Positions 1 through 64,000 of a DNA stretch of 64,000 nucleotides are shown one piece after another. Position numbers and translations under genes: made by a program. This stretch comes from Mycolicibacterium lutetiense. GTDB lineage: Bacteria; Actinomycetota; Actinomycetes; Mycobacteriales; Mycobacteriaceae. The stretch spans positions 310,001 through 374,000 of the forward strand of contig NZ_JAGIOP010000002.1 of assembly GCF_017876775.1 (NCBI RefSeq). The letters are read 5' to 3'. Under the pieces are notes generated by a model. It saw nothing but the letters and a program-made list of their open reading frames with translations. It made no database searches and was not told the origin of the DNA. Positions within the stretch are counted from its first letter, which is position 1; every line of letters begins with the position of its first letter.

Positions 1-84
1 GAAAAGACCGAACGCGACCGAGGTGAGCAGATAGGCGGCCTCGACGAAGACGAACGCGCCGAGTCCCCAGCGATGGGCGATCAC
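1..84 (-). CDS. Possible membrane protein, N-terminal part only
   Basis: A reading frame begins with GTG at 84 and runs off the left edge without a stop (28 residues visible). It is rich in Ala, Phe, Val and Leu and looks like the start of a transmembrane segment. The GTG overlaps the TGA of the short upstream frame as GTGA, the same coupling used throughout the Ter operon to its right, so it may be the next gene of that operon. Too little is visible to name a family. The start is inferred only from the overlap. Confidence 0.3.
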   Translation of the reverse strand, partial: MIAHRWGLGAFVFVEAAYLLTSVAFGLF

Positions 85-167
85 GTGGCTTCGAAGCTGC
101 GCATGGCTTGACGGCGAGCGTCACGCTCGAAGCCGGGAGCCGCCCTGAAGCTCAATCCAAACCCCAT
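81..167 (-). CDS. 28-residue peptide ORF at the end of the Ter operon
   Basis: The frame starts at ATG 167 and stops at 81-83. It has an AGGAGG Shine-Dalgarno 6 bases before the ATG, the best ribosome site in this part of the operon. The product is short and basic with several Arg and Phe. It has no recognisable domain. It lies 33 bases after the TerD-fusion gene and overlaps the next frame by GTGA. It could be a genuine small protein, a translational coupler (leader) for the membrane protein, or the 5' end of a gene broken by a frameshift at about 83. The sequence does not distinguish these. Confidence 0.35.
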   Translation of the reverse strand: MGFGLSFRAAPGFERDARRQAMRSFEAT

Positions 168-200
168 GAGCGCCTCCTCTTTTGGTATTGCTCGTCGCGG

Positions 201-1778
201 TCAGCGAAAGGTCTCGGCCAGCGCCGCGCTGATCTGGCCGATCCGATGATCAATCCCTAATCCGCAGGGTGCGAATTGCCACACATTGTGCGTCCACGGG
301 TCGCACAGCGACGCGCCCTGGTCATCGACCGGCAGGTGCAGGCAATGTTCGGCGATATCGCGAAGCACCGGGGTCGGCGCGATGGTGTCCCATTGCGGGT
401 CACCGGTGAACACCAGCGACACGTTGGCGCCGTCGGCCATGTTGATCAGACTGACCACATCGGAGTAGGCCTCGGCGGGCATGGCGTATCCGAAATCAGC
501 GATGAGCACCACGCCGCCGGCCGGCACTGCTTCGCCTGCCTCGCGTCGCAGCGTCGCCAGATCGGCCTGCTCGATCAAGTGCTGCAACCGGCCCACAACC
601 TCGCCGGGTTCGGTCACCACCGGGCGTGGCATGTGCGCGGCCAGCGGCTGCCACAGTGGCCGCAGGCCTCCTGATATGTCGATGATGTCGAGTGTGGGAG
701 CGGCATGGGTCACCGCGGCCAGCAGCCGCAACACCAGCGACGCCGCCACCGGTGCCGCAGCCGAAGACTCGGTGCTGTCAAGCCAAATTGGGCGCCGCAG
801 CGGTGCCGACACGCAAAACGGGACGGTGAGCGAACCGACGTCGGGCACGGTGACTGTGCCCACCCGGATCCCGTTGCTGGGTGCACGCACCGCCTGCGAC
901 CACGTCGGAGCCTCCCACGGGGCCAGCGCCGACGGTAGCTCACCGTCGAGGGCGACCAGCTCGGCGCTCAGGTGCGCTGCGTCGCGCTGGTAATCGCCCT
1001 GGGCGCGGGCCATGAGCTCGTCATGGCGGTGTTCGGCGGTTTTGAGCGCATCCTGGGCCGCGGCGGTGTTTCGGGTGGCCGGATCAGCGATGGCGGCCGA
1101 CATCTCGGTGTCGCGACGCTCCTCGGCGAACCCGCGCGCGGCCAGCAGCGCCGAGGTGATGCGGGCAGCGTCTTCGTGGATCATCGCGAGTCGTTCGAGG
1201 GGATTGCTGTCACCGAGCGGTTCGATCGGTGCGTGCATGGCACCCGCGGGGGGCACATGTGCGACCGCGGGAATGACCGGCGGGGCGGTGGTTGCCGACG
1301 CCGATTCTGCGGTGGCAGGCAGGTTGAGATGGTGGGCGCCGAGCAGCTCGCCCAACCCACCCGAATAGCCTTGCCCGACGGCGCGGACTTTCCACCGGCC
1401 GTCTCGACGGTAGAGCTCGAAACAGACCATGGCCGGATGGATCTGGGCCCCGATGTTGAAGGCGATGTCGTCGGCCTCGCCGGTCAACCGGCAGGTCAGT
1501 TCGGAATGTGTCGACGGGTCGGTGGCGATGCACAACACGCGCGCGACGTCGGGGTCGAGCGCGTCGATGCGGATGTCGACCGCGCCGGTGTGAGCCAGGG
1601 TCACACCGGCGGGACGCACCACATGCACAGTGGACACGAAATGATCGGCCGTCGTCGCACGTCCGTGCTCGTCGAGCAGCAATGCAGCCACTCCACCGAT
1701 TTGACCGGCGACCTCGAATCGCAGATTGCGTTGCGACAGTGCATGATTCTGGCCTGCCACGAGCGTGTCCACTGTCAT
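201..1778 (-). CDS. TerD-domain protein with C-terminal alpha/beta domain
   Basis: This 525-residue protein opens with a TerD-type calcium-binding beta-sandwich (residues about 1-150). It shows the family ending FELYRRDGRWKVRAVGQGYSGG and a following helix. An Ala-rich linker and a helical stretch (about 200-270) precede a C-terminal alpha/beta domain (about 290-525). That domain has a hydrophobic strand ending in Asp (VVLIADFGY, about 428-436) resembling a Walker B strand, but I see no clear Walker A loop. It may be a degenerate FtsK/HerA-like or vWA-like module; this is inference. TerD proteins are cytoplasmic and act in metal or oxidative stress assemblies near the membrane. The gene follows the tandem TerD gene by only 3 bases, so it is cotranscribed. 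Confidence 0.8.
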   Translation of the reverse strand: MTVDTLVAGQNHALSQRNLRFEVAGQIGGVAALLLDEHGRATTADHFVSTVHVVRPAGVTLAHTGAVDIRIDALDPDVARVLCIATDPSTHSELTCRLTGEADDIAFNIGAQIHPAMVCFELYRRDGRWKVRAVGQGYSGGLGELLGAHHLNLPATAESASATTAPPVIPAVAHVPPAGAMHAPIEPLGDSNPLERLAMIHEDAARITSALLAARGFAEERRDTEMSAAIADPATRNTAAAQDALKTAEHRHDELMARAQGDYQRDAAHLSAELVALDGELPSALAPWEAPTWSQAVRAPSNGIRVGTVTVPDVGSLTVPFCVSAPLRRPIWLDSTESSAAAPVAASLVLRLLAAVTHAAPTLDIIDISGGLRPLWQPLAAHMPRPVVTEPGEVVGRLQHLIEQADLATLRREAGEAVPAGGVVLIADFGYAMPAEAYSDVVSLINMADGANVSLVFTGDPQWDTIAPTPVLRDIAEHCLHLPVDDQGASLCDPWTHNVWQFAPCGLGIDHRIGQISAALAETFR

Positions 1779-1781
1779 GTC

Positions 1782-2993
1782 CTAGAGGAAGCGTGCCATC
1801 TGCGGGGCAGCTTCACCGGGGTGCTTGGCTTGCATACCGTCCCCGATTGCCTGCAGCTTCCACTCAGCGCCGACGCGGAAGAACTTGGCCATCACCATCG
1901 CGGTGAAACGCATATTGGTTCCCTGCAGGGTGTAGCGGGCCAGCTCGCTGTTGGTGGTGGCGTCGACGAGCCGGCAGAACGCGTTGCTCAGCTGGTCGAA
2001 GGTGTGTCCCTTGTAGGAGGTGACGATGAACATCACGGTGGTGACGTAGGCCGGGATGCGGCTGAGATCGACGTTGATGACTTCGTCGTCACCTTCGCCT
2101 TCGCCGGTCAGGTTGTCGCCGGTATGGCGGATGGACCCGTCCTTGGATGCGAGCTGGCCGTAGTAGCACACATCGACGAGCTGGCCGTCTGCAAACAGCA
2201 CCGCCGAGGCGTCCAGATCGATGTCGGGGGTGCGGTTGCCGAACATTCCGCGTTGCTTGATGGGATCCCATCCCAAGCCCATGCGGACCTGAGTCAGTGC
2301 GACCCCACCGTCCTTCTTCAGCGAGACTCGTTGGCCCTTGGACAGATTGACGGTGCGGCCCTTGACCAGACTCACCTCGCCCGAAGAAGCGGGTGGGGGA
2401 GGCGGCGGCGCGGCGGGGGCCGGTGGTGGCGGGTAGGCGGGCGCGGCAGGCGGGGCAGCGCTGGACGGAGCAGGAGTAGACGCGGGGGCGTCGTCCACGG
2501 TCACACCGTGATCGGTCACCAGCGCTGCGAAACCGCCCGCATAGCCCTGGCCGACCGCCCGCACCTTCCACTCGCTGTTGCGGCGATACAGCTCGATGGC
2601 GATGACGATCGACTCGGTCGTCAGACCGTCGACGCGGTACTCGTAGAGCTTCTGGCCGGCAGTATCGCTGACCCACGCCATCGGGGCGGCAGACGCTCCG
2701 AAGGTGGTGCTGGGGTTGTCCAGCGTGATCACCGCGCGCACCCGGGCGATATCGGCGGGCACCGCGCTCAGCGTCACACCAAGGCTGGCGGGTTGGCCCG
2801 CGGCGCCGGGCTGCAATCGCACGCCCGGGCCGGTGGGCTGGTTGAAGAACACAAAGTCCGCATCGGAGCGGACCTTGCCGTTCTCGGTGACCAGCAGCGC
2901 CGACAAGTCAGCGGGCGCCGAGAGCTGCACCGATATCACCAGATCGGTTGCCGTCAACGGCCCGTTCTGACCTTTGCTCAGTTGGGTGGTCAA
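1782..2993 (-). CDS. Tandem TerD-domain protein
   Basis: This 403-residue protein has two TerD domains: residues about 1-165 and about 215-400, joined by a Pro/Ala-rich linker (about 170-210). The second copy is canonical, with GLGWDP near its start, the acidic calcium-binding signature [24 protein letters not shown], and the closing WKLQAIGDGM. The first copy is more divergent but keeps FVFFNQP and a WKVRAVGQGYAGG ending. Double-TerD proteins occur in actinobacterial Ter clusters and are thought to bind calcium and scaffold membrane-associated complexes. It sits between the HAD gene (51 bases upstream) and the TerD fusion gene (3 bases downstream). Confidence 0.9.
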   Translation of the reverse strand: MTTQLSKGQNGPLTATDLVISVQLSAPADLSALLVTENGKVRSDADFVFFNQPTGPGVRLQPGAAGQPASLGVTLSAVPADIARVRAVITLDNPSTTFGASAAPMAWVSDTAGQKLYEYRVDGLTTESIVIAIELYRRNSEWKVRAVGQGYAGGFAALVTDHGVTVDDAPASTPAPSSAAPPAAPAYPPPPAPAAPPPPPPASSGEVSLVKGRTVNLSKGQRVSLKKDGGVALTQVRMGLGWDPIKQRGMFGNRTPDIDLDASAVLFADGQLVDVCYYGQLASKDGSIRHTGDNLTGEGEGDDEVINVDLSRIPAYVTTVMFIVTSYKGHTFDQLSNAFCRLVDATTNSELARYTLQGTNMRFTAMVMAKFFRVGAEWKLQAIGDGMQAKHPGEAAPQMARFL

Positions 2994-3044
2994 ACCAGGT
3001 CCTTCCTCGTACGTGTCGAAGTCGTCACACTGTAGAACAGCCGC

Positions 3045-3881
3045 TCAGAGCGCTTGCGCGTTGTGTGCTGCTGAGCGGGCGTGAAACCACGCCAAGATCT
3101 CCTCGGCCGCCCCCGCGCCGTGCGCCGCGGTGACAGTGAGGCCTTCGGTCTGCCATCCCAAGGCGTGTAGTTCGCCGTGGGATGGGCGGATTGCGGCGTC
3201 GGCGGCGACGAGAAGTTCCGCATCGAGGGCGCCGTCGCCGGCAGCGAGCACCGGGGCATCGGCCGCCAGTTCACCGGTGGCGGTCAGGCGCCGGCGGACC
3301 TCTTGAACGGCATGGGATTTGCACAGCGATCGCGGCACGGTGTACACCTTGCGGCCCTGTTGGGACACCTTCCAACCGCGCGGGGCGCACCAGTGCTGCC
3401 AGGACTTCACGAAATCAGCCGGCATTGCGGCTTCGTCGACGACTAGATAGCAGAACAGGTCCTCGGCAGTCTTCACCGAGCGCACCCAGGTGTCGCTGAT
3501 CCGTGCATGCAAAGCCACCATGACTTCCTCGAGTGTGATCCCGCCGGCGGCCACTGCCGCGGCCACCGTCGCACTCCACCCGGGATCGGGCTGTCCGTCG
3601 ACCAGGATGGTGCCGCCGTTGCTCGTGACGGCGAACCGGTAGGGACCACCGGGCAGTGCGATGCGCTGATACTGAGCGACGGTGCGAGTGGTGGCCGGTA
3701 CGACCACCTGCCGCGATGCCAGCTGTTCCAGCGCGCTGATCGCAGGCGGCGTCATGAAGGAGATCTGCTCGCCGTCAAGGGTTTCCACGCACGTTGCCCC
3801 ATTAGAATCGGTGTGAAAGAACCGGTGCGAATAGATCAGGGTGCGGTCCAGGTCGCTGGCAATGAGGGCAGTCGCAGTCAT
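3045..3881 (-). CDS. HAD-superfamily phosphatase of the Ter biosynthetic module
   Basis: This 278-residue Cof/sucrose-phosphatase-like HAD hydrolase has the nucleophile motif DLDRTL (residues 10-15), a Thr/Ser motif II region after PATTRT (about 64), and the acidic motif IV GDGALDAELL near residue 215. This family removes phosphate from small metabolites. In Ter islands, a HAD enzyme next to phosphoribosyltransferases has been proposed to dephosphorylate a nucleotide-like product. The ATG at 3881 overlaps the stop of the upstream phosphoribosyltransferase-like gene by ATGA, implying coupled translation. The substrate is unknown. Confidence 0.85.
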   Translation of the reverse strand: MTATALIASDLDRTLIYSHRFFHTDSNGATCVETLDGEQISFMTPPAISALEQLASRQVVVPATTRTVAQYQRIALPGGPYRFAVTSNGGTILVDGQPDPGWSATVAAAVAAGGITLEEVMVALHARISDTWVRSVKTAEDLFCYLVVDEAAMPADFVKSWQHWCAPRGWKVSQQGRKVYTVPRSLCKSHAVQEVRRRLTATGELAADAPVLAAGDGALDAELLVAADAAIRPSHGELHALGWQTEGLTVTAAHGAGAAEEILAWFHARSAAHNAQAL

Positions 3882-4990
3882 GAGGTGACGTCCTTGATCA
3901 GGCCGACACAGGCGTATGCCAGCTCCGGATCGGTCTCGATGGGGACTTGGCGGGCCTGGGCGAGCAGACGAATGTGTCGATGTTCGTCAGCTTCAGGATC
4001 GCGCAGCACGATTTTCCATGGCAGTCGGCGCAGCAGCACGCGGGTGGTTTCACCGATACCGGGCTTGACGAAATTGGTGGTGCCGATTCCGTACTGCTGC
4101 TGGATCCGCGTCACGGTGGCCATGCCAGACCAGGTCGGCGTGCGATCGGTGCCCAGCAGGTCCTGCAACTGTGCGTCTGCCTGCGCCTCGACGTCGCCGA
4201 AGCGGGCGGTGACCGCGTCCAAGAAGGTCGCGGACTGATCGTCGGTGCTGAGTTCGCGGTAAAATTTGGCGCCGTGAAAATCGTCAGGCCCGGTCAGCCG
4301 CGGATTGAGCACCGTTCGCGAGACCAGTCCGGAGACAGTGGAATTCAGGCATGCCGAGGCGATCAGGAAATCGTCGCGGGTGCCGAAGGTTCGCACGCAG
4401 TGGCCCGGGTCGGCGAGCACCGCCAGGTCAGGATTGAACACCACGCCCGACGTGGTGGCGTATGCCGCCACCGCGTCGGTCAGCTCCCGGGTGATCGCAC
4501 CCTTGCCGGTCCAGCCATCCACGAACACCACCGTGGACGGGTCATGGTGGGCGGCCAGGTAGTCCAATGCCGCCGCATCGATGCCGCGGCCCCGCACAAT
4601 CGACACCGCGTAGTGCGGCAACGTCAACCCGTGACGTTGCCGGGCCCAGCGCCGCATGAGAATGCCGATCGGGGTGCCGGCGCGCGCCAACGACACCAAC
4701 ACGACATCGCGTCCGCGTTCGGCCAACACCATTTCGGTGACGACACCCACCGCGGCGGCCAGCCGCCCGGCAGTCTGCGCAAGCACTTCGGCGAACAGCG
4801 TCCGGTAGGCCTGATCGGGCTGATACTCGACAGGTAGCGATTCCGCGTAATGCGCCCGACCGCTTTGGATCTCACGCTCGCGCTGGGCGGTATCTGCTTC
4901 CAGCGCGATGTGAGACAGGTCGGTCAAAAGCCAGCTGACCTCGTCAGCGGCGTAGCTGCCGAACGTCGGGCCGAGCAGCGGCGTGGTCAT
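3878..4990 (-). CDS. PRTase_1/StiP-type phosphoribosyltransferase-like protein
   Basis: This 370-residue protein belongs to the family often annotated as cysteine protease StiP, now regarded as a phosphoribosyltransferase-related family found in Ter clusters. The central segment VVFVDGWTGKGA (about residue 160) resembles a PRPP-binding loop following a hydrophobic strand ending in Asp. RAGTPIG and an HY..S..RGRGID segment precede it. I place the start at ATG 4990, which overlaps the upstream TGA as ATGA like its neighbours. A second ATG at 4996 is possible. Its role is presumably one step in making the Ter nucleoside-like metabolite, by inference from context. Confidence 0.83.
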   Translation of the reverse strand: MTTPLLGPTFGSYAADEVSWLLTDLSHIALEADTAQREREIQSGRAHYAESLPVEYQPDQAYRTLFAEVLAQTAGRLAAAVGVVTEMVLAERGRDVVLVSLARAGTPIGILMRRWARQRHGLTLPHYAVSIVRGRGIDAAALDYLAAHHDPSTVVFVDGWTGKGAITRELTDAVAAYATTSGVVFNPDLAVLADPGHCVRTFGTRDDFLIASACLNSTVSGLVSRTVLNPRLTGPDDFHGAKFYRELSTDDQSATFLDAVTARFGDVEAQADAQLQDLLGTDRTPTWSGMATVTRIQQQYGIGTTNFVKPGIGETTRVLLRRLPWKIVLRDPEADEHRHIRLLAQARQVPIETDPELAYACVGLIKDVTS

Positions 4991-6246
4991 CGGCATTGCT
5001 CACGGTGCCCGGCCAGGGCCCGCACATCGGGCCCTGTCACGGTCACGACGGTGACCTCGAAGCCCGCTGAGGCGAGCACCTCGACGATGTGGCGGTCACC
5101 GGCGGCGGCGATGGCATCCACCACCAGCACCAGCTGCACGGCCTGGTCGCCATCAGTGTCGAGCCAACCGTTGTACAGGAACCGGGGTGCTTCGTCGCCC
5201 GTCTCAGACGCCCGGAAAGTCCAACCCGCCCGCAGCGGGTAACGCGCGTCGTCGTACACGTAGGCCGGTGAGCGGGTGGTGGATTGGAACCGGGTATCAA
5301 ACCCGCTCTGCGCCAAGGCGTCAGCCAGGCGCAGCGGTAGGTACATCAACTCCTCGTGTCCGACGACGAGGACGGGCCGGGTGGCGTCGAGGACGCCGGC
5401 CAGCCGATGCGCCGATTCGGACACCGCGGCGTCAAACGCTGGCCGGTCGGTGCGCAGAAAACCGTGGCGTGCACCTTCGGGGACCGTGCCGGGCCATTTC
5501 AAGGCGACTTCACGCACCGGGCACACTGCGTCGGGCCCGGCCGACGTGTTGAGCGCCGGGGCCTCCATCGCACACACGGAGTCGATCAGTCCCACCGGCA
5601 GGCTGACCCGGCCCTGGGCGAGACTGACGAACTCGATCTGCGTGCTCAGCGAGGCTGAAGCCTCTGCGACCAACGCCTGATCGTCGGCTGAACGCATATC
5701 GACCAGTGCGGCGACGATGTAGCGCGGGCGCGGCACAACGCGCTGCAGCGCCTCGATGGTGGCCAGCGCGGTCTTGCCGGTGGAGATCTCATCGTCGACA
5801 AGCACCAACGTGCGCTGCCCGTCGAACACTTCTGGGCTCGTGGGCTGCAACGCGTGGTCGGTAGCGTGCGAATGCCCCTCCTGAAACTGCGCATAGATCC
5901 AGCGAGCGTCGGCTGGGCGGCGGGTGGTGTGCAGATACACTGCGGCGTTGAGCTCATCGGCCACACAGTGGCCCAGGCTGGTTGCAGTCTCGGCCATCCC
6001 GAGCACATCGACCTCGCCCACACCGCATTGTGCGATCACCCTGCCAAGACGCCCGGCCGCCTCGATCACGGTCTGCGGTGCCACCGCGATGTGCTTGCCC
6101 AGCACGGTCGACACCAGCAGATGCGCGCGTCGCGGGTTGCGCCGAAGGCCCGGCAGCACCAGATCAGTCGCCAACTCGGCGCCATCGTGGTCATGTATCT
6201 GCAGGCCGAAACGTTCAGTGGCCCATGGTTGTTGCGTCAACGTCAT
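4987..6246 (-). CDS. Phosphoribosyltransferase with C-terminal TRSP domain
   Basis: This 419-residue protein has an N-terminal PRTase fold. The PRPP loop is LVLVDDEISTGKTA (about residues 147-160), with the acidic pair and the TGKT turn intact. The C-terminal region (about 250-419), rich in RF-containing segments around TRFQSTTRSP, fits the TRSP domain usually fused to PRTase_2 in Ter loci. The enzyme class transfers ribose-5-phosphate from PRPP to a base or base-like acceptor. It starts at ATG 6246, overlapping the stop of the lyase gene by ATGA, and its own stop overlaps the next gene. Acceptor substrate unknown. Confidence 0.87.
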   Translation of the reverse strand: MTLTQQPWATERFGLQIHDHDGAELATDLVLPGLRRNPRRAHLLVSTVLGKHIAVAPQTVIEAAGRLGRVIAQCGVGEVDVLGMAETATSLGHCVADELNAAVYLHTTRRPADARWIYAQFQEGHSHATDHALQPTSPEVFDGQRTLVLVDDEISTGKTALATIEALQRVVPRPRYIVAALVDMRSADDQALVAEASASLSTQIEFVSLAQGRVSLPVGLIDSVCAMEAPALNTSAGPDAVCPVREVALKWPGTVPEGARHGFLRTDRPAFDAAVSESAHRLAGVLDATRPVLVVGHEELMYLPLRLADALAQSGFDTRFQSTTRSPAYVYDDARYPLRAGWTFRASETGDEAPRFLYNGWLDTDGDQAVQLVLVVDAIAAAGDRHIVEVLASAGFEVTVVTVTGPDVRALAGHREQCR

Positions 6247-7439
6247 CGGGCAGCCAGCACCGTCAGGAAATCCACGAACGTCACGCCCTCGTTGGCCACG
6301 CCGAACACCCGGGCGCGGCGCAGCACCTGCTCAGCCCAAATGCGGTGAGGACGGGGTTCGTTCATCTTGTTGCGGTACTCCGAGCGGCGGACTCCGCCTT
6401 CGGTTGCGGCCATCACATCAGTGGCGTCGCGGTACTCCTCGTGCGTCACCACCGACAGCGCGTGCACAGCGGGCACGTGGGTGGGGTGGATGACCGTCTT
6501 GCCGAGCAACCCGTTGGCGCGGTCGAGGCTGATCTCACGCAGCAGCCCATCGAGGTCACGGCTGACCAGTCCGGACCGAAACCGCACGGCATCGTGCTCG
6601 GCGAACGGTGTAGTGCGCAATAGCGGGCGAAACAGCCGTTCGTGATCGGCGAAGTACTCCCACACCGGGGCGGTAACCACAAAGCCGGTCCCGTCGTTTC
6701 GGGCCAACCGATTGACGATGTCGGCGATCGTGTCCGCGACCGTCTTCACGTCGTAGATGGTGTGGTCACGGTCGCGGCGGATGCCATACATCCCGCACAT
6801 GTCGGTAGCGCCCACCCGAACGGCCAACACCATGTCGCGGTAGCGGCTGAGGATGTCAGCGATCGCGGTGAGCTCACCGTCGCGGCTTTCGCGATAGAGG
6901 ATCTGCGGTGATTCCAGCACCGGCATGCAGTACAGATGCTTGCCCAATGTCTCTGCAGCCTGGGCGATCTGGCGCAGATACCGTTCGCCGGTGGCGGCCG
7001 AGAACTTCGGGACCACGAAACCGGCAAGGGCCTGTGCGCCCACCGACAGCTTCCCCACGATGCGCTCGATGCAGGCCTCGCTGCGCACGCGCACAAACAC
7101 CATCGCCGTCGCGGCGAGACCGTCGGCGGCCAACTCGTCGAGTGCATTGACCGCGTTGAGTGCGGCGGTCTCCACGTTGGCCTCGTCAACCGCGTCTTCG
7201 AGGTCGAGCACCATCGAGCAGATACCTTCGCCGGCCCGTCGGGCCACTGTGGCGGCCAGATCGTCACGATCGGCCGGTATGTAGAGGGTGGCACCCAATG
7301 CGGTGGCAACGGTGTCACGTTCTGCGCCCAAGCTCAACGGCTGCGGGTTCGCGAAGAACAGGTGGGCGCGGTCAGCATCACCGAGGTGATGAAAATGCTC
7401 GACTGCCCGCACCGGGCGGGTGGTGTTCGGGGCGGTCAC
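6243..7439 (-). CDS. HpcH/HpaI aldolase / citrate lyase (CitE)-like protein
   Basis: This TIM-barrel protein of about 399 residues is related to CitE. The signature strand MVLDLEDAVDEAN holds the acidic Mg-binding residues, followed by RVRSE and the VPKF strand. CitE-like enzymes cleave or form C-C bonds on acyl thioesters or oxo-acids. Ter-linked members are part of the proposed metabolite pathway. I start it at GTG 7439, which overlaps the stop of the coiled-coil gene as GTGA. A longer frame to 7520 has an implausible Arg/His-rich leader. Confidence 0.86.
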   Translation of the reverse strand: MTAPNTTRPVRAVEHFHHLGDADRAHLFFANPQPLSLGAERDTVATALGATLYIPADRDDLAATVARRAGEGICSMVLDLEDAVDEANVETAALNAVNALDELAADGLAATAMVFVRVRSEACIERIVGKLSVGAQALAGFVVPKFSAATGERYLRQIAQAAETLGKHLYCMPVLESPQILYRESRDGELTAIADILSRYRDMVLAVRVGATDMCGMYGIRRDRDHTIYDVKTVADTIADIVNRLARNDGTGFVVTAPVWEYFADHERLFRPLLRTTPFAEHDAVRFRSGLVSRDLDGLLREISLDRANGLLGKTVIHPTHVPAVHALSVVTHEEYRDATDVMAATEGGVRRSEYRNKMNEPRPHRIWAEQVLRRARVFGVANEGVTFVDFLTVLAAR

Positions 7440-8638
7440 CGCGCAGACCGCTGGCGGATGCGCGTCACGATGCCCGCCACGAACTCTGAAACCTCTTCCA
7501 GTGCAAGGTGGTACCCCCAATAGTCCGGATGGCGCCCCTGAAGTGCGCCAACGATCCGATCAATACGTTCGACCTGCGCATCCAGCACAGACCCCCATTC
7601 GGCGACCGCGTCGCGGTCCACGGCCAGTCTCTGCGCATCCCGCAGGCGGAACCGCACCGCCTGTTCCGGCTTGCTCGGGTTGTCCCGGATGGTGCGTAGC
7701 ACCGTCAGCCGGTCCAAGGGGGCATCGACAAGGTCTTCAGCTGCCCCGATGGCCGCGCGCGCTTGCTGGGCCAGTTCCAGCGCGGTTTCCGCGCGGCCCT
7801 GCCGGTCGGCCAGAACTGCCTGCTGCAGAAGCGCATCGGCGCTGTCGAGGTCCGCCCGGCTGCGGCGTTCGTTGTCCACCAGATCTGCCGAGCAGTTCGC
7901 ATGAAATTCCCGCAGCAGCGTCGAGAGGCTCACCTCGACATCCGCCCCGCGGGTGCGCACCGCTGCCAGGCGGGTGCGTACTGACGACACGGTGCGGCGT
8001 GCTTTCTCGGCGGCCCCAGGGGCGCTGTCCAGAACCGCACCCAAGGCCTCGATCGCGGCATCGAGACGTTCGGTGGTATCGCGGGTGGCGACGAGGTCGC
8101 TGCGCTGTTGTGCCAACTGCAGCTCTCGTGTCGCGGTTTGCATCCCGTCGTGCGCAGACTGCACGGACGGGTACTGCAGCCACTGGCCGTCCGCTCCGGA
8201 CAGTCGCCCCTGCATGGTCTGGGCTTGCATGAGTAAGGTGGCCGCCCGCGCTGTTGTTGCCGTGGTCTCAGCGACGGCACCGTCGAGTGCACGCTGGTGG
8301 CGGGCATAGAAAGAGTCCAGCGTTGAACGTGCCTCATTGAGTTGGCTGCGCACCTCGGTGGCCGAGGGTCGCGGGCCGGTCTCGGTGAAACCGGTGGGGC
8401 CGGTGGGACTGGTGGCAGAAATGTAGGCCGCTGAGGCGTTATAGCAACGCTGTTGAACGGATTCCCACTCGGTGACTATTGGCGAACTGGGCTTGAGTGA
8501 GACAAGAGTGTGAACTGCGGATTGCACTTCCGATTGCCGATGGTCCAAGTCAAGGAACACACCGGTCAGCTCCGCAGGGACTTCGGGTGAGCGGCCGTCG
8601 GAGTGACTGCGAGACCGCCGCAGCCATCGACTGGGCAC
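7436..8638 (-). CDS. Coiled-coil protein, first gene of the Ter operon
   Basis: This is an all-helical protein of about 400 residues with long heptad-like Ala/Leu/Arg stretches and no enzymatic motif. A block around LQQAVLADRQGRAETALELAQQARAAIG resembles helical repeats found at the C-termini of actinobacterial TPM-domain proteins; that comparison is from memory and weak. It is not TelA by any motif I can see. Its position first in the biosynthetic operon, coupled to the CitE-like gene by GTGA, suggests a structural or scaffold role. Start chosen at GTG 8638. An in-frame start at 8677 would add 13 residues. Confidence 0.7.
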   Translation of the reverse strand: MPSRWLRRSRSHSDGRSPEVPAELTGVFLDLDHRQSEVQSAVHTLVSLKPSSPIVTEWESVQQRCYNASAAYISATSPTGPTGFTETGPRPSATEVRSQLNEARSTLDSFYARHQRALDGAVAETTATTARAATLLMQAQTMQGRLSGADGQWLQYPSVQSAHDGMQTATRELQLAQQRSDLVATRDTTERLDAAIEALGAVLDSAPGAAEKARRTVSSVRTRLAAVRTRGADVEVSLSTLLREFHANCSADLVDNERRSRADLDSADALLQQAVLADRQGRAETALELAQQARAAIGAAEDLVDAPLDRLTVLRTIRDNPSKPEQAVRFRLRDAQRLAVDRDAVAEWGSVLDAQVERIDRIVGALQGRHPDYWGYHLALEEVSEFVAGIVTRIRQRSAR

Positions 8639-8838
8639 GACTGAATCGTACCGGCCACCACCGACTCCAGAATGCACAGAGAGCGGTCCCTTGCAAACCG
8701 GTGAAGAATGCGTGTCGGGACGCCTCTCGGAGGCGGCATCATATGCATTACGGTACGAGGCGTCGCGCCGGATGGTGGGACAGCCACCGCGCGGATCTTC
8801 GCCGTTCGGTTCAACCCTTTGATGAAAGGTTTTGGTAA
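8639..8838. promoter_or_regulatory. Divergent promoter region of the Ter island
   Basis: This 200-base gap separates the minus-strand biosynthetic operon from the plus-strand terD set, so it must contain both promoters. I see no confident -35/-10 pair. An imperfect hairpin at 8813-8832 (AACCCTTT, loop GATG, AAAGGTTT; one mismatch) includes the AAAGG that serves as the terD ribosome site and could modulate its translation. Confidence 0.5.
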
Positions 8839-9414
8839 ATGGGTGTCAGTCTGAGCAAGGGCGGCAACGTTTCGCTGACGAAGGAGGCCCCAAACCTCAC
8901 CGCAGTCTCGGTCGGTCTGGGATGGGACATCCGCACCACCACTGGGACGGAGTTCGACCTCGACGCCAGCGCCATCGCGTGCGGCGAGAACAAGAAGGTT
9001 CTCTCGGACCAGCACTTCGTCTTCTTCAACAACCTGCGCTCTCCGGAGGGGTCGGTCGAGCACACCGGCGACAACACCACCGGTGAGGGCGAAGGCGACG
9101 ACGAAATCATCAATGTCGATCTGGCCGCAACCCCGCCCAGCATCACCAACATCTTCTTCCCGGTATCCATCTACGACGCCGATGGACGCCAGCAGAGCTT
9201 CGGCCAGGTGCAGAACGCGTTCATTCGGGTCGTCGACCGCTCCAACGGCAAGGAACTCGCACGCTACGACCTCTCCGAAGACGCCTCGACCGAGACCGCG
9301 ATGGTGTTCGGTGAGCTCTACCGCAACGGCGCCGAGTGGAAGTTCCGCGCGATCGGCCAGGGCTACGCCTCTGGCCTGGCCGGCATCGCTCGCGACTACG
9401 GCGTCAGCGTTTAA
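8839..9414 (+). CDS. terD: TerD-family stress protein
   Basis: This 191-residue protein is the usual single-domain TerD/TerE length. All family signatures are present: the opening [25 protein letters not shown], the calcium-binding [20 protein letters not shown], and the final [10 protein letters not shown]. TerD proteins are cytosolic calcium-binding beta-sandwich proteins needed for tellurite resistance and related stress tolerance. The start is ATG 8839 with AAAGG about 9 bases upstream. It heads the plus-strand set with the DUF475 membrane protein and the TerA-like gene. Confidence 0.93.
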
Positions 9415-9495
9415 GACACCACCGACATCGGAAGTGGCCGTCGGCGCCATGCGCCGGCGGCCACCGCTTACTCAAACGAAAAATCTGGGGGCACA

Positions 9496-10611
9496 ATGCT
9501 AGTACGCACATTCGGATTCTCGATGGTGGTGACTGTCGCAGCGCTGATCGCGGCGTTCCTCTACGGCGGTGTCGAGGCCCTGATTCTCACCGCCATCCTC
9601 GGCGTCTTCGAGGTGTCACTGTCGTTCGACAACGCCGTCATCAATGCCACTGTGCTGCAACGAATGAGCGAATTCTGGCAGAAGATGTTCCTCACCGTCG
9701 GGGTCCTGGTCGCTGTCTTCGGGATGCGTCTGGTGTTCCCACTGGCCGTCGTGTGGATTACCGCCGGCCTGGACCCCGCTCACGCGCTCGACATCGCGCT
9801 GAATCCGCCGGCCGACGGCGCAACACACTTTGCCGACGGCTCGCCGAGCTACGAGACAGCGCTAACCGCTGCCCACCCGCAGATCGCGGCCTTCGGTGGC
9901 ATGTTCCTCATGATGCTGTTCCTCAACTTCATCTTCAGCGAACGTGAAATCACCTGGCTCAGTTGGCTTGAGCGTCCCCTCGGCCGCGCGGGCAAGCTCG
10001 ATCAGCTCGCCGTCGTCGTCGCTCTGGGCATCCTGGTTGTTGCCTCCGATATCCTCGCACCTGACCAGGATCAACTCACCGTGCTGATTGCTGGTTCGCT
10101 AGGCCTGATCACCTACATCGTGGTCGACGGACTGGGCTCCATGTTCGAATCTGACGACGAGGAAGCCGAAGACGGCACCGCAGGATCTGAACCTTCACAG
10201 CTGGTGCGGCAGGCCGGCAAGGCCGGGTTCTTCCTGTTCCTCTACCTGGAGGTACTTGACGCATCGTTCTCCTTCGACGGTGTCATCGGCGCCTTCGCCA
10301 TCACCACCGACCCGATCGTCATCGCGCTCGGCCTGGGATTCATCGGGGCGATGTTCGTCCGTTCCATCACGATCTTCCTGGTTCGCAAAGGCACGCTGTC
10401 GGACTACGTCTACCTCGAACACGGCGCGCACTGGGCGATCGGTGCGCTCGCGGTGGTGCTGCTGGTGTCCCTGGGTATGCATGTCGACGAGATCTTCACC
10501 GGCCTCATCGGTGTCGTGCTGATCGCCGCGGCCTTTATCTCCAGCATCATCCGCAACCGCCGCGCCGCACAGTCGGACACCGACGACCAAACCCCCGCCC
10601 TCGCAAGCTAA
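9496..10611 (+). CDS. TerC-superfamily integral membrane protein (DUF475)
   Basis: This 371-residue protein has about nine hydrophobic segments. The TerC-like signature EVSLSFDNAVINA sits in an early helix (about residues 38-50), and a second copy, EVLDASFSFDGVIGA, sits in the second half (about 249-263). The membrane Asp/Glu residues are typical of this metal-handling superfamily. A charged cytoplasmic loop (about 215-235, DDEEAEDG) splits the halves. TerC partners TerD at the membrane and TerC proteins have been linked to manganese export. GGGGG lies just before ATG 9496. The gene is 81 bases after terD and 36 before the TerA-like gene. Confidence 0.9.
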   Translation: MLVRTFGFSMVVTVAALIAAFLYGGVEALILTAILGVFEVSLSFDNAVINATVLQRMSEFWQKMFLTVGVLVAVFGMRLVFPLAVVWITAGLDPAHALDIALNPPADGATHFADGSPSYETALTAAHPQIAAFGGMFLMMLFLNFIFSEREITWLSWLERPLGRAGKLDQLAVVVALGILVVASDILAPDQDQLTVLIAGSLGLITYIVVDGLGSMFESDDEEAEDGTAGSEPSQLVRQAGKAGFFLFLYLEVLDASFSFDGVIGAFAITTDPIVIALGLGFIGAMFVRSITIFLVRKGTLSDYVYLEHGAHWAIGALAVVLLVSLGMHVDEIFTGLIGVVLIAAAFISSIIRNRRAAQSDTDDQTPALAS

Positions 10612-10647
10612 TCGCACTACCGGAATCTGATTCGGAAAGGATCATCC

Positions 10648-11310
10648 GTGGGTATCGACTACACCAAGCGTCCTCAGCCCGCAGCACCGGCCGCCCCGCC
10701 GGCATCTGGTGGGGTCAACCTGTCCAAGATCAGCTTGACCAAGTCCTCACCGACGGTCAGCTTGACCAAACAGGGTGAACAGCAAGGCGTGATGCGGGTC
10801 AACCTCAACTGGAACGCCGGCAAGCGCAGCCTGTTCGGCGGCTCCAAAGCCATCGACCTGGACCTGGGCTGTCTGTACGAGCTTGCCGACGGCAGCAAAG
10901 GTGTCGTGCAGGCCCTCGGTAACAGCTTCGGCTCCGAGCAGTCCAAGCCCTATATCGCCCTCGACGGTGATGACCGCTCCGGCAACAGCGCTGCCGGTGA
11001 GACGATGCGCATCAACCTGGCACGGCCGGAACAGTTTCGCCGCATTCTGATCTTCGCCATGATCTACTCCGGCGCGGCCAACTGGGCTGCGGTGGACGGC
11101 GTCGTCACCATGTATCCCACCTCGGGCCCGCCGATCGAGGTCCGCCTCGACTCGCCGGTCGACGGCGCCAGGATCTGCGCGATCGCACAGGTCTACTACG
11201 CCCAAGGCGCGCTGCACGTCAACCGTGAAGTCAACTACATCCACGGAGATCAAGCGGATCTGGACCGTGCATACCAGTGGGGGATGAACTGGACGCCCGG
11301 ACGTAAGTAG
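10648..11310 (+). CDS. TerA-like TerD-family protein
   Basis: This 220-residue protein starts with GTG 10648, with GGAAAGG upstream. A Pro/Ala-rich N-terminus (about 1-25) is followed by short repeats of the type LSKISLTK / VSLTKQGE and a TerD-like fold with LNWNAGK, DLDLGCLYEL and the C-terminal ICAIAQVYY. The acidic DGDDRSGNSAAGE segment replaces the canonical HTGD calcium motif, as in TerA-type members. Last gene of the plus-strand set, ending in a strong hairpin shared with the convergent AIM24 operon. A role in tellurite or oxidative stress is inferred from family and context. Confidence 0.87.
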   Translation: MGIDYTKRPQPAAPAAPPASGGVNLSKISLTKSSPTVSLTKQGEQQGVMRVNLNWNAGKRSLFGGSKAIDLDLGCLYELADGSKGVVQALGNSFGSEQSKPYIALDGDDRSGNSAAGETMRINLARPEQFRRILIFAMIYSGAANWAAVDGVVTMYPTSGPPIEVRLDSPVDGARICAIAQVYYAQGALHVNREVNYIHGDQADLDRAYQWGMNWTPGRK

Positions 11311-11336
11311 CAGCCCACTCCGGGTACAGATCAGCC

Positions 11337-11375
11337 CGCGGATGTCGGCTCAGCGCTGCTGGGCCGACATCTGCG
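11337..11375. terminator. Hairpin between convergent TerA-like and AIM24 genes
   Basis: GATGTCGGC (11341-11349) and GCCGACATC (11363-11371) are a perfect 9-bp inverted repeat with a 13-base loop. Flanking CGCG/TGCG extends the stem to 13 pairs with one G.U. The loop contains the stop codon of the AIM24 gene, so the hairpin can serve both converging transcripts. There is no long T-run, as is common in mycobacteria. Confidence 0.6.
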
Positions 11376-12105
11376 TGGTGATCACCGAATTCAGGTGCTG
11401 CAGCCCGGAGAACGTCAGGCCGTGCAGCTGCGACTCGATGGTGCGAACGATTGCCGAATCACTGATCACCTTTTCGCTGGATTGCACCAAAATGGTTCCC
11501 GCACCAGTGAAGTCGAACTGACGCTCTTCCCCGGAGTTGAAGCCCATTCGTGCCGCACCCGCCGCCATGAAGCCGCTGATCCAACGCTGATCGAAATGAT
11601 GACTGGGCGCCGGGCAGTCCGCCCAGCCGACCAACGCTTCTGGATCGACCCGCGCCGGCGGCTCCACAAACATGACCGGACCGTTCGACGACGCGAGGAA
11701 CTTCCCGGTCCCGATCAGGGTGACAAACCCCGGTACGATCGACTGATTCATCGATAGGCCGGGCTCGAACGCCAACAGGTTGGCTGCCCGCACCGTCAGG
11801 TTCCCCGCGTCCAGGTCGTAGGCATTGATGTCGTAGCCGCGATCGCCGATCACCAGGCTCCCGTGGCCTTCGGCCACCACGTAGTCGCCCAAATACAGTG
11901 GCGCCGAGAAGTGCTGAGCCACCATGTGCAGCAGATTGCCCTGGAGGCTCTGCGTCAACGCCCGGAACTCGATCTGCCCGTAGTAGGCGATCATCGCTCC
12001 CTTGCGCATGAACCACGGCTTGGTCAGGTTGATGTTGAACGCATAGTTGTTACCGGGCACATTGTCATCAACCGGCAGCGTCGACGGATTGAGCGGCTGG
12101 GTCAT
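11350..12105 (-). CDS. AIM24-family protein (third of three)
   Basis: This protein of about 251 residues has an AIM24-type beta-rich fold. Visible signatures include MVAQHFSAPLYLGDYVVAEG, LLAFEPGLSMN and FVEPPARVDPEALVGW, the last being the conserved V-D-P strand near the end of the domain. AIM24 homologues in bacteria are soluble proteins of unclear function; the mitochondrial namesake affects inner-membrane structure. The start at ATG 12105 overlaps the upstream TGA (ATGA), with GGAGGAG 6 bases before it. It is part of a three-gene AIM24 operon inside a Ter island. Confidence 0.85.
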   Translation of the reverse strand: MTQPLNPSTLPVDDNVPGNNYAFNINLTKPWFMRKGAMIAYYGQIEFRALTQSLQGNLLHMVAQHFSAPLYLGDYVVAEGHGSLVIGDRGYDINAYDLDAGNLTVRAANLLAFEPGLSMNQSIVPGFVTLIGTGKFLASSNGPVMFVEPPARVDPEALVGWADCPAPSHHFDQRWISGFMAAGAARMGFNSGEERQFDFTGAGTILVQSSEKVISDSAIVRTIESQLHGLTFSGLQHLNSVITTQMSAQQR

Positions 12106-12797
12106 AGTTTCTCCTCCGAAGCCTGCACGTACACCACACCCTGTCCCACACAATGCAATTGCATCGCCTCACCCGAACCACGACCCACCGCATCACGCCA
12201 ACTGAGCGCCGACTTCAACTCAGTCGACACGTTGCCGTACGCCGCGACAAACGCCTGAGGATCGACCACCACCGGTGCCGGCCCACCCACCTGCAGCTCA
12301 ATCACCCCGCCGTGAGCGAGCAACACCGCGCCGCCCTGGCCCGAGAGTTGGGTGGTGAACATGCCCTGCCCGGTCAACGCCCCCGCAGCCGCACCCCGCA
12401 GCATTCCCCTCATCCCGCCGCCACCGGAACTCGCGCCGGCGACCGAGACCACCGCACTCTGCAGCCCCGCGCTGTGGGCCAGCAGACGCGAGGCCTCCAC
12501 TCGCAGCACCGCGCCCGGCGCAAGATCCACGGGGTGGACCTCCAAGCCGGCGAACCCGTAGTGGACATCGCCGTAGCCCTGGGCGAGCATGGTTCGTTCA
12601 TGCTCGCCCTGCATCATCCGCCCGGCCATGCCCATCAACCCACCGGCACCGCCCATCTGGGCCGCCCCGGGCACCTGATGCGGAGAGAACGCGACATCGC
12701 CGGTGTAGAACAACATCGCACCGGTGCGCGCTACGACGCCACCGGCCTGGGCGACGTTGACATTGACGACCTTCGAGTTGACCTTGGTGAACACCAT
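12102..12797 (-). CDS. AIM24-family protein (second of three)
   Basis: This protein of about 231 residues starts at ATG 12797 (MVFTKVNSKVV). A Gly/Met-rich internal insertion (about 45-70) and another near residue 130 (GGGGMRG) are low-complexity loops. The fold core LLAHSAGLQSAVVSVAG, GGVIELQVGG and the VVVDPQAFVAAYGNV strand match AIM24. It follows the first AIM24 gene by 10 bases and overlaps the third by ATGA. The longer upstream frame reaches into the previous gene and is not believed. Confidence 0.84.
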   Translation of the reverse strand: MVFTKVNSKVVNVNVAQAGGVVARTGAMLFYTGDVAFSPHQVPGAAQMGGAGGLMGMAGRMMQGEHERTMLAQGYGDVHYGFAGLEVHPVDLAPGAVLRVEASRLLAHSAGLQSAVVSVAGASSGGGGMRGMLRGAAAGALTGQGMFTTQLSGQGGAVLLAHGGVIELQVGGPAPVVVDPQAFVAAYGNVSTELKSALSWRDAVGRGSGEAMQLHCVGQGVVYVQASEEKL

Positions 12798-12807
12798 TGC
12801 TCGTCGC

Positions 12808-13431
12808 CTACCGTTCTGCCGGCTGAATAGACACCACACCAATGCCGTCCCAGCGCAACGAGAACGCCTCGCCGCCGCCCTGCCCGACGACGCTGCGCCA
12901 CGACACACCCGTGACAAACGACTGCTGAAGGTTTCCCTTGGCGCACACAAACGCGTCCGGATCGACCACCAACGGGTACTGCGGGGACACCTCCAGGTGG
13001 ATCAACGGCCCGCCCGCAGACAGCAGCGCCACCTGCCCGACACCGGAGACCACCGTGGTGAACAACCCCTGACCCGAACTGGCGCCCCGCAGACCGGCGA
13101 ACGTCACATCAGTGTGCAGATTGCCCGCCAACGCCAGCAGCTGTTGCGATTCCACCCGCAACTGCTCGTTGTTCAGCTCCAGCACGCATACGTGCTGGGC
13201 GTTGACCGCCAGGAAAATACGGCCGTCGCCCTGGCACTCCATCAGCGACAACGCCTCACCGGTGGCGCGCTGTTTGAGGCCGGCAAGGACCCCCGACCCG
13301 CCGCCGAACCCGGCCGACTTGAACGACACATTGCCCTCGTAGGCCACCATCGAGCCGCTCAAGGCCCGAACGCTGGTGCCGTGTACCCGCGCCTCGACGA
13401 CCTTCTTCGACATTTGCAACAACTGCGCCAT
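12808..13431 (-). CDS. AIM24-family protein (first of three)
   Basis: This 207-residue protein starts at ATG 13431 with GGGAGG upstream. The core contains RVHGTSVRALSG, LLALAGNLHTDVTFAGLRG, GQGLFTTVVSGVGQ and the YPLVVDPDAFVCAKGNL strand typical of AIM24. It heads the AIM24 operon. The upstream 242 bases separate it from the divergent Excalibur lipoprotein and should contain its promoter; I see no clear hexamers there. Confidence 0.85.
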   Translation of the reverse strand: MAQLLQMSKKVVEARVHGTSVRALSGSMVAYEGNVSFKSAGFGGGSGVLAGLKQRATGEALSLMECQGDGRIFLAVNAQHVCVLELNNEQLRVESQQLLALAGNLHTDVTFAGLRGASSGQGLFTTVVSGVGQVALLSAGGPLIHLEVSPQYPLVVDPDAFVCAKGNLQQSFVTGVSWRSVVGQGGGEAFSLRWDGIGVVSIQPAER

Positions 13432-13673
13432 AAACGCCCCCTCCCTCAGAATCTCAGCAGAACGATAATGCAGAGCCGCCTCGCCTCTCATCGCTGTCTG
13501 CCGAGAGGATTCCACGGCGCAGCAAAGTGGGCTCTCGGTGGCGGCTGAGCTGCCCTCGCGGGACATCAGAACTGCCGCCATTTGCCACCGCTGCCGGCTC
13601 GGCATCGCTATCGTCGATCCGACCACGTGACCCGACACCAGGATTCAGGGCCGCGAGGAGAGACGAGGTTCCG

Positions 13674-14183
13674 GTGAGTTCTTCTCACAGTCCGTACTAC
13701 AGCCTTCGGCATTGGTGGTCGCGCACGTCGACAGCAGGGCGCGTGTTTGTCGTCGGTCTGCTGATTCCCGTGGCCCTGGCCGGGATCGTCGGTTGTTCCT
13801 CTCCCGCGGAGGAGGGCCGGAATCTGGAACCAGAGTCGGCATCGACAGCCGCATCGACGACACCGACAACCACCACGCAGGTGACCACCACGACCACCAC
13901 GACCACCGTGCCGCCTACTACCGGCCAGACTTCCGTCGTTCCGCCTTCCCTGCCGAGCGAGACCGGTGTAGCAGAGCAGCCGGTGGTCGCCGGCGACCCG
14001 CCGTACCTGGGATCAGCCGATCAGGTCGAACCGCCGGTGGTGCCGTACATCCCGGCACCGGGGCCCTTCTCGAGTTGCGGTGCTGCCCGTGCTGCCGGAG
14101 CGGCCCCATTGCATCGCGGCTCTCCCGGCTACAGCCCTGCGCTGGATCGCGACGGTGACGGTGTCGCGTGCGAGACGCGCTGA
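13674..14183 (+). CDS. Lipoprotein with Excalibur calcium-binding domain
   Basis: The start is GTG 13674 with GAGGAG upstream, giving about 169 residues. A hydrophobic signal segment (about residues 22-40) ends in the lipobox IVGC, so the mature protein should be anchored to the outer face of the membrane. A Thr-rich low-complexity stretch (about 62-82) follows. The C-terminus has the Excalibur motif DRDGDGVACE with a preceding Cys, an EF-hand-like calcium loop. The Thr-rich tract is encoded by a repetitive ACC-rich DNA stretch. Function beyond calcium binding is unknown. Its place in a Ter island, where TerD also binds calcium, may be meaningful. Confidence 0.82.
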   Translation: MSSSHSPYYSLRHWWSRTSTAGRVFVVGLLIPVALAGIVGCSSPAEEGRNLEPESASTAASTTPTTTTQVTTTTTTTTVPPTTGQTSVVPPSLPSETGVAEQPVVAGDPPYLGSADQVEPPVVPYIPAPGPFSSCGAARAAGAAPLHRGSPGYSPALDRDGDGVACETR

Positions 14184-14224
14184 CCGGCCGACCGTGACTC
14201 CCTTGGGCCCCAGGCAGGTTCGCC

Positions 14225-14398
14225 ATGCTCCGCGGGTCGCTGACCGACGTGGTCTTCAAGCCCGGTACCCGCAACTGCAAGGTGCTGTCAGGGACGCTGC
14301 AGTCTGATCCCTATACCGGCCAGACCATCCATTACACCTCTACGCAGGCCAATGCGCTTCAGGTCGCGGTCGCCACGGCGTGCCCGGATACACCCTGA
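14225..14398 (+). pseudogene. Remnant of an HNH endonuclease-family protein
   Basis: A 57-codon frame reads LTDVVFKPGTRNCKVLSGTL, DPYTGQTIHYT and then a degenerate end. The pattern V-F-x-P-G-T-R-x-C-x-V-L-S-G-x-L-x-D-P-Y-T-G matches the segment just before the catalytic DHV motif in mycobacterial secreted HNH nucleases. That catalytic part is absent: after QANALQVAVATACP the frame stops. No signal peptide or N-terminus lies upstream. The region 14399-14579 holds no other gene. Confidence 0.6.
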
Positions 14399-14579
14399 GC
14401 GGGCAGCCCGTCACGAAGGCTGTGCCTGAGACAGTCGCGTATCCCTGAAAGCCGCCTCGGACGACCTCGACGCCCGAGGGCTGATCAAGGGATGCGCACA
14501 ACTCCGACACCACCCTAAAAGATGCACGTCAGTGCCGATAGGGTAAGTGCGGCAAATCGGATCATGAGAAGGAGCGCCA

Positions 14580-15035
14580 ATGGGATTCTGGGATCAGTTG
14601 CGGGCGAAAACGTCTGAGCTGAACGATCAGCTGCAACTCAAGACTGCGCAGTTCAAGAACAAGGAGTTTGCCAACGGCGCGATGGCCATGTGTGCGCTGG
14701 TTGCCGCTGCCGACGGGTCGATCGACCCATCCGAACGGCAGAAGACAGCGGCCTTGATCATGAACAACCAGGCGTTGTCGGTGTTCGAATCCGACGATTT
14801 GCGGCAGAAGTTCAACTGGTTCTGCGACAAGCTCGAAAGCGATTTCGACTTCGGCAAGGTGGAGGCAACGGCCACGGTCGGCAAGCTCAAATCCAAGCCG
14901 GAACAGGCACGAGCTGTCATTCAGATTGGCATCATCATCGGTGGCGCTGACGGCACATTCGATGAGCACGAGAAGGCGGCTGTGAAGGAAGCCTGCTTTG
15001 CAGTGGGCATCGACCCGTCTGAGTTCGACCTGTAG
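14580..15035 (+). CDS. terB: TerB-family tellurite-resistance protein
   Basis: This 151-residue all-helical protein has TerB length. It has both acidic loops of the internal duplication, AAADGSIDPSE (about 42-52) and GGADGTFDEHE (about 120-130), which bind divalent metal in this family. TerB is cytoplasmic or membrane-associated and works with TerC and TerD. GAAGGAG lies 6 bases before ATG 14580. It is separated from the main terD set by the AIM24 operon but belongs to the same island. Confidence 0.92.
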   Translation: MGFWDQLRAKTSELNDQLQLKTAQFKNKEFANGAMAMCALVAAADGSIDPSERQKTAALIMNNQALSVFESDDLRQKFNWFCDKLESDFDFGKVEATATVGKLKSKPEQARAVIQIGIIIGGADGTFDEHEKAAVKEACFAVGIDPSEFDL

Positions 15036-15057
15036 AACTCCGTGCGCAGGCGGTCAT

Positions 15058-15120
15058 GGATCGCTGTGGACACTGGCGGGGAACCGTTCGCCGAAGCGCG
15101 CATCGACTCCACAGCGATCC
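15058..15120. terminator. 13-bp inverted repeat between convergent terB and acyl-CoA synthetase genes
   Basis: GGATCGCTGTGGA (15058-15070) is perfectly repeated in inverse at 15108-15120, enclosing 37 bases that contain a smaller GAAC/GTTC dyad. It lies between two convergent genes, so a bidirectional terminator is the simplest reading, although the loop is long. Confidence 0.5.
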
Positions 15121-15154
15121 GATGACAACGCCGGTGCGGTTGAGCGCGGCGTGA

Positions 15155-16729
15155 TCAGCCGGCCGTTCGGTGTGGCCGCATCAGGACCGCCTCGATCTCT
15201 CCGTCGATGATCAACTGCCGCAGGGTTTTACGGTCGAACTTTCCGCTGGGGAGGGTGGGGATGCGTTCGCTGTCGGTGAGCGCCCAACGGGTGGGCACCT
15301 TGTAGGCGGACAATTGTTCGCGGGCGTAGGCGGCCAGTGCGGCCAGGTCGAGGTCCGCGGTGGGCACGACGACCGCACAGACCGCCTCGCCGCGCTGCGG
15401 GTCGTCGATGCCGATGACCACACACTGCGCCACGTCGGCAGCCGCGGCGATGACGGCCTCGACTTCCAGCGGGGAGACGTTGGCCCCGGCGGCCTTGATC
15501 AGATCGGTCGTGCGCCCGACGTAGAACAGTCGGGGATCACCGTCGCGGCGGTACACCTTGTCGCCGGTGTGGTACCAGCCGTCGGCGTCGAAGGTCTCCG
15601 ATCGCTCCCGCTTGTTGTAACCGGCCATTACCCCGATGCCGCGGACCAGGAGTTCGCCGGTATCCCCGGATGCCACCGGGGAACCGTGCTCGTCGACAAT
15701 GGCCATGTCGGTGAACACGAATCCCCCCGCCGTCTCAGACATGGTGCGGTGCACCGGAAATCCATCTGGCACATCGGTCATCGCAATGTCCAGCGGGCCG
15801 TCGCGCAGCATCGGTGCACTGCTCAGGTCGCGGTCGGCGAACGACGGATGATCGCGCAACTTCTGGGTGAAGGCGGGCCAGCCCACGATCCCGGTGATCC
15901 GTTCGCGCTCAGCCAGATCCAGTGCGGTTTCCGGATCGAGTTTCGGCATGACCACCAGGGTGACGGGTGCGTGCAGGGCCCCGGTGACCGCGAGTAGTCC
16001 GCCGATCCAGAAGAACGGCATGGCGCAGAGGATCCGGGACGATTCCTGTAACCCGGTGATCGCCCGGATGGCGGTGGGCCAGGTCGACGTTTGGCGCACC
16101 AGCGTGCCGTGGGTGTGCAGGACACCTTTGGGATCGGCGGTAGATCCGGAAGTGTGCACCATGACGGCGAGGTCGGCGGGCGACACCTCGGCTTCCGCGG
16201 CGGCCAGGACTTCGACGGGTACCTCGTCGGTGGTCTCATCGCACGCGGGGGACGCCCAGGGGCGGGAGATGTCACCGATCAGTGCGATGCGGCGCAGGTA
16301 GGGGGCGGCGCGCAGGGCCAGTCGCCGCGTGGAGTGGCCGGCCAGTTCGGGCAGTGCCGCCTCCAGTCGTTCGGCGACATCGATGTTCAGGACGGTACTG
16401 GGGGCGATCAGGAGCCCGATGTCGGCCAGGCGCAACACCTTTGCGATCTCGGCCGGCGTGTACAGCGTGCTCAGCGGCACCGCCACCGCCCCGATTCGCG
16501 ATACCGCCAGCCACCAGGTCACCCACTCGGCGCCGTTGGGGAAGAACAGGCCCACCCGGCTGCCCTTGCCCACCCCCTGGTGCAGTAGCCACCGCGCCAG
16601 GTGCGCGGACCGTTGCTCGGCCTCGAGGTAGGTGAGCCGGTCGGTGGGGGTGACCAGGTAGGTGGACTCACCGAACTCGGCAACGCTGTGCTGCAGCAGA
16701 GCGGGGATGGTCAGCGGGGATGGAGTCAC
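15155..16729 (-). CDS. AMP-binding acyl-CoA synthetase
   Basis: This ANL-superfamily adenylate-forming ligase of about 524 residues activates a carboxylic acid with ATP and, from the family, loads it on CoA. It has the phosphate-loop motif HTSGSTADPKGVLHTHG, the aromatic/acid site MSETAGG, the GWYHTGD hinge region and the catalytic Lys motif LPSGKFDRKTLR near the C-terminus. No membrane segment. I place the start at GTG 16729, with GGAGAAG upstream, leaving 34 bases to the DUF899 gene. A GTG at 16786 would overlap that gene. Substrate is not evident; a fatty or aromatic acid is likely. Confidence 0.85.
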   Translation of the reverse strand: MTPSPLTIPALLQHSVAEFGESTYLVTPTDRLTYLEAEQRSAHLARWLLHQGVGKGSRVGLFFPNGAEWVTWWLAVSRIGAVAVPLSTLYTPAEIAKVLRLADIGLLIAPSTVLNIDVAERLEAALPELAGHSTRRLALRAAPYLRRIALIGDISRPWASPACDETTDEVPVEVLAAAEAEVSPADLAVMVHTSGSTADPKGVLHTHGTLVRQTSTWPTAIRAITGLQESSRILCAMPFFWIGGLLAVTGALHAPVTLVVMPKLDPETALDLAERERITGIVGWPAFTQKLRDHPSFADRDLSSAPMLRDGPLDIAMTDVPDGFPVHRTMSETAGGFVFTDMAIVDEHGSPVASGDTGELLVRGIGVMAGYNKRERSETFDADGWYHTGDKVYRRDGDPRLFYVGRTTDLIKAAGANVSPLEVEAVIAAAADVAQCVVIGIDDPQRGEAVCAVVVPTADLDLAALAAYAREQLSAYKVPTRWALTDSERIPTLPSGKFDRKTLRQLIIDGEIEAVLMRPHRTAG

Positions 16730-16763
16730 CGACCCATCTTCTCCAATGGGTGATACCGCTCCG

Positions 16764-17474
16764 TCAGTGGCTTCCGCAGTCGGCACCGTCCCCGCGAGCC
16801 TCGAGGTAGGTGTCGTGCCAGGACCACCACTCGTAGGGCTTGGCCTGCGGGTAGCCCGTGGGTGAATCCTCCCACGTCTCCTGTCGGCCGAGCGCGGTCA
16901 TGTCCAGGAAGTTCCAGGTGTTGACGAAGGCCTCGTCGCCCCGGTCGTTGATGAAGTAGGTGCGGAAAACCTGATCGCCATCGCGGATGAACGCGTTGGT
17001 GCCGTGCCATTCATCGACACCGAAGTCCACGTCGAACTCCGCGCCGGCACGGGGAAGCATGGAGTACCAGGGGTGGCTCCATCCCATACGTGCCTTGATC
17101 CGGGCGATGTCGGCCTGCGATCCGCGGGAGGCGTAGACAAGGGTGGTGTCACGGGAGTTGAGATGGGCCAGGTTGCCGATGTGGTCGGCCATCAACGAGC
17201 AGCCGACGCACCCGTGCTCCGGCCAGCCGTGCACGCCTGGGTCGAGGAAGGCGCGGTACACGATCAGCTGACGACGTCCGGCGAACAAGTCGAGCAGGTT
17301 CGCGGCGCCTTCCGGGCCTTCGAACTCGTAGTCCTTGTCCACCGGCGTCCAGGGCATGCGCCGGCGCAGTGCCGCGAGTCGGTCCCGTGCGCGGGTGAAT
17401 TCCTTTTCCTTGACCAGCATTTCGTCGAGTGCGGCCTGCCAGTCGGCGGCCGGCACGATCGGTGGGGTCTTCAC
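16764..17474 (-). CDS. DUF899 thioredoxin-fold family protein
   Basis: This protein of about 236 residues starts at GTG 17474, with GGGAG upstream. DUF899 proteins have a thioredoxin-like fold. Visible conserved blocks are MPWTPVDKDYEFEGP, IVYRAFLDPG, GCVGCSLMADHIGNLAHL with two Cys, GWSHPWYS and the final WWSWHDTY. The CVGC pair is a possible redox site, but the reaction is not established. It diverges from the ArsR regulator across a 100-base gap that holds a perfect operator-like dyad, so it may be an ArsR target. Confidence 0.85.
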   Translation of the reverse strand: MKTPPIVPAADWQAALDEMLVKEKEFTRARDRLAALRRRMPWTPVDKDYEFEGPEGAANLLDLFAGRRQLIVYRAFLDPGVHGWPEHGCVGCSLMADHIGNLAHLNSRDTTLVYASRGSQADIARIKARMGWSHPWYSMLPRAGAEFDVDFGVDEWHGTNAFIRDGDQVFRTYFINDRGDEAFVNTWNFLDMTALGRQETWEDSPTGYPQAKPYEWWSWHDTYLEARGDGADCGSH

Positions 17475-17513
17475 GTCTGCTCCCGTCGTCGGTCCTTTAC
17501 GGCGCCCATTCAA

Positions 17514-17535
17514 TATTCAACAAAACAGTTGAATA
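17514..17535. promoter_or_regulatory. Perfect ArsR-type operator dyad
   Basis: TATTCAAC, six-base spacer AAAACA, GTTGAATA: a perfect 8-bp inverted repeat between the DUF899 gene and the leaderless ArsR gene. The core TCAAC-N6-GTTGA recurs at 17570-17585, which makes autoregulation by the adjacent ArsR protein likely. Confidence 0.65.
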
Positions 17536-17564
17536 ACTATCTCGAGCGAACCATGGGTCGCCGC

Positions 17565-17585
17565 TATAGTCAACAAGGTGGTTGA
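17565..17585 (+). promoter_or_regulatory. -10 box and second operator over the ArsR start codon
   Basis: TATAGT (17565-17570) lies 7 bases before GTG 17578, leaving no room for a 5' leader, so the mRNA is probably leaderless. TCAAC-AAGGTG-GTTGA (17570-17585) repeats the core and six-base spacing of the upstream dyad and covers the start codon. Confidence 0.55.
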
Positions 17586-17910
17586 AGATCAAGTTCTGGA
17601 CCGCGCGTATTCGGCACTGGCCGATCCGACCCGCCGGCGGCTGCTGGAGGCCCTGCGTGAGGGCGACGCGCGGATCAGTGACCTGGCCGCCCCGTTGCCC
17701 ATGACCTTCGCCGGCGTCTCGCGTCATGTCGGGGTGCTGGAGGCCGCGGGCCTGGTGCAGCGCGAGGTCCGGGGGCGCGAGCATTGGGTGTCGCTCAAGC
17801 CGGACGGCCTGACGATGGCCCAGCAGTGGATGAGTGAGCAGACCGACTTCTGGTCGAGCCGCGCCGATGCGCTGGCCGCGCGGTTGCGGCGGCGGGCGGA
17901 TTCTCGATGA
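17578..17910 (+). CDS. ArsR-family transcriptional regulator
   Basis: This 110-residue winged-helix repressor has the ArsR signature DPTRRRLLEAL, the recognition helix region SRHVGVLEAAGLV and the wing REVRGREHWVSL. It has no Cys pair for metal, so it resembles the ArsR type paired with SRPBCC proteins rather than a metal sensor. It starts with GTG 17578, apparently leaderless, and its stop overlaps the SRPBCC gene by ATGA. It probably represses itself and perhaps the divergent DUF899 gene. Confidence 0.9.
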   Translation: MVEDQVLDRAYSALADPTRRRLLEALREGDARISDLAAPLPMTFAGVSRHVGVLEAAGLVQREVRGREHWVSLKPDGLTMAQQWMSEQTDFWSSRADALAARLRRRADSR

Positions 17911-18350
17911 CCGAGGCGTCGACGGTCCGCGTGCGACGGCTGATGCCCGCGGCTCCCGGTGTGGTGTTCGACCAATGGCTCGACCCCGAGGCGCTGCGCG
18001 AGTGGATGTGCCCCCGCCCGGTCCGGTGCGTCGAGGTCGTGGTCGAACCCCGGGTCGGTGGGCTCGTGCGCTTCGACGTCGACGATTCCGGTACCGGCGT
18101 ACTGATCACCGGGCAGTTCCTGGTCATCGAGCGTCCGCGGGTGCTGCGCTTCACCTGGAGTAACTCGGACTGGATCGATCCGACCGTCGTCAGCGTCGTC
18201 AACGTCGAATTCGAGCCGGTCGGCGACGGGCAGACGATGATGTCGATCGAGCATTCCCTTTTGCCGCCAGAGGAATTCGACAGCTTTCACAGCGGGTGGA
18301 CCCTCACGTTCGAGCAGTTGGCAGCAGTCCTCGAGAGTGCCGCGACCTAG
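17907..18350 (+). CDS. SRPBCC/AHSA1-domain protein
   Basis: This 147-residue Bet v1-like lipid- or ligand-binding domain has the AHSA1 features VFDQWLDPEALREWMCP, a central VGGLVRFDV, and C-terminal SLLPPEEFDSFHSGWTLTFEQL. The ATG overlaps the ArsR stop (ATGA), the common ArsR-SRPBCC operon arrangement. No catalytic residues are assignable. It is cytoplasmic. Confidence 0.87.
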   Translation: MTEASTVRVRRLMPAAPGVVFDQWLDPEALREWMCPRPVRCVEVVVEPRVGGLVRFDVDDSGTGVLITGQFLVIERPRVLRFTWSNSDWIDPTVVSVVNVEFEPVGDGQTMMSIEHSLLPPEEFDSFHSGWTLTFEQLAAVLESAAT

Positions 18351-18359
18351 ACTGCGGGC

Positions 18360-20222
18360 ATGGACAGCGGCACCCAGGTTCAATACGAGGCTCCGGAAGG
18401 CCTGCTCCGCATCGAGGACTGCCTCGATGCGGACGGCGGCATCGTGCTGCCGCCGGGCACCACCCTGATCTCGCTCATCGAGCGCAACATCGCCCACGTC
18501 GGCGACCACGTCGCCTACCGCTACCTGGATTACAGCCACGCCGAGGAAGAGATCTTCGAGCTGACCTGGTCCCAGCTGGGGGTTCGGCTGCGGGCCGTCG
18601 CGGCGCTGCTGCAGCAGGTCGCCACACGCGGTGATCGCGTCGCCGTCCTGGCCCCGCAGGGTCTCGACTATGTCGTCGGCTTCTTCGCCGCGATCAAGGC
18701 CGGCACCATCGCGGTACCGCTGTTCGCGCCGGAATTGCAGGGCCACGCCGAACGGCTCGAAACTGCGCTGCTCGATTCCCGTCCGACCACGGTGCTCACC
18801 ACCACAGCCGCCGCCGACGCCGTACGGGCGTTCCTGGCGAAGCTGCCAGACACCGTGCGTCCTGGGCTGGTGGTCATCGACGAGGTACCCGATTCGGTGG
18901 GGGACGGCTTCACCCCCATCGTGGTCGACCCCGACGACGTCTCCCACCTGCAGTACACCTCGGGTTCGACACGTCCACCCGTCGGCGTGGAGATCACCCA
19001 CCGTGCGGTCGGCACCAACCTGCTGCAGATGATCCTGTCCATCGACCTGCTGAACCGAAACACCCACGGACTCAGCTGGTTACCGCTCTACCACGACATG
19101 GGCCTGTCCATGATCGGATTCCCCGCGGCGTACGGCGGGCACTCGACGCTGATGTCGCCGACCGCGTTCATCCGTCGCCCGGAGCGCTGGATTCGGGCGA
19201 TGTCGGAGGCATCGAAGCACGGCCGGGTCATCACCGCCGCGCCGAACTTCGCCTACGAGTGGACGGCCCAGCGCGGAGTGCCCGCCGTGGGGGAGGACAT
19301 TGATCTGAGCGATGTGGTGCTCATCATCGGATCGGAACCTGTGATCCCCGAGGTGATAACGGCATTCAACGAGGTGTTCGCGCCGTACGGACTGCCGCCC
19401 ACGGCGTTCAAGCCGTCGTACGGCATCGCCGAGGCGACACTGCTGATCACGACGATCGCCCCGGCGGAACAGCCATCGGTGGTCTACTTCGACCGCGAGA
19501 AGCTCGCCGTCGGCCGGGCGGTCCGGGTGAACGCCCACGCCGAAGGTGCCATCGCGCATGTGTCCTGTGGCCACCCGGCCCGCAGCCTGTGGGCGGTGAT
19601 CGTCAACCCCGCGCCTGCCGACGGTCGCTCCGCGGAAGTGCCCGACGGTGAGGTCGGGGAAATCTGGTTGCACGGCAACAACATCGGCCGGGGTTACTGG
19701 GGCAGGCCGGAGGAGACACGCAAGGTGTTCGGCGTGTCGCTGCACTCGCGCCTTGCCTCGGGCAGCCACGCCGACGGGCTTGCCGAGGACGCCACCTGGC
19801 TGCGCACCGGCGATCTCGGGGTGTACTTCGAAGGGCAGTTTTACGTGACGGGGCGGATGGCCGACCTCGTTCAGATCGACGGTCGCAGCCACTATCCACA
19901 GGATATCGAGGCCACCGTGGCGGAGGCCTCCCCGCTGGTCCGGCGTGGCTATGTCACCGCGTTCACCGTGAACTCCGATCCCGGTGCGGACGGTGACGGC
20001 GCCAGCCTGGTGGTCATCGCAGAACGTGCGGGCGGTACCCGCCGCGCTGACCCCGATGAGGCGAGCGAGGCCATCCGAGCGGCAGTTGCCGCCCGGCACG
20101 GCGTGACGGTCGCGGATCTACGATTCCTTCCGGCCGGCGCGATCCCGCGGACCACCAGCGGCAAGCTGGCCCGGGTGGCGTGTCGCAGTGAGTATCTGGA
20201 GGGCACTTTGGGCGTGCGGTGA
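18360..20222 (+). CDS. Fatty-acyl-AMP ligase (FAAL, FadD family)
   Basis: This 620-residue adenylate-forming enzyme has FAAL rather than acyl-CoA-ligase features: LQYTSGSTRPPVG, LSWLPLYHDMGL, the SYGIAEATLL motif and the C-terminal VQIDGRSHYPQDIE signature. It ends with SGKLARVACRSEYL. FAALs make acyl-adenylates that are passed to polyketide synthases or acyl-carrier domains. No PKS is present in the window, so the acceptor is elsewhere. The ATG at 18360 is 9 bases after the SRPBCC stop, so it may be in the ArsR operon. Its stop lies 26 bases before the cyanase start chosen here. Confidence 0.9.
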   Translation: MDSGTQVQYEAPEGLLRIEDCLDADGGIVLPPGTTLISLIERNIAHVGDHVAYRYLDYSHAEEEIFELTWSQLGVRLRAVAALLQQVATRGDRVAVLAPQGLDYVVGFFAAIKAGTIAVPLFAPELQGHAERLETALLDSRPTTVLTTTAAADAVRAFLAKLPDTVRPGLVVIDEVPDSVGDGFTPIVVDPDDVSHLQYTSGSTRPPVGVEITHRAVGTNLLQMILSIDLLNRNTHGLSWLPLYHDMGLSMIGFPAAYGGHSTLMSPTAFIRRPERWIRAMSEASKHGRVITAAPNFAYEWTAQRGVPAVGEDIDLSDVVLIIGSEPVIPEVITAFNEVFAPYGLPPTAFKPSYGIAEATLLITTIAPAEQPSVVYFDREKLAVGRAVRVNAHAEGAIAHVSCGHPARSLWAVIVNPAPADGRSAEVPDGEVGEIWLHGNNIGRGYWGRPEETRKVFGVSLHSRLASGSHADGLAEDATWLRTGDLGVYFEGQFYVTGRMADLVQIDGRSHYPQDIEATVAEASPLVRRGYVTAFTVNSDPGADGDGASLVVIAERAGGTRRADPDEASEAIRAAVAARHGVTVADLRFLPAGAIPRTTSGKLARVACRSEYLEGTLGVR

Positions 20223-20248
20223 CCACGTATCGCAGGCATGCTGCTGGT

Positions 20249-20716
20249 ATGAGCAGAGACGAGATCACCGCCGCGATCGTGGAAGCCCGCCTGACCAAGG
20301 GCCTGACGTGGCAGCAGTTGGCAGACGCCATCGACAAACCTGTGGTGTGGACGGTGTCTGCACTGCTCGGACAACACCCGGTTCCGGCCGAGTCCGGCAA
20401 GATCATCGCGGACCTGCTGGGGTTGGACGCTTCGGTGATCCCGGTGCTGGCCGCGGTGCCGATGCGCGGCGGTTTACCGACGGCGGTACCTACCGATCCC
20501 ACCATCTACCGTTTCTACGAGGCACTTCAGGTGTACGGAGGGGCGCTCAAGGAAGTCATCCACGAGCAGTTCGGTGACGGCATCATGAGCGCCATCAACT
20601 TCAGCGTCGACATCCAGCGCAAATCTCACCCCGCCGGGGACCGCGTGGTGGTGACGTTCGACGGCAAGTTCCTGCCCTATGACTGGACCGCGGCCGAGAG
20701 AGTGGTCCTGCGCTGA
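20249..20716 (+). CDS. cynS: Cyanate hydratase (cyanase)
   Basis: Cyanase (EC 4.2.1.104) decomposes cyanate with bicarbonate to ammonia and CO2 in the cytoplasm. The decamer-forming C-terminal domain carries the catalytic trio: Arg and Glu in YRFYEALQVYG and Ser in MSAINFSVD (R88, E91, S114 from this start). The N-terminal helical DNA-binding-like domain is normal. From ATG 20249 the length is 155 residues, like the E. coli enzyme. A GTG at 20219 overlapping the FAAL stop (GTGA) would add 10 residues. No cynR, cynT or cyanate transporter is adjacent. Confidence 0.93.
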   Translation: MSRDEITAAIVEARLTKGLTWQQLADAIDKPVVWTVSALLGQHPVPAESGKIIADLLGLDASVIPVLAAVPMRGGLPTAVPTDPTIYRFYEALQVYGGALKEVIHEQFGDGIMSAINFSVDIQRKSHPAGDRVVVTFDGKFLPYDWTAAERVVLR

Positions 20717-20791
20717 CATCTGCCGCTGGCCAAGCACGCCGCTGAGAGTCCATGATTGCCAGGTATCCCTGCGGCGACGGTGAGGATTCTC

Positions 20792-21805
20792 ATGGCTGTG
20801 CATCGAGCTGTTCACGTCCAGTCTTCCGGCGGTGCGCTGGAACTTGTTGACGCCCAAACTGTCTCGCCCGATCGGGGACAGGTCCGGGTCGCCGTGGCCG
20901 CGTGCGGGGTCTGCGGCACCGATCGGGCCATCGTCAACGGTGGGTTCCCGGGCATCGCCTGGCCGCTGACCCCGGGCCATGAGATCGCCGGCACCATCGC
21001 CGAAGTGGGCGCGGGTGTCGCCGATTTCGCGGTAGGTGACCGGGTGGCGATCGGATGGTTCGGCGGACACTGCGGGGTCTGCATTCCCTGCCGTAAGGGC
21101 TTGTTCATCCACTGCGAAAAGGGGCAGATACCGAGCCTGCATTATCCGGGCGGCTACGCGGAATCGGTGACGGTGCCGGCCAACGCGCTCGCCCGGATCC
21201 CCGAGGAACTGTCCTTCGCCGAGGCCGCTCCGATGGGGTGCGCCGGGGTGACGACCTACAACGCGCTCCGCCACACCCGTGCCCTCCCCGGGGACGTGGT
21301 CGCGGTCCTCGGCGTCGGCGGTCTGGGGCACCTCGGCCTGCAGTTCGCCCACGCGATGGGCTTCGAGACCGTCGCCATCGCCCGCGGACCCGGCAAGGAA
21401 GCCGATGCCCGTTCGCTGGGGGCTCGGCACTACATCGACTCGACCGCCGGGGACGTCAGTTCGGCGCTGCGGGACCTGGGCGGCGCGGCAGTGGTGCTCG
21501 CCACGGTCGGCAATTCGCAGGCGATGGCCGACACCGTGGGCGGGCTCGCGCCGCGTGGGGAGCTGGTCGCGATCGGGGTATCGGTCGATCCGTTGCCCAT
21601 CAGCCCGGTGCAACTGATCCAGCCCGCGCTGAGTATCTCGGGGCACCCGTCGGGAACGGCACGTGACGTCGAGGAGACGATGCATTTTGCGGTGCTGTCG
21701 GGGGTCCGGGCCCGGATCGAGGAGCGTCCACTCGACGACGCGGCGAGCGCCTACGCCGCGATGGAGCAGGGGCAGGCGCGCTACCGCATGGTCCTGACCG
21801 TCTGA
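20792..21805 (+). CDS. Zinc-containing alcohol dehydrogenase
   Basis: This medium-chain dehydrogenase of about 337 residues has the catalytic-zinc Cys in CGVCGTD, the zinc His/Glu in GHEIAGT, the structural-zinc Cys cluster in CGVCIPCRKGLFIHC and the NAD(P) Rossmann motif GVGGLGHLG. It oxidises alcohols or reduces aldehydes, substrate unknown. I start at ATG 20792 (MAVHRAV); the upstream 12 codons in frame are unlikely. It follows cynS by 75 bases and may be cotranscribed. Confidence 0.88.
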   Translation: MAVHRAVHVQSSGGALELVDAQTVSPDRGQVRVAVAACGVCGTDRAIVNGGFPGIAWPLTPGHEIAGTIAEVGAGVADFAVGDRVAIGWFGGHCGVCIPCRKGLFIHCEKGQIPSLHYPGGYAESVTVPANALARIPEELSFAEAAPMGCAGVTTYNALRHTRALPGDVVAVLGVGGLGHLGLQFAHAMGFETVAIARGPGKEADARSLGARHYIDSTAGDVSSALRDLGGAAVVLATVGNSQAMADTVGGLAPRGELVAIGVSVDPLPISPVQLIQPALSISGHPSGTARDVEETMHFAVLSGVRARIEERPLDDAASAYAAMEQGQARYRMVLTV

Positions 21806-21900
21806 TCGGTGGTCGAATCCGGTTATCTCGCCCCACTGGTCACAGCGAGCGGGTAGCGTCGGGACTTCGTTTGCTGGACGACGAATCGGTGGGGGCCGGG

Positions 21901-22923
21901 ATGGCGTGGAAGCGGATAGCGACGGTTGCCGGCAGGTTTTTCTCCGGTAGGTCACCTGGCGTTGCCAAAGAGTTCGCTCGCGATATCTATTCTGCCCCGG
22001 TGCTTTTCACGCCGGGACGACGCCGCAACCTACTGTCCGCCGCGCTCATCGCGCTCGTGGGATGTGCGGCCGCGCCAGCACCCGCGTGGGCCGCACCCAT
22101 ACCGTCGGCGCAAATCGACTTCGGTGGCATGATGCGCACGTATCGGCTCCACCTGCCGGCCGGTGGCCCGCCCTCAGGGCTGGTGGTCAACCTGCATGCC
22201 GCGGGTGCGACCGGAGCCGATCAGGCGGCGCTCACCCATTACGACGCGGTGGCCGACGCTTACGGGTTCGCCGTGGTCTACCCCGATGGCATCGATTACA
22301 GCTGGGCCGACGGCCGCGGCGCCTCGGTGCCGGACCGTCAAGGGGTCGACGATGTCGGGTTCATCTCGACCCTCGTCGATCGCCTCGCCGCGGAGAACGG
22401 CATCCCGCGCGGCCGGGTATTTGCCACCGGGCTGTCGGCGGGTGGGTTCATGGCGAACCGCCTGGCGTGTGATCGTGCCGACCTGTTCGCGGCGATCGCC
22501 CCGGTCGCCGGGACGCTGGGGACGAATGTGGGCTGCAATCCGTCGAGGCCCGTTTCGGTTCTCGCGACTTACGGGACGGCAGACCCGGTCGTGCCGTTCG
22601 CCGGCGGACCCATGTCGGGGCGTGGTGGAGGTAGCACTGTGGTGTCGGGGCCGGCGATGGTGGACCGGTGGCGCCAGATCGACGGCTGCCCGGCTCCGTC
22701 CGACGAGGTGCTGCCCAGCACCGGCGACGGCACCGAAACCCACCGCATCGCCTCCGATGGGTGTGCCGGCGGAACTTCGGTGGTGTTCATGCGGGTCGAC
22801 GGCGGCGGGCACACCTGGCCGGGGGTCCCCGAGATTCTTCCCGTGCAGTCCGTTGGAGCGGCCAGCCGGGCCTTCGACGCCTCGGACGCGTCCGGGCGCT
22901 TCTTCGCCTCTCATGGCAGATAG
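21901..22923 (+). CDS. Secreted PHB-depolymerase-like esterase
   Basis: This protein of about 340 residues has a long N-terminal region with an Arg-rich stretch then a hydrophobic segment ending APAWAAP (about 45-67 from this start), consistent with export. It belongs to the polyhydroxybutyrate depolymerase/feruloyl esterase (LpqC-like) alpha/beta-hydrolase family. The nucleophile elbow is GLSAGG, the acid lies in ADPVVPF and the His in GGGHTWPG. LHAAGA forms the oxyanion loop. The start is ATG 21901 with GGGGG upstream; a TTG at 21871 is an alternative. Confidence 0.83.
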   Translation: MAWKRIATVAGRFFSGRSPGVAKEFARDIYSAPVLFTPGRRRNLLSAALIALVGCAAAPAPAWAAPIPSAQIDFGGMMRTYRLHLPAGGPPSGLVVNLHAAGATGADQAALTHYDAVADAYGFAVVYPDGIDYSWADGRGASVPDRQGVDDVGFISTLVDRLAAENGIPRGRVFATGLSAGGFMANRLACDRADLFAAIAPVAGTLGTNVGCNPSRPVSVLATYGTADPVVPFAGGPMSGRGGGSTVVSGPAMVDRWRQIDGCPAPSDEVLPSTGDGTETHRIASDGCAGGTSVVFMRVDGGGHTWPGVPEILPVQSVGAASRAFDASDASGRFFASHGR

Positions 22924-22956
22924 TCACGCGGCCGTTTATCAGTACGCTTTTCAACG

Positions 22957-24519
22957 ATGGCTGAGGAAGGTCTGAACGGCAGGGATCGCCTGCGCGGAGG
23001 GCTGCGCATGGCCTTGCGAGGGCGCCGTGACCCGGCGCCGGTCGCCGGCCGACGCAGTCGCGCGTCGGCGGGGATGGGTGACGTGCACACCCGCAAGGTT
23101 CTCGACCTGACCATCCGGCTCGCGGAGGTCATGTTGTCGTCGGGCTCGGGTACTGCCGATGTGGTCGCCACAACCCAGGACGTCGCACAGGCCTACCGGC
23201 TCACCGACTGCGTCGTCGACATCACCGTCGCGACGATCATCGTGTCGGCACTGCCGACTGCGGACAGTCCGCCGGTGACGATCATGCGGGCGGTGCGGAC
23301 CAGGTCCACTGATTACACCCGGCTGGCCGAGCTCGATCGACTGGTGCGGCGCATCACCTCCGGCGGTATCACCGTCGACGAGGCGCACGAGGCCATGGAT
23401 GAGCTGACCGAGAGCCCGCATCCGTTCCCCCGGTGGCTGGCGACCGCCGGGTGGGCGGGGTTCGCGCTCGGTATCGCGATGCTGCTGGGCGGCAACTGGT
23501 TGACCTGCCTGCTGGCCACTGTGACGGCCGCGCTCATCGACCGGGTCGGCCGTCTGCTGAATCGAATCGGCACGCCGTTCTTCTTTCAGCACGCGGTCGG
23601 GGCGGCGATCGCGACGTTGATCGCGCTGGCTGCGTACCGGTACACGGGTCAGGGTCTCAGCGCGCTCGTCGCCACCGGGATCGTGTTGTTGTTGTCCGGC
23701 ATGACTTTGGTCGGTGCCGTGCAGGACGCCTTGACCGGCTACATGGTCACTGCGGTCGCGCGGCTCGGTGACGCTGTGTTTCTCACCGCGGGAATCGTCG
23801 TGGGCATCACCGGTGCACTGCAGGCCGCCACGCTCCTGGGGATCGAGATCGAATTGCACGTCAACACGGCAGGCACCTTCCTCACGCCGAGAGGCCCGGT
23901 GCCGATCGTCCTGGCGGTCGTGGGTGCCGCGCTGGCCGGGATGTGCCTGACCCTGGCCAGCTATGCACCCCTGCGGTCATTGCCCACCGCCGGGTTGGCG
24001 GCCGGGCTGGCCGAGCTGACGTTGATCGGGCTCGGGACCGCCGGGTTCGGCCAGTGGGCGGCCACCGGGATCGCCGCGGTCGGTGTCGGGTTTCTGGCCA
24101 CCCTGATCTCCATCCGCCGGCAGTCTCCCGCACTGGTGACCGCGACCGCCGGCATCATGCCGATGCTGCCCGGTCTCTCAGTGTTCTGGGCGGTGTTCGC
24201 CTTTGCCGTCGACGAGAAGTTCGGTGAGGGGCTCGCGCACCTGCTTAGCGCGGCGGCGACGGCGTTGGCACTCGGCAGCGGCGTGGTGATGGGTGAGCTG
24301 CTCGGCTCGCCGCTGCGGTACCGCGCCGGCCGCATCGGCGAGTTCTTCCGCAAAGAGGGACCGCCCGGGCTGCGCCGGGCAGTGGGTCAGGTGGTGGTCC
24401 GCCTCCAACCGGCCGACAACACCACGGCTGCCGGCGCTCCACGCGCGGAAAGCGTCCCGTTGGAAGCTGCACCGGCCGAGGAGTCGGACGGCGATGAGAG
24501 CGTGGAGCCCGGCAACTGA
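22957..24519 (+). CDS. thrE: Threonine/serine exporter (ThrE family)
   Basis: This 520-residue inner-membrane protein resembles corynebacterial ThrE. The N-terminal cytoplasmic ThrE domain (about 40-170) has LAEVMLSSGSGTADV and TDCVVDITVATIIVS. About ten hydrophobic segments follow (about 165-445) and a charged C-terminal tail (about 460-520). Family members export threonine and serine using the proton gradient. It starts at ATG 22957, 33 bases after the esterase, and its stop is 1 base from the convergent small secreted protein gene. Confidence 0.9.
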   Translation: MAEEGLNGRDRLRGGLRMALRGRRDPAPVAGRRSRASAGMGDVHTRKVLDLTIRLAEVMLSSGSGTADVVATTQDVAQAYRLTDCVVDITVATIIVSALPTADSPPVTIMRAVRTRSTDYTRLAELDRLVRRITSGGITVDEAHEAMDELTESPHPFPRWLATAGWAGFALGIAMLLGGNWLTCLLATVTAALIDRVGRLLNRIGTPFFFQHAVGAAIATLIALAAYRYTGQGLSALVATGIVLLLSGMTLVGAVQDALTGYMVTAVARLGDAVFLTAGIVVGITGALQAATLLGIEIELHVNTAGTFLTPRGPVPIVLAVVGAALAGMCLTLASYAPLRSLPTAGLAAGLAELTLIGLGTAGFGQWAATGIAAVGVGFLATLISIRRQSPALVTATAGIMPMLPGLSVFWAVFAFAVDEKFGEGLAHLLSAAATALALGSGVVMGELLGSPLRYRAGRIGEFFRKEGPPGLRRAVGQVVVRLQPADNTTAAGAPRAESVPLEAAPAEESDGDESVEPGN

Positions 24520-24520
24520 A

Positions 24521-24757
24521 TCAGGTGAACGGGAGGAAGTCGCCGTTGATCCAGACGCCCCAGTGGCCGCCGGCCGGCAGGTTCCACCAGACCATCGGCT
24601 TGCCCTGCCACGTCTCAGCCGGCTTCTTCGGCGCGTTCGGCGGCGGCGGGAGGCTCGGATCCGGTTCCGCGCCCGCGATGGCGGTGCCGAGGCCGAGGGC
24701 GGCCCCGATCAGGCCGGTGGCCGCGATGGTGGCCAGGGTTGCCTTGCTTCCGAACAT
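24521..24757 (-). CDS. Small secreted protein
   Basis: This 78-residue protein has a clear signal peptide (about 1-30, ending AIAGA) followed by a Pro-rich spacer (PSLPPPPNAPKKP) and a Trp-rich end including MVWWNLPAGGHWGVWINGD. The mature form is about 48 residues. I do not recognise a family. GAGGTGG lies before ATG 24757. It converges on thrE with a 1-base gap. Confidence 0.7.
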   Translation of the reverse strand: MFGSKATLATIAATGLIGAALGLGTAIAGAEPDPSLPPPPNAPKKPAETWQGKPMVWWNLPAGGHWGVWINGDFLPFT

Positions 24758-24894
24758 GAATGTCCACCTCGGTGTTTGACTCTGAACTTGGATACCCGAA
24801 GCTTAGCCACACGAAGTGATTGAGTCTGCACGTGTGGTCGGCGACGGGCTCATCCGTCATCCTGAACCCGCGCGACGTGGCCTGACACCGAGAT

Positions 24895-24943
24895 GAGAAA
24901 GATTCTCCTTTCTCGATGTCGAGAACGCCGTGACGGCTCCGTC
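24895..24943 (+). promoter_or_regulatory. Candidate ECF42-type promoter with adjacent dyads
   Basis: TGTCGA (24917-24922) and CGTC (24940-24943), spaced by 17 bases, match the -35 TGTCGA and -10 CGA/TC reported for ECF42 sigma-factor targets. They lie about 50 bases before the DGPF gene. Two dyads overlap the upstream side: GAGAA-AGA-TTCTC (24895-24907) and TTCTCGA-TG-TCGAGAA (24910-24925). Confidence 0.6.
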
Positions 24944-24991
24944 CTAGGGGTGAGCGACGAACTAGGGTCGCCAATCTGAAGGGAGAACCTC

Positions 24992-25399
24992 ATGGCCAAG
25001 TACCTGTTTCTCAAGCACTATCGGGGCGCGCCGGCGTCCGTCAACAACATCCCCATGGATCAGTGGACACCCGCCGAGATCCAGGCCCACATCCAGTACA
25101 TGAATGACTTCGCCGATCGGCTGAAGGACAGCGGTGAGTACGTCGACAGCCAGGCCCTTGCCCCAGACGGCGCGTGGGTCCGCTCCGACGGCGAGGGGAA
25201 GCCGCCCGTGACCGACGGCCCATTCGCCGAGACCAAGGACTTGATCGCGGGTTGGATGCTGGTCGACGTCGACTCCTACGAACGCGCCGTCGCGTTGGCC
25301 GGAGAACTGTCGGCGGCGCCCGGCGCGGGCGGGCAGCCCATCCACGAGTGGCTGGAGGTGCGTCCGTTCCTGACCGCCTCGCCGACCGTCACCGAGTAG
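24992..25399 (+). CDS. YCII-related DGPF-domain protein
   Basis: This 135-residue protein has the hallmark TDGPFAETKDLIAGW motif (about residues 73-87) of YCII/DGPF proteins, a dimeric ferredoxin-like fold. DGPF proteins are the usual targets and operon partners of ECF42 sigma factors; their activity is not settled. GAAGGGAG lies before ATG 24992. The sigma gene begins immediately after its stop codon with no gap. Confidence 0.9.
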   Translation: MAKYLFLKHYRGAPASVNNIPMDQWTPAEIQAHIQYMNDFADRLKDSGEYVDSQALAPDGAWVRSDGEGKPPVTDGPFAETKDLIAGWMLVDVDSYERAVALAGELSAAPGAGGQPIHEWLEVRPFLTASPTVTE

Positions 25400-26554
25400 A
25401 TGGCCGCCGGTGCGGTGGACGAGGCCCAGTTCCGGGATCTGATTCCCGGTGTCCTGGCCGCCCTTGTCCACCGCGGGGCGGACTTCGCGACAGCCGAAGA
25501 CGCCGTGCAGGAAGCTCTGGTTCGGGCCTGGGACACGTGGCCGGACCGGCGGCCCGACGATCCCAAGGGCTGGCTGATCACCGCGGCATGGCGGCGTTTC
25601 CTCGACGTCGCCCGTTCCGATGTGGCACGGCGCGACCGTGAGATGCGGGTCTTTGCCGAACCAGTCGCCGGAGCTGCCGCGGAGGTCGACGACACGTTGC
25701 AGCTTTACTTTCTGTGCGCGCATCCGAGTCTGACCCCGTCGGCGGCCGTCGCCCTGACCTTGCGCGCCGTCGGAGGCCTCACCACGCGTCAGATCGCGCA
25801 GGCCTACCTCGTTCCGGAATCGACCATGGCCCAACGGATCAGCCGCGCCAAGCGCACCGTGAGCGCGGTTCGGCTGGATCGTCGCGGTGATCTGCGCACC
25901 GTGTTGCGGGTGCTGTACCTGGTGTTCAACGAGGGGTACAGCGGCGATGTCGACCTGGCAGCCGAGGCGATCAGGCTGGCCCGCCAGCTGGCCCGGACCA
26001 CCAACGATCCGGAAGTCAGCGGCCTGCTGGCGTTGTTCCTCCTGCACCATGCCAGGCGTCCGGCACGAACGCGGGCCGACGGCAGCCTGGTGACGCTGGC
26101 CGATCAGGACCGCACGTTGTGGCGCCGTGATCTCATCGCCGAAGGGGTATTCGTGCTGCAGGCGGCGCTGGCGCATGACCGGCTCGGGGAGTACCAGGCC
26201 CAGGCTGCGGTGGCGGCGCTGCACGCTGACGCCCCGTCCGCCGAGGAGACCGACTGGGTGCAGATCGTCGAGTGGTACGACGAACTCGTCGCGCTCACCG
26301 ACAGCCCGGTGGCGCGTCTCAACCGCGCTGTCGCTGTCGGTGAAGCCGATGGGCCGCAGGCAGGTTTGGCGGTGCTCGCCGAACTCGACCCGGCGCTGCC
26401 GCGCCACACCGCCGCAGTGGCCTACCTCCATGAACGGGCGGGGGACATCTCGACGGCCGCACGGCTCTACGTGCAGGCCGCCGCCGAAGCGCAATCGCTG
26501 GCCGAGCGCAACCACCTCACCCTGCGCGCATCTGTCCTGCACCGTCGCATTTGA
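25400..26554 (+). CDS. ECF42-group RNA polymerase sigma factor
   Basis: This 384-residue sigma factor has region 2 at about 15-80 (DAVQEALVRAWDTWP, PKGWLITAAWRRFLD) and region 4 at about 110-170 (LTLRAVGGLTTRQIAQAYLVPE). A long C-terminal extension (about 190-384) has TPR-like helices (YSGDVDLAAEAIRLAR, RLNRAVAVGEADGP) that define ECF42. There is no anti-sigma gene; in this group the extension itself controls activity. ATG 25400 directly abuts the DGPF stop codon. The candidate TGTCGA/CGTC promoter upstream suggests autoregulation. Confidence 0.93.
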   Translation: MAAGAVDEAQFRDLIPGVLAALVHRGADFATAEDAVQEALVRAWDTWPDRRPDDPKGWLITAAWRRFLDVARSDVARRDREMRVFAEPVAGAAAEVDDTLQLYFLCAHPSLTPSAAVALTLRAVGGLTTRQIAQAYLVPESTMAQRISRAKRTVSAVRLDRRGDLRTVLRVLYLVFNEGYSGDVDLAAEAIRLARQLARTTNDPEVSGLLALFLLHHARRPARTRADGSLVTLADQDRTLWRRDLIAEGVFVLQAALAHDRLGEYQAQAAVAALHADAPSAEETDWVQIVEWYDELVALTDSPVARLNRAVAVGEADGPQAGLAVLAELDPALPRHTAAVAYLHERAGDISTAARLYVQAAAEAQSLAERNHLTLRASVLHRRI

Positions 26555-26594
26555 CGGGAGGACGGTTAACCTCCTAGGTGTGGGCAACAGTCGG

Positions 26595-27944
26595 ATGAGA
26601 GTGTTGATCATCGGTGGGGGGTTCGGCGGGTTGTTCTGTGCGCGCCGATTGGGCGGCGTCGACGTCGACGTGACCCTGCTCGACCGGGCGGCCGGTCACC
26701 TGTTTCAGCCGCTGCTCTACCAATGCGCCACCGGCACCTTGGGCTTCGGCCAGATCAGCCGGCCGCTGCGCGAGGAGTTCGAGCGACACCGCAACGTCAC
26801 CACGTTGCTCGGTGAAGCGATCGACGTCGATCCGGAGTTGCGCCGGGTCACGGCCCGCCGGCCGGATGAGACGACCTACACCCTCGACTACGACGTACTT
26901 GTGGTGGCCGCGGGGATGCGGCAGTCCTACTTCGGCAAAGAGCATTTCGCCGAGTGGGCACCGGGGATGAAGACGCTCGACGACGCGCTCAGCATCCGGC
27001 AGCGGGTATTCACCGCCTTCGAGATCGCCGAGACGCTGCCGCCCGGTCCGGAGCGCGATGGTTGGCTCACGTTCGCTGTTGCCGGGGGCGGTCCCACCGG
27101 GGTCGAGTTGGCCGCGCAGATCCGCGAGATGGCCACGCGCACCTTGGCTCACGAGTTCCACAGCATCGAGCCCGAGGAAGCCAGGGTGCTGCTGTTCGAC
27201 GGTGGGGACCGAGTGCTGAAGGCCTTCTGCCCCGAGCTGGGGGAGAAGGCGACGAGAGCGCTGCAGAAACTGGGTGTCGAGCTCCATATGGGCGTTCATG
27301 TCACCGACGTCAACCGGGACGGGGTGACCATCAGCCCGAAGGCCGGTGGCCCCGACGAGCAATACGCGGCACGAACTGTGTTGTGGACAGCCGGCGTTGA
27401 GGCCGTGCCGTTCGCCCGGCACCTGGCCCAGGTTCTGGGAGTGGAGGCGGATCGCAGCGGGAGAATCGCTGTGGAGCCTGATCTTTCGATCGACGGCCGT
27501 CCCGAGATCTTCGTGATCGGAGACCTGGCCGGCCGGGAGAATCTGCCGGGAGTCGCCGAGAACGCGATGCAGGGCGGGCTCCACGTCGCCTCGTGCGTCC
27601 GCCGGGAACTTGACGGTAAACCCCGGCGGCCGTTCCGCTACCGCGACCTCGGTTCGGCGGCGTACATTGCCCGCCGACAAGCACTCCTGCAGGTCGGACC
27701 GATCAAGGTCGCCGGCTTCTTCGGCTGGCTGGCTTGGGGTTTCATCCACATCGCATTCCTCACCGGCGTACGCAACCGCATCAGCACGGTAACCACCTGG
27801 CTCACCACCATCGCCCGCGAGAATCGGTCGCACCGCGCGTTCATGCTCGGTGCCAGCGGTCTGCCCGATCAGCACTACACGTGGACCACCTGGGACGCGT
27901 CGACACCGCCGCCTGAGCTGCCGCCGAACGGAAACGACCGCTAG
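26595..27944 (+). CDS. Type II NADH dehydrogenase-like flavoprotein
   Basis: This 449-residue protein of the NDH-2/pyridine nucleotide-disulfide oxidoreductase family has the FAD Rossmann motif IIGGGFGGLFCARRL (5-19), the NAD(P)H-binding VAGGGPTGVELA (about 158-169), a second FAD motif IFVIGDLAG (about 303) and a C-terminal amphipathic/hydrophobic segment FGWLAWGFIHIAFLTG (about 375-390) for peripheral membrane attachment. It would pass electrons from NADH to menaquinone. The start is ATG 26595, or GTG 26580 in the same frame. Its stop is 3 bases from that of the convergent FAD oxidoreductase. Confidence 0.85.
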   Translation: MRVLIIGGGFGGLFCARRLGGVDVDVTLLDRAAGHLFQPLLYQCATGTLGFGQISRPLREEFERHRNVTTLLGEAIDVDPELRRVTARRPDETTYTLDYDVLVVAAGMRQSYFGKEHFAEWAPGMKTLDDALSIRQRVFTAFEIAETLPPGPERDGWLTFAVAGGGPTGVELAAQIREMATRTLAHEFHSIEPEEARVLLFDGGDRVLKAFCPELGEKATRALQKLGVELHMGVHVTDVNRDGVTISPKAGGPDEQYAARTVLWTAGVEAVPFARHLAQVLGVEADRSGRIAVEPDLSIDGRPEIFVIGDLAGRENLPGVAENAMQGGLHVASCVRRELDGKPRRPFRYRDLGSAAYIARRQALLQVGPIKVAGFFGWLAWGFIHIAFLTGVRNRISTVTTWLTTIARENRSHRAFMLGASGLPDQHYTWTTWDASTPPPELPPNGNDR

Positions 27945-27947
27945 CCC

Positions 27948-29165
27948 CTACCGGCCCAGGGTCGGCCGCCTCTGCAGGTCGGGTGCGGCGGCCGCGAGCA
28001 GGCGCTGCCGATCGCCGGTCAACGGCGGGTAGATCCGTTCGGTATTGATGGTTCTCTTGGTGGCCTTGGCCATCAAACCGGTTGCCACCACATCGCGATC
28101 CCAGCCCTCGGTGTAGACGGCACCGGCCGGGCCCAGATCGAGAACGGTGACGTACCAGGGGATCCGCAATGCGCGCATGGGTTGCCCGAGAAGGTCGCCG
28201 ATGACGTTGTACCCGGCATAGCGGCCCATCGGTCTGCCGTGTTGACACGACATCACCGACAGGTGGCCGTCGTCGACTCGCGCGGCGGCCACATCTCCGG
28301 CCGCGAACACCGCCGGTACCGCCTCGACGCGGAGGTAGTCGTCGACCGGCAGCCGACCGAACCGGTCCAGCGTGACCGGCAGCTGCGCCGTCAGCGGGTT
28401 GGCCCGCATTCCCGCGCACCACACCACGGTGGCCGTCGGCACCGTGTCGCCAGATGACAAGGTCACCGCGCCGATATCGACAGATGTCACGCTGACACCC
28501 GTGACGACCTGAATTCCATTGTCGGATAATGCAGTTTCGATCACCGGGCGCGCCGAGGCGCCCATATCCGAGCCGACCTGCGGGTGGTGGTCCACGAGCA
28601 CGACTACCGGTGCAACGGTGCCATCGAAGATCGCGGCGAGCCGTGCGGGCAATTCGCATGCGGTCTCGATACCGGTGAGCCCCGCGCCGACGACGACGAC
28701 CGTGCCGGCACCCGGTGTCACGGGATTCGCGGCCAGCGTATCCAGGTGACCGGCGAGACGCCTGGCGCCGTCGAACGTATCGACGTCGAAACCGAATTCG
28801 GCCAGCCCGGGGATATTCGGTCGCGCGACCCGGCTGCCTGCGGCCAGGACCAGTCGGTCATAGCCCATGACGAGCGTTCGGCCATCGTGTTGCGCCGTGA
28901 CGTTCCGCGCGCCGACGTCGATGGCGGTGACCTCGCCAACAACGTGGTCGACGCCGACGGGATCGAGCAGCTTCTCCAACGGGATCCGGCAGTCGCTCAG
29001 ATCGGCTTCGTAATTGCGTACCCGGATGTCGTGGAAGGGGCGCTCACTGACCACCGTGACCTTCACGCCGTCGGCCGCCGGTCTGAGTTCGTCGATACGT
29101 CTGGCGGCGCCGAGCGCTGCCCACAGCCCGGCGAAACCCGATCCGACGATCAGCACGTGACTCAC
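27948..29165 (-). CDS. FAD-dependent NAD(P)H oxidoreductase
   Basis: This flavoprotein of about 405 residues is also in the NDH-2-like family. It has VLIVGSGFAGLWAAL at the N-terminus, VVVVGAGLTGIETACELP in the middle and AVFAAGDVAAA toward the end. HDIRVRNYEADLSDCRIPLEKLL resembles actinobacterial NAD(P)/FAD oxidoreductases. There is no obvious membrane anchor, so it may be a soluble quinone or other reductase. The start is GTG 29165. Its coupling partner is unclear. Confidence 0.83.
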   Translation of the reverse strand: MSHVLIVGSGFAGLWAALGAARRIDELRPAADGVKVTVVSERPFHDIRVRNYEADLSDCRIPLEKLLDPVGVDHVVGEVTAIDVGARNVTAQHDGRTLVMGYDRLVLAAGSRVARPNIPGLAEFGFDVDTFDGARRLAGHLDTLAANPVTPGAGTVVVVGAGLTGIETACELPARLAAIFDGTVAPVVVLVDHHPQVGSDMGASARPVIETALSDNGIQVVTGVSVTSVDIGAVTLSSGDTVPTATVVWCAGMRANPLTAQLPVTLDRFGRLPVDDYLRVEAVPAVFAAGDVAAARVDDGHLSVMSCQHGRPMGRYAGYNVIGDLLGQPMRALRIPWYVTVLDLGPAGAVYTEGWDRDVVATGLMAKATKRTINTERIYPPLTGDRQRLLAAAAPDLQRRPTLGR

Positions 29166-29251
29166 GGTTTCAGCGTGCCACGCTACAAAAATCACGGCCG
29201 GTAAAACGCTCGAGAACCCGCAATGGCGAACCTAGTTTTCAACGGTCGATG

Positions 29252-30583
29252 TCACCAAAGTCGCCGATCCCTACTATTTTCTGCTGCAATCCCTTGCAGT
29301 GGACGGCCTTTCGCGCGACGACCGACATCATGATGTCGGCGAACCAACACGATGGTTGCGACGGCGGCGACGAAGAAAAGAGTCGGGTTCGTGGAGACCA
29401 CCAGCAGCTTGTCCGGCTTGGACATCGTCGCGATGGCGGCGTCGAGCGCCTCGACATAGCTGGTGTAGCCGGCGCTGAGCTGGAGCGAGGTCCGGTAGAG
29501 CCAGGCGGCGAACCACATGAACACCGCCAGATAGACGGCCAGCGTACCGGCCGCCCAGACGCCCCAGGTCAGGCCGGTGGAGCGCACCGCCCGATCGACC
29601 ATGATGGCCAGCAGCGGAACGGTCCACACCCAGTGATGCCCCCAGGCAAGCGGTGGCACCGTGCACGACAGCAACCCGATGAGCGTGATCGCCAGCAGGG
29701 AGTGCCCGGACTGCTGTGCCCGTTGTGCCGCAACGAACCCCAGCACCGCCGCGGTGCCGATCGCGAATATCCACCACAGGGTCGGCATCGGTGCCGGCGC
29801 CGCCAGGGTGGCCAGCACTCCGCCGATCGAGAAGTTTCCGGGATGCGTGAGCGGCCCGATGCGGTCGGTTTGGAACACCGCGTGTAGCCAGTAGGCCGTG
29901 GAATCGGTCGGCAGGACACACCAGGTGATCGTGACCGTGGCCAGCGCCGCACACAGCGCGGTGAAGCCTGCACGCCATTGCCGGGTGAGGAACAGGTAGG
30001 GCACGAACACGACGGCGGTCAGCTTGACACCGGCGGCGATGCCGACCGACCATCCGCGCAGACGAGCGGATGGCGGCCGGGTGAGATCCCAGACGATCAA
30101 CGCCATCAGGACGACATTGACCTGCCCTTGCCAAAGCGTGCCCCTCACCGCCTCGATGTCGACGGCGACGAGGCTGAGTGCGAGGGCGAGCAGCCAGAGC
30201 CGATGATCTGCCCGGTAGCTCAGGACAGTGGCGCATCGCCAGATCGTGAGGGTCAGCGCCGTGAATGAGACGGCCATCCAGATTACTTGGGCTGCAGTGA
30301 AACCCATGATGGACAGGGGGATGAAGGTGACAGCGGCGAACGGCGGGTAGGTGAACCAACCCCCTCCGGGCAGCTCCGTGGCGTAGAGCGGTTGACCGTC
30401 GAGCAGTTGTTGCCCGCCGGCGCGATAGATGTCGAGGTCGCCGCCGTTGGTGAGCAGCCCCATGTGTGAGCCTGCGGTGAACGGTTCCAGCAGTTGGTGA
30501 ATGACCAGCAGCGCTGCGGCCGCCAGCCAGGCGATCGCCACCGCGTTCGTCGAAACTGCGTGGACTCGGTGTGGCGCAGTCAT
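29252..30583 (-). CDS. GT87-family polyprenol-phosphate-dependent mannosyltransferase
   Basis: This 443-residue multi-pass membrane protein has about ten hydrophobic segments and an early acidic motif in GGDLDIYRAGG, typical of the GT87/GT-C fold of mycobacterial mannosyltransferases acting outside the membrane on PIM, LM or LAM. Conserved YPPFAAVTF and GQVNVVLMALI segments also fit. The start is ATG 30583; the longer frame crosses the divergent promoter. A 17-bp dyad 42 bases upstream suggests control by the divergent TetR regulator. Confidence 0.82.
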   Translation of the reverse strand: MTAPHRVHAVSTNAVAIAWLAAAALLVIHQLLEPFTAGSHMGLLTNGGDLDIYRAGGQQLLDGQPLYATELPGGGWFTYPPFAAVTFIPLSIMGFTAAQVIWMAVSFTALTLTIWRCATVLSYRADHRLWLLALALSLVAVDIEAVRGTLWQGQVNVVLMALIVWDLTRPPSARLRGWSVGIAAGVKLTAVVFVPYLFLTRQWRAGFTALCAALATVTITWCVLPTDSTAYWLHAVFQTDRIGPLTHPGNFSIGGVLATLAAPAPMPTLWWIFAIGTAAVLGFVAAQRAQQSGHSLLAITLIGLLSCTVPPLAWGHHWVWTVPLLAIMVDRAVRSTGLTWGVWAAGTLAVYLAVFMWFAAWLYRTSLQLSAGYTSYVEALDAAIATMSKPDKLLVVSTNPTLFFVAAVATIVLVRRHHDVGRRAKGRPLQGIAAENSRDRRLW

Positions 30584-30624
30584 GAAGCAAGCCCCTGCCG
30601 TGCGCACCAGCCGACCCCTGGCTG

Positions 30625-30641
30625 TGAACGAAGCTCGTTCA
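30625..30641. promoter_or_regulatory. TetR-type operator dyad
   Basis: TGAACGA-AGC-TCGTTCA is a perfect 7-bp inverted repeat in the 79-base gap between the GT87 and TetR genes. A second imperfect dyad (TAACGAAT, N9, ATTTGTTA; one mismatch) at 30653-30677 covers the TetR start. Either could bind the TetR product. Confidence 0.6.
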
Positions 30642-30662
30642 GGCGCAACAACTAACGAATAT

Positions 30663-31265
30663 ATGAAGCATTTGTTACAGTCAAATGTGCCTCGCGAGAT
30701 CGACCGGGTGAAGCGTGACCAGCTGCTGGCAGGCGCAGCGTCGGTGTTCGCCCGCGTGGGTGTGGTCGACACCTCGCTGCGTACGTTGGCCACCGAACTG
30801 GGAACCAGTGCGCGAATGCTGGTCTACTACTTCGGCACCAAAGATCAGTTGATACTGGAAGTGCTGAACCGGCAACAACGCCAGGCGATTCCGGAGGCCG
30901 ACGACGTGGAGTTGCCGGTGTCGGTGGCCGCACATCGGCAATGGTGTTTCAACGACTGGTATGCCTGCACCCGTGGTGAGCGGAGCGAGAGCCTGCGGGT
31001 GGTCTTGCAGGTGTTCGGTGCCGCGTGCAGCCGCGATAGTCCGTACCGCGAGTACACCTGGGATACGTTGTCCCTGCTCACCTGCAACTCGAAGGCCCGA
31101 TTGGCGGCGCTCGGAATGTCCGACCATGTCGCAGAGACGCGCTCACGCATCGCCCTCGCGGCATTTCAAGGCCTCATCATCGAGTTTTTCACGGCCGAGG
31201 ACGGCGCCTACGTGGATGACACATTCAGCCGATTCATCGACGAGTTCCTGCTTGCGCCGTTCTGA
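30663..31265 (+). CDS. TetR-family transcriptional regulator
   Basis: This protein of about 200 residues has an N-terminal HTH (about 15-65): AAGAASVFARVGVVDTSLR, LATELGTSARMLVYYFGTKDQL. The helix-turn-helix with YYFGTKD is diagnostic of TetR. The C-terminal ligand domain is all helical. The start is ATG 30663. It is divergent from GT87, with a perfect dyad between them, so it probably represses both. The ligand is unknown. Confidence 0.87.
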   Translation: MKHLLQSNVPREIDRVKRDQLLAGAASVFARVGVVDTSLRTLATELGTSARMLVYYFGTKDQLILEVLNRQQRQAIPEADDVELPVSVAAHRQWCFNDWYACTRGERSESLRVVLQVFGAACSRDSPYREYTWDTLSLLTCNSKARLAALGMSDHVAETRSRIALAAFQGLIIEFFTAEDGAYVDDTFSRFIDEFLLAPF

Positions 31266-31396
31266 TCACGACCGGTGAATGCACACGCTGCGCGGAGTTG
31301 CTCCGGGCCGGTTCACCGCGCGAGCCCAGCGCGCCGGCGGTGGGATGTGCGACGATGCACGGACCGCCCGGTAATCGCCGTGTCTCCCGAGCAGGC

Positions 31397-31432
31397 GTTT
31401 CAGCGGGCGTACAGGTTTCAGCGGGCGTACAG
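31397..31432 (+). repeat. Perfect 18-bp tandem duplication
   Basis: The 18-mer GTTTCAGCGGGCGTACAG occurs twice in tandem (31397-31414 and 31415-31432), ending 17 bases before the start of the Pro-rich secreted protein. It may be a slippage duplication in the promoter or 5' leader. Confidence 0.85.
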
Positions 31433-31449
31433 AGAGGACCGCCGGACAG

Positions 31450-32016
31450 ATGACCGATGCGCACCGCGCCACGCTTCCCGTCAAACGGGCGAAGCTCGCG
31501 ATCGCAGGACTGACCGTCCTGGGCGCTGCGCTGGCCACCGCCGGCCAGGCAGCCGCAGACCCGGTAGTGCCCGATCCGGTGCCCGCGCCTGCGCCCGCGG
31601 AGGCAGCACCGCCGCCGCCGCCGCCCGCGCCGGCCGGCCCGCCACAGGTGCCCGAGATCGCCAACCCCGTGTACGGCTCGGGCCAGTACGGCTCCGGCCC
31701 GGTCGGTACCCTGCGCGATCTGTGGCACCAGGCCCGCGACCCGGGCGGGTTCCAGGGTGCCGGGGGAGCACCCGAAGGTACGGTCGCGCCGCCGCCGGGC
31801 GCCGGCGTCGCACCTCCCTTGCCTCCGGGGTACGTCTCGATCAACGCCCCCGGTTCGGAGACGCCGGCCACGGCGCCGGCCCCCGGTAGCGGCGGTCCCG
31901 CCGGCCCGGCGTTGCCGCCTGGCTACTACTCGCTCAACGGTCCGCCGCCGCCCGGGTACGAGTACAACTCGCCGGGTCAGCAAGCGCCTGCGCCGCCGGC
32001 AGCTCCTACGCCGTAA
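31450..32016 (+). CDS. Secreted proline-rich protein
   Basis: This 188-residue protein has a signal peptide (about 10-36, cleavage after GQAAA) followed by Pro/Ala-rich low complexity (38-65) and a short ordered segment EIANPVYGSGQYGSGPVGTL. The C-terminus has repeated units of the form LPPGY-x-S-x-N (LPPGYVSIN, LPPGYYSLN, PPGYEYN). I recognise it only as a mycobacteria-type exported Pro-rich protein. Its 3' end overlaps the convergent TIGR01777 gene by 11 bases. GAGAGG lies upstream of ATG 31450. Confidence 0.75.
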   Translation: MTDAHRATLPVKRAKLAIAGLTVLGAALATAGQAAADPVVPDPVPAPAPAEAAPPPPPPAPAGPPQVPEIANPVYGSGQYGSGPVGTLRDLWHQARDPGGFQGAGGAPEGTVAPPPGAGVAPPLPPGYVSINAPGSETPATAPAPGSGGPAGPALPPGYYSLNGPPPPGYEYNSPGQQAPAPPAAPTP

Positions 32017-33367
32017 CCGGGCGCCCCAACACGTGGCGCAGCGCCTGATCCAGGTATGGATGGCGGAAATGGTGCTCGGCGGAGGTGAGGACCGCGGGAA
32101 CCGCCCGCTGGCTGGCGCACGCCAGTTCACGGGCACCCTGGTCGCCCAGCAGTAACCGTGGCCCCAGCGTCGGAACCGGCAGAACGGTCGGACGGTACAG
32201 AACGTGGCCTAGCACGTCGGTGTATTCCGTGTTGCGCACCGGCTCTGGTGCCACGGCATTGACCGGGCCGGATAACTGCGTGTCCCACAACGCGCGGTGG
32301 TAGATGTCAACCAGGTCGTCGATCCCGATCCAGGGCAACCACTGCTGCCCGTCGCCGATGCGGCCGCCGAGCCCGGCCGCGAACAAGGGCCGCAGCAGTC
32401 GCAGGGTGCCGCCGCTGGGGGACTGCACGATCCCGGTGCGGACACGCACTACCCGGACACCGGATCGTTCGGCCGCGGCCAGCGCCTGTTCCCAGTCGGC
32501 CACGACGTCGGCCAGGAAGCCGTCGCCGCGTTCGCTGGTCTCGGTGAGAACCTCGTCGGCGCGGTCGTAGCCGTAGAGGCCCACCGCTGACGCGCTGACG
32601 ACGACCTGAGGGCCGCTATCGGTCGCGGCGATACGTTCGGCGAGCCGGCGGGTCGGTTCGACGCGGCTGTCGCGGATGGCGCGACGGTGTTCGTCGGTGA
32701 ACCGGCCGGCGATCGATGCGCCGGCCAGATGGACGACGGCGTCGACCCCGGCCAAGAGTTCGGGGTCGGGAGCGTCCGGGTTCCATTGCCGCTCATCGGG
32801 TTTGGTTGTTGCGTGGCGGACCAGTCGGATCACCTGGTGGCCACCGGTGCTCAAGAACGCGGTCAACGCCGAACCGACCAGCCCGGATGCCCCGGTAATG
32901 GCCACGGTCAGCGGTTTCAACCCACGCGCCCGGGCGCGCTGATGGGAGGCGAGGTCGTCAGCCAGCTGGCGATGGCGGTAGGCGAACATCGGCCGCAGGA
33001 ACTGACCGGGAATCGGGGTTTCCACCCGATCGATCATGCGGGTGTGGGTCGCGTCGATGGCTTCGAAATCATGAATGTGCTTCCAGCGCACCGCCAGTGC
33101 CGCCGGCAGCGAGGCCGGCCCACCCCTGGCGATCTTGTCGACGAAGCGTCGTGGTGGGTCGTAGGCGTCGGCCTGATGCTGGGCCACCCACCGCAACCCG
33201 CCGGGCAACGCGAGTTCGGCACGGCCGTCGCGCAGCGAGTCGGCCTCGGATTTGAGCTTCATCGACTGCCACGGCGGGGACAGTCTGGCGAACGCGCCGG
33301 GTCGGCTGTGCCAGCCGAAGACCTCGTCGCTCGGGGCGTCGATGACGCTGGAGTACACCAATCCCAT
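32006..33367 (-). CDS. TIGR01777-family protein with SRPBCC and epimerase domains
   Basis: This 453-residue fusion has residues 1-150 as an SRPBCC/polyketide-cyclase-like domain (MGLVYSSVIDAPSDEVFGWH) and residues about 153-453 as an extended SDR epimerase with the NAD(P) motif VAITGASGLVGSALTAFL. VVHLAGASIAGRFT and the C-terminal DUF1731-type HHFRHPYLDQALRHVLG complete it. The substrate is unknown. A homologue of the same two-domain type exists in M. tuberculosis. Mg-independent and soluble by appearance. Confidence 0.88.
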   Translation of the reverse strand: MGLVYSSVIDAPSDEVFGWHSRPGAFARLSPPWQSMKLKSEADSLRDGRAELALPGGLRWVAQHQADAYDPPRRFVDKIARGGPASLPAALAVRWKHIHDFEAIDATHTRMIDRVETPIPGQFLRPMFAYRHRQLADDLASHQRARARGLKPLTVAITGASGLVGSALTAFLSTGGHQVIRLVRHATTKPDERQWNPDAPDPELLAGVDAVVHLAGASIAGRFTDEHRRAIRDSRVEPTRRLAERIAATDSGPQVVVSASAVGLYGYDRADEVLTETSERGDGFLADVVADWEQALAAAERSGVRVVRVRTGIVQSPSGGTLRLLRPLFAAGLGGRIGDGQQWLPWIGIDDLVDIYHRALWDTQLSGPVNAVAPEPVRNTEYTDVLGHVLYRPTVLPVPTLGPRLLLGDQGARELACASQRAVPAVLTSAEHHFRHPYLDQALRHVLGRPVTA

Positions 33368-33465
33368 CGATCGACGTTACCGCCCATGAATATCGTTGCA
33401 TCAACGGTATCTGTATCTGTAATAGTGTCTGCAATTGCCTGAATGGCCGGACGAGAGGTGTACCT

Positions 33466-34275
33466 GTGGAGCTCACTGCGACAACGCCGTTCTTTGTGAG
33501 CAGTGACGACGGGTTCGTGCCGAACGAGATTGCGCACGGAGGCTGGGGCCCCACCCTGGGCGGTCAGGTGGTCGGCGGACTGTTGGCGCGTGCTGTGGAA
33601 GCACTCGTCACCGACAAGGACCTGCAACCGGCTCGGTTCACCGTGGAAATACTGCGTCGGGTCGCCGGCGCTCCGGTTCGGGTCACCGCGTCGGTGGTGA
33701 GGGCAGGCTCGCGGATGCAGGCGGTCGACGCGGCGATGACCCAGGACGGTGAGCTGGTGGCCCGGGCTTCGGCGCTGTATCTGCGGCGCGGCGCCCAACC
33801 CGAGGGCGAGTTCTGGAGCACGTCCGTCGACCTGCCACCGCTGCCCGAGGAACCGGCGGATTTCGACGACGACGTCCCCATGTTCATCCGGCCCTCTGGG
33901 CCGGATCCGGAATGGACCGGTGAAGGTTTTCCGTGGCAGCAGTGCGGGCCCCGGTACGCATGGCTGCGCGAGGTCCGAGAGTTGGTTGCCGGCGAAGAGC
34001 TCACACCGTTCGTGCGGACGGCGCTGGCGGTCGACGTCACGAGTTCGATGGGCAATTTCAGTTCGGCCGGGTTGGCCTTCATCAATGCCGACTACACGCT
34101 GGCGCTGAGCCGGTTGCCGGTCGGCCCCTATATCGGCATGGCGGCGCTGACCCACACCAGCGCTGAGGGAGTGGCCACCTGCAGTGCGTGCCTGTACGAC
34201 ACGTCGGGCCCGATCGGCACCGGGTTGTCCACCGCGATAGCCAATTTCAACTTCAGCCCGAACGGCTCAGGTTAG
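33466..34275 (+). CDS. Acyl-CoA thioesterase-like protein (double hotdog)
   Basis: This 269-residue protein has hotdog-type signatures HGGWGPTLGGQVVGGLLARAV at the start and GFPWQQCGPRYAWLR and SSMGNFSSAGLAFINADYTL in the second half, consistent with the actinobacterial thioesterase family related to TesB. It probably hydrolyses acyl-CoAs. It starts with GTG 33466. The stop overlaps the convergent methyltransferase stop by 4 bases. Confidence 0.8.
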   Translation: MELTATTPFFVSSDDGFVPNEIAHGGWGPTLGGQVVGGLLARAVEALVTDKDLQPARFTVEILRRVAGAPVRVTASVVRAGSRMQAVDAAMTQDGELVARASALYLRRGAQPEGEFWSTSVDLPPLPEEPADFDDDVPMFIRPSGPDPEWTGEGFPWQQCGPRYAWLREVRELVAGEELTPFVRTALAVDVTSSMGNFSSAGLAFINADYTLALSRLPVGPYIGMAALTHTSAEGVATCSACLYDTSGPIGTGLSTAIANFNFSPNGSG

Positions 34276-34877
34276 CCGCGGCGCAGGATCGCCACCAGGA
34301 AGTCCGAGTCTTCGGTGAACGGGCGGAGATCCCAGGTGGACAGCAGCAGGTCGGTGGTGAACCCGGCGGCCGCCGCGTCGTCGAAGAACTGACCGAACTC
34401 GTATTCGCGGCCGGCTCCGAATCCGATCACCGCGCGGCCATCGTCGGCGAGATGCGCGTGCAGGCGCGTCAGGACCTGAACCCGGGTGCTCGGAGCGAGG
34501 AAGGTCATCACGTTGCCGGCCGACACGATGACGTCGAACGGGTCGGTGATACCGCGTGCCGGCAGGTCGAGTTCGGCGAGATCGCCGACGAGCCAGCGCG
34601 GACCGGGACGGTCGTTCTCGGCCGCCTCGATCAGCACCGGGTCGACGTCGACGCCGACTACCCGGTGCCCGGCCTCGGCGAGGTATCCACCCACCCGGCC
34701 GGGACCGCAGCCGGCGTCGAGGATGCGGGCATTGCGTGATGCCAGCGCGTCGACCAGACGGGCCTCGCCGGCCAGGTCCTCACCAGCGCGCTCCATGGCG
34801 CGAAAGCGTTCGACGTACCAATCCGAATGTCCGGGATCCGCCGCCACTTTTTGCATCCAGATGCTCCGCTCGACCAT
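34272..34877 (-). CDS. Class I SAM-dependent methyltransferase
   Basis: This 201-residue protein has motif I ILDAGCGPGRVGGYLAEAG (about 52-70), motif II VVGVDVDPVLIEAA and a downstream DVIVSAGNVMTFL strand. The C-terminal part is beta-rich. It is a small-molecule methyltransferase with no recognisable substrate domain. The start is ATG 34877. Confidence 0.87.
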   Translation of the reverse strand: MVERSIWMQKVAADPGHSDWYVERFRAMERAGEDLAGEARLVDALASRNARILDAGCGPGRVGGYLAEAGHRVVGVDVDPVLIEAAENDRPGPRWLVGDLAELDLPARGITDPFDVIVSAGNVMTFLAPSTRVQVLTRLHAHLADDGRAVIGFGAGREYEFGQFFDDAAAAGFTTDLLLSTWDLRPFTEDSDFLVAILRRG

Positions 34878-34924
34878 AGGAGCATTGTGGCAAGTCGGTC
34901 CCGGGCCCCGGTGGGCGGTGTGAC

Positions 34925-35563
34925 TCAGCCTTGCGCGTCGAGGATCTTGATCGCGAAGACCAACGAGTCACCGGGCTGGATGCCCGCGGCCGGCTGACCC
35001 TGGGGGTAGCCGTCGGCAGAGGTCATCGCGACGGCCACGGTGGAGCCGACCTTCTGTCCCGCGATGGCCTTCTGGAAACCGGGCACCACGCCGTTGAGGG
35101 GGAAGTCGACCGGTTCGCCGCGTTCGTAGCTGCTGTCGAACACCGACCCGTCGCGTCCGTTGACACCCATGTAGCACACCGAAACGTTCGCAGACGGCGC
35201 GACGACCGGGCCGTCACCGGCCTTCAGGGTGTGCACCTGGGTCTCACCCACGGTGAAGGGTCCGGTCACTTTCACCACGGGTGCGGCCGTGTCGGTGGAC
35301 CCGGTGACCGCGACACTGCCGGTAGCCCCGGACAGCGTCCATTCGGGGGTGCCTTCACCCTGCGGCGCTGTCGTCGGGCAGGTGCTGGTCGCGGTTGCGG
35401 TCTCCGCGATGGAGGGCGTGAGCACCTCAGCGACCGATGGCGTGCTCGTCGACGACGACGCCGCGGAGGTGTCCGTGTCGGAGCCGCAGGCCGCGATCGT
35501 CATGGTCAACGTCGCGGCACAGGCTACGAGCACAACGGAGGAGGGCACGCGAGAGAAGTTCAT
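34925..35563 (-). CDS. FKBP-type peptidyl-prolyl isomerase lipoprotein
   Basis: This 212-residue protein has a signal peptide with lipobox TIAAC at Cys 26, then a Ser/Thr-rich linker (27-65). The C-terminal FKBP domain (about 105-212) has VCYMGVNGRDGSVFDSSYERG, VVPGFQKAIAGQKVGS and PAAGIQPGDSLVFAIKILD. It should be anchored outside the membrane and assist folding of exported proteins. Confidence 0.9.
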   Translation of the reverse strand: MNFSRVPSSVVLVACAATLTMTIAACGSDTDTSAASSSTSTPSVAEVLTPSIAETATATSTCPTTAPQGEGTPEWTLSGATGSVAVTGSTDTAAPVVKVTGPFTVGETQVHTLKAGDGPVVAPSANVSVCYMGVNGRDGSVFDSSYERGEPVDFPLNGVVPGFQKAIAGQKVGSTVAVAMTSADGYPQGQPAAGIQPGDSLVFAIKILDAQG

Positions 35564-35615
35564 GCTTGGCCACGCTACAGCGGGGTGGGTGGTGCCTGCC
35601 GATAGCCCGCCTGCG

Positions 35616-36632
35616 TCACGCTGCCGACAACCGCTTCGCGATCTCCCCGTACCGCTCGAAACGTTCGGGCCCGCCGAGCGCGTTGTAGAGCACGACGCGG
35701 GTGGCGATTCCGCCGTACTTGGCGGTCAACGCCTCCGTCAGTCCGTCCCAGGTGGATTCGGTGGCAAAGGCGGCGATGTGGTCGTCGGTGATCTGCGCCG
35801 CCATGCCGGCGAAGTCACCGGCTTTCTGCTTCTCCCGCAGACGCGCGGTGGTGCCGTCGAAGCCTGCCTCGTCCCAGATGAAGGCGTAGTTCGGCGTGCT
35901 CCCGTAGAAGCTCATGCTGGCCCGCACGAACTCGCGTTCGTTGGCGCGTTCTTCGTCGGTGTCGCCGACGATCGTCATGACGGGGACGATCTTGGCAACG
36001 TCGTCGGGGGAGCGGCCGGCCTTGGCCGCACCGGCGGCCAGGTTGGGCAGCACATGACGGGCGATGTAGCCCGGCTCGCCGATCGGATGGATGTGCACGC
36101 CGTCGGCGACTTCGCCGGCCATGCGCAGCATCCACGGGTTCACGGCGGCGATGTCGACTTTCGGATCGGGGGCATCGATCGGACCGGGGTTCCACTGCGG
36201 AGTGATGAAGTCGAGGTCATAGAAATCGCCGTGATGTTCGAGCTTGCCGGTCCGGAACGCGGCGAAGCACGCCTTGACCGCCAGCACATAGTCGCGCAGG
36301 CGCGGACCCGGCTGCTCGAAGGGCACTCCGTAGCGACGTACGACATGGGTGCGGACTTGGGTGCCGATACCGAGCCGGAATCTGCCGCCGGTGGCTTCCT
36401 GGAGCTCCCATGCCGACGCTGCGGTGACGAACGGGCTGCGCGGAAAGGCAACGGCGACACCGGTCGAGAGCTCCAGACCGGGTGCGGACTGTGAGGCGAC
36501 GGCCGCGTTGAGATAGGCGGTCCGGCCCGTCTCGGTGAGCAGGAGCCCGGAGAATCCGGCGGACTGGGTACGGCGGGCGAGGTCACCGATCTCAGACAGC
36601 GGCTGCGGAACGGTCATCACATCGACATACAC
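35616..36632 (-). CDS. TIGR03617-family F420-dependent LLM oxidoreductase
   Basis: This 338-residue luciferase-like TIM barrel has features of the actinobacterial F420 subgroup: FSGLLLTETGRTAYLNAAV, TGVAVAFPRSPFVTA, GRFRLGIGTQVRTHVVRRYG and a late TESTWDGLTEAL. It transfers hydride with F420H2 on an unknown, probably lipid-like substrate. Single gene, not in an obvious operon. Confidence 0.9.
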   Translation of the reverse strand: MYVDVMTVPQPLSEIGDLARRTQSAGFSGLLLTETGRTAYLNAAVASQSAPGLELSTGVAVAFPRSPFVTAASAWELQEATGGRFRLGIGTQVRTHVVRRYGVPFEQPGPRLRDYVLAVKACFAAFRTGKLEHHGDFYDLDFITPQWNPGPIDAPDPKVDIAAVNPWMLRMAGEVADGVHIHPIGEPGYIARHVLPNLAAGAAKAGRSPDDVAKIVPVMTIVGDTDEERANEREFVRASMSFYGSTPNYAFIWDEAGFDGTTARLREKQKAGDFAGMAAQITDDHIAAFATESTWDGLTEALTAKYGGIATRVVLYNALGGPERFERYGEIAKRLSAA

Positions 36633-36765
36633 GTGGGGGAGCGTACGTCAGAGGGCGTCCCGGGAACTCGTAATGCCTTAGAAGTCAACCATTTCACGCT
36701 GTCGGTCGCAGGCCTAGACTTGTCGATATCAGGGACCAGGGGGCATTGCAACTGAAGGAGGGGAC

Positions 36766-38121
36766 ATGGTCAGGATTCACACGGTCGTGCCGGGGGAAAC
36801 GCTGTCAGCGTTGGCATTGCGGTTCTACGGGGATGCCGAACGGTATCGACTGATCGCCGCGGCCAGCGGGATACCCGATCCCAACGTCATCCAGGTGGGG
36901 CAACGGCTGGTCTTTCCCGACTACACGCGATACACCGCGGTCGCGGGCGATACGTTGACGGGCCTGGCGTCGCGCTTTTATGGGCAGGCCGATCTGTCTC
37001 GGTTGATCGCCACCGCCAGCGGCCTGGCCCCGGATGCCGGCCTCGATCCCGGTCAGCAACTGATCATCCCGGAACTGAGGAAATACTCGGTTGTCCCGGG
37101 AGATGCGTTGTCGGCGTTGGCATCACGCTTCTACGGTGATGCATCGTTCTATCCGCCGATCGCCGGTGTGAACGGTATCTCCGACCCGGGCGCAATAAAG
37201 CCCGGGCAGACGTTGGTGATATTCACCGGGCGCGGTGACGGATTTGGTCTGCGGATCGTGGACCGCAACGAGAATGATCCTCGCCTGTGGTACTACCGCT
37301 TCCAGACCGCAGCCATCGGTTGGAACCCCGGCGTCAACGTCTTACTTCCCGACGATTACCACACCAGCGGGCGTACCTATCCGGTGCTCTACATGTTCCA
37401 CGGCGGCAACGACGATTTCCGTTCCTTCGACTTCATGGGTATCCGCGCCTGGACCGCCGGGAAGCCGATCATCGTGGTGATGCCCGACGGTGGACACGCC
37501 GGTTGGTATTCCAACCCGGTCACCTCGTTCGTCGGACCGCGGAACTGGGAGACGTTCCACATCGCCCAGTTGCTGCCCTGGATCGAGGCGAACTTCCGGA
37601 CGTACGCCGAGTACGACGGCCGGGCGGTCGGTGGATTCTCGATGGGCGGTTTCGGCGCGCTGAAGTACGCCGCGAAGTACTACGGCCACTTCGCTTCGGT
37701 CAGTGCCCATTCGGGGCCGGCAAGCCTGCGCCGCGATTTCGGTCTCGTCGTGCACTGGGCGAACATCACGTCGGCGGTTCTGGATCTGGCCGGCGGCACG
37801 GTCTATGGCGCCCCCCTCTGGGATCAGGCCAGGGTCAGTGCCGACAACCCGGTCGAGCGGATCGAGAGCTACCGCAACAAGCGGGTCTTCCTCGTCGCGG
37901 GGACCAGTCCGGATCCGATCAACTGGTTCGACAGCGCCAACGAGACCGAGGTACTCGCCGGCCAGCGTGAGTTCCGGGGCCTTCTCGACCACGCCGGAAT
38001 CCCGAATGAAGCGCATGAGGTGCCCGGGGGCCACGTGTTTCGTCCCGAGATGTTCTTCGTCGACCTGGACGGGATCATCGCCCGGCTGAGGCCCGCAGCC
38101 GTAACGGGCATTTCGATGTAA
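36766..38121 (+). CDS. Triple-LysM domain esterase fusion
   Basis: This 451-residue protein has three LysM peptidoglycan-binding repeats at about 3-50, 54-102 and 105-153, with internal similarity such as LSALALRFYGDA, LTGLASRFYGQA and LSALASRFYGDA. They are joined directly to an alpha/beta-hydrolase of the putative-esterase/antigen-85-like family (about 160-451). The nucleophile is Ser292 in GFSMGGFGALKYA, LYMFHGG is the oxyanion loop and the His lies in VPGGHVFRPEMFF. There is no signal peptide or membrane segment: LysM begins at residue 3. GAAGGAGGGG precedes ATG 36766. Whether it is exported by another route or acts inside the cell is unknown. Confidence 0.87.
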   Translation: MVRIHTVVPGETLSALALRFYGDAERYRLIAAASGIPDPNVIQVGQRLVFPDYTRYTAVAGDTLTGLASRFYGQADLSRLIATASGLAPDAGLDPGQQLIIPELRKYSVVPGDALSALASRFYGDASFYPPIAGVNGISDPGAIKPGQTLVIFTGRGDGFGLRIVDRNENDPRLWYYRFQTAAIGWNPGVNVLLPDDYHTSGRTYPVLYMFHGGNDDFRSFDFMGIRAWTAGKPIIVVMPDGGHAGWYSNPVTSFVGPRNWETFHIAQLLPWIEANFRTYAEYDGRAVGGFSMGGFGALKYAAKYYGHFASVSAHSGPASLRRDFGLVVHWANITSAVLDLAGGTVYGAPLWDQARVSADNPVERIESYRNKRVFLVAGTSPDPINWFDSANETEVLAGQREFRGLLDHAGIPNEAHEVPGGHVFRPEMFFVDLDGIIARLRPAAVTGISM

Positions 38122-38917
<796 letters not shown>

Positions 38918-38963
38918 CACCGTATTCGCAACCGCTCCGATATCTCGCGATGAGTTTCTGGCA

Positions 38964-38985
38964 CCGCCGAGGTCTACCTCGGCGG
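38964..38985. promoter_or_regulatory. Perfect 10-bp dyad before the alpha/beta-hydrolase gene
   Basis: CCGCCGAGGT-CT-ACCTCGGCGG is perfectly symmetric with a 2-base centre, between rpf (stop 38917) and the hydrolase start at 39021. It could be an operator or the terminator of rpf. The 2-base loop favours a protein site, though an opened loop would still give a strong hairpin. Confidence 0.55.
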
Positions 38986-39020
38986 GAACTATTCGGTGGA
39001 CAGATTCGACGGGAGAATTT

Positions 39021-39863
39021 ATGGGCGCGACGACTGCGCGAGGTGGCTACCTGCCGATCAACGGGCTGAACCTCTATTACGAGGTGTACGGCACGCTCGG
39101 TGGCCCCACGCCGCCGTTGCTGTTGATTCCGGGTGCGTTCATGGCCACGGACTCGATGCAGACCTGGGCGGAGGCTTTTGCGCGCGAGCGTGCCGTGATC
39201 GTGTTCGACCAACAGGGTCACGGCCGGACGCCGGACGCACCACGGTCGATGTCCTACGAGCAGTTCGCTGACGATGCGGCGGCGTTGCTGCACACGTTGC
39301 AGGTGAATCGTGCTGATGTGATGGGTTACTCGCAGGGCGGTGGTGTCGCGCTGCAACTCGCGATCCGTCATCCGTCGCTGGTGGCCAAACTGGTTTCGAT
39401 GTCGGCCACGTTCGACCGGGACGGCTGGTATTCGTCGACATTGGAGGCGATCGGCGGCCTCACCGCCGCCGTGTTCGCCGGGACGCCCGTCGAGAGTTCG
39501 TTCCGGGAGCACACGCCGGAGGCCGCGGGGTTCGACGCCTACGTCGAGAAGATGAAGGTCCTGAACATCGACGATCAGCACATCTCCGACGCGCAGATGC
39601 GCGCGATCTCCGCGCCGACGATGGTCATCATCGGCGACGCCGACGGAGTGAAGCCCGAACATGCGCTGGCGATGTTCCGGTTGCGCGGCGGCGGCGACGA
39701 GGGCGCCGCGGCGGCTGGATTGCTGCAAGGGGTTCCGGCCGCGCGCCTGGTGGTCCTGCCGGCGATGTCGCACATCGGCCTGGCCGGGGAGTCGGAACTG
39801 TTGGTGCCTATGGTGACGGCGTTTCTCGACGACGTGGCACCGGTCATGCCGGAGCTCTTCTAG
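39021..39863 (+). CDS. Alpha/beta-fold hydrolase
   Basis: This 280-residue hydrolase has LLLIPGAFM (oxyanion strand), VFDQQGHGRTPD, the nucleophile elbow MGYSQGGGVAL, the acid in IIGDADGVKPEH and the His in MSHIGL. It may be an epoxide hydrolase, esterase or C-C hydrolase; the substrate is not evident. GGGAGAA lies before ATG 39021. The GNAT gene begins 3 bases after its stop. Confidence 0.87.
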   Translation: MGATTARGGYLPINGLNLYYEVYGTLGGPTPPLLLIPGAFMATDSMQTWAEAFARERAVIVFDQQGHGRTPDAPRSMSYEQFADDAAALLHTLQVNRADVMGYSQGGGVALQLAIRHPSLVAKLVSMSATFDRDGWYSSTLEAIGGLTAAVFAGTPVESSFREHTPEAAGFDAYVEKMKVLNIDDQHISDAQMRAISAPTMVIIGDADGVKPEHALAMFRLRGGGDEGAAAAGLLQGVPAARLVVLPAMSHIGLAGESELLVPMVTAFLDDVAPVMPELF

Positions 39864-39866
39864 CGC

Positions 39867-40430
39867 ATGAACGATCAGTCGACGGTCACGACGGCCCGCA
39901 TAGTGGCCGAGCGTGTCCATCTGCGTAAGGGCCGTGACGATGATGCCGAGGGGCTGATCGATACTCAGACCGCGCGGCAGGTACGCCGCTTCCTCGGTGG
40001 GCCGCGCGCCGAAGCGGAGGTCCGGGCATTGGTGGCCGCGGCAGGGGCGGCCACCCTGCTGGCCGCCGACGGCTGCTACGTCGTCGCGGACAGGGAATCC
40101 GACGCGATGCTCGGCATGGTGACACTTGGCCGGCGCGGTCCTGAACTGCCCGGTCACATGCTGGAGGGCGGCGGCGAGCTAGAGCTCAGCTACGTCTTCC
40201 GCGCACCTGCCTGGGGTAAGGGTTATGCCACCGAAGCTGCGCGTGCGTTGCTGCTCTGCGCCGCAAAGCAACTCGCTGATCAACCGATCATCGTGATTAC
40301 CCAGGCGGCAAACCTCGCCGCGCTCCGCGTCGCCGACCGGCTCGGGTTCACCCGCGTGGACACCTTTCAGCAATTCGACGCCGAGCAGGTGCTTGCTACC
40401 GCCCAACTGAGGACATTCCAGCGGCAGTAG
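39867..40430 (+). CDS. GNAT-family acetyltransferase (RimJ/RimL type)
   Basis: This 187-residue protein has LRKGRDDDAEGLID at the N-terminus and the acetyl-CoA binding motif A GKGYATEAARALL, then NLAALRVADRLGFTRVD, the typical motif B of RimJ/RimL-like enzymes. It acetylates an amine on an unknown substrate. Cotranscribed with the preceding hydrolase (3-base gap). Confidence 0.85.
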   Translation: MNDQSTVTTARIVAERVHLRKGRDDDAEGLIDTQTARQVRRFLGGPRAEAEVRALVAAAGAATLLAADGCYVVADRESDAMLGMVTLGRRGPELPGHMLEGGGELELSYVFRAPAWGKGYATEAARALLLCAAKQLADQPIIVITQAANLAALRVADRLGFTRVDTFQQFDAEQVLATAQLRTFQRQ

Positions 40431-40472
40431 CGTTTTCGAGAGCTGAAAAAGTCTTGGCCAGCACCGAACTCA

Positions 40473-40491
40473 CTCTCAGCAAACCCTCAGT
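40473..40491 (+). promoter_or_regulatory. Possible MprA box upstream of the HtrA gene
   Basis: CTCTCAGC-AAA-CCCTCAGT forms two related 8-mers separated by 3 bases, 19 bases in all. That is the geometry of MprA boxes (two loosely conserved 8-bp direct repeats with a 2- or 3-base gap). It ends 74 bases before the chosen HtrA start. pepD (HtrA) is a known MprAB target in M. tuberculosis. Confidence 0.5.
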
Positions 40492-40565
40492 GCGGCACTG
40501 CAACATCTAGGCAGGCGCCGACACGGCGCATGTCTGTCGGTGCCGCATGGGAAGAAGCAAACGCA

Positions 40566-42020
40566 ATGAATTACTGGTCGGGTAGATCGCCGGAGAACGA
40601 CAATCGTGATTGGGACGCGAAACGGGTGGTGGATCAACGGAACCCAAGCCCATGGAGCCGGACCGGCTATCAGCAGCCATCTCCTCCGTATGGCCTGCAT
40701 CCCGAGATGACCCAGAAGTTCGATGCACCTCTGGTGCAGGAGGTTTCACAGCCGAAGAAGAAGTCCCGCGTCGGCGTGCTGGTAGCCGGCACCGCCGCGG
40801 TGGCCATGGCTACCGGCGCAGTCGCAGCGGTCGCGGTGATCGATCAGTCCGGAAAGCCCCCGACCGTCGCACAGGCGCCGGCCGCTGACCACGGCCGGTT
40901 ATCGTCGCCGGCCGCCGGACCCGCCCCGATTCAGCCGAAGGGTTCCGCACCGGCCGGATCAGTAGAACAGGTATCGACCAAGGTGCTTCCCAGCGTGGTG
41001 AAGCTGCAGGTCGAGACCGGGCAGGGGAGTGAGGAGGGATCCGGAATCGTCCTCAGCGAGGACGGTCTGATCCTCACCAACAACCACGTCGTGGCGGCTG
41101 CCGCCCGCGGCGCGGGCACGCAGGGACCGCTGGCCGCCGAAGACTCACCCGGTGGACGGTTCCCCGGATTGCCAGGCGGCCTATTCCCCGGTGGCGACCA
41201 GTATTCGCCTGACGGCCCGTCGCCAAGGACGTCGGGCCGGACCGGCGGCGCAATGCAGGCGACCGTGACGATGTCCGATGGTCGCACGGTGCCGTTCACC
41301 GTCGTCGGTACCGACCCCGACGACGACATCGCGGTGGTGAAGGCGCAGAACGTGTCCGGGTTGACCCCGATCACGATCGGTTCCTCGAACGATCTGAAGG
41401 TCGGGCAGAATGTCGTCGCGGTGGGCTCGCCGTTAGGGCTACAGGGGACGGTCACCACGGGCATCATCAGCGCTCTGAATCGTCCGGTCTCAACGGGCGA
41501 TGAGCGGAGCGGCCAGCATTCGGTGATGAGCGCCATTCAGACCGACGCCGCGATCAATCCGGGTAACTCGGGCGGGGCGTTGGTCGACATGAACGGCGAC
41601 CTCATCGGAGTGAACTCGGCGATCGCTTCGTTGGGCGGTGGCCAGGGTCCGCAGGGCGGCAGCCCGTCGGGGTCGATCGGTCTGGGCTTCGCGATCCCGG
41701 TCGATCAGGCCAAACGGATTGCCGATGAACTGGTCTCGACCGGAACCGTCCGGCACGCCTCGCTGGGTGTCCAGCTCTCCGGTAACGATTCGCACGGCGC
41801 GGCGGTCGCCGGCGTGGTTGCCGGCGGCCCGGCAGCCGATGCGGGTCTGCCCGACGGCGCGGTGATCACCAAGGTCGACAATCAGGTGATCGACGGGCCG
41901 GATGCCCTGGTCGCCGCGGTGCGATCGAAGGCGCCGGGGGACACCGTGACGCTGGCCTATGAGGATCCGTCGGGTGCTTCGCGCACCGTGGAGGTCACTC
42001 TGGGGCAGGTCCAGACGTAA
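40566..42020 (+). CDS. HtrA/DegP-like serine protease with PDZ domain
   Basis: This membrane-anchored protease of about 484 residues has a cytoplasmic N-terminus of about 68 residues, one transmembrane helix (about 69-92), a Pro/Ala-rich linker, a trypsin-like domain with His 174 (TNNHVVA), Asp 254 (DDDIAVV) and Ser 335 (GNSGGAL), and a C-terminal PDZ domain (about 385-480). The arrangement resembles mycobacterial PepD, which degrades or refolds damaged envelope proteins. Unlike M. tuberculosis pepD, no mprAB genes are adjacent. A Gly/Pro-rich insertion lies after the His. The start is ATG 40566. Confidence 0.9.
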   Translation: MNYWSGRSPENDNRDWDAKRVVDQRNPSPWSRTGYQQPSPPYGLHPEMTQKFDAPLVQEVSQPKKKSRVGVLVAGTAAVAMATGAVAAVAVIDQSGKPPTVAQAPAADHGRLSSPAAGPAPIQPKGSAPAGSVEQVSTKVLPSVVKLQVETGQGSEEGSGIVLSEDGLILTNNHVVAAAARGAGTQGPLAAEDSPGGRFPGLPGGLFPGGDQYSPDGPSPRTSGRTGGAMQATVTMSDGRTVPFTVVGTDPDDDIAVVKAQNVSGLTPITIGSSNDLKVGQNVVAVGSPLGLQGTVTTGIISALNRPVSTGDERSGQHSVMSAIQTDAAINPGNSGGALVDMNGDLIGVNSAIASLGGGQGPQGGSPSGSIGLGFAIPVDQAKRIADELVSTGTVRHASLGVQLSGNDSHGAAVAGVVAGGPAADAGLPDGAVITKVDNQVIDGPDALVAAVRSKAPGDTVTLAYEDPSGASRTVEVTLGQVQT

Positions 42021-42107
42021 CGGCAGAAGCCGTCGTCATCGGGCGTCACTGGACATGGCACCGAAAATCGAGTGGCCGCAGGGCACGACGTGTGTGACGA
42101 TTCCCGG

Positions 42108-42506
42108 ATGCCCAGCACGGTCATCGAGATAAGGCGGCCTTGCCGTCGGTCCGACGAGGTGGCGATCATTGACGCGGTGCACGAAGCACTCGTGGTCGCT
42201 TTCCAGATCCCGGCCGGCGACAAGCATGTCCGGCTGGTATCCCATGAGCCGCATCGTTTCTCGCACTCGCCGGGCCTGGCGCAACCTGAGCTGTACACCC
42301 TCGTGACGATCGACTGCTTTTCCGGGCGATCGGTGCAGGCCAAGCGCAGCCTCTATCAAGAGATTGTCGGTCGACTGGAAGCGCTGGGCATCCCACCCGA
42401 CCACGTCACCATCGTGCTGCGCGACCACCCCATGCAGAACTGGGGAATTCGTGGTGGGCAGGCCGCCTGTGATGTCGACGATCTGGGCTTCAACGTCAAC
42501 GTGTGA
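42108..42506 (+). CDS. Tautomerase-family protein
   Basis: This protein of about 132 residues has Pro directly after the initiator Met (MPSTVIEIRRP), the catalytic base position in 4-oxalocrotonate tautomerase-like enzymes. ELYTLVTIDCFSGRSVQAK with RSLYQEIVGRL matches the Tautomerase_2 group; IVLRDHPMQNWGIRGGQAA is its C-terminal signature. It catalyses keto-enol tautomerisation of an unknown substrate. The start is ATG 42108; 12 upstream in-frame codons are ignored because Pro must be exposed. Confidence 0.85.
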   Translation: MPSTVIEIRRPCRRSDEVAIIDAVHEALVVAFQIPAGDKHVRLVSHEPHRFSHSPGLAQPELYTLVTIDCFSGRSVQAKRSLYQEIVGRLEALGIPPDHVTIVLRDHPMQNWGIRGGQAACDVDDLGFNVNV

Positions 42507-42523
42507 TCGTGGCCCGCTCTTCC

Positions 42524-43162
42524 TCAGGCGGTCGCGGGCTTGTGGGCGACGACACGCTCGACGAGGCCCAGTTTGAAGCGCTCGACGTGATCGATGTCGA
42601 GGATGTTGCCGGCGCGGAGGTGGTCCAGAGGGCGGCGGAGGAAATGTTCTCCGCCGAGCCGGATGGTGAACAGCTCCAAGGCCCGCTGGAACACCCGCAC
42701 CGGCGCCGCGCTGCTTCGGATGTGATCGACCAGGAGGAGCTTTCCGCCGGGACGCAGTACGCGGGTCATCTCCGTGAGGGCCTGGGTGTGGTCGGGAATG
42801 GCGCAGAGCCCGAAGGTACAGACGACGGTGTCGAAGCTGGCGTCATCGAACGGGAGATGGTGGGCATCCGCCTGCTGCAGGGTGGGGGTGCGGCCGAGCT
42901 CGGCGGCACGTTGCTCGGCCAGATCCAGCATCGGCCTGCTCCAGTCGATCCCTGTCAGCTGGACGTCGTCGGGATAGAAGCCCAGGTTGAGTCCCGTGCC
43001 GACCGCCACTTCGAGAACGGCGCCGGTGGCCTGACTGCACACCCACTGGCGCGAGTCCCCGAACAGGTGGCGGTCGAAGAACCCCATCTCTCGGTCGTAG
43101 CTGTCGGATTTCTTGTCCCAGTACCGGTTCCACTTGGCTCGCTGAGCATCGGTCGGCGCCAT
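42524..43162 (-). CDS. SAM-dependent methyltransferase (UbiE/COQ5-like)
   Basis: This protein of about 212 residues has VLEVAVGTGLNLGFYP (motif I), LTGIDWSRPMLDLA, FDTVVCTFGLCAIPD and MTRVLRPGGKLLLVDH, a standard class I methyltransferase. The N-terminus AKWNRYWDKKSDSYDREM is typical. The start is ATG 43162 with GAGG upstream. It lies 13 bases after the isoprenylcysteine methyltransferase-like gene, so the two probably form an operon. Confidence 0.86.
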   Translation of the reverse strand: MAPTDAQRAKWNRYWDKKSDSYDREMGFFDRHLFGDSRQWVCSQATGAVLEVAVGTGLNLGFYPDDVQLTGIDWSRPMLDLAEQRAAELGRTPTLQQADAHHLPFDDASFDTVVCTFGLCAIPDHTQALTEMTRVLRPGGKLLLVDHIRSSAAPVRVFQRALELFTIRLGGEHFLRRPLDHLRAGNILDIDHVERFKLGLVERVVAHKPATA

Positions 43163-43175
43163 CGCATTCACCTCG

Positions 43176-43793
43176 TTATCGCTGGGAAAAGTCGCTGCGT
43201 CCCACACCGGGCAGGAATCGTCCGACAGCGACGCAATAGTCACGATAAGCCTGACCGTGGGTCCGCAGCAGGTAGGGCTCTTCGACGACACGGACCTGCA
43301 GTTCGATCGTGGTCGACAACACGACGAAGGCCAGGAGTGCGACCGGATTCGGTGTCATGAGCGTGACACCGCCGGCGAAGACGAGCATGGCGGTGAAGAT
43401 GGGGTTGCGAACGAATCCGAATACTCCGCTGCGTACCAATGTTGTTGTCTCACTGGGATCGACCCCGATACGCCAGGATTCGCCCATGTCCAGTTGCGCG
43501 TAGACCGTGGCGGCGATTCCGGTAATGGCCAGCACTGTACCCAGCGACTGGATCCATGGCGCGTGCAGCAAGGCGATGGGTGCGGTGAACCCAAGATGTT
43601 GGAGCACGGGCGCGGCCACACCGACAATGATCGACACGACGAATCCGACACCGGCCAGCCATTCCAGCGAGCCGGGCCTGCCGTTGATGCCACGAAATCC
43701 AGTGGACCCCGTTCGCCTGTACTGAACCCAACTGCGCCAACCGAACCCCAGCGCCGCGAAGATCAGGTAGAGAAGCAGTGCGGTTACGGCCAT
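43176..43793 (-). CDS. Isoprenylcysteine carboxyl methyltransferase-like membrane protein
   Basis: This 205-residue membrane protein has about five hydrophobic segments. The C-terminal ICMT signature is visible: GVFGFVRNPIFTAMLVF, VVEEPYLLRTHGQAYRDYC and VGRFLPG. Bacterial members methylate small lipophilic compounds. It lies between a CmtR-like regulator and a soluble methyltransferase on the same strand; the three may be co-regulated. Confidence 0.85.
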   Translation of the reverse strand: MAVTALLLYLIFAALGFGWRSWVQYRRTGSTGFRGINGRPGSLEWLAGVGFVVSIIVGVAAPVLQHLGFTAPIALLHAPWIQSLGTVLAITGIAATVYAQLDMGESWRIGVDPSETTTLVRSGVFGFVRNPIFTAMLVFAGGVTLMTPNPVALLAFVVLSTTIELQVRVVEEPYLLRTHGQAYRDYCVAVGRFLPGVGRSDFSQR

Positions 43794-43868
43794 ATCGTCA
43801 TCTCCTCGGACCAGCTTTGTTCACAACAGGTTTCGTCGCGCCACGCTTCGCGTCCTTCTCTGACGTCA

Positions 43869-44213
43869 TCAACAGCACCCGTCGGATGCCGCCTTGGAGC
43901 AGAGTTCGGCGTCGGCAGTCAGCACCACATGCAGTAGATCGTTCAATGCGTGGGCGAGCTTGGGGTCGGCAAGTTCGTAGCGGGTACGCCGACCTTCCGG
44001 GACCGCTACAACCAGCCCGCAACCGCGCAGGCAGGCAAGGTGATTGGACATGCTCTGCCGTGACACCCCCGCCGCTTCGGCAAGGTCGGCCGGATACCCC
44101 GGGGCATCTTTGAGTGCCAGCAGGATCTTGGACCGGGTCTGGTCCGAGAGGGCGTGACCGAATCGGGCAAGCACTGCGACCTGGGGCAATATCTCCATTG
44201 GCCGAGAGTACAT
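43869..44213 (-). CDS. CmtR-like ArsR-family metal sensor
   Basis: This 114-residue protein is close to the mycobacterial Cd/Pb sensor CmtR. It has the ALSDQTRSKILLAL region, the recognition helix with two Cys SNHLACLRGCGLV (equivalent to CmtR Cys57 and Cys61) and a Cys in the C-terminal LTADAELCSKA (equivalent to Cys102). It adds an unusual CC end. Binding of cadmium or lead should release DNA. No metal-transport ATPase is adjacent. ATG 44213 probably begins a leaderless message, because a TACATA -10 lies 5 bases upstream within a dyad. Confidence 0.85.
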   Translation of the reverse strand: MYSRPMEILPQVAVLARFGHALSDQTRSKILLALKDAPGYPADLAEAAGVSRQSMSNHLACLRGCGLVVAVPEGRRTRYELADPKLAHALNDLLHVVLTADAELCSKAASDGCC

Positions 44214-44241
44214 CAGAATATGTATTCAGAAAATACTGAAC
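44214..44241 (-). promoter_or_regulatory. Operator/promoter of the CmtR-like gene
   Basis: Two dyads adjoin: GAATA-TG-TATTC (44216-44227) containing the TACATA -10 on the minus strand, and TTCAG-AAAATA-CTGAA (44225-44240). They sit directly before ATG 44213, so a bound repressor would block the promoter. Confidence 0.55.
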
Positions 44242-44336
44242 TATCGAGTGGGGTAGTCGCCTACTCATTTCGATGGCCGGCGCCCGGCGCAAGCTGATCC
44301 TGAACGGTTGTTGCCGTTCACCGAGGGGAGGTCGAG

Positions 44337-44990
44337 ATGCCGGTCAACGCCTTGGACATGTTGCTCGTCCACCGCGTGTTTCGCCGCGAACTCGGTGAGC
44401 TGGCGTGGTTGATCGACAGCGTGCAGCCCGGCGACAACTCGCGTGCGCGCATTGTCGGTCGCCATCTGAAATTGATGACCGATGCGCTGCATCACCACCA
44501 CATGGCCGAAGATGAGCTCGTTTGGCCGATCGTGTCGGCAAGGGCGCTGGATCGGAGATCCGACATCAAACGGATGGAAGGTCAACACGGGCAGATCGCA
44601 ACGGTGCTCGATGAGGTGCAGGCTGACCGCGTGGCATGGACGAAGTTTGTACAACGATCGACCACTGAACGGCTACGGGGGTCGTTCGCCCAGCTGTCCG
44701 AACAGGTGTTGGCCCACCTCGATGACGAGGAACGCGACGCATTACCGGTTATCGTCCAGCACTTGACCCCCGAGGAGTGGGGAGCCGCGGTCAAGAGGGG
44801 AGCGTCGTTCCTGACCACACATCCACGATTGGGCACCGTACTCGGCGGTCTTGTGCTGGACTACGCATCCCCCGAAGAGCGCCGCTCGTTCCTGGCGGGA
44901 GTACCTCTGCCGCAACGGGTCTTGGTGAAATCTCTGGGCTCGCGCTCGTTGTCGGCGTACCGGAAGAAGTTGTACGCCGTGCAGAGCTAG
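44337..44990 (+). CDS. Hemerythrin-domain protein
   Basis: This 217-residue protein is a four-helix hemerythrin-like domain (about 5-150). Candidate iron ligands are His in LLVHRVFRRE, the cluster HHHHMAEDELVWP, EGQHGQI and AHLDDEERDALP. The C-terminal 65 residues are helical and unassigned. It may bind a di-iron centre for oxygen or NO sensing or oxidative protection. GAGGGGAGG precedes ATG 44337. Its promoter is in the 120-base gap shared with the CmtR-like gene. Confidence 0.88.
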   Translation: MPVNALDMLLVHRVFRRELGELAWLIDSVQPGDNSRARIVGRHLKLMTDALHHHHMAEDELVWPIVSARALDRRSDIKRMEGQHGQIATVLDEVQADRVAWTKFVQRSTTERLRGSFAQLSEQVLAHLDDEERDALPVIVQHLTPEEWGAAVKRGASFLTTHPRLGTVLGGLVLDYASPEERRSFLAGVPLPQRVLVKSLGSRSLSAYRKKLYAVQS

Positions 44991-45020
44991 CCAGCGTCGG
45001 GCCGGAGCGGAGCATCGTCG

Positions 45021-45356
45021 CTAGATGGCCCCGGGTGTGCCGGGTGGGCTCATCGACCCGTCGACATTCGGCACCATCGCCGGGGCGGGTATGCCCCCGT
45101 CCACCGCGTTGTCCCCGGGAATTCCGTCGTCTGGTGTCTGGTCGTACATGCCTCCCCAGCAGGCCGGATTCCACCCCTCCGTCGCGCATGCCGGATCATC
45201 CGGGCTGGTGGGGGAATCGAGAGCCGCGGGCATGCGGGGTATCGCTGAAACGACGGACACCGGCGTGACCGCGCCCAGCACCGCTATCCCCGAGAGTGCC
45301 GCCACCGCAGACCTTGTCAGGACGTGTCGCACCTCAGAAGTCATCATCGAACGCAT
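45021..45356 (-). CDS. Small secreted protein
   Basis: This protein of about 111 residues starts at ATG 45356 with GAAGGAG upstream. It has a signal peptide (about 1-38 ending VVSAI) followed by an acidic, Pro/Gly-rich mature region with one Cys pair (DPACATEGWNPACWG). No recognised family. It lies convergent with the hemerythrin gene (30 bases). Confidence 0.68.
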   Translation of the reverse strand: MRSMMTSEVRHVLTRSAVAALSGIAVLGAVTPVSVVSAIPRMPAALDSPTSPDDPACATEGWNPACWGGMYDQTPDDGIPGDNAVDGGIPAPAMVPNVDGSMSPPGTPGAI

Positions 45357-45497
45357 CGTTCGCTCCTTCGTCCCGGCCAAACGAGTCAGCTAGATGTTTG
45401 CCGACATCGCACTGCCATCGCTCATGCTTGCAGCTCCACACCTACCGCGGGTGGAAACCGCAACTTCGCTGGAAGAAACTCCGGCGCCGCCGCGAAC

Positions 45498-45515
45498 TTT
45501 GACGCGCATGTCAAA
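45498..45515. promoter_or_regulatory. Dyad TTTGAC-N6-GTCAAA
   Basis: A perfect 6-bp inverted repeat with a GCGCAT centre lies 142 bases upstream of the small secreted protein gene. It is probably a binding site in its promoter region. No neighbouring regulator is an obvious owner. Confidence 0.4.
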
Positions 45516-45550
45516 AATGTTGAGCGACAACATCGTCCAGAACGCGGGGT

Positions 45551-45580
45551 GGCCGGCGCTCCCGGCGGGGAACGCCGGCC
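45551..45580 (-). terminator. Terminator-like hairpin after the MBL hydrolase gene
   Basis: GGCCGGCG (45551-45558) and CGCCGGCC (45573-45580) form an 8-bp GC-only stem with a 14-base loop, starting 16 bases beyond the stop of the metallo-hydrolase gene on the minus strand. There is no T-tract. Confidence 0.55.
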
Positions 45581-45595
45581 GATCACGACAGGCGA

Positions 45596-46507
45596 TCAGT
45601 AATCCCAGCCGGCAGGTACACACCGGAAGACGTCGCCGGCGGTCGCCACGTGGCAGACGGACGGGAACGGCAGGTGGGTGGCCACCAGCGATTCTCCCGT
45701 CGCTGCCAGCTCGCGTAGAAGCTCGACGCGGACGCGGGCCGCTTCCTCGGGGTCGTGTTCGAATCCGTTCTGCCACTCGGGGTTATCGAATCCGGGTGCG
45801 AACACGGCGTCGCCGGCGAAGGTCAGCTTCTCGCCGCCAGACGCCAGACGGACCACGCTGTGCCCGGGGGTGTGGCCGCCGGTACGGCTGATGAGTACGC
45901 CCGGCGCGACCTCATATTCCGTCTCAAACGTCCGTAGCTGGCCTCGGTAGTCGTCCAAGAACTGCGAGGCGACCCTCCGAAGGACATCCGGTATCGGCTG
46001 CGGCATGACGGTGCGGGAGAAATCGGGCGACTCCCAGAACTCAGCTTCGGCCGCCGCCGCGTGGACCCGCAGGTCCGGTCGCAGTCGTTCCTTCACCCCT
46101 TCGGTGATCAGGCCACCCACATGGTCCATGTGCATGTGAGTGAGCACCACATCGGTCACGGAACCGAGATCGACACCAGCGGCTTCGAGTCGCTGGACCG
46201 TTTGACCGGCCCGGGGAAAGTCCGGGAACTCCAGTCCCAGCCCGGCATCGACGAGGATGGTCTGAGCGCCGCTACGGACCACCACGATGTTCAGCGGCCA
46301 GTCGACTACCTCGGGCGGCAGGAAATTGTCGCCCAGCCAGCCTGCCAGTTCGGTCGGCTCGACGTTGGTGGCCAACGTCGAGGCGGTTATCGGCAGCACG
46401 CCGTCGCTGATCACCAGAACGTCGATGTCGCCGACCTGCACTGCATAGCGCGACGGAACCAACTCGTCGACCGGACTTCCGGCCTGTGCGATGTTGTCCA
46501 CGCTCAT
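45596..46507 (-). CDS. MBL-fold metallo-hydrolase
   Basis: This protein of about 303 residues has the zinc motif THMHMDHVGG (about 125-134), an Asp-containing ILVDAGLGLEFPD, HTPGHS and LTFAGDAVF, and a C-terminal THLPFPS. It resembles quorum-quenching lactonase or related MBL hydrolases, but the substrate cannot be set. The start is ATG 46507 with GGAGGAG 6 bases upstream. Confidence 0.88.
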   Translation of the reverse strand: MSVDNIAQAGSPVDELVPSRYAVQVGDIDVLVISDGVLPITASTLATNVEPTELAGWLGDNFLPPEVVDWPLNIVVVRSGAQTILVDAGLGLEFPDFPRAGQTVQRLEAAGVDLGSVTDVVLTHMHMDHVGGLITEGVKERLRPDLRVHAAAAEAEFWESPDFSRTVMPQPIPDVLRRVASQFLDDYRGQLRTFETEYEVAPGVLISRTGGHTPGHSVVRLASGGEKLTFAGDAVFAPGFDNPEWQNGFEHDPEEAARVRVELLRELAATGESLVATHLPFPSVCHVATAGDVFRCVPAGWDY

Positions 46508-46587
46508 GTTGTCTCCTCCTGAGGGCCGCACTGAAGACTTGTCGAATGACCTGTCTTTCTCGTGGGAACGTCCTCGGGCCGCAGGAA

Positions 46588-46770
46588 CTATCCAGAGTGG
46601 GGCTCATCGATTTGTTCGCGAAGGATGTCGCCGTGCCCGGCATGCCTCGCGAACTCTTCGATCATGGCGAGCAGGGTCCACCGCATGCTCACGGTTCCCT
46701 CGGCAGGGATGTCTATCGTGGCGTCGAGGTCGAAGCGCGAGGCGATTCTGTTGTACGGCCGTCGACCAGA
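46588..46770 (-). pseudogene. Remnant of a DinB/DUF664-like mycothiol-transferase-family gene
   Basis: The minus-strand frame ending at TAG 46588 reads [40 protein letters not shown] and [14 protein letters not shown]. That is the C-terminal third of a DinB-fold protein, with the conserved MIEE-ARHxGHxDILRE helix carrying the third metal His. No N-terminal half or start codon is present; upstream codons lose similarity at about 46820, where a cutinase remnant begins. Confidence 0.65.
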
Positions 46771-46832
46771 CCCGGGGAGTGTGGCCCGACGGGAGTCGTC
46801 GGGAGTAGTCGCTACAACCGGCTGACGGCAAA

Positions 46833-47000
46833 CTACGCGGCCTGGTCGACCATGCCGTTGGCGATGTAGGCGTTGTGCGCGCCGCTCGGCGGCCCGGGCG
46901 CGGCACCATTACACACGCTGTCACCGGTGGCGTACAGATCGATGGTCTTGGGCGGCACCAGGGCCAAGTGCGCGGAAAATCGTTGGACGGGGTCGCGGCC
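46833..47000 (-). pseudogene. Remnant of a cutinase-family (Culp) gene
   Basis: The minus-strand frame ending at TAG 46833 reads [18 protein letters not shown] and [17 protein letters not shown], matching the C-terminus of mycobacterial cutinase-like esterases. The catalytic Asp (GDSVC) and His (AHNAY) are retained. The nucleophile half and the signal peptide are absent. The frame continues upstream to 47081 without recognisable similarity. Confidence 0.65.
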
Positions 47001-47157
47001 GGATTGATAGCGTGCCGGCGACCGTGACAGCACGCGAGGAAGTGAGACCCATGGACGCTGTAACCCTGTGGGTGCTCCCACTCGCGTTCACGGTCGGGCG
47101 ATCGAGGTAGGTGTCGTCAGGAGCGCCCGAACACCGGCACTTCCGAAAGGCACCACC

Positions 47158-47916
47158 ATGCATTTCAGCTCTGAGACATCGTCGAACGGTGTCATCGAAC
47201 GCACCTTCACCCTGGACGACATCACCGGTGTGCTCTGGTCACCGGAGACCAGCTCCGGCGGCGCGCCCGTGATCCTGGCCGGTCACCCCGGCGGCCTGGA
47301 CAAGAAGGCTCCAGGGCACGTAGCGCGGGCCCATTCCTCGGTGCTCACGGATGGTTTTCACGTCGTCTCGATTGATGCGCCCGGACATGGCGACCGGCCA
47401 CGCAGCCCAGCCGATGTTCGCCTGGTCACCGCCTTCCAGCAGGCTCGGGCGGAAGGCAGCCCGTCGTTCGGTCGGCGCCTCGCTGAGTACTGCCACTCGG
47501 TGGCCGAACGCGCCGTTCCCGAATGGCAGGCGACGATCAATGCCGTACAAGCCCTGCCCGAGATCGACGCACGGGCGCCTATCGGCTACTCGGGCATGAC
47601 GCTCGCGAGCGCGATCGGAATACCGCTGGCCGCGGCCGAGCCTCGGATCACTGCTGCGCTCTTCGGAGGGGTAGTCGCCCACGATGCGCTGCTCGAGGCA
47701 GCGAAGCAGGTAACCATCCCGGTCGAGTTCCTCCTCCCGTGGGACGACAGGGAGATCCCGCGCGGATTCGGTCTCGAGTTGTTCGGCGCCTTCGCCTCGG
47801 AAGACAAAGTGCTGCATGCCTTCCCGGGCCGGCATCACCCGGTGCCCACGGACCGGATCGACACTCGATTCTTCCCCCGGCATCTCGGACGCTCGTCGAC
47901 CACAGTGGCGGGCTGA
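47158..47916 (+). CDS. Alpha/beta-hydrolase family protein
   Basis: This protein of about 252 residues has VILAGHPGGLDKKAPG (oxyanion region), VVSIDAPGHGDRP, IGYSGMTLASAIG as the nucleophile elbow (G-Y-S-G-M), LLPWDDREIP and FPGRHHPVP for the acid and His. The order is conserved, but the substrate is unknown. GAAAGG precedes ATG 47158; a longer frame to 47068 is less likely. Confidence 0.82.
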   Translation: MHFSSETSSNGVIERTFTLDDITGVLWSPETSSGGAPVILAGHPGGLDKKAPGHVARAHSSVLTDGFHVVSIDAPGHGDRPRSPADVRLVTAFQQARAEGSPSFGRRLAEYCHSVAERAVPEWQATINAVQALPEIDARAPIGYSGMTLASAIGIPLAAAEPRITAALFGGVVAHDALLEAAKQVTIPVEFLLPWDDREIPRGFGLELFGAFASEDKVLHAFPGRHHPVPTDRIDTRFFPRHLGRSSTTVAG

Positions 47917-47979
47917 CGGGGCCAGGGAGCGGAAAGGTTCACGTAGCATGAAACACAGTCGGTGAGTGGAAAGTTGGAT

Positions 47980-48483
47980 ATGTGGACTACCCGAGTTGAA
48001 CAGCCGCAGGATGTCGGCCGCATCCACGCGGTGAACGCGGCCGCGTTCCCCACGGCGCTCGAAGCGAACCTCGTCGATGCGCTCCGAGAAGACCCGACCG
48101 CATGGATAGACGGACTGTCCATCGTCAGCTGCGACGTGAACGGTGAAATTGTGGGATATGCGTTGCTCACGCGATGCACCGTCGACGGTCATCCCGCCCT
48201 CGCACTCGGGCCCTGCGCGGTCCTGCCCGACCTCCAGCGAAGTGGGGCCGGGTCGGCAGCGATTCGCGCAGGGCTTGAGCGCGCGCGCCAACTGGGGGAG
48301 AACCTCGTTGTCGTGCTGGGGCACGCTGACTACTACCCGCGATTCGGGTTCGGCCCGGCATCGCGCCTCGGTATCACTGCGCCGTTTGACGCGCCGGACG
48401 GCAACTTCCTGAGCCTGACCCTGGATCCTGAAGCGGCGGCACCCCGCGGTGAGATTGCATATGCCAAAGCCTTCGGCGTCTGA
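47980..48483 (+). CDS. GNAT-family N-acetyltransferase (YhbS-like)
   Basis: This protein of about 167 residues has NGEIVGYALLTRC, LALGPCAVLPDLQRSGAGSAAIRAGLE (acetyl-CoA loop) and VVLGHADYYPRFGFGPAS, the HxxYYPRFGF motif typical of YhbS-like acetyltransferases. The start is ATG 47980 with GGAAAG upstream; GTG 47962 is in frame. Substrate unknown. Confidence 0.87.
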   Translation: MWTTRVEQPQDVGRIHAVNAAAFPTALEANLVDALREDPTAWIDGLSIVSCDVNGEIVGYALLTRCTVDGHPALALGPCAVLPDLQRSGAGSAAIRAGLERARQLGENLVVVLGHADYYPRFGFGPASRLGITAPFDAPDGNFLSLTLDPEAAAPRGEIAYAKAFGV

Positions 48484-48499
48484 CGCCTGAACCGCACCG

Positions 48500-49387
48500 T
48501 CACTCGCGCGTGAGGCGGATCAGCTGCGATTCTGCCTGCACCGCAGCTTCTTCGGCGGTTCGTAACCTGTTCTGCAGCTCATCGGCGGACTGTTGTGCGA
48601 GGTCGAGTTGTGCATCCGCTGCCTCGAGGTCGTGCTGCGCGGCCGCGAGGGTCTCGAGGACTTTCTCGTAGCGCCGGCGTGCGGTTGCGACCTTGTGCCG
48701 ATGTTCCTTCAACGTTGCGAGCGCGCCGTCGTGTGCGGCGCGGGCCCCGCCCAGTTCGGATGCGGTGGCGTCACGGCGGCGCCGGGCCTCCTCGACCGCG
48801 GCGGCGTCCTCGTGTGACTGCTCCTCTGGCGACGGAAGCGACGGAAGCGACGGCGGTGGTGGGGTGGCCCTCGGCGAGGACCCAGAGTCGGATCGGGCCC
48901 GCGTGATCACAACGGACGACGCTCCGAAGTCACCGAATCCTGACCACTCTTCCGCTCGGGACAGCCTTCCCAATCGCGCAGTGACCTCGGGATCGGCGAT
49001 CGCCGCCTGGAGTGTGCCGGTGACGTCGTCGCGCAATGCCGCTGGCGGATCGGGCAATTCGGCGGCCGCGAATCCAGCACGGGCCAGCCCCTGCACAAGC
49101 AACCGCTGCGCCGTGGACAGCTCGCGGATGCGTTGTCCGTCCATGGCCGCATGTGCGGCACGCAGCGATTCGTGCAAGCTCGTCAATTTCGAGCGGGCTG
49201 TCGCGTCGGTCAGTACGAGCAAGTTCACCACCCACGCAGCCGTCGTCGGCCGTTTAGCCGCGGCGATCACCTTGGCCGCCAACACATCACCACGCTTCTT
49301 TGCTGCTGCCGCGAGCTCATTGCGCCGTGCGGTGAACTCCTCCGGCCGCAAGCCGTAGAGCGAATTGAGGTCGTCGTCGACGGTCAT
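48500..49387 (-). CDS. Conserved coiled-coil hypothetical protein
   Basis: This protein of about 295 residues has an N-terminal helical domain (LNSLYGLRPEEFTARRNELAAAAKKRGD, AAKRPTTAAWVVNLL), a Ser/Pro-rich linker with two LPS repeats (SLPSLPS) and a long C-terminal coiled coil (about 205-290). The N-terminal block is recognisable from actinobacterial hypothetical proteins, without known function. The start is ATG 49387 with GGGAG upstream. Confidence 0.75.
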   Translation of the reverse strand: MTVDDDLNSLYGLRPEEFTARRNELAAAAKKRGDVLAAKVIAAAKRPTTAAWVVNLLVLTDATARSKLTSLHESLRAAHAAMDGQRIRELSTAQRLLVQGLARAGFAAAELPDPPAALRDDVTGTLQAAIADPEVTARLGRLSRAEEWSGFGDFGASSVVITRARSDSGSSPRATPPPPSLPSLPSPEEQSHEDAAAVEEARRRRDATASELGGARAAHDGALATLKEHRHKVATARRRYEKVLETLAAAQHDLEAADAQLDLAQQSADELQNRLRTAEEAAVQAESQLIRLTRE

Positions 49388-49424
49388 GGCAATCTCCCAG
49401 CGCGGCAACTCCGGTTTCCGCCAG

Positions 49425-50075
49425 TCACACTCGACCCCCGAATGCACGCAGTTCCTCCACCATTGGGCCGGGCCCGGCCATGGTGATCTCGCCTGCTGCT
49501 CGCCGCCCCGACAGCCATCGGACCAGATCCGGGGGAGAGCCACCGACAATCACTTCGGGCCCCGACTTCGGGCCGACCGACCACCGGTGGTCGCCGTCGC
49601 TGGTCCCGACCGTCACCCGAACGCCGACGGGCAGCTTCTTGAGCTGATAGCGCAGCACGAGGGGAATGGCCGCCACGAGCGTTGCCGGCACCGCGTGGGC
49701 TCGTGTGCCGAAACCGATGAGATCCTCGTGATGGGTCCAGTATTCGAACAGGGCCAGCGGAGCCACCACCGGATGTAGCAGCAGCCGTGGCATGGGCCGA
49801 CGCAACCGATCGATCACTGCCGCAAAACCGTGGCGTCGCTCCCGACGAAGCGCTGTGTCCACCATCTTCGGTGTGCCTGCGACCGAAACCCCGCGGGTTA
49901 CCAGGGATCGAGCGATGAAGGTCGTCACGCCGCCGTAGCGTTCTTCGCCGACCAGGTGGGCCGCAAGGTCGAGTGCGGTCCAATCGCCGCACGCGGTAGG
50001 GGCCGCCGGACCCAACTCGATCAACGACTGGGTGACTGCCGCTCGTTCGGCCTTGACGTCCGCTGCGATCGTCAT
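49425..50075 (-). CDS. Maleylpyruvate isomerase-family (mycothiol-dependent) protein
   Basis: This 216-residue DinB-like four-helix protein has PTACGDWTALDLAAHLVGEER, the N-terminal maleylpyruvate isomerase domain signature with first metal His, and FEYWTHHEDLIGF with the second. It resembles the TIGR03085 family. In mycobacteria such proteins use mycothiol for isomerisation or S-transfer; the substrate is unknown. The start is ATG 50075. Confidence 0.85.
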   Translation of the reverse strand: MTIAADVKAERAAVTQSLIELGPAAPTACGDWTALDLAAHLVGEERYGGVTTFIARSLVTRGVSVAGTPKMVDTALRRERRHGFAAVIDRLRRPMPRLLLHPVVAPLALFEYWTHHEDLIGFGTRAHAVPATLVAAIPLVLRYQLKKLPVGVRVTVGTSDGDHRWSVGPKSGPEVIVGGSPPDLVRWLSGRRAAGEITMAGPGPMVEELRAFGGRV

Positions 50076-50160
50076 GTCCAGAAGTGTTACCTGAGTCCGA
50101 CGGCAGTCGTCACTTTTCCCACGATTTGACCCTCACCGGCACGCACCGGCCACTCTCGGC

Positions 50161-50368
50161 AAGCTGTTTGGTCAGCTCGTCCAGAGCACCTTGGATCACG
50201 CTTGGCGAATAGCGGCCCCAGTTGGATTGGCCCGACACCTACCAGGCCGAGTACATCGCACTGACCCAGCTGCAGGCGGACGCGCTGGCCACTGCGGACA
50301 GGAAACTCGCCGATTCGGCGAGCGCGTTCGTCGAAACCGTTTCTCCAGCAGAGATTTTGCGGCCATAG
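50161..50368 (+). pseudogene. Remnant of a VapC-type PIN-domain toxin
   Basis: The plus-strand frame 50213-50368 reads LDWPDTYQAEYIALTQLQAD followed by ALATADRKLADSASAFVETV, the C-terminal half of a VapC toxin with its acidic residues. The preceding HAWRIA helix is present but in another frame, and an in-frame TAG at 50210 separates them, so a frameshift near 50213 broke the gene. No N-terminus or VapB antitoxin is visible. Confidence 0.65.
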
Positions 50369-50389
50369 AGTGCGGTCCATGCCGCGTTT

Positions 50390-50435
50390 GTAACCGGGTG
50401 GCGGCGGATCTCGAATTTCTCCGCCACCCGGTTAC
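50390..50435. repeat. Perfect 15-bp inverted repeat
   Basis: GTAACCGGGTGGCGG (50390-50404) and its exact reverse complement (50421-50435) flank a 16-base loop. It lies between the VapC remnant and the 3' end of the secreted protein gene on the minus strand (stop 50472), so it can act as that gene's terminator. The length of perfect pairing is unusual for this window. Confidence 0.65.
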
Positions 50436-50471
50436 GGACGTGAAGGTTCGGTGACCGCGGGGGTGTTGCGG

Positions 50472-51842
50472 CTACTTCAAGACGATCACCACGGCGTAGC
50501 CGTCATGGTCGCCGGTTGTCGTGGTGGCGGTGTTGTACGAGTTGTCCAAGGGGACCATGCCGCCATAGGTCGCCTGGCCGCTCGCGATGAGCCGCATCGC
50601 CAGCGCATTGCGGGCGAGGTTGGATGAGACGTACGCGTGTCTGGGCAGCAGCTCGTAGATGACGAACTGTTCGGTGCTGAACGAGCCGCTCCAGACGTAC
50701 CCGGTGCTGGTCTCCACCGGGTCGGGTCCGAAGATTCGGCCATGGTTGTTGGGGAAAAGGAAGAAGTTGTCCGAGTAGCCCACCAGGAGGCCAGTGGGCT
50801 GCTGCCCGTAGGTCACGTCGTCGATCGTGCCGTGGAACCCGGTGCTGTGAATGGGTTGGGCGGGAAAGCCGGACCAGAACATCGCGGTGTTGAGCTTGCG
50901 CGCCGACTCAGCAGCTGATGTCGACGTCGGGTCGACGATGATGACGTTGACCGGCTCCAGGACCGTCCTGCCACCATGCGGCAGCCCACCGTAATTGGAT
51001 ATCTGCCCGTTGGACTGAAGCATCCATTTGCCGATGTCGCCGTACACCGTCGGGGCCTGATCGGTGGGGGCCGGTACCCCGGGTGCAATCGCCGGGACGG
51101 CGTTGACGCCGACCGGGGTGTGACCGGCTGCCGGCCCGAAGTGGTTGGCGCCGAGGGCAATGCGTTCGACTTCCCGGTGGACCAACTGCACCATGGTTTG
51201 CACCATCGGCATCGGGACTGCCGGTGCGCCAACGGTATTCACCGCTGAGGGCGTGACGGCGAGGGCCGACACGACTCCCGAGACCGCGGTCGCGACGGGA
51301 TTCGCGATGGCCGGCTCGGCGTGCGCGGCCGTCGCCGCGGACATCGGGGCCCTGCCGGTCGTCGAAGGTGAAGGGGCAGAAGACTTGTTGATCGCGTCGG
51401 CGGGTGAGCGTGCCGCACGTACTGACTTGGCAGCGCTGTCGCCCGAGCGGCGGATGGACGGCTCCGTGGTGGCAGAGCGGGTGGCAGCCAGGGGTGAGCG
51501 CCGATCGCTGATCGGCGCTCTGCGGCCGTGGGCCAGCTTGATCCCTGGAACGGGTGACAAACCGCGTTTGCGCGTCTTGGCGCCGGGCGATCCGGCGGAG
51601 GGGGATCCCTTGACTGTGCCGGCACCGGTCGGTGAATCCGACGAATGTGCTGCGGTACCACCCGCGTTATCCGCGGGGCCTTCGGCATTGGCGATTCCGG
51701 CACATCCTGCCACCACCGCACCGATGCCCAAGGTCAGCGCCAATAGACCGACGCGACCCACGTACATCGCTGCGCCCGGTGCGGTCGGTCCGGCGGAAAT
51801 TCGATGTTGCGCTGCGATATACGAGGCAGTGTGCCGACCCAT
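50472..51842 (-). CDS. Exported protein with low-complexity N-terminal region
   Basis: This 456-residue protein has a hydrophobic segment (about 27-47, VGLLALTLGIGAVVAGCAG) acting as signal or anchor, then a long Ser/Ala/Arg/Pro-rich disordered region (50-190). The ordered C-terminal domain (about 250-456) has GKWMLQSNGQISNYGGLPHG, VIIVDPTSTSAAES, SGFHGTIDD-type strands (STGFHGTIDDVTYG) and GDHDGYAVVIVLK. I do not recognise the domain. A Cys in VVAGCAG could be a lipobox. ATG 51842 is used; ATG 51767 is in frame. Confidence 0.72.
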   Translation of the reverse strand: MGRHTASYIAAQHRISAGPTAPGAAMYVGRVGLLALTLGIGAVVAGCAGIANAEGPADNAGGTAAHSSDSPTGAGTVKGSPSAGSPGAKTRKRGLSPVPGIKLAHGRRAPISDRRSPLAATRSATTEPSIRRSGDSAAKSVRAARSPADAINKSSAPSPSTTGRAPMSAATAAHAEPAIANPVATAVSGVVSALAVTPSAVNTVGAPAVPMPMVQTMVQLVHREVERIALGANHFGPAAGHTPVGVNAVPAIAPGVPAPTDQAPTVYGDIGKWMLQSNGQISNYGGLPHGGRTVLEPVNVIIVDPTSTSAAESARKLNTAMFWSGFPAQPIHSTGFHGTIDDVTYGQQPTGLLVGYSDNFFLFPNNHGRIFGPDPVETSTGYVWSGSFSTEQFVIYELLPRHAYVSSNLARNALAMRLIASGQATYGGMVPLDNSYNTATTTTGDHDGYAVVIVLK

Positions 51843-52063
51843 GGCTGTCCCGATCGTTCCCGGCGGATGACCACAACTCTCCGCGTGTTCCCAGCCATCG
51901 TCGGCTGACGAAGTTTATACACACGGAGGACCGGGCCGATACAAGATTCAGGGGGATCGAGGAGACTGGAGATTGCGCGACGGTTTCAGTTGGGCAAAGG
52001 TACGGCACCTTACCCGCGATGCGAGTCGCCGACATCCCTGTTTGGCTTTACCTTGGTAAAGCT

Positions 52064-52492
52064 ATGGCGGGATGGGACAAATATGTGAAGCGCTGGCGCA
52101 CAGCGCTTCACGTCATCGTGTCGGCGTTGATAGTTGCCATCCCCGGGCTCGTCATCACTCCCGTAGCCCATGCGGCTGCGCCTGCGGCGAGGATATGGGT
52201 GTCATCGACATGGCAAACCGGTTTCATCGGCCACTTCACGATCGTCAACTCGAGTCCGGTGCCGCTATCGGATTGGAAGCTCGAATTCGACTTGCCGATG
52301 GGGGAATCCGTCTCGCACACGTGGAGTAGCAATCTCACGCGGTATGGCACGCACTATGTGCTCACGCCCGCGAATTGGAATCGCATCATCGCACCCGGCG
52401 GTACCGCCACCGGCGGCCTCAGAGGCGTGTTGTCTGGCTCGTACGTACCACCGTCGAATTGCGTGCTCAACGGACAGTATTTGTGCACCTAG
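52064..52492 (+). CDS. Secreted CBM2 (cellulose-binding) protein without catalytic domain
   Basis: This 142-residue protein has a signal peptide (about 10-37, ending AHAAA) followed by a family 2 carbohydrate-binding module (about 42-142): WQTGFIGHFTIVNSSPVPLSDWKLEFDL, VSHTWSSN, LTPANWNRIIAPGGTATGG and a Cys near the end. The surface Trp residues suit binding to cellulose or chitin. No enzyme domain is attached; similar CBM2-only exported proteins occur in M. tuberculosis. The start is ATG 52064, or ATG 52019 with 15 extra residues. Confidence 0.83.
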   Translation: MAGWDKYVKRWRTALHVIVSALIVAIPGLVITPVAHAAAPAARIWVSSTWQTGFIGHFTIVNSSPVPLSDWKLEFDLPMGESVSHTWSSNLTRYGTHYVLTPANWNRIIAPGGTATGGLRGVLSGSYVPPSNCVLNGQYLCT

Positions 52493-52903
52493 CGGGCCTG
52501 TTGGCAAACGAATAGCCGAGCGTCATTCATGCGTGCCCTGGCCGTTGATGATCGAACCCATACTGGGATTTTGCCAGATCCCAGATGTTCCATTACAGTT
52601 CTCGGCTAATTACTACACCGCTGTAGTGCCAGGTAAAGTGGCGTCGATCACATTCTGGCAATAAGGGTGGTAGTTGCCACAAATGTGACGTGTCGGCGGC
52701 GGGCTGACCTTGGCGTCGCCTCGGCTGTAACGCACGCAGCAAATGTTTACTCGCGCGCATTTGGTCGGATCGGCGCTTGGTCGCCGCAGAGCGACCAGTG
52801 CACGGTCCATCCCTGTCTTCTTGGCGCCCAGAAGCGCGGTGAGAGGGGTGTTCGTGTCTGACACGGCTCCACACCCTCAAACCCCACAGAAGCGAGTAAG
52901 ACC
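52493..52903. promoter_or_regulatory. Intergenic region with two strong dyads
   Basis: This 411-base gap has no convincing gene. It holds ACTACA-CCGC-TGTAGT (52612-52627) and a long interrupted hairpin at 52648-52688: TCACATT-C-TGGCAA, 12-base loop, TTGCCA-CA-AATGTGA. The hairpin may end the CBM2 transcript or form an RNA element; the shorter dyad resembles a TACA/TGTA operator but with a 4-base centre. Confidence 0.5.
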
Positions 52904-53584
52904 ATGCCGAAGCTCGGCGGACCAATCCAGACGTTCGGAAAACAGAGACAAGTGAAGAAGATCATCACCGCTGTTCTCGTCGTCACCGGCGTCGGGGGTG
53001 CCACTCTGCTTTCCGCTCCGACGGACCGGCATGCGGCGGTCGCGGTTGACCAACCCCCGGCGGGGGAGACAGTCACCAAACAGGCCGCGGTCATCCCGCC
53101 GAGACCAGTGGTCGTGACCAAAGACTCCACCGCGCAGGACATCGTCAAGGCCATCGTGAGCCAGGGCCGAGCCGCCAAGCTGAGCGAAGATCAGATCAAG
53201 ACCATCATCGCCACCGCAAAAATCGAGTCGACGTTCCGTCCGACCGCATCCGGCGGCGTGCAGGCCTATGGCGGCCCAGGGGGCGCGGCGGATGAGGTCA
53301 TCGGCCTGTTCCAGGAGAAGGCCAGTTTCGGCACCGTCGCCGAGCGCCAAGACCCCAACAAGTCGATCGCCCGGTTCATCGCTCGGTTCACTGAGGCGTC
53401 CAAGAAGTACGGCATCAACGGCGACAGTGTGCTGGCGGCCACGCTGGCCCAGAACCCACAGCTGCTCAAGTACCGCGGCGGCGGCGTCGGAACTCACTAC
53501 TACAACACCGTCAAGGCCGCGATGAGTGCTGCCGCAGACATGTACAGCCACGCTGTCAGCGCCCCGCTGCAACCGGTGACCTAA
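52904..53584 (+). CDS. Secreted lysozyme/transglycosylase-like protein
   Basis: This 226-residue protein has a basic N-terminus and hydrophobic segment (about 18-36) indicating export. The C-terminal domain (about 75-215) resembles a lysozyme-like hydrolase fold: IIATAKIESTFRPTASGG with candidate catalytic Glu in KIEST, VIGLFQEKASFGT, IARFIARFTEASKKYG and AATLAQNPQLLKYRG. Activity on peptidoglycan is inferred from this pattern. It is preceded by a 411-base non-coding gap. Confidence 0.72.
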   Translation: MPKLGGPIQTFGKQRQVKKIITAVLVVTGVGGATLLSAPTDRHAAVAVDQPPAGETVTKQAAVIPPRPVVVTKDSTAQDIVKAIVSQGRAAKLSEDQIKTIIATAKIESTFRPTASGGVQAYGGPGGAADEVIGLFQEKASFGTVAERQDPNKSIARFIARFTEASKKYGINGDSVLAATLAQNPQLLKYRGGGVGTHYYNTVKAAMSAAADMYSHAVSAPLQPVT

Positions 53585-53602
53585 CCCTTCACGTCCAACC
53601 CG

Positions 53603-53746
53603 TCAGACCGACTTGGTGATGCCGTAATAGGCGACCACATCGTCGGTGTCGGTGGTGGAGCTGGTAAGCGTCGTGTGGAGCCAGGAGGGGCTGCCGACGT
53701 CGCCGTCCGGCGGCGGTGGCAGATCACGATCTCCTGCGCTACTCAA
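53603..53746 (-). CDS. Possible 47-residue ORF or gene remnant
   Basis: The minus-strand frame from TTG 53746 to TGA 53603 encodes a 47-residue acidic sequence including LPPPPDGDVGSPSWLH and DDVVAYYGITKSV. Its composition looks protein-like, but there is no ribosome site and a TAA lies just upstream in frame. It may be the end of a lost gene. No family recognised. Confidence 0.3.
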   Translation of the reverse strand: MSSAGDRDLPPPPDGDVGSPSWLHTTLTSSTTDTDDVVAYYGITKSV

Positions 53747-53829
53747 GTGGTTCGGTTATAGTCCCGGCCGGGCGAGGGTTCAGCCGCAACTTGAACCCAC
53801 ACCACACGAAGACGCGGGAGGGAAAACCC

Positions 53830-54438
53830 ATGAGGATGAACGCATACCGCCACACGGCCGTCGTCGGCCTGGCCACCGTCGCACTGATCACTGCGGGCTG
53901 CAGCAACGGCACAGGCGTCGACGCATCGGCGCCGCCTCAGGTCGAATTGATCGTCACCTCCGCGACCGAAGCCCCTGCGCAACCCGAAGAGGTGAAGCTG
54001 ATGGGGGAAAGGGATGTCGAGGTTACGCTGACCGGCCCGATCGCTGCCAAGTACTCGTCGGCAACCGAGGATCAGAAGGATGCTCTCGGCAAGCCGCTGA
54101 CGGGTGACCGCAACGCGGGGGCACGGGAGAGCGGAGTGGCTTTCCAGCAGTTCCAGGGTGGCGTGATCACCGCCAAGAACGACGAGGCGGGCACGCCTGC
54201 CTATATCACCTGGGGCAAGATCCGGGAGGCCTGGAATGTCCCACGCGACAAGGATGGCGTGCCTGCGGTCACCGGCGATAACGGCTCGGTGGGTCCGTTG
54301 GGCGCCCCCACCAGCGACGAGAGTGCCGTCGATGGTCTGCTCGTGGAGACGTTCGACCACGGCAAGGTCACGTACAACTCGAAGACCCGTCAGGTCGAGG
54401 TGACGGTCAACGGCAAGGTCGTACCGTCCGGGCTGTAG
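53830..54438 (+). CDS. LGFP-repeat lipoprotein
   Basis: This protein of about 202 residues has a signal peptide ending in lipobox ITAGC (Cys 24), then two LGFP-type repeats: LGKPLTGDRNAG with FQGGVITA and WGKIREAWN (about 95-145), and VGPLGAPTSDESAVDG with FDHGKVTYN (about 158-190). LGFP repeats bind the mycobacterial cell wall. GAGGGAAAA lies before ATG 53830. Confidence 0.87.
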   Translation: MRMNAYRHTAVVGLATVALITAGCSNGTGVDASAPPQVELIVTSATEAPAQPEEVKLMGERDVEVTLTGPIAAKYSSATEDQKDALGKPLTGDRNAGARESGVAFQQFQGGVITAKNDEAGTPAYITWGKIREAWNVPRDKDGVPAVTGDNGSVGPLGAPTSDESAVDGLLVETFDHGKVTYNSKTRQVEVTVNGKVVPSGL

Positions 54439-54580
54439 ACACGACCCTCGAACTGCACGCGGATCGCTGAATGTGTTGCAGGCATGGGGGTTTCGTTTCG
54501 GCGTGCGGGGGACCGGCCATCTGCCCGCCCCGAGACGGAACTTGAGCTGTCATGTCGGACCGGCGCGGTAACATCTCGGC

Positions 54581-54853
54581 GTGTGGTGGACGGAGCTGGC
54601 AGAGGAGTCCTGGGACGCGCTGTTTGAGCCGCACCATCGGATGGCGATGGTGTTGCGTGCCAGGGAGGTCCTCGACGAGGTCGAGTTCCAGTCCCGCACC
54701 GCGTGGGCGGCCGCAGAACCGGTCGCGTTGGCTGGGGTCGTTCGGAAGATCCGTCGCACCCTGATCGAAGCCGGGACGCCGGGCCTGTGGATCTATTGGT
54801 CGCTCGATGCCGATAAGGGCGCGATCGTGCTTGATTTCGTCTTCGCCGACTGA
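54581..54853 (+). CDS. Small conserved hypothetical protein
   Basis: This 90-residue protein starts with GTG 54581. TAACAT at 54569-54574 is a -10 only 6 bases before the start, so the message is probably leaderless. The sequence is Trp-rich at its start (MWWTELAEESWDALFE) and ends IVLDFVFAD. No recognised domain. It converges on the palm-domain gene (9 bases between stop codons). Confidence 0.65.
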   Translation: MWWTELAEESWDALFEPHHRMAMVLRAREVLDEVEFQSRTAWAAAEPVALAGVVRKIRRTLIEAGTPGLWIYWSLDADKGAIVLDFVFAD

Positions 54854-54862
54854 CGGCTCTGA

Positions 54863-55615
54863 TCAGTCTGCGGAGCTTGCGGCATCAAGTGCGGCGAATT
54901 GCGTTGCGGTCCAATCCCACTTGCTGCGTGCCGTGGCGCCGGACTGGCTCAACCCGGCGGCGGTGACGGTCCTCAACTGCTCCAGATACTGCGTGCGAGC
55001 GGGCGGGGTAGGGCATTCGGCGCGCATGAAGTCGATCGCGCGAGCGACACCGACGGTTCTGCCGTTTTCCACGAGAGGCTCGGGCGGCAACAATGCCACC
55101 ACGTCCTCGCCCGCGAGCGCGACAACGTCGTCGGAGATCGCAATGCGCGGGCTCACGGCGCTGCCTTCCAGGCGGTAGGCCTCGACGAGTGCGGGCCCGA
55201 AGATCATGTCCTGGCTGTGGAAGCAGTCACCGACGGCCGCCCCACCGCGGCACAGGATTCCGAAGTCGCGCAGATAGTAGAGCTGAATGCCGGCCAATAG
55301 CCGCAGTAGCTGGCAGACGGCCCGTTTGGCGCCGGCGGCGTCTAGGCCTGTCAACGGGATCGATGCGCCGATGTTGTCGGAGAAATAGACGGTCCGCACG
55401 GCGTTTCCCGGTTGGGCCTGTGCCACCTTGTGCTGCAGGTCAACCATGTAGGCCAGTGCGTTGAGGAACGTGTCGCTGGCGGCGAAATTCTTGGCGCCGA
55501 GAGTGTCGACGAACCCGACCGCGCAATGCGTATAGCTACGTCCGCCACGGGCCAACGGGTTTGTCGGTCCTGGGAACGGTCGTTCTGAGGGCAGTGACCC
55601 GCTGCCTTCAGGCAC
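54863..55615 (-). CDS. Nucleotide-cyclase-like (palm) domain protein
   Basis: This protein of about 250 residues resembles a class III cyclase/palm domain. An Asp follows the first strand (VGFVDTLGAKNF, Asp 37) and another lies in VYFSDNIG (Asp 80), about 43 residues apart, as metal-binding Asps are in class III cyclases. GILCRGGAAVGDCFHS (about 119-134) and FGPALVEAYRLE follow. Proteins of this pattern are widespread but usually unannotated. Whether it makes a cyclic nucleotide is unknown. GTG 55615 is the chosen start, overlapping the AbrB-like stop by 8 bases; ATG 55678 is an alternative. Confidence 0.6.
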   Translation of the reverse strand: MPEGSGSLPSERPFPGPTNPLARGGRSYTHCAVGFVDTLGAKNFAASDTFLNALAYMVDLQHKVAQAQPGNAVRTVYFSDNIGASIPLTGLDAAGAKRAVCQLLRLLAGIQLYYLRDFGILCRGGAAVGDCFHSQDMIFGPALVEAYRLEGSAVSPRIAISDDVVALAGEDVVALLPPEPLVENGRTVGVARAIDFMRAECPTPPARTQYLEQLRTVTAAGLSQSGATARSKWDWTATQFAALDAASSAD

Positions 55616-55937
55616 GCCGGCGGGCGGCCGTGGTGCGGGATCGGCGGGCAGGTGCCTGGGTCGTGGCCGACGGGGCATCCTCCGGTTGGGGACGCGAACG
55701 TTCCGGGCGTGGGCGCAGATCACCGGCGTCGGCAAGGGCAACCGCCTTGCGTAGACGGTCGGCAATCATCGTGACGGGCACGCTGACCACGGGCGTCAGC
55801 GTGAGCACGCCCATGTCGTCTTCCTCTACTCGGTAGCGGCGGTGGCCGGGCTTGCCGGCTTTACCCAAGGTGACTCGGCGCCGCGGGTCGACCTCGACCT
55901 CGGTGACGAAATGCCTGGCGGGTTGCGGGCTGCTCAT
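55608..55937 (-). CDS. AbrB-like small basic protein, partner of the palm-domain gene
   Basis: This protein of about 109 residues has an N-terminal segment EVDPRRRVTLGKAGKP and YRVEEDDMGVLTLTPVVSVP that resembles a SpoVT/AbrB-type swapped-hairpin DNA-binding domain, and a disordered Arg/Pro-rich tail. It may autoregulate the cassette. AGGAGG lies 6 bases before ATG 55937. Upstream are three TACCCA/TGGGTA words. The downstream palm-domain gene overlaps it, suggesting coupled translation. Confidence 0.6.
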   Translation of the reverse strand: MSSPQPARHFVTEVEVDPRRRVTLGKAGKPGHRRYRVEEDDMGVLTLTPVVSVPVTMIADRLRKAVALADAGDLRPRPERSRPQPEDAPSATTQAPARRSRTTAARRRA

Positions 55938-55959
55938 CATCCACCTCCTCACGCCATCC

Positions 55960-55990
55960 TACCCAATATGTAACAGATGGGTAGTACCCA
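55960..55990 (-). promoter_or_regulatory. Triple TACCCA/TGGGTA repeat in the cassette promoter
   Basis: TACCCA (55960-55965), TGGGTA (55978-55983) and TACCCA (55985-55990) form one inverted pair with a 12-base centre and one with a 1-base centre, 23-53 bases upstream of the AbrB-like start. It is probably an operator bound by that protein. Confidence 0.55.
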
Positions 55991-56020
55991 AATGGGGCAG
56001 AACCCACGTTCAGCCCGATT

Positions 56021-56755
56021 CTACGACCTGGTCGGCTGTGGAACGTTGCGTGAGAGCAGATTCGCTGTCTGGCACACCAGCTCGGCCAGGCGGGGGTGGC
56101 TGTCGGATGACATCCGTTCGGCCGGTCCACTGATCGCCACCACGCCGATCGGGCGACCGTCGACCTTGAACACCGGTGCGGCGATGGTCATGGAGGGGGC
56201 GTCCACCTCACTGCTGGCGGCGTAGCCACGCGCGCGGCATGCGTCGAGGAGGTGCAGGAACTCCGCATCAGGCGGTGCGCCGAGGAGTTCGGTCTGCCGT
56301 TCAATGCTCAAGAAAGGCAACAGGATGCGGCCGGTGGCGCTATCGCGCGCGGGGACGATGGCGCCGATGCGCGGCACCATACGCAGTTCCTGCCGACTCT
56401 CCGCTACCTGTGACACCACCAACTGCGGGCCGTCCGGTTCATTGAAGATCGCGGTTTCGCCGGTCTGCATCGCGAGCTGCTCGAGCGCCAACTGGATGTT
56501 GTGGCGCAGGTCGGACTTGGCGTGCGAGCTGTGGGCGATGTTCAGGATGCGCGGGGTCGTCTCCCACCGCGTCATCTGCTCCTCGCACGCCTGAATCCAA
56601 CCCTGATCCGACAGCGTCACGAGTGCGCGCTGCACCGCGCTTTTGTCGATTTCCAGCATCCGCGCCAGCGCTGCGACGCCGACAGGCTCGTTGGCGGCCA
56701 CCGCCTCGAACACGGTCAGTACCCGTGCAGCGGTGGAACTGCCCTTGACGGCCAT
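56021..56755 (-). CDS. IclR-family transcriptional regulator
   Basis: This 244-residue protein has an N-terminal winged HTH (about 8-70: VAALARMLEIDKSAVQRALVTL) and the C-terminal IclR effector domain (about 85-240) with PRIGAIVPARDSATGRILLPFL and TIAAPVFKVDGRPIGVVAIS. It probably controls the divergent TauD-family gene. The start is ATG 56755 with GAGGTGAG upstream, 85 bases from the TauD start, with a perfect dyad between. Confidence 0.92.
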   Translation of the reverse strand: MAVKGSSTAARVLTVFEAVAANEPVGVAALARMLEIDKSAVQRALVTLSDQGWIQACEEQMTRWETTPRILNIAHSSHAKSDLRHNIQLALEQLAMQTGETAIFNEPDGPQLVVSQVAESRQELRMVPRIGAIVPARDSATGRILLPFLSIERQTELLGAPPDAEFLHLLDACRARGYAASSEVDAPSMTIAAPVFKVDGRPIGVVAISGPAERMSSDSHPRLAELVCQTANLLSRNVPQPTRS

Positions 56756-56789
56756 CGGCTCACCTCGCTAATGTTAGATAGTGATTCAC

Positions 56790-56808
56790 CGTATCATATA
56801 TTGATACG
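56790..56808. promoter_or_regulatory. IclR-type operator dyad
   Basis: CGTATCA-TATAT-TGATACG is a perfect 7-bp inverted repeat with a 5-base centre, midway between the divergent IclR and TauD genes. Likely bound by the IclR protein. Confidence 0.65.
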
Positions 56809-56840
56809 TACTGGGCCCCGAACGGAGAAGGAAACGAGAG

Positions 56841-57797
56841 ATGTCACCCATCCACGTCAGACCCCTTCGGGACGACCTGTCGTTCGGCGCGCGGGTCACC
56901 GGCGTCACGCTCGCACTGCTGGAGGACCAACAGGTCCGCGACCGCCTCAGGCGCGTCTTTCACGAGCGCGGGATGATCCTGTTCGAGGAGGTCGAGCCCG
57001 ACGGCGGGCTGCAGGTGGAGATCAGCAAGGTTTTTGGCCCGCTGAAAGACCATCCGGTTCCCTCCGTGCCGCGAGCCGGGGGAGCGTTACACCCAGGCGT
57101 CATCGAAATCGGCCAGGCTCCGCGTGAGGGCAACATCGTCGAGGTCGACGGGAAAGAGGTGACTTCATGGCTGCCATGGCATTTCGACCATTGCTACAAC
57201 AACGAACTGAACCTGGCGGGCGTCCTGCGGTGCGTGACCGGTGTCAGTGAAGGGGGAGAAACCGGCTTCGCCGACGGCATCCACCTCTACAAGACTCTGT
57301 CGCCGAAATTGCGCAGGCAGATCGAGGACCGCAACATCCTCTACTCCCTGAACCTGCGCTTCGCCGAGATGCGCTTCGGCCTGGCCGATGGGTTCCGGGA
57401 GATCCAGCCGCACGTGCGCCTGCAGGCGACGATCGATTACGGCAAGAACCTTCCCCGTGCTATCCATCCCGCGGTGTGGATGCGCGACACCGGAGAGAAG
57501 GTGCTGCACATCTCGCCGTGGATGGCAGAAGGCATCGAAGGTGACGAGACGTCCGACGGGGACGAACTCCTCGAAGCGGTGTGCAGGGAGATGCTGGCCG
57601 GCCTCACGCCGTACTTCCACAAGTGGCGCCCCACTGACATGGTGATCTGGGACAACTTGCGGATGCTGCACGCCGTCAGTGGCCACGATCCAGACGAGCC
57701 GCGCACCATGCACCGCACCACGATCCAGGGGGACTACGGTCTGGGCTACTTCGAGGGCAACGTACAGGGCGACAAGATCCTCGAGATGACGGTCTGA
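56841..57797 (+). CDS. TauD/TfdA-family Fe(II)/2-oxoglutarate dioxygenase
   Basis: This 318-residue dioxygenase has the iron triad His114-x-Asp116 (LPWHFDHCYN) and a distal His 277 in MLHAVSGHDP, with Arg 288 or 292 (TMHRTTIQGD) to bind 2-oxoglutarate. Family members hydroxylate substrates such as taurine, phenoxyacids or alkyl sulfates; this substrate is unknown. GAGAAGGAAACGAG precedes ATG 56841. It is likely repressed by the divergent IclR protein and induced by its substrate. Confidence 0.9.
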   Translation: MSPIHVRPLRDDLSFGARVTGVTLALLEDQQVRDRLRRVFHERGMILFEEVEPDGGLQVEISKVFGPLKDHPVPSVPRAGGALHPGVIEIGQAPREGNIVEVDGKEVTSWLPWHFDHCYNNELNLAGVLRCVTGVSEGGETGFADGIHLYKTLSPKLRRQIEDRNILYSLNLRFAEMRFGLADGFREIQPHVRLQATIDYGKNLPRAIHPAVWMRDTGEKVLHISPWMAEGIEGDETSDGDELLEAVCREMLAGLTPYFHKWRPTDMVIWDNLRMLHAVSGHDPDEPRTMHRTTIQGDYGLGYFEGNVQGDKILEMTV

Positions 57798-57807
57798 ACG
57801 CGGCCGA

Positions 57808-58374
57808 TCAGTCGTGTTTCGTCTCGTAGCGCAGCAGTACCGTGCCACACGGGAAGGTGCGGTTCTCCAACAGTCGCAGCGAGATCCATGACGGCAGTGT
57901 CGGGAAGAACGGGGTGCCGCCACCCACGGCGGTGGGCGCGATCACGATCCGGTACTCATCGACCAAGCCGGCCTGCACAATCGGTGCGGCCAGCATCGCG
58001 CCGGCCACCTCCAGATTGCCCTCGGTTTCGGCTTTCAGCCTCGTCACCACCTCGACCGGGTCGCCGCGTTCCAAGCGGGAGTTCCAGTCGACCGACTCCA
58101 GGGTGCGCGAGAACACGACCTTGGGCATGTCGCGCCAGATCTGCGCGAAGTCGACGATCAGCGGGGTGGCGTCCGGAGCCTTGTCGGCGGTCGGCCAGTA
58201 CGCGGACATCAGTTCGTAGAGTCGCCGCCCGTAGAACGCCAGGGCGGTCTCCCGCTCGAAGTCGTTCCAGTACTGGTGCACCTCTTCGCTCGGATCCGAC
58301 CAGTCGATTTTGCCTTGTGCATCGGCGATGTAGCCGTCCACCGACACGTTGAAGCCATAGATGAGTTTGCCCAT
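57808..58374 (-). CDS. Dihydrofolate reductase-like (RibD C-terminal) protein
   Basis: This 188-residue protein has NVSVDGYIADAQGKIDWSDP at the start, FYGRRLYELMSAYWP, VVFSRTLESVDWNSRL, LEVAGAMLAAPIVQAGLVDEYRIVIAPTAVGGG and PFFPTLPS. These match the RibD C-terminal/DHFR-like family common in actinobacteria, an NADPH-binding reductase fold. ATG 58374 is chosen; the longer frame is Cys/Arg-rich and unlikely. Substrate unknown. Confidence 0.85.
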   Translation of the reverse strand: MGKLIYGFNVSVDGYIADAQGKIDWSDPSEEVHQYWNDFERETALAFYGRRLYELMSAYWPTADKAPDATPLIVDFAQIWRDMPKVVFSRTLESVDWNSRLERGDPVEVVTRLKAETEGNLEVAGAMLAAPIVQAGLVDEYRIVIAPTAVGGGTPFFPTLPSWISLRLLENRTFPCGTVLLRYETKHD

Positions 58375-58552
58375 GGACGGCAGACTGCACCGGAGGGCAA
58401 AACTCATCGCGATCGCGCACACATTGGTGCGACTTGTGTGATCCACGCCGTTACGAGCAACCCGATACCATGGAACACACCGTGCGAAAAGCCGGTCTGA
58501 GCAAAGCCGGCCGCGGACATACCGGGCCTGACGATATTTGAGGAACCGATCC

Positions 58553-60295
58553 ATGCAGGGCAAGACGCTGGTGCTGGGTGCCCTGAAGGGTCCCAGTGCG
58601 AGATGGCGTTCGCGTCGACGCCTGTTCCTGATCGTCGGCGTCCCGCTCGTTCTACTGGCATCGTTCTATGCCGCCGATCTGATGATCACCTCTGGAAAGG
58701 TTCCCCGCGGGGTGACCGCCGCCGGTGTTTCGCTCGGCGGACTGACACCTGAGGCCGCCGAGCAGCGCCTTCGCGAGGTGGTCGGCCCCCGTGCCGACCA
58801 CCCGATCCCGGTGACGGTGGCAACCACCGAAGCCGAGGTAGATCCGAACTCGATCGGCTTGACCATAGACTCGCGCGCCACGGTCGATCAGGCCGGCGCT
58901 CAACCACTGAACCCGATCACCCGGCTCATGTCGTTCGTCGTGGAGACCCCGATCGGCTTGGTCTCCTCAGTGGACGAACAGGCCCTGACCGCAACGCTCG
59001 AGGAACTCGGGTCGACCGTCGCCGAGGACCCGGTCGAGGGCTCCGTCGCTTTCGTCGACGGTCGCCCCGTGTCGACTGATCCACAGACCGGCCGACGCCT
59101 CGATGTCGCTGCCGCCACCGGTGTGTTCACCCGTGACTGGGCAAGCGGTCAGGCCGTGGCCCTGCCGATCGTGGAACTTGCGCCGAGCATCACCAGCGCC
59201 GACGTCGACACCGTCGTACGTGACATTGCTCAACCTGCAGTGTCCGGGCCGATCACCGTCGTCGGCGGCAAAGTCAACGGCAACGGCAACGGCAACGGCG
59301 AGGGGGGTGTCATCTCCGAGGACACGATCGCGGCGGCGCTGACCTTCCGTGCCGAGGACGGGCGCCTGGTGCCGGAAATCAACGAGAACCTGATCGTCGA
59401 CGAGCTCCGCCCCCAACTGGCGGCGTCGGAGACCCCGCTCCGCAACGCCGACATCGACTTCGCCGCCACACCGCCGGCCAAGGTTCCCGAGCAGGCTGGC
59501 CGCCGAGTCGACTACGACGCGACCCTTGACGATCTGCTGGCGGTTCTCACGAGCACCGACGACCGCGAGATCACTGCAAAGTATGTCGACGAGCGGCCGA
59601 CGTTCACCTTCGACCAGATCAATCAACTCGGCCCCATCGAAGTCATCGGCGAGTTTCAGACGAGCGGATTCTCCGGTGACTCCGGCAAGAACATCAGGCG
59701 CGCTGCCCAGCAGCTCGACGGCATCGTCATCAGGCCAGGAGAAACGTTCAGCCTCAACGCCGCAACCAATCCTCGCAACGCCGCGTCGGGCTATGTCGAG
59801 GCCGGAATCATCGAACACGGCAGGCCTGCACGCGGTGTCGGCGGCGGGGTGTCCCAGATAGCCACCACTCTCTTCAACGCCGGGTACTTCGCCGGCATGG
59901 AGGACATCGAGCACCACGAGCACAGCTACTACATCAGTCGGTACCCGGCCGGACGGGAAGCCACGGTGTTCGATGACGTGCTGGACGTCAAGTTCCGCAA
60001 CGACGGTCCGACGTCGGTGCAGATACAAACCGAGTGGACGTCGAGTTCCATCACCGTCCGGCTGGTCGGTATCAAACGCTACGAGGTGACGTCCTCGCAG
60101 AGCGGGCGCAGCCGCCCGACGAGCCCGCAGACCGTCCGGATCCCTGCCGGTGAAGCCTGCAGCTCCAGCGGCGGCGGGCCGGGGTTCACCATCACCGACA
60201 CCCGCACCCTGCGCGACATCGCCACCGGACAAACTCGCACCAATTCCCACACTGTCGTCTACGACCCCATACCCAAGGTCGTGTGCGGCGGCTGA
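58553..60295 (+). CDS. VanW-family membrane-anchored protein
   Basis: This protein of about 580 residues has one transmembrane helix (about 24-45), extracytoplasmic PG-binding_4-like repeats (VTAAGVSLGGLTPEAAEQRLRE, then around 200-340) and a C-terminal VanW domain (about 375-500): GFSGDSGKNIRRAAQQLDG, IRPGETFSLN and GVGGGVSQIATTLFNAGYFAG. VanW was first seen with vancomycin resistance genes; here no other van gene is present, so a peptidoglycan-linked role is inferred. A (CAACGG)4 tract at 59275-59298 encodes an Asn/Gly run. ATG 58553 has GAGGA upstream. Confidence 0.9.
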   Translation: MQGKTLVLGALKGPSARWRSRRRLFLIVGVPLVLLASFYAADLMITSGKVPRGVTAAGVSLGGLTPEAAEQRLREVVGPRADHPIPVTVATTEAEVDPNSIGLTIDSRATVDQAGAQPLNPITRLMSFVVETPIGLVSSVDEQALTATLEELGSTVAEDPVEGSVAFVDGRPVSTDPQTGRRLDVAAATGVFTRDWASGQAVALPIVELAPSITSADVDTVVRDIAQPAVSGPITVVGGKVNGNGNGNGEGGVISEDTIAAALTFRAEDGRLVPEINENLIVDELRPQLAASETPLRNADIDFAATPPAKVPEQAGRRVDYDATLDDLLAVLTSTDDREITAKYVDERPTFTFDQINQLGPIEVIGEFQTSGFSGDSGKNIRRAAQQLDGIVIRPGETFSLNAATNPRNAASGYVEAGIIEHGRPARGVGGGVSQIATTLFNAGYFAGMEDIEHHEHSYYISRYPAGREATVFDDVLDVKFRNDGPTSVQIQTEWTSSSITVRLVGIKRYEVTSSQSGRSRPTSPQTVRIPAGEACSSSGGGPGFTITDTRTLRDIATGQTRTNSHTVVYDPIPKVVCGG

Positions 60296-60316
60296 CGACC
60301 GCCGGTGCGTCCGTAG

Positions 60317-62002
60317 TTATCCCAGGATCGCCCGTGCGGCGCGCTCTGCGATCAGCATGACCGGCGCGTTGGTGTTACCGGAAGTGATGGTGGGCATCGC
60401 CGACGCATCGGCCACACGAAGGCCGGCGACGCGGTACACGCGACAGTCGGTGTCGAGCACCGTGGCGGCCGACCGCGGAAGACCTTGGGCGTCAAAGGTT
60501 CCCATCGCGCAGGTGCCCACCGGGTGGAAGATGGTGGTCCCGAGTTCACGGGCCGCCTGCTGCAGGTCCTCGTCACTGACCAGCTGGGGGCCGGGAAGCA
60601 ACTCTTCCGGGCAGTAGGGGGCCAGGGACGGCGCTGCCATGATCTGCCGCGTCATCCGGAGGCCGCGCACAGCGATTTGACGATCGGTGTCCGTGGACAG
60701 GTAGTTGCAGGAAATCTTGGGGTAAGTCAGCGGATCTGAATCGGCCATGCGCACATGGCCACGCGAGCTGGGACGCAGATTGCACACCGAGGGAGTGATC
60801 GCGCCGAAAGGGTGCAGAGATTCGCCGAACTTCGGCAAGGACAAGGGCTGCACATGCCACTCCATATCGGGACTGGCCACCGCGGGGTCACTCTTGGCGA
60901 AGGCCCCCAGTGTGGAGGGCGGCATGGTCATCGGCCCTGAACGGAGCAACAGGTACTGAAGTCCCATGCCGGCCCGGGTAATCCAATTGCGGTACAGCGT
61001 GTTGACAGTCGGGGCGCCCTGGATGCGGTAGACGGTTCGCAGCTGCAGGTGGTCCTGGAGGTTTTCACCCACTCCCGGCAGGTCGACGGCCACCGGCACG
61101 TGATGCTGGGTAAGCAACTCGGCTGGGCCCAGACCCGAGACCTGCATGAGATGGGGTGAACCGATCGCTCCGGCGGTCAGGATCACCTCCCGGTGGGCGC
61201 GGACGTCGACGACTTGGCCATCTTTGAGGAGTCGCACGCCGGTGGCTCGGCGCTGAGCCGTCGTCCAGGCTCCGCGACGCTGATCCTCGCGCACCTGGTC
61301 GTCCATCAGCAGTCGCACGGCCTGCGTCTGGGTGTAGACGGTGAGATTGGACCGGTGGGCGACGGGATGCAGAAACGCATCGGCCATCGACCAGCGACGG
61401 CCACGCCGTTGGTTGACGTGAAAGTACGCACTGCCGGCGTTGTCGCCCCGGTTGAACTCGTCGATCGGGGCGATGCCCACCTGGGCAGCGGCGGCCTGCC
61501 ATGCATCCAAGATCTTCCAGCGCACCCGCGGCCGCTCCACGCGGATCTCACCACCGGCGCCGTGCCAGTCGTCGGCTCCGCCGAAGTAGTCTTCCAACTT
61601 CTTGTAGATCGCCAGTGTGTCGCCGGCGCTGTCCGGGCCACCCCAAAGCCATCGGTCGTCACCGGTGGCCTGCGCCCACAGGTCGTAATCGCTTGCCTGA
61701 CCGCGCATGTGGATCATGGCGTTGATCGACGAGCAGCCGCCGATCACGCGGCCCCGCGCGTAGTGGATGCTGCGGCCGGCCAGACCTGGGTCGGCCTCGG
61801 TCGTGAAGCACCAGTCGGTGCGGGGGTTGGCAATGGTGTACAGATAGCCCACCGGCACCTTGATCCAGAACCAGTTGTCATTTCCGCCGGCCTCAATCAA
61901 GAGCACACGGTGGCCAGGGTTGGCGCTGAGCCTGTTGGCGAGCAGGCAGCCCGCACTGCCTGCCCCCACGATGATGAAGTCAAATTCGGCGACGGGGCTC
62001 AT
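60317..62002 (-). CDS. GMC-family FAD oxidoreductase (choline dehydrogenase-like)
   Basis: This 561-residue flavoenzyme has the FAD motif IIVGAGSAGCLLANRL (10-25), IEAGG, the PROSITE GMC pattern GRVIGGCSSINAMIHMRG (about 84-101), LTAGAIGSPHLMQVSGLGP and a C-terminal FHPVGTCAMG with catalytic His and NTNAPVMLIAERAA. It oxidises an alcohol, substrate unknown. It lies divergent from the mini-zincin gene with a 200-base gap. Confidence 0.92.
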   Translation of the reverse strand: MSPVAEFDFIIVGAGSAGCLLANRLSANPGHRVLLIEAGGNDNWFWIKVPVGYLYTIANPRTDWCFTTEADPGLAGRSIHYARGRVIGGCSSINAMIHMRGQASDYDLWAQATGDDRWLWGGPDSAGDTLAIYKKLEDYFGGADDWHGAGGEIRVERPRVRWKILDAWQAAAAQVGIAPIDEFNRGDNAGSAYFHVNQRRGRRWSMADAFLHPVAHRSNLTVYTQTQAVRLLMDDQVREDQRRGAWTTAQRRATGVRLLKDGQVVDVRAHREVILTAGAIGSPHLMQVSGLGPAELLTQHHVPVAVDLPGVGENLQDHLQLRTVYRIQGAPTVNTLYRNWITRAGMGLQYLLLRSGPMTMPPSTLGAFAKSDPAVASPDMEWHVQPLSLPKFGESLHPFGAITPSVCNLRPSSRGHVRMADSDPLTYPKISCNYLSTDTDRQIAVRGLRMTRQIMAAPSLAPYCPEELLPGPQLVSDEDLQQAARELGTTIFHPVGTCAMGTFDAQGLPRSAATVLDTDCRVYRVAGLRVADASAMPTITSGNTNAPVMLIAERAARAILG

Positions 62003-62203
62003 TGCGGCAACGTTCCTCCATGGCGTCGGATGCGAGTCCTAGTGTGCGCGATGACCGCTCGGTATGTTCTGTCGACACGTGTTCGCACGTCTGCTGCGCC
62101 GCGGCGGCGTGTAGCGCAAGGCGATGTCGGCGGGTCGGCAGGATCACCCAGGATGGAACACCGTCCCAACCGTCGGCGTCCTAGGGCCGCCGATTCTGGC
62201 ACC

Positions 62204-62575
62204 ATGGCGGAGATGGATACCGTCTCGAGTCCGGGTCCGAGGGATCCGTTCGACGAGGGGATTGCCGACGCGCTCAGCTCGCTGCCGGCCAACCTTCGTG
62301 CGGCGATGAGCAACGTCGAGATCGTCGTAGAGGACGAGCCTCCGGACGGGCAACCACTGCTCGGCTTGTACCGCGGCGTGCCGCTGCCCCAAAGGACCAG
62401 CAACTACAGCGGAGCGCTGCCCGACAAGATCAGCATCTTCGCCGGGCCGCTCACCCGACTCGCGGCCGGCGACACCGATCGTCTACGTCGCCGGGTCACG
62501 CACGTCACGCTCCACGAGATCGCGCATCACTTCGGCATCAGCGACGAGCGGCTGATCGAGCTCGACCGCTACTGA
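62204..62575 (+). CDS. Small metallopeptidase-family (mini-zincin) protein
   Basis: This protein of about 123 residues has the zinc-protease motif HEIAHHFGISDERL near the C-terminus (about 106-119), preceded by VEIVVEDEPP, LGLYRGVPLP and DKISIFAGPL. This matches a widespread actinobacterial metallopeptidase family (PF06262 type). The biological substrate is unknown. The start is ATG 62204; ATG 62213 is close by. Confidence 0.88.
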   Translation: MAEMDTVSSPGPRDPFDEGIADALSSLPANLRAAMSNVEIVVEDEPPDGQPLLGLYRGVPLPQRTSNYSGALPDKISIFAGPLTRLAAGDTDRLRRRVTHVTLHEIAHHFGISDERLIELDRY

Positions 62576-62632
62576 CGCGGCACCCAGACGAGGGTCTGTC
62601 CCGGCACCGCGCGTGTCAGTTGCGTCGCGGTG

Positions 62633-63790
62633 TCACAGCGCGTCGTACACCGCAGCGACGAGCCGATAGGCACGGCGATCGCCGGCCAGCCAGTCGCGGC
62701 GCAGATTGGGCACGAAGGCAAAAGCGACCTTGTGTTCGAGATCCGCCAGTCCCACCGAGCCGCCGGCGCCCGGATGGCCGAAGGCCGTCCTCTGCGCATG
62801 TTCGGGCACCACGAAGTTCTGTGACGGCAGCATGTAGCCGAGGCCGAATGCGCTTTCCAAACGCAGCACCCGGTCGCGGCCGCGCACGCGTTCTGTGATC
62901 GCTTCCCGCAGGGGACCGGGGGCGACCAGGGTTCCGCCGATCAGGTCGCCATAGAATTTGGCCAGATCGCGAGCGGTGGTGACCAGGCCAGACGCGGGCC
63001 ATCCGGCCGCCAATACTTCTGGATCATTATATGCTGCAACGGGATTCGATGATGCCCGAATGAACAGCGATTCTGGATCGGCGAACGCGGCGACCATGTC
63101 GGCGACTGTGTCCTCCGGTATCGGCGGCGCGTTCTCAGCGCTCCAGACACGCTGCTCGGGCGGTGGCGAACTGATCCGGGCAGCCTCGCGCACCGCCGCA
63201 CCGGAAGCTCCGATGTGCAGCCGATCGCCCAAGTGGCGCCGGGCGAACTCGCCGACTGTCATGCCGGTGTGGCGGCGCACGAATTCGCCGACCAACCATC
63301 CGAAAGTCAAAGCGTGATAACCATGTTCGGTCCCTGGCTGCCAGAGCGGGCGTTGGCGCGCCAACAGGTCGGCCATCGCCGTGGGATCCGCGGCCTGGGC
63401 CACCGAAACCGGGCGCTCCAATACGGGCAACCCGGCCCGGTGCGCCATCAGGTCGCTCAGGGTGATCTCGTGCTTGCCGTGTTGTGCGAATTCCGGCCAC
63501 CAGGCGCTCACCGGTTCCTCGACGTCGTGGCCGCATTGCTGGGCGACCATGAGGGCCGCGGTCGCCGTGACGCCCTTGGTGCAGGAAAAGGTCGGACAAG
63601 CGGTGTCGCGAGTCCATGGACGTCCGGTCCGTCTGTCGGCGATGCCTCCCCACAGGTCCACCACCGCACGCCCGTCGACGAATACCGCCACCGCGGCGCC
63701 GAGGTCGTCGCCGTCGGCTAAACCTGCTTCAAAGACGGCTTTCACTTCCGCAAACGCGGGGTCAGCGTGCCCCGCCGCCGAACTGGACAT
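62633..63790 (-). CDS. Serine hydrolase of the beta-lactamase/esterase family
   Basis: This protein of about 385 residues has a class C beta-lactamase-like fold. The catalytic SxxK is in TFSCTKGVTATAAL, the Tyr-containing motif lies at GYHALTFGWLVGEF and a late AFGHPGAGGSVGL replaces the KTG motif. This matches mycobacterial lipase/esterase members (EstB/LipE-like). It may hydrolyse lipid esters. The start at ATG 63790 is set by the KstR-type box 10 bases upstream; an in-frame start at 63841 would place that box inside the gene. Confidence 0.87.
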   Translation of the reverse strand: MSSSAAGHADPAFAEVKAVFEAGLADGDDLGAAVAVFVDGRAVVDLWGGIADRRTGRPWTRDTACPTFSCTKGVTATAALMVAQQCGHDVEEPVSAWWPEFAQHGKHEITLSDLMAHRAGLPVLERPVSVAQAADPTAMADLLARQRPLWQPGTEHGYHALTFGWLVGEFVRRHTGMTVGEFARRHLGDRLHIGASGAAVREAARISSPPPEQRVWSAENAPPIPEDTVADMVAAFADPESLFIRASSNPVAAYNDPEVLAAGWPASGLVTTARDLAKFYGDLIGGTLVAPGPLREAITERVRGRDRVLRLESAFGLGYMLPSQNFVVPEHAQRTAFGHPGAGGSVGLADLEHKVAFAFVPNLRRDWLAGDRRAYRLVAAVYDAL

Positions 63791-63799
63791 AAACCGAAT

Positions 63800-63813
63800 T
63801 AGAACACGTTCTA
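63800..63813 (-). promoter_or_regulatory. KstR-type operator
   Basis: TAGAAC-AC-GTTCTA is a perfect 6-bp inverted repeat with 2-base centre and fits the KstR consensus TNNAACNNGTTNNA at every fixed base. It lies 10 bases upstream of the serine hydrolase ATG, where a repressor would block its promoter or early transcription. KstR is the cholesterol-catabolism repressor of mycobacteria. Confidence 0.65.
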
Positions 63814-63866
63814 GTACTGGTCGAGTGCGGATCCCGGACACTGCGGAAAAGTGATCTGGCCGCTTC

Positions 63867-64000
63867 TCATCCCGTAGATCGGCGTTGTGCGAAGCGGATC
63901 GTCACCAGTGGCACCGGCCTGTCGATCGTCGCCTGGAACTCGGCCAGCAGTCGGTTGTTTCGCCGCACCCAATCGGCGAACTCGTCGTACTCGGCACCGG
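63867..64000 (-). CDS. C-terminal end of an unidentified gene, cut by the window edge
   Basis: The minus-strand frame runs from the right edge to TGA 63867-63869, giving 43 residues including EYDEFADWVRRNNRLL and PVPLVTIRFAQRR. It is protein-like, with typical codon use. Too little is visible to identify the family. It ends about 50 bases upstream of the KstR-type box of the downstream hydrolase. Confidence 0.5.
   Translation of the reverse strand, partial: GAEYDEFADWVRRNNRLLAEFQATIDRPVPLVTIRFAQRRSTG

Follow-up and report, generated by a model that had tools for sequence, protein, structure and literature searches.

Genes of the island and its insertion site

The window (the whole 64,000 bp stretch of Mycolicibacterium lutetiense DNA analysed) carries a Ter stress-response island, an insert of ~15.1 kb in a mycobacterial chromosome. 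Between positions 201 and 15035, genes for a C-C lyase, a PRTase_2/TRSP protein, a StiP-PELOTA protein, a HAD-like protein, TerD fusions, TerD, DUF475, a TerA-like protein, three AIM24 proteins and TerB were found (Table 1). This is the gene content that the initial annotation had listed, and the profile scores were far beyond chance, with weaker scores for the HAD-like and TerA-like proteins. The tightly overlapping operon was also recovered: the frames overlap by 4–10 bp through lyase, PRTase, StiP and HAD. The island genes have open frames and keep conserved motifs.

Table 1. Features of the Ter island (window positions)
Feature	Position	Strand	Basis
Whole inserted island	100..15185	.	Empty sites in relatives L175, L176; edges good to ~20–50 bp
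TerD-fragment fusion protein, 525 aa; long C-terminal part without assigned family	201..1778	-	Pfam TerD, C-terminal part of profile, E 8e-10; alignment with 34 relatives
Tandem TerD-domain protein, 403 aa	1782..2993	-	Pfam TerD, two stretches, E 3.7e-81
HAD-IIB-like phosphatase, 278 aa; DLDRT motif kept	3045..3881	-	NCBIfam HAD-IIB E 2.8e-5; trehalose phosphatase 6cj0 E 4.3e-10
StiP-PELOTA, 372 aa; start likely two codons later	3878..4996	-	StiP E 3.5e-105, PELOTA E 3.7e-33; predicted PRTase fold + PELOTA RNA-binding domain
PRTase_2 + TRSP protein, 419 aa; VDDEISTGKT motif kept (alignment)	4987..6246	-	PF15609 E 1.2e-62, PF12500 E 1.7e-28
CitE-like C-C bond lyase, ORF 425 aa; conserved start near 7403 (alignment)	6243..7520	-	PF15617 E 3.5e-119
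All-helical protein, ORF 413 aa; first gene of operon, true start probably some codons in	7436..8677	-	AlphaFold2 model, structure and profile matches
Intergenic region between divergent operons, presumed promoter region	8678..8838	.	Gene coordinates
terD, 191 aa	8839..9414	+	Pfam TerD E 2.9e-84, full length
DUF475/TerC-family membrane protein	9496..10611	+	PF04332 E 5.7e-131, PF03741 (TerC) E 3.4e-14
TerA-like (diverged TerD-domain) protein	10648..11310	+	Pfam TerD 19.0 bits, below cut-off 25.3
AIM24 protein 1, start uncertain	11350..12153	-	PF01987 E 3.1e-12
AIM24 protein 2, start uncertain	12102..12950	-	PF01987 E 4.5e-26
AIM24 protein 3, start uncertain	12808..13638	-	PF01987 E 2.6e-31
terB	14580..15035	+	PF05099 E 7e-26

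A nucleoside-like biosynthetic module of Ter systems was reportedly described by Anantharaman et al. in 2012. The enzymes of the island are those of this proposed module, as had been annotated: C-C lyase (PF15617), PRTase_2+TRSP and StiP+PELOTA are all present, together with linked TerD, TerB and TerC-type genes. The HAD phosphatase of the module is present with a weaker call. No Pfam family was assigned, and the NCBIfam HAD-IIB score of 24.3 bits is below the curated cut-off of 41.8, but the protein is matched by a solved trehalose phosphatase. PRTases and HAD enzymes are listed as the biosynthetic part of the Ter module in an excerpt of PMC7824862. The M. alvei counterpart of the TerA-like protein is annotated as 'Tellurium resistance'.

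The left edge of the island, at about position 100, adjoins chromosome that is common to relatives without the island at the same site. Window positions 99 and 15186 map 18 bp apart at the empty site in the chromosome of the near relative L175, and positions 77 and 15198 map 512 bp apart in L176. Among 148 sampled genomes of the genus, 5 have the island, which makes it accessory. The lyase and PRTase_2 were found in the same five genomes, meaning that both come together or neither. Related islands also occur on plasmids.

ATP-grasp genes in the island and in related loci

The absence of an ATP-grasp ligase was borne out. ATPgrasp_Ter (PF15632) was not found over the cut-off in the island operon or elsewhere in the genome, so the island does not have the ligase-bearing form of the gammaproteobacterial module. 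The sole match in the genome (24.6 bits, cut-off 29.1) lies in a 1119-aa open frame whose length suggests CarB. Scans of seven proteins on the left flank and three on the right gave no ATP-grasp family, and the Ter ATP-grasp profile had no match between a point 15 kb to the left of the window and about position 20000. A ligase just left of the window, one of the possibilities raised initially, can therefore be dismissed, as the island begins at about position 100.

The profile was positive in three of three gammaproteobacterial loci fetched and recovered remote homologues in seven of seven unlinked loci. With this profile, ATPgrasp_Ter was linked to the Ter locus in none of 84 distinct actinobacterial loci, each covered for 7 kb or more to either side. 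A Ter-type ATP-grasp was likewise not found in three Firmicute plasmid loci and one fecal scaffold. The same enzyme set without a Ter-type ATP-grasp is thus shown to be the rule in the examined actinobacterial and Firmicute loci. The gene order in these loci is lyase-PRTase-StiP-HAD (Brevibacillus without an annotated HAD). The island has this order without ATP-grasp, which is the Gram-positive form as delimited here. The initial annotation had ascribed the missing ligase to this version and had held that an ATP-grasp gene immediately to the left would make the island ordinary. There is no such gene, and what makes the island ordinary is something else: the ligase is truly absent, but the examined Gram-positive relatives also lack it. 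The island is an ordinary member of the Gram-positive form of the Ter island and not an oddity.

The comparison of gene order with other mycobacteria, suggested earlier, was run. The island on the M. alvei plasmid pJCM12272 has the same genes in the same order (~82–87% DNA identity over most of window positions 132–13477) and no ATP-grasp. It differs in its location on a 304 kb plasmid and in a DUF4236 gene that follows it; terB is absent from the aligned part. The Mycobacteroides abscessus plasmid pGD25-3 carries the same two divergent operons and terB, with no ATP-grasp on the entire 23.6 kb; it differs in having no annotated AIM24 genes and in the presence of replication and relaxase genes. 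The Firmicute loci (Lactococcus pFI430, Alkaliphilus and Brevibacillus plasmids) share the order lyase-PRTase-StiP(-HAD) and the lack of ATP-grasp with the island, but the helical protein was not found in them. Lactococcus pFI430 adds YceG and toxic-anion-resistance genes, and in the Brevibacillus plasmid neither a HAD nor a TerD gene is annotated next to the module.

The pairing of the module enzymes with an ATP-grasp gene in other bacteria, as previously stated, was seen in gammaproteobacterial ter loci (IncHI2 and other plasmids). Homologous PRTase_2/TRSP, StiP-PELOTA, HAD-like and lyase genes lie there beside TerD, TerB and TerC. These loci differ from the island in the presence of ATPgrasp_Ter, in TerC in place of DUF475, in the lack of an annotated AIM24 gene and of a helical-protein match, and in the order ATP-grasp-PRTase-HAD-StiP-lyase (one more gene between in a Pseudomonas plasmid). 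The gammaproteobacterial lyase is also shorter, by ~25 aa at the N-terminus and by an insert of ~32 aa after the VWEYF/VCEHI region. Ligase and lyase were about equally frequent in gammaproteobacterial plasmids (2499 ligase and 2515 lyase records in the collection).

Helical protein, StiP and alternative explanations

The AlphaFold2 model of the first protein of the operon contained helices only and no strands (mean pLDDT 91.7). Structure matches included EzrA and helical bundles; profile matches were EzrA and chemotaxis-receptor proteins. As the protein is predicted to be all-helical, without the alpha+beta ATP-grasp fold, it is not an ATP-grasp enzyme. That this coiled-coil protein replaces the ligase, as had been proposed, is extremely improbable. 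Its gene does hold the first position of the operon, which is held by the ATP-grasp gene in an enterobacterial plasmid, and in 89 of 124 loci or pieces with a lyase it lies no more than 600 bp upstream of the lyase gene (five more by profile). However, in another actinobacterial genus it adjoined the lyase in none of 11 loci, with homologues at the opposite end of the island in eight, and no copy was found in the Firmicute loci, where the ligase is absent too. Loss of an ancestral ATP-grasp gene in this lineage is scarcely more probable. The gammaproteobacterial loci have the gene, but it is missing from the examined loci of Actinobacteria and Firmicutes, which have their own order; no ATP-grasp gene was found among the examined loci of close relatives with the same gene order, and the remaining island genes are intact in frame and motif. 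It is somewhat less improbable, though still unlikely, that an unlinked ATP-grasp or another host ligase serves the step in trans. An unlinked ATPgrasp_Ter homologue (117–128 bits) was present in seven of 11 lyase-bearing genomes of the other actinobacterial genus; the other four had no strong homologue, and the surroundings of the seven unlinked genes, out to ~10 kb, yielded no island gene. In the family to which the window belongs, none of nine genomes with the lyase had an ATPgrasp_Ter match over the cut-off anywhere, and a mobile island would be less likely to depend on a particular host ligase.

Another explanation concerns StiP. If StiP were a cysteine protease, the operon would serve protein processing instead of a nucleoside pathway. 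The names used in current Pfam and in annotations point this way, and Cys216 is invariant among 50 aligned actinobacterial members. Yet the predicted fold of StiP matches PRTases (type I), which argues for a second look at the database name, and we consider the protease reading quite improbable. The PRPP-like motif is DGWTGKG, in which the second acidic residue of what we take to be the usual PRPP motif is missing (alignment). By its predicted fold, StiP would be a PRTase despite the name 'cysteine protease', and it perhaps transfers phosphoribose.

Proposed pathway

The island is very probably an acquired, complete Ter island of the Gram-positive type, with a set of four enzymes plus sensor and membrane genes, and with the ligation left out. 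The lyase would supply or trim a small carbon acid or base precursor. Phosphoribose would be transferred by PRTase_2/TRSP, perhaps also by StiP-PELOTA, and the HAD protein would remove phosphate to give a nucleoside-like product. TerD and TerB domains may sense metal or the product and work at the membrane together with DUF475/TerC and AIM24 proteins, and the helical protein could be a scaffold for the enzymes. The Gram-positive form most likely omits the ATP-dependent ligation that the ATP-grasp enzyme carries out in Gammaproteobacteria. With the ligation left out, we propose that the product is an unligated relative of the gammaproteobacterial one.

For the window alone, the finding is ordinary. 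The split between ligase-bearing and ligase-free loci bears on the product of the Ter biosynthetic genes. Tentatively, and with more doubt than confidence, two chemically distinct forms of Ter along the Gram divide can be envisaged: a gammaproteobacterial form with ATP-grasp ligation versus a Gram-positive form with a ligase-free nucleoside-like product, mostly an enlarged lyase, a dedicated helical scaffold in Mycobacteriales and spread of the entire pathway from species to species on small plasmids. The clean split (ligase about as frequent as lyase in gammaproteobacterial plasmids, none in the examined Gram-positive loci) suggests that the four enzymes are the minimal set and the ligase a separate step, which makes the chemistry easier to test.

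Gene content and edges of the island

The island is a known kind of Ter system, in its ordinary Gram-positive form. ORFs and family searches confirmed the gene content given in the initial annotation (table). Successive frames of the four enzyme genes (lyase, PRTase_2/TRSP, StiP-PELOTA and HAD-IIB-like) shared 4–10 bp, and the TerA-like gene, like terD and DUF475 divergent from the minus-strand operon, was followed by three AIM24 genes and terB. As the HAD and TerA-like family scores were under the curated cut-offs, these two calls were made on additional evidence.

Principal genes of the Ter island (window positions)
Feature	Position	Strand	Remark
TerD-fragment fusion	201–1778	-	last gene of the minus-strand operon
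Tandem TerD protein	1782–2993	-	
HAD-IIB-like protein	3045–3881	-	score below curated cut-off
StiP-PELOTA	3878–4996	-	
PRTase_2/TRSP protein	4987–6246	-	
C-C lyase	6243–7520	-	
Helical protein	7436–8677	-	first gene of the operon
terD	8839–9414	+	divergent from the minus-strand operon
DUF475	9496–10611	+	divergent from the minus-strand operon
TerA-like gene	10648–11310	+	score below curated cut-off

The database name of StiP-PELOTA, 'cysteine protease StiP', conflicts with its predicted PRTase fold. Its Cys216 was invariant across the aligned actinobacterial members and substituted in all three gammaproteobacterial ones. In the TerD-fragment fusion, the C-terminal domain had no Pfam match above the cut-off; it may resemble an FtsK/HerA-type ATPase domain, and the Walker A motif was absent from the relatives listed. 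On the strand opposite the third AIM24 gene, an Excalibur-domain ORF (13527–14183) overlapped the beginning of that gene.

In flank mapping to relatives' chromosomes, the sequences up to 99 and from 15186 onwards were separated by 18 bp in one relative (L175). The flanks were 512 bp apart in another (L176) and ~4.8 kb apart, with different content between them, in a third (L174). The island thus begins at ~100, and no part of it lies further left.

Ter-type ATP-grasp in the island and in other loci

The Ter ATP-grasp profile was built from 120 homologues of one enterobacterial protein. It found no match from 15 kb left of the window through ~20000. The seven proteins scanned in the left flank were a CAAX protease, an M48 peptidase, a TENA/THI-4 protein, a redoxin, an APH-like kinase, an NlpC/P60 protein and one without a confident family. 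The whole genome had a single ATPgrasp_Ter (PF15632) match, at 24.6 bits (cut-off 29.1); the 1119-aa open frame that gave it is probably CarB. The reported lack of the ligase in the island was thus upheld, while its proposed location just left of the window was not, given this negative search and the island edge.

The actinobacterial sample comprised 102 lyase loci (95 distinct lyases, 84 of them with at least 7 kb on each side) from a genome scan (best 80 of 191 loci), two further genome searches and plasmid records. PRTase_2 and StiP were near the lyase in 101 loci, and none of the 102 matched the profile at E 1e-3. The profile found all three gammaproteobacterial loci fetched and all seven unlinked remote homologues in another actinobacterial genus, meaning that it is sensitive enough for the actinobacterial negative to count.

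Twenty lyase-bearing genomes were searched entirely. No ATPgrasp_Ter match was above the cut-off in the nine of the window's family; in the other genus, nine of 11 had one, seven of them strong. Within ~10 kb either side of these seven genes (L156–L162), no island gene was found. Ter-type ATP-grasp was also not found in plasmid loci of Lactococcus, Alkaliphilus and Brevibacillus. As the actinobacterial and Firmicute loci examined likewise had none, its absence is not unusual, contrary to the initial annotation.

Among 72,556 plasmid records, 2515 had the lyase and 2499 the ATP-grasp. For each of the ten most frequent genera, which all belong to the Gammaproteobacteria, the two counts were equal; these are matching counts, with adjacency read in three records. 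Low-scoring ATP-grasp hits, for instance one in Haloferax, probably do not represent Ter genes. The order was lyase-PRTase-StiP-HAD in Gram-positive loci, whereas it was ATP-grasp-PRTase-HAD-StiP-lyase in Gammaproteobacteria.

Proposed function

The four enzymes probably build a nucleoside-like compound, with PRPP, a base-like acceptor and a small acid as starting materials, and the TerD/TerB domains with the DUF475 and AIM24 proteins would mediate a response at the membrane. In the Gram-positive form, the ligation step is most likely omitted. Klebsiella terZ-F by itself is described as enough for tellurite resistance after transfer to E. coli, and the nucleoside-like metabolite of the biosynthetic cluster as no more than a prediction (PMC8115787). 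A jumbo-phage review assigns signal production in Ter systems to PRTases and HAD enzymes (PMC7824862).

Occurrence and mobility

Of 148 genomes sampled in the genus, five had the lyase (E < 1e-100), and the same five had PRTase_2. An M. alvei plasmid carried the same island (about 82–87% identity), and the Mycobacteroides abscessus plasmid pGD25-3 a compact form. This occurrence and the plasmid copies make the island an accessory module in mycobacteria that is also plasmid-borne. pGD25-3 (23.6 kb, with the Ter island as main cargo) was compared whole (L163), together with loci L077, L041 and L044. It was 99.94% identical to an M. chlorophenolicum contig over 13.8 kb and 98.3–98.8% identical to a contig of another relative across most of its length. 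Such identity points to recent spread between species.

A human fecal scaffold (L172:575–9287), recorded as 'phage' but unverified and perhaps of bacterial origin, carried three TerD genes along with a short lyase, StiP and PRTase_2, and no Ter-type ATP-grasp. In many Rhodococcus and Nocardia genomes (L088, L097, L099 and others), the island was near three recurring genes, which we take from their sequence to be rplI (33 of 99 loci), ssb (28) and dnaB (21). There, the island perhaps has a fixed chromosomal place, unlike its patchy state in mycobacteria.
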